This document shows, piece by piece, positions 1 to 35,668 of a stretch of DNA of 35,668 bases. The translations under genes and the position numbers were made by a program. The notes beneath the pieces were generated by a model. It ran no database searches, was not told the origin of the DNA, and saw only the letters and a list, made by a program, of their open reading frames with translations. Source of the DNA: a virus. How positions within the stretch are numbered: position 1 is the first letter of the stretch; each line of letters opens with the position of its first letter. The DNA is taken from positions 1-35,668 of the IMG/VR virus record IMGVR_UViG_3300034107_001581, one strand, 5' to 3'.

Positions 1-409
1 TTTCAACATCATCTGTAATAAAAATTGAGTTTACTGTACTTATATTATATTTTAAGATTAAATTATCAAAATTATCAGCGTCAATATTTTCTATAATCTC
101 TTCAACTAATCCTAATTTCACTAAGAAACCAAATTTAGAATTAAGTTTTTTGTTTGAATAAGGATTTTGATTACTTGAATATATTAATACTTTATACCCA
201 ATATATTTACAATTAAGTAAAATATCATAGTTATTGTCCCCGAAACTCTTTGCTCTTTCTGTATCATTTATTTGTTTATTTTTTTGATTATTAAACCGCC
301 AGTTTCTTAAAGAGCGGAACAAAACAAATTTTGCTAGTTTTAAACTGAAATCAAACAAATTATCATTTGCCGGTATGAAAGCGTATTTTTTTGTCCCGTA
401 ATTCTTCAT
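1..409 (-). CDS. Hypothetical protein, C-terminus cut by window edge
   Basis: The reading frame starts at an ATG on the minus strand at 407-409 and stays open for 136 codons to the window edge, so only the N-terminal part is visible. It begins MKNYGTKKYAFIPANDNL and contains a basic aromatic stretch (FRSLRNWRFNN) near residues 35-45, then a polar segment. No signal peptide, membrane helix or recognised motif was seen. A nearly identical copy starts at 35260 on the plus strand, and both copies stay open over the whole visible length, which supports a real gene. It diverges from the lipoprotein gene at 545 across a 135-nt spacer. I do not recognise the family. Confidence 0.65.
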   Translation of the reverse strand, partial: MKNYGTKKYAFIPANDNLFDFSLKLAKFVLFRSLRNWRFNNQKNKQINDTERAKSFGDNNYDILLNCKYIGYKVLIYSSNQNPYSNKKLNSKFGFLVKLGLVEEIIENIDADNFDNLILKYNISTVNSIFITDDVE

Positions 410-544
410 TTAGTGGCTATATGTTTTAAAGTTATTTCATTTTTCTAATTAATAATGTTTTATATCCAAAAAGTTACAAGGTTGTAAAGAATGTTTCAAT
501 CAAACATAGAGCGGTAATTTTGAATAAACCATAAAAATACCACT
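410..544. promoter_or_regulatory. Divergent intergenic region of the left repeat
   Basis: This spacer separates the minus-strand partial gene from the plus-strand lipoprotein gene, so it should hold both promoters. It is nearly identical to 35125-35259 except for a small block at about 493-506, where roughly 7 of 14 bases differ. In the left copy that block forms a short inverted repeat, ATGTTT-CAATC-AAACAT. No convincing Bacteroidota -33/-7 promoter pair was identified. Confidence 0.35.
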
Positions 545-1096
545 ATGAAAGCCCTAATCCTATCACTTTGCATAATCATCATTTTTACAAAATGTAGTCA
601 TACCCGCCTTGTAACAGAGCAATTTATTAAAAATGAAATTGAAAAACACGAGAATAAAGAGTTTAGTTCAATTAGGATATACTCTTTATACAAGAAGAAA
701 TTAAGTGATGTAACTTTTATAGAGCTTTCTGGTTATAAATACAATAGCGAAAAGAAATTAGTAATTACAGTAGATAAACTAAGTGCATTAAAAAAAGCTT
801 TCAAAGAAGACGCAACTAAATTGCAAAAAACTAGATTTGTTGTACTAGATGAGGAACAATGCAAGGGGATTTTAAATACTTACCTAGATTTACGTATACG
901 TATTGAAAATGAAAAACAAAAAAGAAGCGAGGATATTTACTCTGACTACACGGTGTCAAAAGACTTATTTGTAAGTTTTAAAAGAATGAGTAAAAATCAA
1001 AGAATGGAGAAAATGGACCTTTGGATTAATGGAGAAAAGTACACGGTTGTTACAAAAGAAATTATTAGTAAACTGAACAAGTTTATTGAGTATTAA
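545..1096 (+). CDS. Small putative lipoprotein, left copy
   Basis: A 183-aa protein with an N-terminal hydrophobic segment (residues 2-15) ending in FTKC, which fits a relaxed lipobox with Cys17 as the lipidated residue. The rest is charged and lysine-rich with no recognised domain. A second copy lies at 34573-35124 on the other strand. The two genes differ at about 44 of 552 nucleotides but only 8 amino acids, so most changes are silent and both copies appear to be kept under purifying selection. The start is the first ATG and precedes the signal sequence directly. It may be an envelope or immunity-type protein, but nothing in the sequence shows the function. Confidence 0.75.
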   Translation: MKALILSLCIIIIFTKCSHTRLVTEQFIKNEIEKHENKEFSSIRIYSLYKKKLSDVTFIELSGYKYNSEKKLVITVDKLSALKKAFKEDATKLQKTRFVVLDEEQCKGILNTYLDLRIRIENEKQKRSEDIYSDYTVSKDLFVSFKRMSKNQRMEKMDLWINGEKYTVVTKEIISKLNKFIEY

Positions 1097-1104
1097 ATTT
1101 TTAT

Positions 1105-1248
1105 ATGAAAATTTCACAATCCAATTTAAATCAAGATTACATTACAGATGAAAACCAACGAAAACAACAATTTAAAAATAACACCACCCAAGAGTTTGCA
1201 GGAGAGAAAGGAAGCAATAATACTTATTTTAATGAAAGCGAAGGCTAA
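1105..1248 (+). pseudogene. Possible remnant of a longer gene tail
   Basis: A 47-codon frame starts 8 nt after the lipoprotein stop. Its end (residues QEFAGEKGSNN...) resembles a frame on the minus strand at 34448-34572 that reads KEFTGEERGNKNP and lacks an ATG of its own. Both look like C-terminal tails of a lost gene lying downstream of the lipoprotein gene. The copies are far more divergent here than in the neighbouring repeat, as expected for decaying sequence. It could instead be a short real gene. Confidence 0.3.
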
Positions 1249-1398
1249 TAGAACGAAAAAGAATGATGATTCGAAAAAAAATGGTTGAATAGGCCTGAAT
1301 CTTTAAAGGTAGTTTAATCTTTTTACCAGCTTCAATAATCTTCGTGGGGAGTAGATTGAAATACTACTGTTTTCAATTTATTGTTTAAAAGAAAAACT

Positions 1399-1414
1399 CT
1401 GATTAAATCATCAG
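1399..1414 (-). terminator. Weak terminator-like stem downstream of rloC
   Basis: Read on the minus strand, CTGAT-gattta-ATCAG is followed closely by a T-rich run (TTTTTCTTTT). It lies about 20 nt past the rloC stop codon. The stem is only 5 bp, so the call rests mainly on position. Confidence 0.3.
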
Positions 1415-1432
1415 GATAAAAATGTGTAATAA

Positions 1433-3808
1433 TTAATTAATACTTTCCATTAGAGCATTAAACTGTTCAATGTCTTTCTCTTTTATTTTGTCAATTAATA
1501 ATTTAGCACACTCCTCAACTTCTTCAACGTCCATTGGCTTACAGCCTCTATCGATATAGGTTAAATGTGAATATTCATTTATAACCCTATTTAATAGAGT
1601 TGGAACTTGGTTGTCAAATAATTTACCTAAATTTTTAAGAGGATCATCTGTATTTGGGAATTTATAGAATAAATAGCATTCAAGAAATTTCCTCATGTTA
1701 TTAGGCAAATTATAAAGTTGATGATATGTGTTTTCTAGTTTGATTTTTTTATCGCCTTTTACTTCCTTATAGACATTGTAAATCTGTTCAAACAAATAAT
1801 TAAATTCTGTTGTATAATCCCTAAGATGGGATGGCATTGAAACTATGACACTCTTTTTTTCTGTCTTTTTATGCTGTCGTTCAACCATAAAATGATTAAT
1901 ACTATTCTTTTCATCAGGTTTTGTTAGCCTTTTAATGTACTTCAAAAAATCTAAGTTATGAGTTGAAATAAACAATTGTTCGTATTTCTTAGGTTTAGTA
2001 ATAATCGTTTCTATTAAACTAAACATTGAAAAAATATGATTGCTGTCCAAACTTGAAATTGGGTCATCAATATAAATAATCAGTTTTTTACTAATTAAAT
2101 CATCTTTTAGTAAATCTTCTATTTTCGCAATAAAATAACAAAACGAAATCAAACTACATTCACCTTCACTTAAATTTTTCGCTTCAACTTTGTCACGAGT
2201 GATTTTGAATTTAATGTTTGGTGCAACCCCATCTGGAATTAATTTTAACTCTTCATGTCCGAAGAATTGAGCTAAGTGTGTATTAACTAACTCTGCACCC
2301 TTTGATTCGTCATCACCTGCCGCTTTTAGTATTCTTCTCTTTTCTTCTAAGTCTTTAATTTCATTATTAATTACAGATAACGTACCATTTTGATTTGATA
2401 CAGCTAATTCAGAGGAAGTTAGGGCAGAAATTTTGCTTGGGTAATTAATTGATTTAATGAAATTAGCTACTTCTGATTTTCTTAATTCAGTTCTGTATGT
2501 GATTTGATCCTTATCTAAGGTATCAGTTCTGCTGTTATTACCTATTATAAGTTCATTTAGTGAAGTAAATAAATCATTAAAGTCATTTGTTAAATCTATT
2601 GCTGTATTTGGTTCAATAGCCTCAAATATATTTTGTTCTCTTGCTTCAAGTGATTCAATTAGAGATTTAATGTTTTTATCTAATTCACTTTTAAGGTTTT
2701 TCCATTTTAGATTAAGTGCTTCGAAGTTTACTTGATTAATTAAATAGAAATTTTCTTTTTTAAATTGCCAATACTCTTTAATTATTGGCTCATAAGCTTG
2801 AAGTGTTTTTATATAACTTTTAATTCCTTTTCTTAGTGCTTCTGACTCTAAATTAAAGTGTTCATCTAACTTTACCCATAAATCAGGCGGCAATACATTG
2901 CCACAAAAAGCACAGCTTTCCCTTTTTTCTTTATGTTTCTCGATACCGTCTCTAACCCAATTTTGTAGCAAAGAATCATTTACTAAATCAGTAAGTAGTT
3001 TATTAGGTTTTATTACTTTACTTAATAACTCATTTACTTTTGTTTGATGATCTGTAAAACCGATGTTCTTATTTACAATTGGGTTTATTTTTGGCAAAGA
3101 AATTTCTTTTAAAGCTAATTTTAATGTTTCAGTTTTCTCAATAGGCAATATATAAGATTCAGTATTTTCCAACACTAAAGCTATATCTTCTCTTAAATCA
3201 TTTGTTTGATATGTTTTCTTACTACTAGTTGGAACAAATAGATTGGGGTTTATTTTTATTTCATTATTTGCCTTATATTTTAAGGTACCTTCTAATTCAT
3301 TACTTTTAGTACTATGTTCACTCTTTTTTGTCAAATAAAGTTGTTCTGCTTCTGATTGTTCAAATAACAGGCCTTTCTTTTCTTCTAAATTGCCAAGTGC
3401 ATCATCAATTACCTTAATCTGATTATTTATATCATTATTTACTTCACCTAAAATTGTAAATGGTTCAATAGTTCCATCATCATTATGCAACCAACCCAAA
3501 TTATCTTTAACGAAATCTGAATTATAAACACAAATATTTAATTCACTCTTTTTTTGAATTAGATTGGCATTTGTTACTGTGCCACCATCTAATTCTTGAA
3601 AAACGAAATCTGCATTTGTATAATTTTTGTGTAGTTCCCCTTTTTCTATACATCTGAAAACCCTTGATAAAGTTGTTTTTCCAGAATAATTTCTACCATA
3701 AATTATATTTAATCTTTTAAATATACTTTCAGGATTGTTCCCAACATTTGGATTCCATTGATAATCGCTGAAAATGCCAAATTGATTAATGTCAATTTTT
3801 GTGAACAT
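1433..3808 (-). CDS. rloC: RloC-type anticodon nuclease (AAA/ABC ATPase with zinc hook)
   Basis: A 791-aa protein of the PrrC/RloC family. Walker A is GRNYSGKTT at residues 38-46. A CAFC zinc-hook motif (Cys299, Cys302) sits in the middle of a long helical, probably coiled-coil region. The ABC signature NLSEGE is near 545, and Walker B LIIYIDDPISSLD near 575-587. The C-terminus carries the nuclease triad pattern known from PrrC: Arg706 and Glu710 spaced R-x3-E, then His748. In the family, RloC cuts tRNA in the anticodon loop and removes the wobble nucleotide. The zinc hook separates it from PrrC. The gene is monocistronic and divergent from the damage-response operon at 4004. Family members often sit beside type I restriction genes; here the nearest hsd operon is over 20 kb away. 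The start is the ATG just before the conserved N-terminal ATPase strand. Confidence 0.9.
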   Translation of the reverse strand: MFTKIDINQFGIFSDYQWNPNVGNNPESIFKRLNIIYGRNYSGKTTLSRVFRCIEKGELHKNYTNADFVFQELDGGTVTNANLIQKKSELNICVYNSDFVKDNLGWLHNDDGTIEPFTILGEVNNDINNQIKVIDDALGNLEEKKGLLFEQSEAEQLYLTKKSEHSTKSNELEGTLKYKANNEIKINPNLFVPTSSKKTYQTNDLREDIALVLENTESYILPIEKTETLKLALKEISLPKINPIVNKNIGFTDHQTKVNELLSKVIKPNKLLTDLVNDSLLQNWVRDGIEKHKEKRESCAFCGNVLPPDLWVKLDEHFNLESEALRKGIKSYIKTLQAYEPIIKEYWQFKKENFYLINQVNFEALNLKWKNLKSELDKNIKSLIESLEAREQNIFEAIEPNTAIDLTNDFNDLFTSLNELIIGNNSRTDTLDKDQITYRTELRKSEVANFIKSINYPSKISALTSSELAVSNQNGTLSVINNEIKDLEEKRRILKAAGDDESKGAELVNTHLAQFFGHEELKLIPDGVAPNIKFKITRDKVEAKNLSEGECSLISFCYFIAKIEDLLKDDLISKKLIIYIDDPISSLDSNHIFSMFSLIETIITKPKKYEQLFISTHNLDFLKYIKRLTKPDEKNSINHFMVERQHKKTEKKSVIVSMPSHLRDYTTEFNYLFEQIYNVYKEVKGDKKIKLENTYHQLYNLPNNMRKFLECYLFYKFPNTDDPLKNLGKLFDNQVPTLLNRVINEYSHLTYIDRGCKPMDVEEVEECAKLLIDKIKEKDIEQFNALMESIN

Positions 3809-4003
3809 AAAATTATTTTTAATACTATCTAATTTGAAGCTAAGTAAAAATAATGAAATAACTCAATCTTAATCATTTGCTATTACATTTAATAACCTAC
3901 ACTACTTTAAATCAATCATTTAGATGCAATTGAAATGTTTTGCTACGTTTTGTAGCAAAACATCACTTTAAAGTGTAGTAATTTTAAGTATTCAAATAAG
4001 TAG
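3809..4003. promoter_or_regulatory. Divergent rloC/dinB control region with two palindromes
   Basis: This 195-nt spacer serves both rloC (minus) and the dinB operon (plus). At 3936-3962 there is a perfect 11-bp inverted repeat, TGTTTTGCTAC / GTAGCAAAACA, around a 5-nt centre. One base further on, 3964-3975 is a perfect 12-bp palindrome, CACTTTAAAGTG, ending 28 nt before the dinB ATG. Their position suggests a dimeric repressor site, possibly for a LexA-like or S24-type damage regulator. No such regulator gene is in the window. A role in transcription termination is unlikely because no T-run follows. Confidence 0.6.
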
Positions 4004-5179
4004 ATGGAAAGAACGATTGTGCATATGGATTTGGATAGCTTTTTTATTTCGGTAGAAAGGTTGATGGATTCCTCTTTAATTGGGAAACCTGTAATTGTTG
4101 GTGGTACTTCTGACAGGGGCGTTGTTGCATCTTGTAGTTATGAGGCTCGAAAGTTTGGTGTACATGCTGCTATGCCTACCCGAATGGCAAAGCAACTTTG
4201 TCCGCATGCTATTTTTATAAGGGGAGATATGGACGCGTACTCTAAACACTCAAATATTGTAACACAAATAATAGAAAGTGAAGCGCCTTTATTTGAAAAG
4301 GCAAGTATTGATGAGCATTATTTAGAAATTACTGGTATGGATAAGTATGTTAAAAATAGCATGCTTTGGAGCCATGAGCTGAGAGAGAAAATCATCAAAG
4401 AAACTGGCTTGCCAATTTCTTTTGGAATGTCGGAAAACAAAACAGTTTCTAAAATAGCTACAAGCGAATCAAAACCAAATGGAGAAAAGCAAATACTACA
4501 TGGTTTAGAAAAGTCTTTTTTAGCTCCTTTATCTATTCGTAAAATCCCTGGCATTGGAGAAAAAACAAATTCTACTTTGCAAAAAATGGGTATTTCAAAA
4601 ATTGAGACTATTCAAAATATGCCCATGATTGCCATGCAAAAGGTTTTGCAAGATAATGGGGCAACTATATGGCGTAAGGCAAATGGTATTGATAAAAGCC
4701 CTATTGAGCCTTTTACAGAGCAAAAAAGCATGAGTAAAGAAACTACGTTTGATAAAGACACTACCAATGCCGAACTATTGCAAAATATGTTAGTTGCTAT
4801 GATTGATACATTAGCCTTTGATTTAAGAAAATTACAAAAGGTTACTGGTTGTGTTACTATTAAATTAAAATATTCTGATTTTCAAACTCATACGTTTCAA
4901 GCAACCATACCTTATACAGCTTCTGACCATGTGCTTTTGCAAAAAGCAACTGAGCTGTTTCAAAAAAATTATAACCGAAGAGTTTTAATTAGATTGATAG
5001 GCGTAAAGTTTAGCAATTTAGTTTCGGGTTTTAATCAAATTAATTTGTTTGATGATACTGAAGAGAAAATTAATTTATATAATGCCCTTGATAAAATACG
5101 ATTACGCTTTGGAGAAAAAGCCATAGGCAAAGCCGTTGGCCTAAAAGAAAAAAAAGATACCAACGAACATGATACTTAA
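4004..5179 (+). CDS. dinB: DNA polymerase IV (Y-family translesion polymerase)
   Basis: A 391-aa Y-family polymerase. It has the N-terminal catalytic motif HMDLDSFF (Asp9, with Phe13/Phe14 in the steric-gate area) and the second catalytic motif SIDE with Asp103 and Glu104. A helix-hairpin-helix segment reads IRKIPGIGEKT near 180, followed by the little-finger region. A clamp-binding pentapeptide, QINLF, lies near residues 345-349, about 42 residues before the end. The enzyme copies past damaged template bases at low fidelity. It is the first gene of a damage-tolerance operon and its stop overlaps the start of the dnaE-type gene by 11 nt, which suggests coupled translation. The palindromes just upstream are the likely control point. 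Confidence 0.93.
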   Translation: MERTIVHMDLDSFFISVERLMDSSLIGKPVIVGGTSDRGVVASCSYEARKFGVHAAMPTRMAKQLCPHAIFIRGDMDAYSKHSNIVTQIIESEAPLFEKASIDEHYLEITGMDKYVKNSMLWSHELREKIIKETGLPISFGMSENKTVSKIATSESKPNGEKQILHGLEKSFLAPLSIRKIPGIGEKTNSTLQKMGISKIETIQNMPMIAMQKVLQDNGATIWRKANGIDKSPIEPFTEQKSMSKETTFDKDTTNAELLQNMLVAMIDTLAFDLRKLQKVTGCVTIKLKYSDFQTHTFQATIPYTASDHVLLQKATELFQKNYNRRVLIRLIGVKFSNLVSGFNQINLFDDTEEKINLYNALDKIRLRFGEKAIGKAVGLKEKKDTNEHDT

Positions 5180-8108
5180 TGGCCACTCTTATTACAGTTT
5201 AAGGTATGGCACATTATCCATTAAAGAATTAATAGACATTGCCAAAACCAACCAATACAATTGTATTGCTTTAACTGATATAAATAACACATCGGGCGTT
5301 TTACATTTTGTAAAGGCGTGTTATGATAATAGCATTAAACCAATTGTAGGGGCTGAGTTTAGAAAAGAAAATGAACTGTTATATGTAGCTATTGCCATTA
5401 ATAATGAAGGCTTTAGGGAAATTAACGAACTTTTAACTTTAACTAATTTAACTGGCGTGCCTTATCCTGAAAAGCCAGTATTTGAAAATTGTTATGTGAT
5501 ATACCCTTATGGTAAAGTTAATTTCCCGCTAAAAGACAATGAATATATTGGTGTACGGTTGGGCGACTTAACTAAAATTGTAGTTGAGAAAAAAGTGTTG
5601 CAAAAAAAATATGTAATACTGCAAAGTTCCACTTTTAAAAATAAACAAGGTTATGTGATACATAAAAAATTAAGAGCCATTGACCTTAATTTATTATTTG
5701 AGCAATTAAAGCCTGAACACTATGCACGAATTGATGAGTACATAGTGCCTAAACAAAAGCTGTTAGAGTATTTTGATGCTTTTCCGCACATTATACAAAA
5801 CACTAAAAAGCTTTGTACTATTGCCACCTTTGATTATGACTTTAAAGAAATTAAAAATAAGAAGACTTACACAGGTAGCGAATATGAAGACAAGTTACTA
5901 TTAGAGAAACTTGCCTTTGAAGGACTTGCTTTTAGATATAGTAAAACAAATCGTGTGGCGTTGGAGCGTGTGCGTAAAGAGTTGGAAATTATTAGTGAGT
6001 TAGGCTTTTGTGCTTATTTTTTAATTACATGGGATATTATTCAGTTTACTTGGAGTAAACAATATTATCATTATGGCAGAGGAAGTGGCGCAAATAGTAT
6101 TATTGCTTACTGTTTGCGAATAACTGACGTTGATCCTATTGAACTCAATTTATATTTTGAACGGTTCTTAAATCCTAAAAGAAAATCGCCACCCGATTTT
6201 GATATTGATTATAGTTGGAAAGATAGAGATGCTGTTTACGATTATATTTTTGAGCGTTACGGTGCAAAGCATACTGCTTTATTAGGAGCTATGGTAACTT
6301 TTCAGGATAGGTCGATTATTAGGGAAATGGGTAAAATACACGGTTTACCTAAAGAAGATATTGATAGACTGATAAGATACCCAACATCACCTTTAAACGA
6401 ATCGAAAATATGTAAAGAAATACTGGAGCAATACGATGCCATTGAAAGTTTTCCAAGCATACGAAGTATTCACGCAGGAGGTGTTTTAATTAGTGAAGAA
6501 CCTTTAACGTATTATACTGCTTTAGATATGCCACCAAAGGGCTATCAAACCACTCAGTTTGATATGCACATAGCGGAAGACGCTGGTTTTGAAAAACTCG
6601 ATATTTTAAGTCAGAGAGGTTTGGGGCATATTAAAGAAGCAAGGGAATTGATTTATATAAACAAAGGTATTGAAGTAGATATACATCAGATAGAAAAATT
6701 TAAAGTTGATGACGCTTGTAATAAATTATTAGTAAGTGGAAATACAACAGGCTGCTTTTATATTGAAAGCCCTGCTATGCGTATGCTCATACTAAAATTG
6801 CTTTGTGATAATTATTTGACCTTAGTTGCTGCAAGTTCAGTTATACGCCCAGGCGTTGCACGAAGTGGAATGATGGGGTCGTTTATTGAACGTCACCGAA
6901 AATTAAAAACAGTTGATTACTTGCACCCAATAATGAAAGAACAGTTGCAAGAAACTTATGGAGTAATGGTGTACCAAGAAGATGTGTTGAAAATTGCACA
7001 TCACTTTGGCGGTTTGGATTTATCAGATGCTGATGTGTTGCGAAGAATGATGAGCGGAAAGGCTCGTAATCAAAAGCAATTTGAGGAAATAGAACAAAAG
7101 TTTTTTAAGTATTGCGAAAAGCAAAAGTACCCCGAAGGATTAGGAATGAAAGTTTGGAAACAAATTGAATCCTTTGCAGGCTATAGTTTTGCTAAAGGGC
7201 ACTCGGCAAGTTACGCAGGCGAAAGCTACCAAAGTTTGTATTTAAAAGCACATTATCCTTTGGAGTTTATAGTAGCTGTTATTAATAATTTTGGTGGTTT
7301 TTATGGTACTCGTATCTATGTAAATGAAGCTCGTAAACTGGGAGGCATTGTACACTTGCCTTGTGTGAACAATAGCATTTATACTACTATGCTTTACGAC
7401 AAAGATATTTTCTTGGGCTTTATTCATATTAAATCGTTAGGCGAAGAAATTTCGCATAAAATAGTGAATGAGCGTTTAGCGAATGGTAACTATACATCGT
7501 TAGATAATTTTAAAATACGTACTAAAATATCATTAGAGCAATTAATTATTTTAATACGTGTTGATGCGTTCCGTTTTATAGGGCAGGACAAACGAGAGTT
7601 ATTGTGGGAGGCACACATGATTTATAATCCATCGGATTTAAAGCGTAAAGATGTGTCGCTAAGTATGTTTGAAGAGCCCTTAGTGAAATGGAAATTGCCA
7701 AAGCTAGAACGGAATAAAGTAGAAGATGCTTACGATGAAATGGAACTATTGGAGTTTCCGTTAAGCTTGAGCGAATTTGACCTTTTAAAAACAAAATCGA
7801 GGGGAGATTGCAAAGCAAACGACCTCACTAAATTTATAGGTAAAAAAGTACGAATGATAGGCAATTACGTTACACAAAAAACATTGAGAACATCCAATAG
7901 TAAATTAATGGCTTTTGGTACATTTTTAGATAGTGAAGGTAATTACTTTGATACAACACATTTTCCGCCAAGTTTAAAAGCTTATCCATTTAAAGGTTGG
8001 GGCGTTTATTTAGTGTTGGGCAAAGTTGTAGAGGAATTTGGAGTGCCGAGTATTGAAGTAGAAAAAATGGCAAAATTGGATATTGAACAGGACAAAAGAT
8101 TTAGTTAA
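5169..8108 (+). CDS. dnaE: DnaE-type DNA polymerase III alpha, probably error-prone (ImuC/DnaE2-like)
   Basis: A 979-aa C-family polymerase, shorter than a replicative DnaE (about 1160 aa in E. coli). The N-terminal PHP domain starts NGHSYYSLRYG, where the usual H-x-H metal pair reads H-x-Y, and the later TD-H motif reads TDIN, so the PHP site looks degenerate. The palm carries GRGSGANSI near residue 300 and the catalytic PDFDID with Asp343 and Asp345. The fingers region MVYQEDVLKIAH and DADVLRRMMSGK are well kept. A C-terminal OB-like segment is present, but the long tail of replicative DnaE is missing. Linkage to dinB and SRAP points to a translesion role, analogous to the imuB-dnaE2 pair, rather than chromosome replication. 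Confidence 0.92.
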   Translation: MILNGHSYYSLRYGTLSIKELIDIAKTNQYNCIALTDINNTSGVLHFVKACYDNSIKPIVGAEFRKENELLYVAIAINNEGFREINELLTLTNLTGVPYPEKPVFENCYVIYPYGKVNFPLKDNEYIGVRLGDLTKIVVEKKVLQKKYVILQSSTFKNKQGYVIHKKLRAIDLNLLFEQLKPEHYARIDEYIVPKQKLLEYFDAFPHIIQNTKKLCTIATFDYDFKEIKNKKTYTGSEYEDKLLLEKLAFEGLAFRYSKTNRVALERVRKELEIISELGFCAYFLITWDIIQFTWSKQYYHYGRGSGANSIIAYCLRITDVDPIELNLYFERFLNPKRKSPPDFDIDYSWKDRDAVYDYIFERYGAKHTALLGAMVTFQDRSIIREMGKIHGLPKEDIDRLIRYPTSPLNESKICKEILEQYDAIESFPSIRSIHAGGVLISEEPLTYYTALDMPPKGYQTTQFDMHIAEDAGFEKLDILSQRGLGHIKEARELIYINKGIEVDIHQIEKFKVDDACNKLLVSGNTTGCFYIESPAMRMLILKLLCDNYLTLVAASSVIRPGVARSGMMGSFIERHRKLKTVDYLHPIMKEQLQETYGVMVYQEDVLKIAHHFGGLDLSDADVLRRMMSGKARNQKQFEEIEQKFFKYCEKQKYPEGLGMKVWKQIESFAGYSFAKGHSASYAGESYQSLYLKAHYPLEFIVAVINNFGGFYGTRIYVNEARKLGGIVHLPCVNNSIYTTMLYDKDIFLGFIHIKSLGEEISHKIVNERLANGNYTSLDNFKIRTKISLEQLIILIRVDAFRFIGQDKRELLWEAHMIYNPSDLKRKDVSLSMFEEPLVKWKLPKLERNKVEDAYDEMELLEFPLSLSEFDLLKTKSRGDCKANDLTKFIGKKVRMIGNYVTQKTLRTSNSKLMAFGTFLDSEGNYFDTTHFPPSLKAYPFKGWGVYLVLGKVVEEFGVPSIEVEKMAKLDIEQDKRFS

Positions 8109-8135
8109 ACCTTATATTTATACAGAATAAAAACC

Positions 8136-8873
8136 ATGTGTTATAACGTATCAACAAAAAAAGTAAGTAAAGAAACTGAGAAGCAATTTAAAGCAAAAAT
8201 TGATCCTGCTGTAACTGTGCCTTCAAACTATTATGTATCGGGTTTTACACAACCTTTAGTGCCAGTTATAAGCACATTGAACCCTGAACTCATTACAGCT
8301 TTTAATTGGGGCTTAATACCAGATTTTTGTAAAACTGATTTGGATGCAAAAGATATGCAATTAAAAACATTGAACGCCAAAAGTGAAACGGTGTTTACAT
8401 TGCCATCTTTTAAAAATTCGATTAGAGAAAAAAGATGTTTGGTTATAGTTGATGGCTTTTATGAATGGCGAACCATAGGCAAACAGAAATATCCTTATTT
8501 TATACATTACAAGGATAGTGAGGTATTTGCCATGGGCGGTATTTTTAATGATTGGGTAAATAAACAAACAGGCGAACAAACAAAAACATTTTCAATTATT
8601 ACAACACCTGCCAATGAATTAATGGGTAAAATACATAATGCCAAAATGCGAATGCCTTTTATATTACCAAAAGGCACTGAACGTGACTGGCTTAATTTGA
8701 ACTTAAAAGACAATGAAATAGTTGACCTAATGAAACCAATTGCCGAAGGCGAGTTGGAGGCACATACTATTTCAAAACTCATTACCAATAAAAATAAAAA
8801 CCCTGATACGGCTGAGGTGCAATTGGCATTTGAATATCCTGAATTGGCGTTTATTGATAGTTTAGAAACTTAA
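8136..8873 (+). CDS. yedK: SRAP/HMCES-family abasic-site shield protein
   Basis: A 245-aa SRAP-domain protein. Cys2, which becomes the N-terminal residue after Met removal, is the nucleophile that links to abasic sites in single-stranded DNA. Other family residues are present: the Asn in LNAKSET (usually NARSE), Glu in DGFYEW, and His in IHNAKMRMP, which carries an extra residue compared with the usual HxRMP. The family protects abasic sites at stalled forks as a DNA-protein crosslink. The gene follows the dnaE-type gene by 27 nt and is followed by an unknown gene after 9 nt, so all four genes are probably one operon. Confidence 0.92.
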   Translation: MCYNVSTKKVSKETEKQFKAKIDPAVTVPSNYYVSGFTQPLVPVISTLNPELITAFNWGLIPDFCKTDLDAKDMQLKTLNAKSETVFTLPSFKNSIREKRCLVIVDGFYEWRTIGKQKYPYFIHYKDSEVFAMGGIFNDWVNKQTGEQTKTFSIITTPANELMGKIHNAKMRMPFILPKGTERDWLNLNLKDNEIVDLMKPIAEGELEAHTISKLITNKNKNPDTAEVQLAFEYPELAFIDSLET

Positions 8874-8882
8874 AAACAAAAC

Positions 8883-9368
8883 ATGGCTTACGAAGACGAA
8901 GATGATGACTTTGGAATGGATGCAGAAGATTTGCCTGATGGCGAACAAAGAAGGGAATTAGAAAACCGACATAAGAATGCAAGGCAGCATCCGTTGGCTG
9001 TGCATAATATGGAAATAGCAAATACCTTATTAGTGTTGCTTAAATACCCTAAAACAGAGGATGACTATATAACAAGCCATATTGAACTCATACAAGAAAG
9101 TTTTAATATGATTAAAGTAAAACTTTACTCAGCTTTACGCTCGGGTAGTTATATTGTATGTATGCAAAATGCCTCAATTATACGCCACCATGCTGATTAT
9201 TTATTATTGGCATCGCATACTTTAAACTCATTAAACTGTTTTGATAAAGGGCATGTATCTGTTTTTAGAGATGAAATGGAAGAATTTCAGCAATTATTTA
9301 AGGCATGGGCTAAAGAAATAAAGGAAATGGATAAAGAGGATTTTGAAGATGAATGGGGGTTGTTTTAG
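8883..9368 (+). CDS. Hypothetical protein, last gene of the damage-tolerance operon
   Basis: A 161-aa acidic protein. The first 20 residues are almost all Asp/Glu (YEDEDDDFGMDAEDLPDGE), and the last 15 are again acidic. The middle (35-140) looks all-helical, with RHHADYLLLASHTLN and FRDEMEEFQQLFKAW as amphipathic helices. There is no signal peptide or membrane segment. I do not recognise the family. It starts 9 nt after yedK, so it is probably co-expressed. The acidic ends could mimic DNA or bind a basic partner such as a polymerase, but that is a guess. Confidence 0.75.
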   Translation: MAYEDEDDDFGMDAEDLPDGEQRRELENRHKNARQHPLAVHNMEIANTLLVLLKYPKTEDDYITSHIELIQESFNMIKVKLYSALRSGSYIVCMQNASIIRHHADYLLLASHTLNSLNCFDKGHVSVFRDEMEEFQQLFKAWAKEIKEMDKEDFEDEWGLF

Positions 9369-9385
9369 GTACTGTATTACAAATA

Positions 9386-9408
9386 TGACTAAGAAAAATA
9401 TTTAGTCA
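9386..9408. terminator. Small stem between convergent genes
   Basis: TGACTAA and TTAGTCA form a perfect 7-bp stem around a 9-nt A-rich loop. It lies between the stop at 9368 and the convergent gene ending at 9402, and it includes that gene's stop codon. It may act in both directions, but it lacks a strong T-run. Confidence 0.3.
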
Positions 9409-9998
9409 ACTACATTATCAAATTTATAAATTGCATTAATAAAATTATTTTTATTAATAGAAAATGAGTTTGAAATGTCATCTAATGGACTTATTGCGGT
9501 ATTTGGAAGTTGATTAATTCGATCAGAAATATCATCCCTCATAATATCATATAAATTTAACATCTGATTATAATGGTTACTATTTATTGCACCAAGTAAA
9601 TCGATAAATTTACTTTCAAAATCATTAAAACTAATATCTAATGTATTAATTGTACTTGTTTTTATGGCGGGAGTAATAGTCACACCATTTAAAGTTTGTA
9701 TAGTTGCACTAATAGAATCTATTAATGTATATAAATTACTAATATTTGGCTCAATTATTAGAATCTTATACATTTCTAACCTTGTACTAAGTATACTCTG
9801 TTGTAAAAAATTCAACTGGTCTGCTTTGTCTTTCTTCCTTTGATAAACAAATACATAAAAACTTAATCCAATAGTTAAAACAGCAATTAATATATTTGCA
9901 ATATCCCCAATTTTAACATCAAGAAAACTACTCGGAGAATTAAATTCAACAATATATTTTGATACTTTTTCGGTAATATTTTTACAACAACAACACAT
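9402..9998 (-). CDS. Single-span membrane protein, last gene of a putative defence operon
   Basis: A 198-aa protein with one clear membrane helix, near residues 30-52 (ANILIAVLTIGLSFYVFVYQ), followed by the basic RKKDK. That places the C-terminal three quarters in the cytoplasm by the positive-inside rule. The C-terminal part looks helical and has no recognised domain. The N-terminus is odd: MCCCCKN, four cysteines in a row, which could bind metal or be modified. It begins 3 nt after the stop of the STAS-like gene at 10002 and is therefore very likely co-transcribed and perhaps translationally coupled. A membrane effector or anchor for the neighbouring ATPase is a plausible job, by inference only. 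Confidence 0.75.
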   Translation of the reverse strand: MCCCCKNITEKVSKYIVEFNSPSSFLDVKIGDIANILIAVLTIGLSFYVFVYQRKKDKADQLNFLQQSILSTRLEMYKILIIEPNISNLYTLIDSISATIQTLNGVTITPAIKTSTINTLDISFNDFESKFIDLLGAINSNHYNQMLNLYDIMRDDISDRINQLPNTAISPLDDISNSFSINKNNFINAIYKFDNVVD

Positions 9999-10001
9999 AA
10001 C

Positions 10002-10331
10002 TTATTTTAAAGCATTACCAGTTCTTAGTATTCTTTTAATGGCAGTTTCTAAATTTTTTTCAATTTTATATCCACCAGGGTTATCAAATTTAAATTTTTT
10101 CAAAAACGTATCTTTACCTAATTTTTTAACAACATCAGAAAAGAATTCTTCCAAAAATGAAGGACTCAAAGTTATTAGGTCTTTTGGTAAAATAATTATT
10201 ACATCAGAACAACTAGCTTCAATTTCATTAATATGAGAATCTTTTCTAACTTGTTTACCTCTATCTCTACCAGTAAATATTAATGCATTTTGAAACAAAT
10301 AATTATTGAGGTCTATTATATTATTTTTCAT
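10002..10331 (-). CDS. STAS-like (DUF4325-type) small protein
   Basis: A 109-aa protein that looks like a complete STAS-like domain of the DUF4325 type. It has GRDRGKQVRKD near residues 21-31, a beta strand VIIILPKDL, then the family-typical serine-rich helix start LSPSFLEEFFSDVVKKLG (residues 55-73) and a last strand FLKKFKFDN. STAS-like domains usually serve as regulatory partners of GHKL ATPases or sigma regulators in partner switching. Its start overlaps the end of the GHKL ATPase gene by 11 nt, a strong sign that the two proteins work together. The product is predicted to be cytoplasmic. Confidence 0.7.
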   Translation of the reverse strand: MKNNIIDLNNYLFQNALIFTGRDRGKQVRKDSHINEIEASCSDVIIILPKDLITLSPSFLEEFFSDVVKKLGKDTFLKKFKFDNPGGYKIEKNLETAIKRILRTGNALK

Positions 10332-11685
10332 TTTCTATGATATCGTTTTTTGAAATACAAATATTAGCATAAATCATTACTCCTGGGAAATAATTATCTA
10401 CAAATTTAACATAATTTTGGTCAGGTTTCTCGTCTAGAGTGTTTTCTGCATTAAAAGGAATGATTTTAAATTCCTCATTTTTTGCATTAAATTTGGGGTA
10501 GGTCTTATATTTTCCATCGAATTTTATCAAAGTATTTCCTGAAAACAAATGAAAATTAGAAGGTTTACTATCTGCATCATCGGCTAATTCCAAAAAATTC
10601 TCAATAAATTTAATAGTACCATTTCCCCTAGTGTTGTCAACACTACTTACACCATCTTGTAAAGAATACAAGGTCCATAATGTTTCTTCTTCAAATTTGG
10701 AACCATTTAAAAATCCAAAAAAACCTTTTTTTGTATATTTGTCTGATAAATTCCTCATATCATCCAAAATTGCTTGGTTTTTACAAGCTTCGGGATTTTT
10801 AAATCTTTCATAAATAGATTCTCCAAAATTAAAAATCACCAATTGAAATTTTCCAATATGTTTATCATTATTAGTATTTTCTTCAAAATGGCCAATTGAA
10901 TAATGAAAATTTGTTTTATTATGTTCCTCTGCATTGGCAATTACTTCAGCAATAATTTCTCCAAAATTTTCCCTCGCATCTTGGGTCAATTTTTTATTCA
11001 TTTTAATTAAACACTTCTCAATATGCTGAACTAACTTGGTACTTTCAACGTCTTTATATGCAATACCTTTACGTTTATCGCCAATAGTCAAATCACAAGT
11101 TAAAATGTTTGGGAAAATAATTTTTTTATTCCCGATAATTTTGTGAGAACCAATTGCATATAAAAATTTTGAAACGGTTTCATTAATAAGGTTTTCAGTA
11201 TTAATTTTACGCGTTTCTAAAATGATTTTCCTCTCATTACATGATTTAAAGGCATTTATAAATTCAAGTAAAATTATATCATTACAAATAGAAGCATCAA
11301 GATCAATACGCACACATTTCTTATAATTAATTTTTATCCTCTTGCTTTTAGGATACCGTAGTGTATATAACAAGTCTTTCAAGAATTGAAAACTTTCTTT
11401 TGGTGATTCTACTAACGAAAATATTTTAGGGACATTTAATACTCCATTCTTAGGAATATGCGCTGGCTTATCAGTAAAGAAATTCTTATTTTCAAATAAG
11501 AATTTTAGTGGTTCTGATAAATCAAATTCATCAATAATGCAAGTGTTTTTTTTATTTATATTAGAATTTGCAGTAGTCTTTTTTATAATTGGATAAAAAA
11601 CTTTTCCTGCACGACCAATAGATTTAATAAATCTATTAAATCCTCTTTTGTTTTTTCTATATTGCTTAAATGCCTGTTTTTTCAA
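10321..11685 (-). CDS. STAS-like domain fused to GHKL (HATPase) ATP-binding domain
   Basis: A 454-aa protein. After a basic N-terminus (residues 1-35) there is a STAS-like region at about 80-185, with strands such as RIKINYKKCVRIDLDAS and a helix around 167-181. A GHKL ATPase follows: N-box E247-x3-N251-x2-E-H255 (AEVIANAEEHNK), a G1-like box NFGESI at 286-291 where the usual Asp is Asn, and a G2-like TRGNGT at 352-357. There is no dimerisation/phospho-acceptor histidine segment, so a classical sensor kinase is unlikely. An anti-sigma or partner-switch type ATPase, or a MORC/Hsp90-like switch, fits better. The start codon is TTG; no ATG occurs in frame until deep inside the domain. It sits 29 nt downstream of the membrane nuclease gene. 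Confidence 0.75.
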   Translation of the reverse strand: MKKQAFKQYRKNKRGFNRFIKSIGRAGKVFYPIIKKTTANSNINKKNTCIIDEFDLSEPLKFLFENKNFFTDKPAHIPKNGVLNVPKIFSLVESPKESFQFLKDLLYTLRYPKSKRIKINYKKCVRIDLDASICNDIILLEFINAFKSCNERKIILETRKINTENLINETVSKFLYAIGSHKIIGNKKIIFPNILTCDLTIGDKRKGIAYKDVESTKLVQHIEKCLIKMNKKLTQDARENFGEIIAEVIANAEEHNKTNFHYSIGHFEENTNNDKHIGKFQLVIFNFGESIYERFKNPEACKNQAILDDMRNLSDKYTKKGFFGFLNGSKFEEETLWTLYSLQDGVSSVDNTRGNGTIKFIENFLELADDADSKPSNFHLFSGNTLIKFDGKYKTYPKFNAKNEEFKIIPFNAENTLDEKPDQNYVKFVDNYFPGVMIYANICISKNDIIENEK

Positions 11686-11714
11686 AATTTATGTATTAGT
11701 TATAACTTAAAAGA

Positions 11715-12845
11715 TTATGTTAAACATTCCGTATTTCTATCGAAGTAAAACTTTGCAGATAGTGATTTAATGTAATCATTCTTTAAATTGCTCTTATATA
11801 GCTTATTAGATTCGATATGAGGTAATGGAATTAAATACAATTCTTCAGGAGCGGTTGGTTCACCGCCAACACCTAAAACAAGATATACTTGAATGTTGTT
11901 TTCTCTTTCAAAGTTTTTATACTCTTGCAATTTATCATAACTTCCTAAATCAACACAACCACCTGAAAAATTGCTTCTAAACTTACATTCTACTGCTATT
12001 TTTCTGCTATAATCTTTGTGACTAAACTCTAATTCTAAATCAGGATATTTATTTGATTCAGGAAAATGATTAGGTGCTTTTTTATCGCTTCTCCAACTTT
12101 TGCATTTAAAATATTTATTAGAAAACCTTTCTATAACAAAGACTTCAAAATCATCTCCTTTCTTTTTGTTTATTTCGTCCTTACTAAGAATAGGATTTTC
12201 TTTAGGCAAACCGATATTTGCCTCTTTTAAATCTTGAACTATTTTACTGCTCAATTTATCAATATCAATACTATTGTTATTTGTTACAACTTCTTTAACT
12301 GGCTCTTCAATTGATTTTGATTTGGCTTTGTTTTTACGGTAAACTAAAATACCTACACCCATAGCAAATAAACCACCAATTAAGAAAACATATAAAGGAC
12401 TAGATTTACTTTTAACTAAAGGAACTTCTCCATTTACTCCAGTTTTTAGGGGTGCTTGGTTTAACAATTCAAAACTTAATTCTTTTGTATTATCTGCATT
12501 TTTCCAAGTACCATTAAACTTATCATTATTTAAAATGCCTTCAAACTTTCCTGTAATTTTGCCCTTGTAATTATTTTCAAAGATGATACAATTACCGGTC
12601 TTACCAATTGTACCATCAAGGGTTAAATAATATTTATTGTTATCGTAATAATAAATGCCTTTGATTTTATCATCAATTTGATTTAAAAAAATAGAAACAT
12701 GAAGCCGATTATCAATAGTTCCTTTATATTTTAAAGAAAAAGTTGATAAATCAACATCTTTAACTAGATTAATTGGCTTTGCATTTATTTTATTAGAAAA
12801 TAAATTTGAAGTTATAATCAAAATTAAAATAATTATTCTGTTCAT
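11715..12845 (-). CDS. Membrane-anchored PD-(D/E)XK nuclease with extracytoplasmic domain
   Basis: Numbering is from an upstream ATG at 12869; I prefer the ATG at 12845 (residue 9) because it gives a clean signal peptide, MNRIIILILIITSNLF. A beta-rich extracytoplasmic domain follows (about 45-137), with the repeating pattern KYKGTI...IKGIYYYD...GKFEGIL..NGTW seen in many Bacteroidota envelope proteins. A membrane helix spans about 158-177 (PLYVFLIGGLFAMGVGILVY) and is followed by RKNKAKSK, so the C-terminus should be cytoplasmic. That part carries a restriction-like nuclease core: Glu242, then Asp277 in YPDLELEF, and Glu294-Cys-Lys296 in IAVECKF. This is the spacing of a PD-(D/E)XK active site. 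It may sense something outside and cut DNA at the inner face. It lies between the type IIG gene and the GHKL ATPase. Confidence 0.75.
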   Translation of the reverse strand: MNRIIILILIITSNLFSNKINAKPINLVKDVDLSTFSLKYKGTIDNRLHVSIFLNQIDDKIKGIYYYDNNKYYLTLDGTIGKTGNCIIFENNYKGKITGKFEGILNNDKFNGTWKNADNTKELSFELLNQAPLKTGVNGEVPLVKSKSSPLYVFLIGGLFAMGVGILVYRKNKAKSKSIEEPVKEVVTNNNSIDIDKLSSKIVQDLKEANIGLPKENPILSKDEINKKKGDDFEVFVIERFSNKYFKCKSWRSDKKAPNHFPESNKYPDLELEFSHKDYSRKIAVECKFRSNFSGGCVDLGSYDKLQEYKNFERENNIQVYLVLGVGGEPTAPEELYLIPLPHIESNKLYKSNLKNDYIKSLSAKFYFDRNTECLT

Positions 12846-12907
12846 AATTTTTAGTAGGCTATTTAACATTCAGTTTTATTAATAATATTTGGCTTTATCA
12901 TACTCAT

Positions 12908-15900
12908 TTATCCCTCGACAATTTTAATTTCTTCTTCTGTTAAATCATAAAGCTTATAAACCATTTGGTCTATTTCTTTATCCGTTGCATCAATTTTTGA
13001 TTTTAGTTCTAATGCTTTTTTTGATTCTGTATTAAAGTACTCTTCCCACTCTGCCTCATCAGATAAAGACAATTTAATTTTCTTTTTAGATAATTCTTTA
13101 ATAAAATCTGAATATGATATCGAATAAAATTCTTGAAGTTTTTTAGATAAACTAGATAAAGAGAATTTTCTTTGTAAACTTCTAATAAACTTATCTTCTA
13201 ATTCTGTTAACTCTTTATTTAACATTAGAATTAACTTTGATTTATCTATTAAATTTTCATCATTAATATTAGGTATAGGACATTTTTTTAAATAAACTGG
13301 TTTTATTTCGTAATCCAAATATTTTGTAGAAAATAACCAATTATAGAAAGAAGAATTTAATACAGCTAAAAGGCCTAATAAAGAATTATTGCCTTGCGCA
13401 ATTATATTAGATAACCTATTCAAATTATATTTTTTTTCATTGTCAAACGTTGCAACTATTCGTCTTTTCATACTTAAATTTCGAGTACGAACAACTAAAA
13501 TTTTATCACTAGTAAAGTATTTCTCTAAAGGCAAGGCTCTACCTCGGTCTCCTTTGCTTTTCACGAAATCTTTATCATACATGATCCATTCTTCAGATAT
13601 ACATTTCCCATATCTTGAAATGCCCGTACCGGGAACCATAGGATGATATTTTTCATTTATTTGACTTTTACTCACAAGTTCATCCTTTATGTAACCAGTA
13701 TTTATACCAACACCTAGGTCAAAACAATCTTCCATTTTACTGTAAGTTTCCTCTAATTTTGAAAGAAAATTAAATGCATCATCAGATAAGTTGCAATCGA
13801 ATATAAAATCTTTATTTTCGGAAAACCTTGTCTTATTAATTATTCTAAAATCTCTTTTTAATATATCAAAGCTGTTTTTTGGGTTACCTATTTTTATAAA
13901 ACTAGAATTAGATTCCTTTTTTATAATAAAAATTGCTGTATCAACTGTCGCATCTTCAAATACACTTGGACCTAATGGAATTAATTCTATCAAATCATTA
14001 TTAGTCAACATTAATTTTCTGAGTTTTTTAAAACTGGTTTGAATCAAAAAAGATGATGATGTTATGAATGAAAATAAACCTTGTGTCTTTGATAAAACTA
14101 AGCCTTTTTCAATGAAAAATTTGTATAAATCAAAATTCCCTTCATAAGAAATATAATTGTTTTCAAAGAATTTTTTCTCATCATTAGAAATTGTATTTCT
14201 ATAAGAATAAGGTGGATTTCCAATAATAACATCAAAACCACCTTTATCAAATATTTTAGAAAATTGCTGTTGCCAATTAAAAGCTTTACCTCCTGCTACT
14301 GCAATATCATCAATTAATGAATTGCCACATTTAATGTTGCTGTTTAAATCGTTTAATTTGCGGTTAGGTTGTGCAGTACGAAGCCATAAGGATAGTTTGG
14401 CAATTTCTACACTTTCTTCGTTTATATCAACACCAAATAAGTTGTTTTCTAAAATACTGCCCTCAACATCACTTAATACCAATGCATCACCAAATAATTT
14501 GGCTTGTAGTTCATCAATATATCTGTGTTCGGTAATTAAAAAATCGAGAGCTTGATTTAAAAATGCACCCGAGCCACAGGCAGGATCGCAAATGGTTAAT
14601 TGCAATAACCAATTACGATACTCATTTAATTTATCTGTTAACGCTTGTGTTGTTTTCTTTTGGCGTTTTTTATCTATGGTGTAATCGCTTTCTGTTATTA
14701 GTAATGCTTCCTTTTTTTCAAGACAAAGCTTACCAACTGTATTGTCAACAATGTATTTGGTTATGTATTTAGGCGTATAAAAAACACCATCTTTTTTACG
14801 CTTAGTTTTTGTTTTATCTATTTCCTGTCCTTCAAGCTGTGCTTTTATTTCGTCAACATCATTTAATGAGTTTTCGAAAATATGCCCTAGAACGTTTACA
14901 TCAACTTCACTGGCAAAATCATAATTACTTAATTTTTCGGTATGAGAAAATAGTAATTCATCTTCAATTTTAATGTCGTTTAATAAATCATCTGTTTTAA
15001 ACAAACCACCGTTATAGGCGTATATTTGAAATTCTTCTACTTGCTTATTAGCAGTTTGGCTAAATGCAGGTAATGATACGGTTGCTCCACAATCCAAATC
15101 ATTAAAGTAAATTTTATAGCGGTCGTAAAGCGAAACTTCAATTCGCATATTACGGAGTTGTTGCCATTCCTTATTAATTCTAAAAATTAAATTGGTTGGT
15201 AATAGTTGGCGGTCTTCTGCAAAAAAGATGAATAAAAAACGGTCTAGTAATTTTTGTGATTTTTTAAATAGCTCTAATGGTTCGTATTGAGGATTTAGTT
15301 TTACTAAACTGTGGTATAGTTCGTTTTTAAATTGCGAGTAATCATTGTAAAGTTTTTTGGTAATTAAACTCTCCTGGCTAACTGATTCGTCTTTTATTTG
15401 CTTTGGTAGGCCTTTGGCTATGCTCTCATAAGATAAACAGATGTAAAGCAGTTCAAATTCTTTTTCGGTAAGTGTAAATAAATTAAACTCTGTGTATTCA
15501 ATGGCATTATCAATATAAAAACGGATTTTCTCAAAATTTGATGTGATAACATACTCGCACTCCGGTTGGTTATTTTTATATCCAAATGCCTGAACTTCTA
15601 TTTTATTTAAATCGGTTGTATTAGTGCCTTTTAATTCAATTACTGCTTTTACAATATCATTAATAATAATTGCCCCATCAGCCTTTTTACTATCCTTAAC
15701 GTTTTTGTATTCGGTTGTTAGATTAAAATTTGGCGTCGGATTTTTGGTGTAACCTAAAACATTAACAAATAAATCAATTAAAAATTCGCCTTGATATTGT
15801 TCTTCTTTACTGCCTCTGATGTTTTCTTGAATAGTGGCATTATGGAAATGGGCTCTGAACTTAGCGTAAGCATTTTGTAATGTTTGCTTATCTAGGTTCT

Positions 15901-15940
15901 GAATATATTTATTAATTACTGAGTTTTGAAAAAAGGCCAT
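12908..15940 (-). CDS. Type IIG (Eco57I-like) single-chain restriction-modification enzyme
   Basis: A 1010-aa fusion of nuclease and N6-adenine methyltransferase. The N-terminal nuclease core shows Asp88 in KKADGAI and Glu102-Leu-Lys104 in AVIELKG, a D-x13-ExK pattern. A helical connector follows. The methyltransferase has VFYTPKYI near 390, motif I CDPACGSGAFL near 450-460 and motif IV IIGNPPY near 572-577. The C-terminal third resembles a TaqI-like target-recognition domain. Such enzymes methylate and cut at a short asymmetric site without separate subunits. PglX of BREX has a similar methylase, but no other BREX gene is present. This is the first gene of a run of five minus-strand genes, with 38 nt to the next by the longest reading of that gene. 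A 68-nt gap with no obvious terminator separates it from the upstream S1/P1 nuclease gene. Confidence 0.9.
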   Translation of the reverse strand: MAFFQNSVINKYIQNLDKQTLQNAYAKFRAHFHNATIQENIRGSKEEQYQGEFLIDLFVNVLGYTKNPTPNFNLTTEYKNVKDSKKADGAIIINDIVKAVIELKGTNTTDLNKIEVQAFGYKNNQPECEYVITSNFEKIRFYIDNAIEYTEFNLFTLTEKEFELLYICLSYESIAKGLPKQIKDESVSQESLITKKLYNDYSQFKNELYHSLVKLNPQYEPLELFKKSQKLLDRFLFIFFAEDRQLLPTNLIFRINKEWQQLRNMRIEVSLYDRYKIYFNDLDCGATVSLPAFSQTANKQVEEFQIYAYNGGLFKTDDLLNDIKIEDELLFSHTEKLSNYDFASEVDVNVLGHIFENSLNDVDEIKAQLEGQEIDKTKTKRKKDGVFYTPKYITKYIVDNTVGKLCLEKKEALLITESDYTIDKKRQKKTTQALTDKLNEYRNWLLQLTICDPACGSGAFLNQALDFLITEHRYIDELQAKLFGDALVLSDVEGSILENNLFGVDINEESVEIAKLSLWLRTAQPNRKLNDLNSNIKCGNSLIDDIAVAGGKAFNWQQQFSKIFDKGGFDVIIGNPPYSYRNTISNDEKKFFENNYISYEGNFDLYKFFIEKGLVLSKTQGLFSFITSSSFLIQTSFKKLRKLMLTNNDLIELIPLGPSVFEDATVDTAIFIIKKESNSSFIKIGNPKNSFDILKRDFRIINKTRFSENKDFIFDCNLSDDAFNFLSKLEETYSKMEDCFDLGVGINTGYIKDELVSKSQINEKYHPMVPGTGISRYGKCISEEWIMYDKDFVKSKGDRGRALPLEKYFTSDKILVVRTRNLSMKRRIVATFDNEKKYNLNRLSNIIAQGNNSLLGLLAVLNSSFYNWLFSTKYLDYEIKPVYLKKCPIPNINDENLIDKSKLILMLNKELTELEDKFIRSLQRKFSLSSLSKKLQEFYSISYSDFIKELSKKKIKLSLSDEAEWEEYFNTESKKALELKSKIDATDKEIDQMVYKLYDLTEEEIKIVEG

Positions 15941-16008
15941 AAATTTTACGCTAAAGTAAAAGCTTAAATTAAATAGGAAATTTACAAAAAAATGAGGAAA
16001 ACGGTACT

Positions 16009-16764
16009 TTATTTTGAAAAACTGGTATTTAAAATAGCTGCCAAGCGAATACCGCCCCTAATTAACTGTATGGTTACAACTTCGTTGCTCATTAGGGAGT
16101 AGTCTGAATTTAATTGTTTGTCTTTAAACTCATAAACAAAGGGCAATAAAGTGCGGGATTCATTAACCCAATCCAAAACATTTATTTTCGACATTTTTTT
16201 TACCTGCTTTGGATCCATACTATTGATAAAAGAGATGCAAAAAGCCGAATCAATTTTATTTGTTTCAATTAAGCGTTTATCCCAAACATGATGCAGATTA
16301 TCTTTTTTGCCAAGGTATTCGAGTTCAATGTCGTTACCGCCTTTATCCTCAAAATAGCCACAATGCAGGGGTTGGTGTAAATCGCCCACTAAATGAAAAA
16401 CAATTTTAAGATTAAAAGCTATATCCGAAGCCGATAGTTTTTTGTGATTTTTTAAATTATTAATTGCCAGTTGCAATTGATTTATGAGGTTTGGCTTATC
16501 TGTTTCAACATAGGTATTGTCTTTAGCAATGTTCACATAATGCCAAGGTTTTAGGTAATCAAAGGCATGATTTTTACGTTGGTCGTCCATCCATGTTGAA
16601 GCTTCTTCAAAGGAAAGCGTGTCGAGGTATTTATGTACAGAATCGAGTACTGGTTTAGTTAAATATGATTTTGCAATTTTTGCCACTATTTCATGCCCAT
16701 CTTTACTCCAGGAGAAAGATTTGAAGCTTGAGAAAATTATGATTAGGATTAAGATGTTTTTCAT
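16009..16764 (-). CDS. Secreted S1/P1-type nuclease
   Basis: A 251-aa protein with signal peptide MKNILILIIIFSSFKSFS. Cleavage before Trp19 would expose WSKDGHEIV, which matches the family's N-terminal Trp zinc ligand and following His. Other zinc-binding residues are visible: Trp/Asp in STWMDDQR, His in PWHYVNI, His and Asp in VFHLVGDLHQPLH, and His-x3-Trp-Asp in LHHVWDKRL. The family has three zinc ions and hydrolyses single-stranded DNA, RNA and 3'-nucleotides. The product should be periplasmic or secreted. It stands between the integrative-element core and the defence operon. It may serve nutrient scavenging or attack incoming nucleic acid outside the membrane; the sequence does not decide. 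Confidence 0.9.
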   Translation of the reverse strand: MKNILILIIIFSSFKSFSWSKDGHEIVAKIAKSYLTKPVLDSVHKYLDTLSFEEASTWMDDQRKNHAFDYLKPWHYVNIAKDNTYVETDKPNLINQLQLAINNLKNHKKLSASDIAFNLKIVFHLVGDLHQPLHCGYFEDKGGNDIELEYLGKKDNLHHVWDKRLIETNKIDSAFCISFINSMDPKQVKKMSKINVLDWVNESRTLLPFVYEFKDKQLNSDYSLMSNEVVTIQLIRGGIRLAAILNTSFSK

Positions 16765-16789
16765 GTTGTTGTAAATTTAGGATTAATAA

Positions 16790-17512
16790 TTACTTTCTTT
16801 TGTCTTTTGTTTCGCTACTAAAAGCTATGAGGTTAAATTGTTCGCGCAATCGAGAACGAAGCCGATTACCATATGCAGCTTCAATTTCGGAAGCCGATAG
16901 ATTTGTGGTTAAATGAGTTATGAGCTTGCGATTAACGAATAAATCGTAACGAGAAAGAAGGATTTCAGCCATGATGTTGCATTCGTTACCGTAATATTTT
17001 AGGTTGTTTTCTGTGCCTAAATCATCAAAACAGTAATGTTTTGGAGTTTCATTTGAGCCATTTTTATAAAAGCTTTGTCGGGTATAACGATGTACTACAT
17101 CGTAACCGTCTTTGATAAATTCAAAACTTATATCTCTGCAAGATTTTACCAGATAAATACTTTGGTTTTGGTTGTTTAAATATTTCATTAAGTGCATCAA
17201 AGTTGTTTTACCACAACCAATTGGACCACTTAATAAAATCCCTTTATTAAAAGCTATTTGATATTCATTACACATGAATTCATCACCTAAAAAGTAAGCA
17301 ATCAATTTCATTATCAATACTTTATCATTTTTTAAAATATCAAAGTTTTCGCCAAAATCATGTTTGCCTTTTTTAATTAAAAACTCAAATACTTTTTCAT
17401 AATCATAAGGGCTCACTAAAATTTTTGTCTGTTGAGGCGTGGAGCTTACCGGCTGTATGATTTTGTTGAGGTGTTTGTTTGTTTTTGCCATTATTGTTGA
17501 ATTTAGACACAT
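16790..17512 (-). CDS. DnaC/IstB-like AAA ATPase, probable helicase loader
   Basis: A 240-aa AAA protein with Walker A GPIGCGKTT at residues 96-104, a Walker B-like YCFDDLGTE near 158-166, and a sensor-type segment KLITHLTTNLSASE followed by RLRSRLREQF, where the arginine finger would be. This matches DnaC/IstB-type ATPases that load a replicative helicase. The start at 17512 overlaps the upstream gene by 110 nt; an ATG at 17491 (MAKTNKHL) reduces this to 89 nt and is equally good. The upstream neighbour is the likely initiator, so the pair probably drives replication of the element after excision. Confidence 0.8.
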   Translation of the reverse strand: MCLNSTIMAKTNKHLNKIIQPVSSTPQQTKILVSPYDYEKVFEFLIKKGKHDFGENFDILKNDKVLIMKLIAYFLGDEFMCNEYQIAFNKGILLSGPIGCGKTTLMHLMKYLNNQNQSIYLVKSCRDISFEFIKDGYDVVHRYTRQSFYKNGSNETPKHYCFDDLGTENNLKYYGNECNIMAEILLSRYDLFVNRKLITHLTTNLSASEIEAAYGNRLRSRLREQFNLIAFSSETKDKRK

Positions 17513-18200
17513 TTATTAACCAATTATTGGCAGCAGCTTGCCAATTTTTCATAGGTGTTTTACCACCAACTAACCAACCGTTACTCTCAAAGTAATTGAA
17601 AAACTTTTCACTTTCAAGTTCTGTTGACAGCTTTGAGGCAAAGTAATTTTTAATTTCTTCGAGGGTTGGTCTTTCTTTTTTTTTCGCAACTTTTTTTTCT
17701 TTGTTCTCATCATCTTTTTTTGAATTAATTAATTTTTTATTAATTGAAGTGGGGGAGGAAGTGTTTACACTGTTTAATTTATTTGTATTGTTTATAGTGT
17801 TTATAGAAGGTATCACTTCTTGTTTATGAGTATTATCATTAGTTGGTTCAGCAGTTTTATCACTGCTCTTATTAGTAGATATATCAGTAGCATTATCGGT
17901 AGTTGTATTAAAATTGTACAAGTAAATTAAACTTCCCTTTAGGGGATTGTGAGATGGCGCGTATTTTAAATAATTCCATTTATCTAACTCTTTTATACAT
18001 TTTATGTAAGTATTTACAGAGCCAATTTTAGATAAGCGCATGGTTTCTTGCCTAGCAATACTTATCGGATTTTTAAATCTGTTTAAGTTCCAAAATTGAA
18101 ATAGGGTTATATAAAGGCTAATGTGAAAAGGCGAAAGCCTATCATCATCAGCCATTATATTAAAGGTGGCATTTAAGTGTTTTATGTAATTGATTTGCAA
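17403..18200 (-). CDS. Replication-type helix-turn-helix protein of integrative elements
   Basis: A 265-aa protein. The N-terminus (INYIKHLNATFN...DDRLSPFHISLYITLFQFWNLNRF) is the conserved opening of a protein common in Bacteroidota mobile elements. It is followed by a winged-helix-like region to about residue 90 (RQETMRLSKIGSVNTYIKCIKEL). The middle is a low-complexity Asn/Thr/Ser/Lys linker, then a C-terminal segment near 185-230 (LEEIKNYFASKL...MKNWQAAANNWL) that resembles the DnaD/replication-protein C-terminus. The start is TTG, chosen because it keeps the conserved INYIKHL; the next ATG at 18155 would remove it. It begins 2 nt after the HTH gene and overlaps the DnaC-like gene. Confidence 0.65.
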   Translation of the reverse strand: MQINYIKHLNATFNIMADDDRLSPFHISLYITLFQFWNLNRFKNPISIARQETMRLSKIGSVNTYIKCIKELDKWNYLKYAPSHNPLKGSLIYLYNFNTTTDNATDISTNKSSDKTAEPTNDNTHKQEVIPSINTINNTNKLNSVNTSSPTSINKKLINSKKDDENKEKKVAKKKERPTLEEIKNYFASKLSTELESEKFFNYFESNGWLVGGKTPMKNWQAAANNWLINVSKFNNNGKNKQTPQQNHTAGKLHASTDKNFSEPL

Positions 18201-18202
18201 GG

Positions 18203-18472
18203 CTATTTGTTTTTACCATCTAATAGTTTGCAGATGTCTGCATAGCTATGAAAAAAGATACCACCAACTTTACTATAAGTAATAACTTCATTAACTCGCA
18301 TGGTTTGTAAAGTACCTGGAGAAATGCCAAGTAGTTTTCTTACCTCATGGCTTTTAAGCCATTCTTTTTGTGGGGTTGCACTTTTTGATTTTCCTAATAA
18401 GGATTTTAGCTCATTTAAGAGTTCTGATTTAAACTCGTTTAAATCTTGTTTGGTTAAAATTTCGATTGGCAT
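18203..18472 (-). CDS. HTH_17 (MerR-like) excisionase-type DNA-binding protein
   Basis: An 89-aa protein from the ATG at 18472 (MPIEILTKQDLNEFK). An in-frame ATG at 18532 would add 20 residues, but the family normally starts at this point. Residues 40-85 hold the winged HTH: EWLKSHEVRKLLGISPGTL then MRVNEVITYSKVGGIFFH. Proteins of this type in Bacteroidota elements act as excisionases or as regulators of the replication and excision genes. It lies between rteC and the replication gene. A second, distantly similar protein occupies the same place in the right element (23481-23759). Confidence 0.8.
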   Translation of the reverse strand: MPIEILTKQDLNEFKSELLNELKSLLGKSKSATPQKEWLKSHEVRKLLGISPGTLQTMRVNEVITYSKVGGIFFHSYADICKLLDGKNK

Positions 18473-18559
18473 TTTGCTTGGTTTTAGTATTATGTCGGCA
18501 AAAATGCGGCGGTTTAATTCTATTCTTTCCACACCCTAAACCACATGTGGAATTATTTT

Positions 18560-19354
18560 TTATTTGAAATGAATTTCGATTTGATGTTGAATAGTTTGAT
18601 TTAAGAACTTGGTAAAAGCTTCTTTAGAATTTCGTTTTTTTACATCGGAAAACAAACGCTTAAAGTCCTTTAAATCAACTGAAACTAAGTTTTCGAGTAA
18701 CTTAATTAAGGTGTTTAATTGAATAGGTTTTTGGGTAGATAAATCGGTAATGCAATTACCGTAATAGAGTGAATAGGATAATTCAACAAGATCTGTTTTT
18801 GATTTATTCCATTTTAAATTTTGGATAGAATTTTTTTGTGATGGGTTTTGAATGGAGATGTTTTTGAGGCTATCAATAATGGTTACTAAATAATTTTCCA
18901 CAATAAAATGAGCTTCATACGAAGCAATAATGTCATTATTGAGGTTTGAAGTAATGAGAGTTTGTAATTCGAAATTTTTATCGCATTGGCGAATTAATGA
19001 AAATTCTTTCTCTTTAATTTTATAACTACAGTTTAATTTACGAAAAGCCGAAGTGTAGTAACTCAATTTTATATCTGTTGTACCTAGTAAAGCTTCTTTT
19101 TCTATTTGGTGTAAAAATTCGTAAGCAAAGCTCCATTTCTTTAGCAATGGAAGGCAGTATTTAAAATAGGTTATTTGCTCTTTTTCGGAGGCAATTAATT
19201 TATACCGAGTTACATGTGAGTGTAATTCTTGAACTAAAATATTAGAAACTTCAATTTTCTTTGCTAGTTTTTCTAACCTATCAATTGATAAATTTTCGAT
19301 GTTTTGAAATTCAGTTAATAAACGATTTGCTAAGTTATCTGCGTGCTGTTTCAT
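18560..19354 (-). CDS. rteC: RteC-family regulator
   Basis: A 264-aa all-helical protein ending in the RteC pattern: LKWNKSKTDLVELSYSLYYGNCI near 178-199, then an Asn/Gln/Leu-rich helix and VDLKDFKRLFSDVKKRNSKEAFTKFLNQTI at the end. In CTnDOT, RteC activates the excision operon. Here it lies immediately upstream, in gene order, of the HTH excisionase-like gene and just after the integrase, so control of excision is the likely role. No RteA/RteB two-component genes are in the window. Confidence 0.8.
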   Translation of the reverse strand: MKQHADNLANRLLTEFQNIENLSIDRLEKLAKKIEVSNILVQELHSHVTRYKLIASEKEQITYFKYCLPLLKKWSFAYEFLHQIEKEALLGTTDIKLSYYTSAFRKLNCSYKIKEKEFSLIRQCDKNFELQTLITSNLNNDIIASYEAHFIVENYLVTIIDSLKNISIQNPSQKNSIQNLKWNKSKTDLVELSYSLYYGNCITDLSTQKPIQLNTLIKLLENLVSVDLKDFKRLFSDVKKRNSKEAFTKFLNQTIQHQIEIHFK

Positions 19355-19397
19355 AATAAAAAAGTTAGAAGTGCTATACTAATAACTTTTTATTGGG

Positions 19398-20669
19398 CTA
19401 TAAATTACTGACTTGCAAAGGAACTAATTCACATTTGATTGTTGGATTTAATTTTTCTTTTAGCAGTTTCATTTCATCACTTAATTTGGACTGAACCACT
19501 TTAGCATAAATTTGTGTAGTGCGAATACTTTTATGGCCAAGCATGGCACTTACACTTTCTAATGAAATACCGTTAGCTAGGGTAACAGTTGTGGCAAATG
19601 TATGGCGTGCAATATGTGATGTTAAATGTTTTTTAATATTGCATAAGCCAGCTAATTCTTTTAAATAACCATTGTAACGTTGATTGCTGATAATGGGTAA
19701 TAATTTATTGTAAGTAATACAATATTCGTTACTCTTATATTTTTCAATAATTTTCATTGGAATATCAAGTATCATTACGTTTTCGGAAGTATCTGTTTTT
19801 ACACGATTTGTTTTTAGCCAATACTCTCCATCAATTCCAATAGTCACTGAATTGTATTCAAATTTTTCTAAATCTGCAAAAGCATAGCCAGTGTAACAAG
19901 CAAACATAAAAACATCACGCACTTCTTCCAGTCGTTTATTTGGCATTTCTTTTTCGTAAAGCTTCAGTAATTCTTCTTTTGTAAGTACATTTCTATCTGG
20001 TGGAGTGTAAGTGCATTTGAAATTGGTAAATGGATTAGATGGAATCCACTCATTTGCAACACACATGTTTAAAACAGTTTTTAGCATTTTAATGTATTTC
20101 ATTAAAGTGTTTGTTGCCAAATTATCCTTAATCATTAAATAGTGTTCAAATTCAGTAGCGAATGAATGTTTAACAAGGGATAAATTTCTATCTTTTTCTT
20201 TGTAGGTTTCATTCATAAATTTAATAACCTTGTTTTTAAGAATTTCAAACCGTGTCCACGTTTTCATAGATACCGAACCATGTTCGGCTTTCTCTTTAAA
20301 CTTTCTGTTATGGTATTCAAAAGCATCTAACAGGGTTTTTTCTTTGAGTTTTGTTTCCTTGCCCAAATAAGTATCACTTAAAAGTTGCGGACTTACTTTT
20401 TCGGTAATGGCACTTAAATTCAAAAAGTGAACATTAATGTCGGATTTCACTTGATGTAAATGGCTGTTAAAAGTTTTTGATTCTAAGTCTTTTCCTTTTA
20501 GCACTCCAAAAATTTTATCCCATTTTTCAGGATGTACTTTTTTACCAATGGAAATTTCTGAGCGTTTGCCATCAATTGTAATTCTTGCATTCAATGGATA
20601 GAGTCCGTTTTTATCTTTCTTTGAAGGGTTAGCCCAAATAAGAATTGATAGGTTTTGTTTTACTTTCAT
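19398..20669 (-). CDS. Tyrosine recombinase (integrase) of the left element, CTn type
   Basis: A 423-aa integrase with an N-terminal arm-type binding domain (residues 1-85), a SAM-like core-binding domain (about 110-215) and the catalytic domain. Catalytic residues visible are His352 and Arg355 (SHIARHTFAT), His379 (GHKSIRTTQ) and nucleophile Tyr388. The first arginine of the usual R-K-H-R-H-Y set is missing: the normal TGLRxxDL reads TGYAFADL, with Ala263. Loss of this Arg is known for IntDOT-like enzymes. It reads leftward from the attachment region, and the repeats 17-150 nt upstream are candidate arm sites. Confidence 0.92.
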   Translation of the reverse strand: MKVKQNLSILIWANPSKKDKNGLYPLNARITIDGKRSEISIGKKVHPEKWDKIFGVLKGKDLESKTFNSHLHQVKSDINVHFLNLSAITEKVSPQLLSDTYLGKETKLKEKTLLDAFEYHNRKFKEKAEHGSVSMKTWTRFEILKNKVIKFMNETYKEKDRNLSLVKHSFATEFEHYLMIKDNLATNTLMKYIKMLKTVLNMCVANEWIPSNPFTNFKCTYTPPDRNVLTKEELLKLYEKEMPNKRLEEVRDVFMFACYTGYAFADLEKFEYNSVTIGIDGEYWLKTNRVKTDTSENVMILDIPMKIIEKYKSNEYCITYNKLLPIISNQRYNGYLKELAGLCNIKKHLTSHIARHTFATTVTLANGISLESVSAMLGHKSIRTTQIYAKVVQSKLSDEMKLLKEKLNPTIKCELVPLQVSNL

Positions 20670-20685
20670 TTTACCTTTTGTTTTA

Positions 20686-20819
20686 GTAACCGATTAAACA
20701 CTAATTTTTGGTTTGTTTTGCAAAAGTTTGGTCTTTGTAAAGCCAACAAAATCAAGTGTTTACGTGTAATTCGGTTACCAAAAATAGGAAAAGAAAGAGG
20801 TAACCGAATAGGTAACCGA
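20686..20819. repeat. Four GTAACCGA repeats upstream of the left integrase
   Basis: The 8-mer GTAACCGA occurs at 20686-20693, 20800-20807 and 20812-20819, and inverted (TCGGTTAC) at 20771-20778. The second and third copies form an 11-bp inverted repeat, ATTCGGTTACC / GGTAACCGAAT (20769-20779 and 20799-20809). The location just upstream of the integrase start fits integrase arm-type sites or operators for its own control. Confidence 0.65.
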
Positions 20820-20863
20820 AAGAGTTAAAATGTTTTGATTTAGTTTGATATAGATAAATGAAA

Positions 20864-20897
20864 AAAGCCTTGTAAAAACTGTGTTTTACAAGGCTTT
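20864..20897 (-). terminator. Strong intrinsic-terminator hairpin
   Basis: A perfect 14-bp stem (AAAGCCTTGTAAAA / TTTTACAAGGCTTT) encloses a 6-nt loop. On the minus strand the stem runs into TTTTTT. It lies directly downstream, on that strand, of the tRNA-like fragment at 20922-20940, as in a tRNA gene followed by its terminator. Confidence 0.75.
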
Positions 20898-20921
20898 GAT
20901 TGTTTCCGAAAAGAACGGATG

Positions 20922-20940
20922 TGATCCTGCTGGGACTAAT
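20922..20940 (-). other. Possible attachment-site core from a tRNA 3' end
   Basis: Read on the minus strand, AGTCCCAGCAGGATCAC resembles the last part of a tRNA or tmRNA: a T-stem 3' strand followed by a 7-nt acceptor strand (CAGGATC). The rest of the RNA is missing. A terminator follows on the same strand. This would fit a 3' fragment left behind when the right element integrated into an RNA gene. No second copy of the core was found in the window. Confidence 0.35.
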
Positions 20941-21048
20941 TTTAGACATCCAGATAAATCAGTAAAAATCAATTTGCTTTGTTATCAATGATTTCGGAGC
21001 ATAATGAACTTTGTTGCATCCATTTATGTTCATAAAAATATAGCACTT

Positions 21049-21072
21049 GTTCCCCCCTTTGTTCCCCCCTTT
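21049..21072. repeat. Two tandem GTTCCCCCCTTT repeats upstream of the right integrase
   Basis: The 12-mer GTTCCCCCCTTT occurs twice head to tail, 37 nt before the integrase ATG. C-runs are rare in this AT-rich DNA. They are candidate arm-type sites for the second integrase, distinct from the GTAACCGA set of the first. Confidence 0.6.
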
Positions 21073-21109
21073 TTTGTATCTTTATGCAACATAATGTAAA
21101 CCTCTGCAA

Positions 21110-22315
21110 ATGGCTACAATCTCACTAATACTAAGGACTGACAAGGAAAAGAAAGATGGTACTATGCCGCTTAATTTCCTCATCATCAAAGATAGAATAA
21201 AATGTAAAATTTCAACAGGTATTTCTATCGACCCAAAGCACTGGGATGAAAAAAACTCCAGGATAAAGCCTAGCGCTACAAATAGCGCAAGAAATAATGC
21301 CACGCTTAAAGATAAGTGGGCAGAACTTGAAAAAGAGGCATTAAACCTTGAATCAGCCAACAAATCAATAACAGCAAAAGGATTAAAAAAGAAAATTAAT
21401 GGATTGCCGCCGACCAATTTTTTCATTTTCACATTGCAAACATTGGCTGATTATAAAGCTCAAAAAATGTTTGGAACGCATGATAAAGCGCAAGCCATTA
21501 TTAATAAGGTTGAAAAATTTAATGGTTCAAAAACTCTTTTTTTACAGGATATAACAGCGGAATTTTTAGGTAAGTATGATACATATTGCAGAGATAAATG
21601 GGATAATAAAACAAACACTATTCACAAAGACCTTAAATTTATACGTAAAGTGTTTAATGATGCCATTCGTTTAGATTTAATTGAATTTCAACTCAATCCA
21701 TTTTTAAAACATAAAATGAAAGTTGAGAAAACTCAACGAACATTTTTAACTGAAGACGAATTAGCAGCATTTGCAAAAGTGAAAACAACTCCTAAAACAA
21801 GATTAGAATTGCATCAGGATATGTTTATTTTTTCTGCTTATTGTGGGGGATTAAGAGTGTCAGATGTATTGCAATTGAAATGGAAGAACTTAGATAACAC
21901 TCACATTAATTTCACTATTAAAAAAACTGGGAATCAAATTTCAATCAAAATACCGGAAAAAGCCTTGGAAATAATAAACAAGCATAAACCTAAAAAAGTT
22001 GTTAAAGAACATCATATTTTTCCTATGCTTGATAATGAAGCAGATGAAAACGATTTGCAACTAATGGATAAAAATATTTCAGTTGCAAATGCTTACATAA
22101 ACAAAAATTTGAAAATAATTGCAGAAAAAGCAAAACTCACAAAACATATATCCTTTCATATTTCTCGTCATACGTTTGCAACGCGTGCTTTAAAAAAGGG
22201 AATAAGCATTGATAAAGTTTCTAAACTTATGGGGCACTCTGCAATCCGTGAAACTCAGATTTATGCTAAAATCGTAAATGAAGAATTGGATAAAGCGATG
22301 GATGTTTTCAACTGA
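21110..22315 (+). CDS. Tyrosine recombinase (integrase) of the right element
   Basis: A 401-aa integrase with an arm-type N-terminal domain (residues 1-95), a core-binding domain (about 105-200) and a full catalytic set: Arg249 (GGLRVSDV), His350 and Arg353 (FHISRHTFAT), His376 (GHSAIRETQ) and Tyr385. Unlike its left neighbour it keeps the first arginine, so the two integrases are not recent duplicates. The start ATG follows the C-run repeats by 37 nt. It probably integrates the right element at the tRNA-like site at 20922-20940. Confidence 0.93.
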   Translation: MATISLILRTDKEKKDGTMPLNFLIIKDRIKCKISTGISIDPKHWDEKNSRIKPSATNSARNNATLKDKWAELEKEALNLESANKSITAKGLKKKINGLPPTNFFIFTLQTLADYKAQKMFGTHDKAQAIINKVEKFNGSKTLFLQDITAEFLGKYDTYCRDKWDNKTNTIHKDLKFIRKVFNDAIRLDLIEFQLNPFLKHKMKVEKTQRTFLTEDELAAFAKVKTTPKTRLELHQDMFIFSAYCGGLRVSDVLQLKWKNLDNTHINFTIKKTGNQISIKIPEKALEIINKHKPKKVVKEHHIFPMLDNEADENDLQLMDKNISVANAYINKNLKIIAEKAKLTKHISFHISRHTFATRALKKGISIDKVSKLMGHSAIRETQIYAKIVNEELDKAMDVFN

Positions 22316-22457
22316 TTTCAACAATCCTTATTAACAGCCTCTTAAATTTTCAACAACTATTTTTTATAGCAACATTCTGCTATATTTATAAACAATGCAT
22401 TATTTACTTTATCAAATTGCATTATTTTAGCTAATAGTTAAAATTTCCATTTCTATT

Positions 22458-23396
22458 ATGTATAATTCTGTTATTTGTTCTCCATTTGTAGAACATCCCT
22501 TTGTTGATGTTGCCCAATTTGACGCTGGCGTCTATGATTTAACTATTTTCGAAGAAGGTCAAGCTTCTAATTTCTTAGTCAAAGGGCAATTCAATAAAGA
22601 ACAATATTGTAAATGTTTGTTACACAAACTATTTACTTTAAATAAATCTAAGATAAAACCCTTTATTCATTACCAATGCAGTAAATTAAATGATCCAATT
22701 GTTTGGCTGAATAAACTCGAAAAACTAATTGATTTAAACCGGGAACTTTTTAAAACAAAAGACCAAATAATTAAAATTGAAAAAGCATTAATGATTATTG
22801 AAGTCATGCGTGATTCCATTGAACAAAAGCAAACCACAACTACACACTTTAACTTTAACGAATTAAAAAATAAGATAAAGGAGTATAGTAATTATGATGA
22901 TAAGCTTTCCTATTTAATGGAGGCACGCACAGAATATTTACAAAATAAACCAAAGATTATTGATATAAATGAAATGACTTTCGATGAAAAAATAATTTTA
23001 GAAATCCAACTGATAAAGTCCCAACAAAAATTATCTAAAAAACGTAATACTATTTATAGTCAAGCAGTTAATAGTCCTAAAAGTCCTACGGAAAACGCAA
23101 AAAGTCCTACAGAAATCTGTAGGACTTCAATAGGACTTTTTCAATTTAATTGCCAAACAAATGTATTTGTAGATTTATTTTTTCAACTCACAAAAGAAAT
23201 AACAATCGAAGGTAAACCATTGTTAAATATTGCTTCTAACGACTTAGCACAATTCATTACCAATAATTTTATTGATAAAAATGGAAATGCATTAAGTTTA
23301 AATACAGTAAAAACAATTCTAAATGTTTCCCGACCAGAGAAACGACCATCCTCAGAAAAAAGAATCAATCTGAAAGTCAGAAACTTACCAAAGTAA
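22458..23396 (+). CDS. RteC-like hypothetical protein
   Basis: A 312-aa protein. The C-terminal 90 residues (CQTNVFVDLFFQLTKE...LAQFITNNFIDKNGNALSLNTVKTIL...RPEKRPSS) follow the helix pattern of RteC C-termini, and the gene occupies the rteC position between integrase and HTH. The N-terminal and central part is helical and Lys/Gln-rich. A linker at about 206-225 holds the repeat NSPKSPTENAKSPTE, encoded by the AGTCCTA repeats described separately. The match to RteC is weak by eye, so the family is uncertain. A terminator-like hairpin begins inside the stop codon. Confidence 0.6.
   Translation: MYNSVICSPFVEHPFVDVAQFDAGVYDLTIFEEGQASNFLVKGQFNKEQYCKCLLHKLFTLNKSKIKPFIHYQCSKLNDPIVWLNKLEKLIDLNRELFKTKDQIIKIEKALMIIEVMRDSIEQKQTTTTHFNFNELKNKIKEYSNYDDKLSYLMEARTEYLQNKPKIIDINEMTFDEKIILEIQLIKSQQKLSKKRNTIYSQAVNSPKSPTENAKSPTEICRTSIGLFQFNCQTNVFVDLFFQLTKEITIEGKPLLNIASNDLAQFITNNFIDKNGNALSLNTVKTILNVSRPEKRPSSEKRINLKVRNLPK
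23073..23137. repeat. Cluster of AGTCCTA repeats inside the RteC-like gene
   Basis: AGTCCTA occurs at 23073-23079, 23082-23088 and 23103-23109, and inverted (TAGGACT) at 23120-23126 and 23131-23137. Positions 23102-23113 and 23116-23127 form a perfect 12-bp inverted repeat with a 2-nt centre. A further copy lies at 23399-23405, just past the gene. The set looks like protein-binding sites or iterons embedded in coding DNA. Confidence 0.7.
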
Positions 23397-23438
23397 AAAG
23401 TCCTATTGTGGTCCTAACGAGACCAATAGACTTTTTAC
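23393..23438 (+). terminator. Long hairpin after the RteC-like gene
   Basis: GTAAAAAGTC-c-TATTG-tg-GTC pairs with GACC-AATAG-ACTTTTTAC, leaving two small bulges. The stem starts within the stop codon region and its 3' arm contains TTTTT. It also carries the AGTCCTA motif, so it may serve termination, regulation of the HTH gene, or both. Confidence 0.5.
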
Positions 23439-23480
23439 ATCTGCGCACATTTGCTCCATAATCAATTAAAAATAATAATT

Positions 23481-23759
23481 ATGGAAGCAGTAATCTTATC
23501 AAAAGAACAGTTCAACAGTTTAACAGCCTCAATTGAGGAAATCAAAACAAAAATCGATCATCAAAATAAAAAACCTCAAGAGGTTTTTGTTGATAATCAG
23601 GAATTTTTGTTGTTAATGAAAATCTCTAAACGCACGGCGCAAACCTGGCGTGATGAAGGGAAAATTTCATTCTCACAAGTAGGCAACAAAATCTATTACA
23701 GATTATCTGACGTAGAAGAGTTAATGCAAAAACATTACATCAAAGCATTTAAAAAGTAA
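23481..23759 (+). CDS. HTH_17 (MerR-like) excisionase-type DNA-binding protein
   Basis: A 92-aa protein from the ATG at 23481 (MEAVILSKEQFN). An upstream TTG at 23451 in the same frame is less likely. The first 35 residues look helical, and residues 40-88 form the winged HTH: QEFLLLMKISKRTAQTW then EGKISFSQVGNKIYYRLSDVEELM. It resembles the protein at 18203-18472 in size and position. It probably controls excision or the downstream replication gene. The next gene begins 11 nt after its stop, behind a strong Shine-Dalgarno site. Confidence 0.82.
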   Translation: MEAVILSKEQFNSLTASIEEIKTKIDHQNKKPQEVFVDNQEFLLLMKISKRTAQTWRDEGKISFSQVGNKIYYRLSDVEELMQKHYIKAFKK

Positions 23760-23766
23760 GGAGGTG
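23758..23766 (+). promoter_or_regulatory. Unusually strong Shine-Dalgarno site
   Basis: AAGGAGGTG overlaps the HTH stop codon, with AGGAGG ending 6 nt before the ATG at 23771. Such a perfect site stands out because other starts in this window have A-rich leaders, as is usual in Bacteroidota. Confidence 0.6.
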
Positions 23767-23770
23767 CAAC

Positions 23771-24157
23771 ATGGAAAAATACAGCGAAACACTACACGAC
23801 CTTACTTGGCCAGTATTGCTTCAACAAATTTCAGCAATTATAGCCCGCGATGAAAAATCTTTAGAAAGCAATGTCAATTATTACCTAAAGCTTTTTAACG
23901 ATAGCAATTCAGATAAAAACCAACTGAATAAATTATTTGAAAAACTCCAGTTAGATAAATTGCGCTTCGCTTATTTCTCTGAACTGTTTTTCAGATTAGA
24001 AGATAATAATTACAAGATGATTATTATGAGTTTAGAAAGTTGCATCCATCAGGAAACCAATATGCAAAACAAAACTCCTAAGGATTGGTCCGCAACTATT
24101 CGTTACGAAAACGGACAAATCAAAGTTTATTTCATGGCTCTATCTTATTACCAATAA
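23771..24157 (+). CDS. Small hypothetical protein of the right element core
   Basis: A 128-aa, mostly helical cytoplasmic protein without a recognised domain. It starts MEKYSETLHDLTWP and has a helical pair around residues 45-85 (LNKLFEKLQLDKLRFAYFSELFFRL). The C-terminus is more beta-like (WSATIRYENGQIKVYFMALSYY). The start is firmly set by the Shine-Dalgarno site. It lies between the HTH gene (11-nt gap) and the RepA-like ATPase gene. An accessory regulatory or replication role is likely from context only. Confidence 0.7.
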   Translation: MEKYSETLHDLTWPVLLQQISAIIARDEKSLESNVNYYLKLFNDSNSDKNQLNKLFEKLQLDKLRFAYFSELFFRLEDNNYKMIIMSLESCIHQETNMQNKTPKDWSATIRYENGQIKVYFMALSYYQ

Positions 24158-24170
24158 CTCAAACTTTATT

Positions 24171-24194
24171 GTCACCCTGAGCGGAGTCGAAGGG
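24171..24194. repeat. REP-like short dispersed repeat
   Basis: GTCACCCTGAGCGGAGTCGA followed by AGGG is a GC-rich island in AT-rich DNA. It matches a short intergenic repeat that I know as frequent in Bacteroidota genomes. It sits between the small unknown gene and the ATPase gene. Only one copy is in the window. Confidence 0.55.
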
Positions 24195-24222
24195 CGAGAA
24201 CAAAATCATAAAACTAAAAAAC

Positions 24223-25386
24223 ATGTTTGACATCCCTGCACCAAAAAACCACAACCCAGCTCCGCCATCATTAAATGGCGGAGTTGATGGGGCTAAGTCT
24301 AAACTTGCTCTATTACTCCAATCTCAAAAAAAGATTAAAGAAAATAAGTGCAAACCAATAAATTTTAGCCAACCTATTTTATGGCAAAAAGAAAATCCTG
24401 TTTTCTTTCCTAAAACCATCAATGTCATACAAGGTAAAGCAGGCGTGCACAAGTCACGCCTTGCTGAAACCATTTGTGCATCACTTTTAAAAACACCTGA
24501 AAGCAATCGTGATTTATTACATTTTAAAACAAACATATTAACGCGTTACGCAGTTTGTTATGTTGATACCGAACGTAATTTATCCGACCAGCTTCCCTAT
24601 TCATTGCAGCAAATACAATTAAAAGCAGGCTACCCAATCGAAGACCATCCTTATGGTTTCGATTACATTTCATTGCTCGAATTTGGAAGAGAAGATCGTT
24701 TTGATATGCTTAATATTTATTTAGAGCATATCAGGAAGCAATTCCCCATGCATATTTTTATTGTACTGGATGTAATAACAGATTGTGTTTTTAATTTCAA
24801 TGACACTAAAGACAGTATGAAATTAATAGATATGATGAATCAATCTATTAACCGCTACAACGTTACCTTTTTATGTTTGATACATGAAAACCCAGGAAGT
24901 GCCGATAAAGCTCGCGGTCATTTGGGTACTGAAATATTAAACAAAGCCAGTACGGTAATGCAAATTGGTTTTGAAAAAGATGCTCAAAACCATAATACTG
25001 ATTTATTAAAAGTAACCTACCTAAAATGCCGTAGCTCCAAAAAGCACGATCCATTTTTTGTGCAATATTCCGATACTGAAAAAGGATTGATTTTAGCAGA
25101 ACATGATACCATTCAGGGCGCAATTGATTCCCGAAACCAAAAAGCATCTTTAGATTCAACACTTGAACTAATTGGAGCGTATTTAACTGAACCAATGCCC
25201 CGCAAAATATTAATTCAAAAATTATCTGAAGAGCTAAATTGCAAAGAACGCACCATTGAAGTTCGCCTAAAAACAATATTAACCAACGATACTTTAATTC
25301 CTATGGATGATACAACCGTAAAACACCTTTGTAAAAAAACAGAAAACCGTGAGATTATCTACTACTTATCTGATAATCAACCCTAA
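24223..25386 (+). CDS. RepA-like AAA_25/RecA-fold ATPase
   Basis: A 387-aa protein with a Pro/Gly-rich N-terminus, then a RecA-fold ATPase. The P-loop reads VIQGKAGVHKSR (residues 68-79), with His where the second Gly normally stands. VCYVDTERN lies near 118-126 and Walker B IFIVLDVITD near 186-195. VTFLCLIHENPGSADKARGHLGTEIL near 225-250 matches the sensor/loop region of RepA and KaiC-like ATPases. The C-terminus (about 300-385) looks like a winged helix (PRKILIQKLSEELNCKERTIEVRL). RepA-type hexameric helicases replicate plasmids and elements, so this protein probably plays the replication role that the DnaC-like gene has in the left element. Confidence 0.8.
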   Translation: MFDIPAPKNHNPAPPSLNGGVDGAKSKLALLLQSQKKIKENKCKPINFSQPILWQKENPVFFPKTINVIQGKAGVHKSRLAETICASLLKTPESNRDLLHFKTNILTRYAVCYVDTERNLSDQLPYSLQQIQLKAGYPIEDHPYGFDYISLLEFGREDRFDMLNIYLEHIRKQFPMHIFIVLDVITDCVFNFNDTKDSMKLIDMMNQSINRYNVTFLCLIHENPGSADKARGHLGTEILNKASTVMQIGFEKDAQNHNTDLLKVTYLKCRSSKKHDPFFVQYSDTEKGLILAEHDTIQGAIDSRNQKASLDSTLELIGAYLTEPMPRKILIQKLSEELNCKERTIEVRLKTILTNDTLIPMDDTTVKHLCKKTENREIIYYLSDNQP

Positions 25387-25395
25387 ACGTCTTTT

Positions 25396-25443
25396 GCACC
25401 TTTGCAGACCCTTATATAAGGGTTTGCAATACTGCAAAAGTGC
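25396..25443. repeat. Nested palindrome between element core and hsd operon
   Basis: The centre, ACCCTTATATAAGGGT at 25408-25423, is a perfect 16-bp palindrome. Flanks extend it imperfectly: TTGCAG/TTGCAA next to it, and GCACCTTTGCA (25396) against TGCAAAAGTGC (25433). It starts 9 nt after the RepA-like stop. It may be a terminator, an operator for the hsd genes, or a replication or excision site. No T-run follows directly. Confidence 0.6.
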
Positions 25444-25540
25444 TTGTCAGTATTAAATTAAACTTATCTGCTCCTTTATACTTTAATTTTCCTTATTTTT
25501 AGTTTCAATTCTTTTTTTAATTAGCCCTAAATAATATATA

Positions 25541-27718
25541 ATGAACCAAAAAGTACACAATCAAATAGTTAGTTTTATATGGAGCATTGCCGACGATGTG
25601 CTGAGAGATGTTTTTGTAAGAGGTAAATACCGCGACATTATTTTACCATTTACAGTACTAAGACGTTTAGACGCATTACTTGTTCCTTCAAAAGAAAAAG
25701 TATTAGAAGCGAACGCATTTTTAGTAAAACAAAAAATTGACGATAAAAAAGCATTAGAAAATCAATCAGGTTACTCATTTTGGAATATCTCAAAATTCAC
25801 TTTTGAAACCTTAATGAATGATGCTGATAATATTGACACTAATCTGGAAGCTTATTTAGATGGATACAGTCCCAATGTTCAGGAAATCATAAGCAAGTTT
25901 AAACTGAGAAATCAGTTGGAAACTATGAAAGAAGCTGGAGTAACTTATATGCTCATTGAAAAACTTTGCAACAAAGAGGTAAACCTTAGCCCAAATGAAG
26001 CAAAAAATAGTAAAGGCGAAATCTTACCGCCATTAACTAATTTAGGAATGGGTTATGTATTTGAAGAATTAATTAGAAAGTTTAACGAAGAAAATAACGA
26101 AGAAGCCGGAGAACATTTTACGCCACGTGAAATCATTAAATTGATGACACACATTTTATTTACACCGGTAAAAGATAAAATAAAAAAAGGAACCTATTTA
26201 ATTTATGATTCAGCTTGCGGTAGTGGAGGAATGCTTACAGAAGCTGAGAATTTTGCATTGGAAATAACAAATAGTAAAGCAGATTTTATGTTGTATGGAC
26301 AGGAAGTAAATCCTGAAACCTATGCAATTTGTACCAGCGACATGTTGATTAAAGGAGAAAAATCTGAAAACATTGCTTACGGATCAACGTTGGCAAAAGA
26401 CGGTTTTCCTCATTTGCATTTTGATTTTATGCTTTCAAATCCTCCCTATGGGAAAACATGGAAAATTGATGAAGATGCTATTGTAGATGATAGAGGCAAA
26501 AAAGGAAAAGAAAACATTAAAGACTCTCGTTTTAAAGTTGGCTTGCCTTCTATTTCTGACGGACAGTTGTTGTTCCTTTCGAATATGGTGAGCAAGATGA
26601 AACATAATACTGAGATGGGTAGTCGAATAGCTACTGTTCATAACGGCTCAGCTTTATTTACAGGCGATGCGGGTGGAGGTGAAAGTGAAATACGAAAGCA
26701 CGTTATTGAAAACGATTGGTTGGAATGCATTATTGCTTTACCTAAAAATATTTTCTATAATACAGGTATTCCCACTTACATCTGGATTGTGTCAAATAAG
26801 AAAGAAGCCAAACGAAAAGGCAAAGTGCAATTAATTAACGCAATGGATTTATATGAAAAATTGCGTAAGAACTTAGGGCAAAAGAATTGCGAAATGAAAC
26901 CAGCACACATTGATACTATTACAAACTTGTATATGGACTTTGTGGAAAACGATATATCTAAAATTTTCCCTAACGAATATTTTGGTTATAATAAAATAAC
27001 TGTTGAACGCCCATTAAGATTATCTGTAAAATTTACTCCTGAAGCAATTGCTACTTTACGATTCGATAAAAGTATTTATGATGAAATGGAATGGGCCTAC
27101 ACTCATTTTGGTGATGTTTTGTATAAAGACTTAAAAAAAATCAAAGATAAAATTGAAGCTCACATAAATAAGAACGAAGTAAAATTAAAACCTATTGATA
27201 AAAATAAATTATTAAGCACTGAACATTGGAAACAACAATTAGAACTGATGCAAGCGGCACAAAAAATTGCTGATAAATTAAATAGTAAACAATTTGATGA
27301 TTACAATAAGTTTTTACCATTACTTGATAAAACTATTAAAGAGTTAAAGTTAAGTATTGATGCAAAAGCTTTAAAAAGCATTTTAGATGCAATTACTTGG
27401 AAAAACGAAGATGCAGAAAGGGTAATTAAGAAAACGGAGAAAGACGGAACTATTATTTATGAAAGCGATAGTGATTTAAGAGATAATGAAAACGTTCCTT
27501 TAGATCAGGATATAAATGAGTATTTTGAACGAGAAGTATTGCAACATATTCCTGATGCTTGGATTGATGAAAATAAAACGGTAAAAGGCTATGAAATTTC
27601 TTTTACACGTTATTTCTACAACTATATTCCCCCGCGCAGTATAGAAGAAATTACAGCAGAGATTTTTGAATTAGAAAAAGAAACAGAAGGAATTTTAAAT
27701 GAAATTATAAACGACTAA
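25541..27718 (+). CDS. hsdM: Type I restriction-modification methylase subunit
   Basis: A 725-aa N6-adenine methyltransferase. The N-terminal HsdM helical domain (residues 1-165) starts VSFIWSIADDVLRDVFVRGKYRDIILPFTVLRRLD. AGEHFTPREIIKLM precedes motif I SACGSGGML near 225-233, and motif IV LSNPPYG is near 298-304. The C-terminal 200 residues are longer than in short HsdM proteins and look helical. HsdM2-HsdS methylates the target; adding HsdR2 gives the restriction complex. It is the first gene of the hsd operon. Its stop and the hsdS start share one base (TAATG), giving tight translational coupling. Confidence 0.95.
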   Translation: MNQKVHNQIVSFIWSIADDVLRDVFVRGKYRDIILPFTVLRRLDALLVPSKEKVLEANAFLVKQKIDDKKALENQSGYSFWNISKFTFETLMNDADNIDTNLEAYLDGYSPNVQEIISKFKLRNQLETMKEAGVTYMLIEKLCNKEVNLSPNEAKNSKGEILPPLTNLGMGYVFEELIRKFNEENNEEAGEHFTPREIIKLMTHILFTPVKDKIKKGTYLIYDSACGSGGMLTEAENFALEITNSKADFMLYGQEVNPETYAICTSDMLIKGEKSENIAYGSTLAKDGFPHLHFDFMLSNPPYGKTWKIDEDAIVDDRGKKGKENIKDSRFKVGLPSISDGQLLFLSNMVSKMKHNTEMGSRIATVHNGSALFTGDAGGGESEIRKHVIENDWLECIIALPKNIFYNTGIPTYIWIVSNKKEAKRKGKVQLINAMDLYEKLRKNLGQKNCEMKPAHIDTITNLYMDFVENDISKIFPNEYFGYNKITVERPLRLSVKFTPEAIATLRFDKSIYDEMEWAYTHFGDVLYKDLKKIKDKIEAHINKNEVKLKPIDKNKLLSTEHWKQQLELMQAAQKIADKLNSKQFDDYNKFLPLLDKTIKELKLSIDAKALKSILDAITWKNEDAERVIKKTEKDGTIIYESDSDLRDNENVPLDQDINEYFEREVLQHIPDAWIDENKTVKGYEISFTRYFYNYIPPRSIEEITAEIFELEKETEGILNEIIND

Positions 27719-28926
27719 TGGCAACATTAAAACCATACAAAAAATATAACCCTGTTATTTATGATTATGTAAATAAGTTGCCGGACGGTTGGAAATTGCT
27801 TCCAAACATTGCCATATTCCAAGAACGTATTGAAAGAGGATATGAAAAAGAAGAATTGCTTTCGGTAACGATCGGAAGAGGTGTCATCAAACAAGCTGAT
27901 TTGGATAAAAAGGATTCTTCTACACTTGATAAATCAAAGTATTTATTGGTTTATCCAGATGACTTGGTTTATAGCATGAGGTTCAGACAAGGCGCATCAG
28001 GTTACAGCAATTATAAAGGCATCGTAAGTCCTGCCTGCACAGTGTTAAAACCAAGAAAAGTTGTAAAATTAAATTCTCGTTATTATTATTATATGTTCCG
28101 GAGTGGGTTTTATAAAAACTATGCAGAACGTTATGCTTATGGGATTGCAGATGGACAGATGCCTTTGCGTTATTGTGATTTTAAAAGAATGTATAGCATC
28201 ATACCACCTTTGGAAATCCAAAATATCATTGTAGGTTATTTAGACAAAAAAAACAACGAAATTGATAAACTAATCAGAAGCAAAGAAAGATTAATTAAGA
28301 TTTTAGAAGAAAAAATATTCTTTATTGTAAATGATGATAAAACTTGGAAACAAGAAAAAGCAAAATGGATTTTTGAAGAAGTAAATATTAAAAACCAGAT
28401 TAATGAGGAACTTTTAGCCGTGACTCAAGATAGAGGGGTTATTCCTAAAAGTTTATGTGATGAAAATTTTGTCTCGCCAAATAGTTATGAAGGGTTAAAA
28501 TTAGTAATTGAAAATGATTTTGTTATTAGCCTTCGTTCTTTTCAAGGAGGTATTGAGTATTCTAATTACAGAGGAATTGTAAGTCCAGCATACAATGTTA
28601 TCAGATTGAAGAGCGAATATACCAATGCAGCATACTTGGCTTTCTACAAATACTATTTTAAATCGCCAAAACTAATTTCGCTATTAAATACTGTTATCAG
28701 CGGAATAAGGGATGGGCAAAATATCAATTGGAATGATTTTAAAAATCTGATTTTACCCATTCCTGATGCAACTGTCATTAAAAGCATGCTATCAGATTTT
28801 AAGGCATTTGAAGGATTGAAAATACGTTTTGCTAAAGAAAAAATAAAACTTGAAGAATACAGAGAAGCATTAATCACAGATTTAGTTACAGGTAAATGCA
28901 GTGTTCCTCAATTACAAACTACTTAA
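27718..28926 (+). CDS. hsdS: Type I restriction-modification specificity subunit
   Basis: A 402-aa HsdS with two target-recognition domains and two conserved helical spacers (about 175-200 and 370-395). The two halves are unusually alike: LLSVTIGRGVI at 47-57 against LLAVTQDRGVI at 232-242, and GYSNYKGIVSPA at 95-106 against EYSNYRGIVSPA at 280-291. Both repeats are displaced by exactly 185 residues. Such similarity suggests the two half-sites recognised are related in sequence. The subunit sets the DNA target of both methylation and restriction. It begins on the last base of hsdM. Confidence 0.93.
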   Translation: MATLKPYKKYNPVIYDYVNKLPDGWKLLPNIAIFQERIERGYEKEELLSVTIGRGVIKQADLDKKDSSTLDKSKYLLVYPDDLVYSMRFRQGASGYSNYKGIVSPACTVLKPRKVVKLNSRYYYYMFRSGFYKNYAERYAYGIADGQMPLRYCDFKRMYSIIPPLEIQNIIVGYLDKKNNEIDKLIRSKERLIKILEEKIFFIVNDDKTWKQEKAKWIFEEVNIKNQINEELLAVTQDRGVIPKSLCDENFVSPNSYEGLKLVIENDFVISLRSFQGGIEYSNYRGIVSPAYNVIRLKSEYTNAAYLAFYKYYFKSPKLISLLNTVISGIRDGQNINWNDFKNLILPIPDATVIKSMLSDFKAFEGLKIRFAKEKIKLEEYREALITDLVTGKCSVPQLQTT

Positions 28927-28928
28927 TT

Positions 28929-31900
28929 ATGCAATTTACAGATACATCAGAAAGAGGTTTTCAGCAACTTATTACCAATTATTTGGTAGCTGAAAATAAT
29001 TTTATTGAAACTTCGCCCAACGAGTTCGATCGTGAGTTTTGTATCAATACCAAACAAGTATTGGCTTTTATTGAGGCTACTCAAAAGGATGCTTTTGAGA
29101 TGATTCAAAAAAAAGGCGAACGTGCCTTTTTAATTCGTTTAGATGAAAAAATCAAAGAATTAGGAGTTATTGAAGTGCTGCGCAAAGGCATAAAACACAT
29201 TGATAAAACTATTGATTTATTTTACCATAAACCTTCATCAACATACAATACAAAAGATGCCGCTCGTTATGATGCAAACTTATTTTCTGTGACACAAGAA
29301 TTGAAATATAGCCTTAGTCATGAAAACCGTTTAGACTTAACCATTTTTGTAAACGGTATTCCGGTAATTACTTGTGAATTAAAAAATCCATTAAGCGGTC
29401 AAACTGTTCACAATGGAATTCGACAATACCAAAACGACAGGGACCCTAAAGAAAAAATGTTTTCTTTTGCTCGTTGCATGGTTCACTTTGCAGCAGATAC
29501 AGAACAAGTATTTATGTGCTCTGAACTTAAAGGTAAAACATCATCATTTATTCCATTCAACAAAGGTTTAAACGATGGCAAACCTTTGCCTCCATTTGGC
29601 GCAGCCAATCCCATAAATCCAAATGGATTAAAAACACATTACTTCTGGGAAGAAATTTTAAGTAAAGATGCTTTAGCAAATATCATTGATAAGTTCGCGC
29701 AAGTAATTGAAGAAACAGACGAGGATACGGCAAAGAAGAAAAAGAAAATGATTTTTCCTCGTTACCATCAACTCACTTCTGTTAAACAAATATTAGCACA
29801 CGCTAAGGAAAATGGCATAGGACAAAAATATTTAATTCAACATTCAGCAGGTTCTGGTAAATCAAAATCTATTGCTTGGCTTTCGCATCAATTACACGGT
29901 TTGTTTGACAAAACCGGATCAAATAATATTTTTGATTCTGTAATCGTAATTACCGATCGAACTGTTTTAGATAAACAGTTGAGTGAAGAAATACAGCAAT
30001 TTTCTCCAACCAAAGGCATTGTCGCTGCAATTACAAGTGATGGCGCAAGTAAAACAACGAATTTAAGAGAGGCAATTACTAATAGGAAAAAAGTAATTAT
30101 TTGCACGATCCAAACTTTCCCTCATTTATTAAAAGAAATGGAGGATTTAGGTTCTCTTAAATTCGCAATAATAATTGATGAGGCGCACAGTAGTCAAAGC
30201 GGTGAAACTTCTGCGAAAATGAATGCCGTACTATCTGATAAAAATGAAGATTCAGAAGACCAGGATGAACCAACATTGGAAGACAAAATCAATGAATTGA
30301 TTGAAAACCGTAAGATGATAAAAAACGGTTCTTACTTTGCGTTTACAGCAACTCCAAAAAACAAAACATTAGAAACATTTGGCGTTCCAAGTAAATACAA
30401 AAAAGACGGAGAAGATAAAATTGCATTCAACGCTTTCCACTTATATTCAATGAAACAAGCAATTGAAGAAGAATTTATCTTGGATGTCTTGCAATACTAT
30501 ACTACGTATAATTCATTTTACAAAATAATAAAAGCAGTTGAAGAAAATCCTGAATATGATACGAAGCAGGCTCAAAAAAAATTAAGGGCTTATGTAGAAG
30601 GTCACGAATTTGCAATATCTGAAAAAGCAAAAATAATGATTGATCACTTTCATCGAGATGTGAAACACTTAATAAATGGTGAAGCAAAATCAATGATTGT
30701 TACAAAAAGTATTTTGGCTGCAATAAAATATAAACATGCTTTTGATGAATATTTGAAGGAAATAAAATCTCCATACAAAGCTATTGTTGCATTTTCAGGA
30801 AAGAAAGAATACAAAGGAGTTGAGTACGACGAAGTTTCAATGAACAACTTTGATAGTTATAAAAATGACATTCCTAAAAACTTTAAGAAAAAAGAATATC
30901 GCTTTTTAATTGTGGCCAACAAATACCAAACTGGTTTTGACCAACCTTTATTACATACCATGTATGTGGATAAAAAATTAAGAGATGTTCAGGCAGTACA
31001 AACTCTTTCAAGATTAAACAGAGCATATAAGCCTTATAAAAAAGACACTTTTGTTTTAGACTTTTATAATAAAGCAGAAGAGATTAAAGAAGCTTTTGAT
31101 CCTTATTTTACTTCAACAATCTTAAGCGAAGAAACAAGTGCTAATAAATTAAATGATTTATTGGATGCTTTGGAAAAATTTGAAGTTTACAATGAAGATA
31201 TTGTAAAAGATTTTTTTGAAAAATATTCTAATAATGCGGATCGTAATACCTTAGACCCAATAATTGATTCAGCTGTACATATTTTTAATTTTGATTTAAA
31301 TAAAGACAAACAAATAGATTTTAAAATTAAAGTAAAATCGTTTTTAAGAACTTACAGCTATTTAGCAAAATTGCTTGATTTCAATAATCAATATTGGGAA
31401 CAATTATGGTGGTATTTAAAATATTTATTACCTAAACTTACAATTGACCAAAATGAGGACTTAGCTCAAGGGATTATTGAGTCTATTGACATGGATAGCT
31501 ACCGTCCTTCAAAACAAGGAACAGAAAAAATATCGTTGGTGGCTGATCCAGGTTTTGTAACTCCAATACCAGTTGGTGTTGGTGGCGGTACATCGGATCC
31601 CGAACTAGATACATTAGAAAATATTCTTAAAGTTTTTAATCAGAGATTTGGTGATGTTGATTGGACTGATAAGGATAAAGTAAATGAAATTTTAACACAA
31701 CATATTCCTGCTGACATGAAGGCTGATAGCAAAATAATGGACGCCATTACTACTTCTCCTGACAAACAAAATGCAAAAATATCATCTGATAAAAAAGTGG
31801 AGGAGTTAATGCAACGATACTTATTTACTCAAACTGAAATATTCAAAAAATTCTCAACTGACAAGGATTTTGAAAGACGATACAAAGAATTTATTTTCGA

Positions 31901-31946
31901 TACACTTTGGCAAAATAATAGTTCTAATCCCCCCATTCAACCGTAA
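28929..31946 (+). CDS. hsdR: Type I restriction endonuclease subunit (translocase/nuclease)
   Basis: A 1005-aa HsdR counted from the ATG at 28929 (MQFTDTSERGFQ), 2 nt after the hsdS stop. A longer frame from 28896 would overlap hsdS and is less likely. The nuclease core has LDLTIFVNG then ITCELKNP near residue 150 (D...ExK). The SF2 translocase follows: Walker A HSAGSGKSKS near 305-314, DEAH in IIIDEAHSS near 416, TATPK near 472, and the later motif VANKYQTGFDQP with VQTLSRLNRAY near 680-700. The C-terminal part is the helical HsdS/HsdM-contacting region. It cuts unmethylated DNA far from the site after translocation. Confidence 0.95.
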   Translation: MQFTDTSERGFQQLITNYLVAENNFIETSPNEFDREFCINTKQVLAFIEATQKDAFEMIQKKGERAFLIRLDEKIKELGVIEVLRKGIKHIDKTIDLFYHKPSSTYNTKDAARYDANLFSVTQELKYSLSHENRLDLTIFVNGIPVITCELKNPLSGQTVHNGIRQYQNDRDPKEKMFSFARCMVHFAADTEQVFMCSELKGKTSSFIPFNKGLNDGKPLPPFGAANPINPNGLKTHYFWEEILSKDALANIIDKFAQVIEETDEDTAKKKKKMIFPRYHQLTSVKQILAHAKENGIGQKYLIQHSAGSGKSKSIAWLSHQLHGLFDKTGSNNIFDSVIVITDRTVLDKQLSEEIQQFSPTKGIVAAITSDGASKTTNLREAITNRKKVIICTIQTFPHLLKEMEDLGSLKFAIIIDEAHSSQSGETSAKMNAVLSDKNEDSEDQDEPTLEDKINELIENRKMIKNGSYFAFTATPKNKTLETFGVPSKYKKDGEDKIAFNAFHLYSMKQAIEEEFILDVLQYYTTYNSFYKIIKAVEENPEYDTKQAQKKLRAYVEGHEFAISEKAKIMIDHFHRDVKHLINGEAKSMIVTKSILAAIKYKHAFDEYLKEIKSPYKAIVAFSGKKEYKGVEYDEVSMNNFDSYKNDIPKNFKKKEYRFLIVANKYQTGFDQPLLHTMYVDKKLRDVQAVQTLSRLNRAYKPYKKDTFVLDFYNKAEEIKEAFDPYFTSTILSEETSANKLNDLLDALEKFEVYNEDIVKDFFEKYSNNADRNTLDPIIDSAVHIFNFDLNKDKQIDFKIKVKSFLRTYSYLAKLLDFNNQYWEQLWWYLKYLLPKLTIDQNEDLAQGIIESIDMDSYRPSKQGTEKISLVADPGFVTPIPVGVGGGTSDPELDTLENILKVFNQRFGDVDWTDKDKVNEILTQHIPADMKADSKIMDAITTSPDKQNAKISSDKKVEELMQRYLFTQTEIFKKFSTDKDFERRYKEFIFDTLWQNNSSNPPIQP

Positions 31947-31977
31947 TTAGAAAACATAAAATTATTTAAAATTAATA

Positions 31978-34383
31978 ATGATGGACTTAATCGATTATGC
32001 CTTAGAGCAAAACACTGATTTCAGAAAATTTGAGCAACTTTCTTTAGAAGTTTTAAAACTTAATGGTTATGAAAATGTAAAACCGGTTGGTGGTATTGAT
32101 GACGAAGGCATGGATGGCGCATTGGTAAAGTATTTTGATGATGATGAAACTCATACTGTTATTTTTCAGGTGACGTTACAAGATAATATCAATGCTAAAA
32201 TATATGATACTTTTAAAAAGTTAATTAAAAATGGGATAGATTTTAATGAAGTTGTTCTTGTTACGTCTAATCAAATAAATAATACGCAGGCAATAAAAAC
32301 AAAAATACGCACATTATATAAAAATAAGTATAAGCTTGAAATTATTGAAAAGTCATCTTTTGCTTTAGCATTATCATCAGATCCAACTCTTTTTTCAAGG
32401 TACTTTGGCGAACTAAATAGTCAACTAAATAGTAAATTATTTGATAAAAGAACTTTGTTTACCGAAGACTCATCAGATACTCTTACAAATTCTTTATTAA
32501 AATGTTCTATTTTATTTACCTTTAATGAAAGTAGCAATCACACAAGGAAAGCACTATTTGATAGGGCAGTTTTGGCTATTATAGTTGATTTAAAAGAGGC
32601 TAATATCCAAGAAATAGTAAATACTTTTGAAGTAAAGTTTTATAAGATAATCCCTGATCCTATGGTTTCTACAGCTGTTGAAAGACTAGTTAAAGAGGGT
32701 TATGTTTCTAAATCTAAAACTAATAGTAGTAAGTATGAGGCTAGTAAAAGTTCAATAGGTAAAATTGAATCAGCAACATCAAAAATTCAACAGAGCACAA
32801 AAGCTTTAATTAATGATATAATATCAAATGTTCAATCATTATACAATGACAAAATTGATAAAGATACTTTAATAACTATTGATCAAAATATTAAAAAAGG
32901 ATTAGGCTTGTTTTTCAGACTTCATGGATTAGAATACTGTGATGAAAAACCTAATCCGCTTTTTAAGTCATTTGAGTTTACAATTGATAAAAATTCGGAT
33001 ATAACTTCAATTGTAAAAAAATCATTACCAAAAGAACTAGGCGAGATATTAGTTTTTTGTTTAGGTGAGGTTATAAAAAAACCATTACAACCTCAAGCTG
33101 ATACTCTAGCAGAATGGTCAAAGGCATTTATTGGAGCGCAAGTAATGAGCTTAGATCCATCCCTAAAAGAATTTCAAACTACAAATCTTTCCAAAAAAAC
33201 GTTTTTGTTAGATACCGACTTTCTTTTATATTGTATTGTTAAGGAAACTAAAACTAGCTATATATATAAATCATTAATTTCAGAATTAATTAAATCTGGT
33301 TGTAATGTAGTTGTAAATGAAGATATTATTTTTGAAGTAATAAAGCACGCTGAATTTGCCGAAGGGAATTATACATATTTTAAAAATGCGTTTGATGTAA
33401 TTGACGATACAATAATTGAAGATAAAATCAGAAACATCTTTGTAAAAGGTTATTATATTGCTAGTAAAAGTGGTGCGTTGAGTCCAGGCACCAGTTTTCA
33501 AAAATATTTAGCTAATTATTATGAAAAAACTTCACCATATGAATTTATGTGTGAAGTAATAAAATTGAATGTAAATAAATCAATAGCTTTCAAAAAGCTC
33601 GAAGAAATTGATTTAAGTGTTATACCAAATGAACAATTTAAAAATTTATCAGAAGCAATTTATAACGAAACTATAAATACTAATAAAGCATTATACAGAA
33701 CACCAGAAGAAAATCGTGAAATTGCTGACACAGATGCTAAACAATTTTTAACAGCAATGCATTTGAATAAAAAAGATAGTAGCAAAATTACTCCAACTAT
33801 CTTACCAGGAGATTTTTATTTAGTTACCTCCTCAACAAGAACTGTTAGATGTGCATTCAAAATAGGTATTAAACAAAATATAACAATTAATCCTACAGCG
33901 CTTTTAAATATATTTGATCAAATTGGTGTATTTACCATTTCCTCAAAAGAAATAGTAAATCTATTTGATAATCCTTTTTTGATTGAAGTTGTAAATCATA
34001 ATTGGGATGACTTAAAAAAATTAGTGGATGCCGGAGTTGATTTAAAGGATAAAAACATAATAAGATTAGGGTATGATTTAAATGATGCAATTCATAAGCA
34101 TTTAACTCATGAAGTAACTAAAGAAATTTCAGAATCTGATGGCACTGAATCTAATGCTGTCGTTGAACTTGACGAATATGTAGTTTTTGCTAAAACTATT
34201 AAAGAAAAAGGATATCATTTTACTCCAGAAATTGAAGCATTGTTGGATAGATTTAAAATAATGGAGGGAGATAATAAAACCAAAGATGAAATCATTGAAA
34301 ACTTAAAAAATCAGGCTGGAGTACATTTAAAAAAGACTAATCATTATTTAAATCAATTAAAAAAGGACGAAAGGAAGAAATAA
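31978..34383 (+). CDS. Large unknown protein: restriction-endonuclease-like N-terminus, winged helix, PIN-like C-terminus
   Basis: An 801-aa protein 31 nt after hsdR and probably in the same operon. Residues 15-130 look like an Mrr-type fold: FEQLSLEVLKLNGY, then DDEGMDGAL (Asp46) and VIFQVTLQ (Gln64-Val-Thr66). The usual catalytic Lys of QxK is Thr, so activity is doubtful or relies on another residue. A winged-helix-like stretch follows at about 190-245. From about 405 a PIN-like domain can be read: FLLDTDFLL (near 410), VNEDIIFEVIKH (near 446), DTDAKQFLTAMH (near 583) and PGDFYLVTSST (near 611). These place acidic residues as in PIN ribonucleases. The C-terminal 150 residues are helical. 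I know of no named family with this order. Confidence 0.65.
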   Translation: MMDLIDYALEQNTDFRKFEQLSLEVLKLNGYENVKPVGGIDDEGMDGALVKYFDDDETHTVIFQVTLQDNINAKIYDTFKKLIKNGIDFNEVVLVTSNQINNTQAIKTKIRTLYKNKYKLEIIEKSSFALALSSDPTLFSRYFGELNSQLNSKLFDKRTLFTEDSSDTLTNSLLKCSILFTFNESSNHTRKALFDRAVLAIIVDLKEANIQEIVNTFEVKFYKIIPDPMVSTAVERLVKEGYVSKSKTNSSKYEASKSSIGKIESATSKIQQSTKALINDIISNVQSLYNDKIDKDTLITIDQNIKKGLGLFFRLHGLEYCDEKPNPLFKSFEFTIDKNSDITSIVKKSLPKELGEILVFCLGEVIKKPLQPQADTLAEWSKAFIGAQVMSLDPSLKEFQTTNLSKKTFLLDTDFLLYCIVKETKTSYIYKSLISELIKSGCNVVVNEDIIFEVIKHAEFAEGNYTYFKNAFDVIDDTIIEDKIRNIFVKGYYIASKSGALSPGTSFQKYLANYYEKTSPYEFMCEVIKLNVNKSIAFKKLEEIDLSVIPNEQFKNLSEAIYNETINTNKALYRTPEENREIADTDAKQFLTAMHLNKKDSSKITPTILPGDFYLVTSSTRTVRCAFKIGIKQNITINPTALLNIFDQIGVFTISSKEIVNLFDNPFLIEVVNHNWDDLKKLVDAGVDLKDKNIIRLGYDLNDAIHKHLTHEVTKEISESDGTESNAVVELDEYVVFAKTIKEKGYHFTPEIEALLDRFKIMEGDNKTKDEIIENLKNQAGVHLKKTNHYLNQLKKDERKK

Positions 34384-34447
34384 ATAATACCCAGTAAGTA
34401 TTGTTCCTCAGAAGTTGCAAACACTATTCAAACATTTTTTTGTATCA

Positions 34448-34572
34448 TCATTCTTTTTCGTTCTGTTCGATTTCCAATTCATCAAATGGATTTTTATTAC
34501 CTCTTTCCTCTCCTGTAAACTCTTTGATGAGTCTATTGGAGGGATTTTCATTTTTATCTTTTTCATCAATGT
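34448..34572 (-). pseudogene. Gene-tail fragment next to the right lipoprotein copy
   Basis: On the minus strand a frame without its own start reads NRLIKEFTGEERGNKNPFDE and ends in a TGA at 34448-34450. It resembles the end of the small frame at 1105-1248. It looks like the C-terminal tail of a lost or truncated gene. The rest of 34384-34447 shows nothing beyond the outer limit of the inverted-repeat similarity (34424). Confidence 0.3.
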
Positions 34573-35124
34573 CTAATATTCAATAAACTTGTTCAGTTTA
34601 GTAATAATTTCCTTTGTAACAACAGTGTACTTTTCTCCGTTAATCCATAAGTCCATTTTCTCCATTCTTTGATTTTTACTCATTCTTTTAAAACTCACAA
34701 ATAAGTCTTTTGATACCGTGTAGTCAGAATAAATATCTTCACTTCTTTTTTGTTTTTCATTTTCTATGCGTATTCGTAAATCTAGGTAAGTATTTAAAAT
34801 CCCTTTGCACTGTTCCTCATCCAGTACAATAAATCTAGTTTTTCGCAATTTAGTTTCGTCTTCTTTAAAAGCTTTTTTTAAATTGCTGAGTTTATCTACA
34901 GTAATTACTAATTTCTTTTCACCATTATATTTATACCCAGAAAGCTCTATAAAAGTAAAATCACTTAATTTCTTCTTGTATAAAGAGTAAATCCGTATCG
35001 AACTAAATTCTTTATTCTCGTGTTTTTCAATTTCATTTTTAATAAATTGCTCTGTTACAAGGCGGGTATGACTACATTTTGTAAAAATGATGATCGTGCA
35101 TAGAGATAGGATTAGGGCTTTCAT
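34573..35124 (-). CDS. Small putative lipoprotein, right copy
   Basis: A 183-aa protein that differs from the left copy (545-1096) at 8 residues: I10T, and seven single changes spread over the rest, such as V to F in SDFTF and Q to R in KLRKT. The N-terminal hydrophobic segment and FTKC lipobox-like site are unchanged. Of about 44 nucleotide differences most are silent, so the copy appears functional. The gene ends in TAG instead of TAA. It converges on the hsd operon, with 189 nt between stop codons. The function is unknown. Confidence 0.75.
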   Translation of the reverse strand: MKALILSLCTIIIFTKCSHTRLVTEQFIKNEIEKHENKEFSSIRIYSLYKKKLSDFTFIELSGYKYNGEKKLVITVDKLSNLKKAFKEDETKLRKTRFIVLDEEQCKGILNTYLDLRIRIENEKQKRSEDIYSDYTVSKDLFVSFKRMSKNQRMEKMDLWINGEKYTVVTKEIITKLNKFIEY

Positions 35125-35259
35125 AGTGGTATTTTTATGGTTTATTCAAAATTACCGCTCTACAATTAATTAATATATTCTTTACAACCTTGTAACTTTT
35201 TGGATATAAAACATTATTAATTAGAAAAATGAAATAACTTTAAAACATAAAGCCACTAA
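35125..35259. promoter_or_regulatory. Divergent intergenic region of the right repeat
   Basis: This is the counterpart of 410-544. It is nearly identical except for the short block near 35163-35176, where the left copy's ATGTTT/AAACAT inverted repeat is replaced by an A/T-only TTAATTAA-type sequence. It should hold promoters for the lipoprotein gene and the partial gene. Confidence 0.35.
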
Positions 35260-35668
35260 ATGAAGAATTACGGGACAAAAAAATACGCTTTCATACCGGC
35301 AAATGATAATTTGTTTGATTTCAGTTTAAAACTAGCAAAATGTGTTTTGTTCCGCTCTTTAAGAAACTGGCGGTTTAATAATCGAAAAAATAAACAAATA
35401 AATGATACAGAAAGAGCAAAGAGTTTCGGGGACAATAACTATGATATTTTACTTAATTGTAAATATATTGGGTATAAAGTATTAATATATTCAAGTAATC
35501 AAAATCCTTACTCAAACAAAAAACTTAATTCTAAATTTGGTTTCTTAGTGAAATTAGGATTAGTCGAAGAAATTATAGAAAATATTGATGCCGATAAATT
35601 TGACAATTTAATCTTAAAATATAATATAAGTACAGTAAACTCAATTTTTATTACAGATGATGTTGAAA
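35260..35668 (+). CDS. Hypothetical protein, right copy, C-terminus cut by window edge
   Basis: The frame opens with ATG at 35260 and stays open to the window end (136 codons), giving the same visible length as the left copy at 1-409. Three amino-acid differences were noted: F to C in KLAKCVL, Q to R in NNRKNK, and N to K in DADKFD. By eye the nucleotide sequence is about 98% identical to the left copy. There is no signal peptide or membrane segment in the visible part. The family is not recognised. Confidence 0.65.
   Translation, partial: MKNYGTKKYAFIPANDNLFDFSLKLAKCVLFRSLRNWRFNNRKNKQINDTERAKSFGDNNYDILLNCKYIGYKVLIYSSNQNPYSNKKLNSKFGFLVKLGLVEEIIENIDADKFDNLILKYNISTVNSIFITDDVE

Follow-up and report, generated by a model that had tools for sequence, protein, structure and literature searches.

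The locus described here raises the question of what is done by a protein that joins, in one chain, an N-terminal export signal and exported domain, a single predicted transmembrane helix, and a nuclease fold. We give about an even chance (roughly 50%) to the reading that this protein is a DNase tethered to the inner membrane, where it acts on invading DNA, with the exported domain serving to locate or trigger the enzyme. The computed basis for this reading comprises the fold, the conserved catalytic residues, the predicted topology, a recurring architecture, and a defense-gene neighborhood.

The gene lies on an IMG/VR record (IMGVR_UViG_3300034107_001581) of 35,668 bases, which was analyzed at its full length and is called the window below. 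The record is classed as viral, and its gene content has the look of Bacteroidota chromosomal or integrative DNA. Both record ends carry the following feature.

Window 1-1104 and 34565-35668: 1,104-base inverted repeats, 94% alike

Each repeat holds a near-identical gene for a 183-amino-acid protein. The window also encodes an RteC protein and a pair of tyrosine integrases, both of the Arm-DNA-bind_5/SAM_5 type (Pfam), together with type IIG and type I restriction-modification systems (PADLOC), and a PHROGs scan of the window unknowns gave no phage structural match. The sequence probably represents part of an integrative element and not a virus, and the membrane-nuclease gene appears to sit on a bacterial mobile defense island. 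Elsewhere in the window, genes for DNA polymerase IV, a DnaE-type polymerase III alpha, and an SRAP-like protein (by eye) stand consecutively at 4004-8873 (plus strand), a row that is a possible mobile mutagenic-repair cassette. An AAA_13 protein encoded at 1433-3808 (minus strand) matches PDC-S06, a candidate defense family, with an E value of 1.2e-254 (PADLOC). An 801-amino-acid protein encoded after the type I restriction-modification genes (31978-34383, plus strand) has an N terminus that weakly matches (E 2.4e-4, PADLOC) the REase-like domain of an Argonaute-associated family.

The nuclease gene is a single unbroken open reading frame, and its catalytic part is arranged as follows.

11715-12869, minus strand: predicted membrane-tethered PD-(D/E)XK protein, 384 amino acids
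11718-12182, minus strand: PD-(D/E)XK nuclease domain, residues 230-384 (AlphaFold2 and Foldseek)
12144-12146, minus strand: E242, the helix-A glutamate (G-x-x-F-E), conserved in 90% or more of 22 sequences
12039-12041, minus strand: D277 of the PD motif, invariant in 22 sequences
11982-11990, minus strand: E294-C295-K296, the E-x-K motif, in which E294 and K296 do not vary across 22 sequences

A sequence-only reading of this DNA had begun the gene at 12845, which is the second ATG (Met9) rather than the first, whereas its residue numbers for D277, E294, and K296 correctly count from the first ATG, as do those used here (PD at residues 276-277 and E-C-K at 294-296). A start at ATG 12845 would give a protein of 376 amino acids, and it may be the true one because the start of a relative, L084, aligns with Met9.

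AlphaFold2 predicts residues 230-384 with pLDDT values mostly above 90 and in the order alpha-beta-beta-beta-alpha-beta (helix 230-246; strands 254-259, 278-284, and 287-298; helix 311-324; strand 327-334). Both the core of the PD-(D/E)XK superfamily, in this predicted fold, and its active site, in an alignment of 22 sequences, are thus present, and the structure prediction bore out the fold that had been proposed, with no other fold appearing. The alignment comprises the window protein and 21 relatives that are 18-42% identical to it. Invariant in all 22 are F241, D277, E294, K296, Y317, G333, and P341, and conservation is 90% or higher at G238, E242, P276, G336, and P348, so Asp277 and Glu294-x-Lys296, singled out beforehand for their PD-(D/E)XK spacing, are retained throughout. 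A comparison with Mrr and HsdR folds had been suggested; the nearest solved folds found by Foldseek in the PDB are instead an Archaeoglobus Hjc resolvase (2wiw, E 3.2e-4) and R.SwaI (5tgq, E 5.9e-4), followed by a weaker match to a chain of the SPARDA complex (9jsz, E 8e-3). Likewise, none of the 22 sequences matched the Pfam models Mrr_cat or HSDR_N at E 0.1. With a pI of 7.8, the domain lacks a strongly basic character.

Searches with the window protein gave no meaningful family match in Pfam, NCBIfam, PADLOC, or PHROGs, no PADLOC model match at E 0.01, and no PDB sequence match at E 10. A profile searched against the PDB recovered ST1444/Hjc alone (E 0.22, too weak by itself), and some relatives weakly touch the Pfam models PDDEXK_11, PDDEXK_15, and McrBC.

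Relatives are patchily distributed, occurring in 0-4% of the sampled Bacteroidota genomes per group. None was found among 299 genomes from the genus that includes Flavobacterium psychrotolerans, in single-protein scans of genome and viral contig collections, in tblastn searches of plasmids and phages, or in a search of viral contigs with a six-row nuclease alignment. The Bacteroidota relatives form a modular family with three layouts, here called class A, class B, and solo. Class A has four members (the window protein, L084, L097, and L121) and consists of an export signal, an exported domain of about 90-130 residues, a transmembrane helix, and the nuclease. Class B begins with a transmembrane helix, which is followed by a linker or a TerB-like segment and then the nuclease; the TerB match of L122 (E 1.2e-3) falls short of the Pfam cutoff, and that of L117 (E 1.8e-5), a protein lacking a transmembrane helix, passes it. 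The solo layout is a nuclease without a clear transmembrane helix and includes an archaeal plasmid protein (L106). One further protein (L086 1483-2463, plus strand) has the reversed order of nuclease, transmembrane helix, and C-terminal domain. The tree does not group class A as a single clade: it places the window domain nearest L113 and L114, which are of the N-terminal-transmembrane type, and L084 elsewhere, neither placement being decisively supported. It may be that the class-A layout evolved, or disappeared, on more than one occasion.

The N-terminal half of the window protein carries three features.

12780-12845, minus strand: export signal, residues 9-30, with a hydrophobic core and a candidate signal peptidase I site, INA|KP (sequence and hydropathy)
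12471-12737, minus strand: exported beta-barrel domain, residues 45-133 (AlphaFold2)
12321-12398, minus strand: transmembrane helix, residues 158-183 as predicted, with a basic stretch after it

These agree with the signal peptide, the beta-rich domain, and the single transmembrane helix followed by basic residues that had been noticed in the letters alone. Three homologues have export signals of their own, namely a lipobox (LFISC) in L084, ARA|ND in L121, and LQA|ES in L097. The barrel is predicted with eight strands and a mean pLDDT of 82.7 from seven aligned sequences, and its Foldseek matches are designed barrels, FABPs, and lipocalins (best E 2.9e-3, others weaker), which makes a lipocalin/FABP-type fold class likely but not certain. 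The hydropathy window of the transmembrane helix covers residues 159-177; the 15 residues on its C side have a net charge of +4, compared to +1 on the N side. Between the helix and the nuclease, some 45 residues are predicted to form a short, partly disordered linker.

Among class-A proteins, the nuclease is kept while the exported domain is exchanged. L084 has a window-type barrel and repeats the whole architecture of the window protein, to which it is 26% identical over most of its length (BLASTP E 3e-33, residues 48-373), whereas L097 and L121 carry an exported domain that is unrelated to the barrel and that also occurs in an exported Citrobacter protein (tblastn E 7e-4). This second domain has an NTF2/SnoaL look by eye only and no Pfam match. 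The barrel itself is found in otherwise unrelated exported Bacteroidota proteins (L082, L088, L090, and L091). Because the barrel occurs in such proteins and is replaced in relatives, an adapter or a plain anchor would be as likely a role for it as the sensor of phage binding or envelope stress that was first suggested.

These observations also bear on whether the protein could be an envelope-triggered abortive nuclease, in which damage to the outer barrel, or a ligand bound by it, activates or releases the nuclease so that host DNA is degraded and phage spread is stopped. A lipocalin/FABP-like barrel outside the cell membrane could indeed bind a ligand, and a single transmembrane helix with a partly disordered linker could be cleaved. 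However, no protease site or partner was identified, and the barrel is not only swapped for the unrelated domain of L097 and L121 but is absent from other relatives. We regard this alternative as unlikely, though deserving of some weight, and continue to favor a tethered DNase directed at invading DNA.

A defense setting is supported by comparison for class A, in which all four genes lie near defense genes (PADLOC, E < 1e-30). The class-A neighbor in the window is the type IIG gene. Locus L092 has Hachiman HamA and HamB and a PtuB-like HNH protein, with no adjoining restriction-modification genes; L100 has PrrC and a type I methyltransferase (MTase_I) about 6 kb away and also an HNH protein; and L141 has a type I specificity subunit, PrrC, and a type I REase. 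PrrC-like genes are thus seen near two class-A members (L100 3-872 and L141 795-1976), in both cases linked to type I restriction-modification genes. For comparison, the same threshold was applied to the 106 proteins of 18 windows of 11 kb drawn at random from related genomes. At most 3 of the 106 proteins, and so at most 3 of the 18 windows, were positive, and one of the hits was an RtcR-type regulator. The Fisher p value is about 0.005 for four of four, or about 0.015 for three of three without the window, for flanks that were not exactly equal in length.

Class-B loci are mixed. Type IIG genes of a different subfamily lie two genes from the class-B members at L101 and L131, and a DUF262-type protein is encoded at L130, but most class-B loci examined are among ordinary genes (e.g., L102, L133, L136, and L137). 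At L102 9323-10123 (minus strand), an N-terminal-transmembrane relative lies between purN and purH, outside any defense island. A PADLOC tally around the N-terminal-transmembrane loci was set aside, as it included generic matches and was not assignable per locus. Class B may have a role different from that of class A, and the defense claim is tempered because class-B loci lie among ordinary genes and their topology, described below, is ambiguous. The many N-terminal-transmembrane members that stand alone among ordinary genes would suit a nondefense role, such as the processing of DNA imported by natural transformation or the work of a chromosomal nuclease at the membrane, with the copies on defense islands having been recruited. 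The patchy spread of the family is nevertheless unlike that of a housekeeping gene, and the class-A copies are all in defense neighborhoods; we therefore consider a nondefense role rather improbable and retain defense against incoming DNA for class A.

The two genes that flank the nuclease gene are as follows.

12908-15940, minus strand: type IIG restriction-methyltransferase, upstream of the nuclease gene by 38 bp
10321-11685, minus strand: probable HATPase-type gene, 29 bp downstream, identified by motif and eye only

The upstream gene is assigned by PADLOC (REase_MTase_IIG, E 6.7e-287) and Pfam (Eco57I, 4e-45). No terminator-like site was found between it and the nuclease gene, and co-transcription of the two is therefore plausible from the sequence. 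The nuclease might then be an accessory subunit of the adjoining restriction-modification, either cleaving DNA that the type IIG or type I enzyme has marked or translocated, or anchoring that enzyme at the membrane. Besides the close spacing in the window, the type IIG genes near L101 and L131 and the type I genes adjoining at L141 speak for such a partnership. Yet the neighbor at L092 is Hachiman, many relatives have no restriction-modification neighbor, and none of 80 loci with the window-type type IIG family has a nuclease relative nearby, so the type IIG gene and the nuclease gene are not a fixed operon. An accessory role consequently strikes us as quite improbable, and a tethered DNase directed at incoming DNA remains the preferred reading.

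The downstream gene seems to belong to a separate conserved cassette, with relatives in L103, L105, and L140. Probable HATPase-type and STAS-like DUF4325 genes overlap and recur together (window 9402-11685, minus strand; L103 7794-10175; L105 5425-7907; L140 2405-3846), and the HATPase and STAS-like proteins are respectively 40% and 43% identical to those of the window on a Spirosoma plasmid and 41% and 46% identical in L140. In the window, L103, and L105, the pair is followed by a further gene, of low conservation, whose product has a membrane helix. Our literature search found no paper on this HATPase-STAS-like pair. L140 also has a nuclease relative without a transmembrane helix about 3 kb from the pair. 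A single system made of the nuclease, HATPase, and STAS-like proteins was considered and dropped, because the pair occurs without the nuclease on Spirosoma pSLIN01 (L103).

Topology was read from the export signals and from the positive-inside rule applied to the net charges of the residues flanking the transmembrane helix. As in the window protein, net charge is higher on the nuclease-side flank than on the outer one in L084 (+4/+2), L097 (+3/-1), and L121 (+6/-3). Because all four class-A members combine an export signal with a more positive nuclease-side flank, the evidence favors a cytoplasmic class-A nuclease with the N-terminal domain outside. The proposed placement of the nuclease at the inner membrane face, behind an exported domain, is thereby upheld as a prediction, with the C terminus inside and not outside. 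In L086, despite the reversed order, the nuclease side is again positive (+4/0). The flank charges of class-B helices are ambiguous and do not place the nuclease clearly inside, and the Thr/Pro-rich linkers of L113 and L114 are such that the nuclease could even be outside; therefore, we restrict the predicted topology to class A. A further alternative is that the nuclease fold faces outward, is inactive, or acts on RNA, so that the protein would break down nucleic acid outside the cell or not serve as a DNase at all. The charge patterns and linkers of L113 and L114 would fit an outside C terminus, but the export signal and positive C-side flank of class A, the several relatives that lack any export signal and should be cytoplasmic, and the retained active-site residues render this alternative very improbable.

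In the mechanism that we propose for the tethered DNase, the N terminus would be exported and fold as a small periplasmic beta-barrel, and one transmembrane helix would anchor the protein in the inner membrane. The cytoplasmic PD-(D/E)XK domain would then cut DNA entering at the membrane during phage injection, and perhaps during conjugation or transformation, while the tether would keep the nuclease off the chromosome. The exported domain would serve as an interchangeable adapter, placing the nuclease or switching it on, and this triggering step is suggested by domain placement alone. DNA cutting, defense, the discrimination of self from nonself by location, and the role of the outer domain are the parts that we infer. 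One point against the proposal is that class A comprises only four loci, whose shared defense neighborhood could reflect island hitchhiking. The lack of strong basicity in the nuclease domain and the shortness and partial disorder of the linker also count against it.

Several known systems resemble the window protein in part. The best fold matches of the catalytic domain are archaeal Hjc proteins (2wiw, 2wcw, and 2eo0; TM-score on target 0.58-0.65), but Hjc is a soluble resolvase with 14-20% sequence identity, and the likeness is in the predicted fold. R.SwaI (5tgq) shares the PD-(D/E)XK fold but is soluble, sequence specific, and paired with its own methyltransferase. The more weakly matched SPARDA chain belongs to a short-Argonaute system, and no such partner is seen here. 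Zorya and Kiwa couple the detection of phage entry at the membrane to a DNA-acting component (reviewed in PMC12904381), as is proposed here, but these are multigene systems whose membrane and DNA-acting proteins are separate (PMC12904381), and PADLOC detected none of their components among the window genes scanned.

The closest precedent in mechanism is SNIPE (PD-lambda-1), described in 2026 as a membrane-bound antiphage nuclease with one transmembrane helix, whose N-out/C-in topology was established with PhoA-LacZ fusions (PMC13190303). SNIPE cleaves phage DNA during injection and becomes toxic once its transmembrane helix is removed; its nuclease is conserved, its N-terminal regions are very variable, and some members lack the helix (PMC13190303). 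The family described here is similar in being encoded by a single gene, in having, in class A, one transmembrane helix with the N terminus predicted outside and the nuclease predicted inside, in its conserved nuclease and variable N-terminal region, and in including members without the helix. As SNIPE shows this topology and cuts phage DNA at injection, it lends the proposed mechanism support by analogy. In contrast, SNIPE combines DUF4041 with a GIY-YIG nuclease, and its transmembrane helix is near the N terminus, falling in residues 1-70 in its homologues, whereas the window protein has a PD-(D/E)XK nuclease and a folded exported domain. DUF4041 gave no Pfam match at E 0.1 in the 22 sequences, and the nuclease is PD-(D/E)XK, with GIY-YIG absent; the protein is therefore not a SNIPE member. 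SNIPE's DUF4041 binds the phage tape-measure protein and DNA (PMC13190303), and that it has no counterpart here is a point against a SNIPE-like mechanism.

SNIPE and a review came up in our search of the open-access literature, which yielded no account of a PD-(D/E)XK equivalent. We tentatively suggest, while holding it to be somewhat doubtful, that these proteins are an undescribed single-gene family of anti-invader nucleases convergent with SNIPE, in which the outer domain sets the phage range and the nuclease stays constant. The family lies outside the domain and defense libraries searched and would thus escape annotation. If the suggestion is true, DNA cutting at the membrane evolved more than once, from unrelated nucleases; location is a general bacterial means of telling foreign DNA from their own; and the exchangeable exported domain gives a direct, testable way into the question of how such guards locate the point of entry. 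By sequence and by analogy, the window protein may then work like SNIPE without being its homologue, the resemblance being at most convergent.
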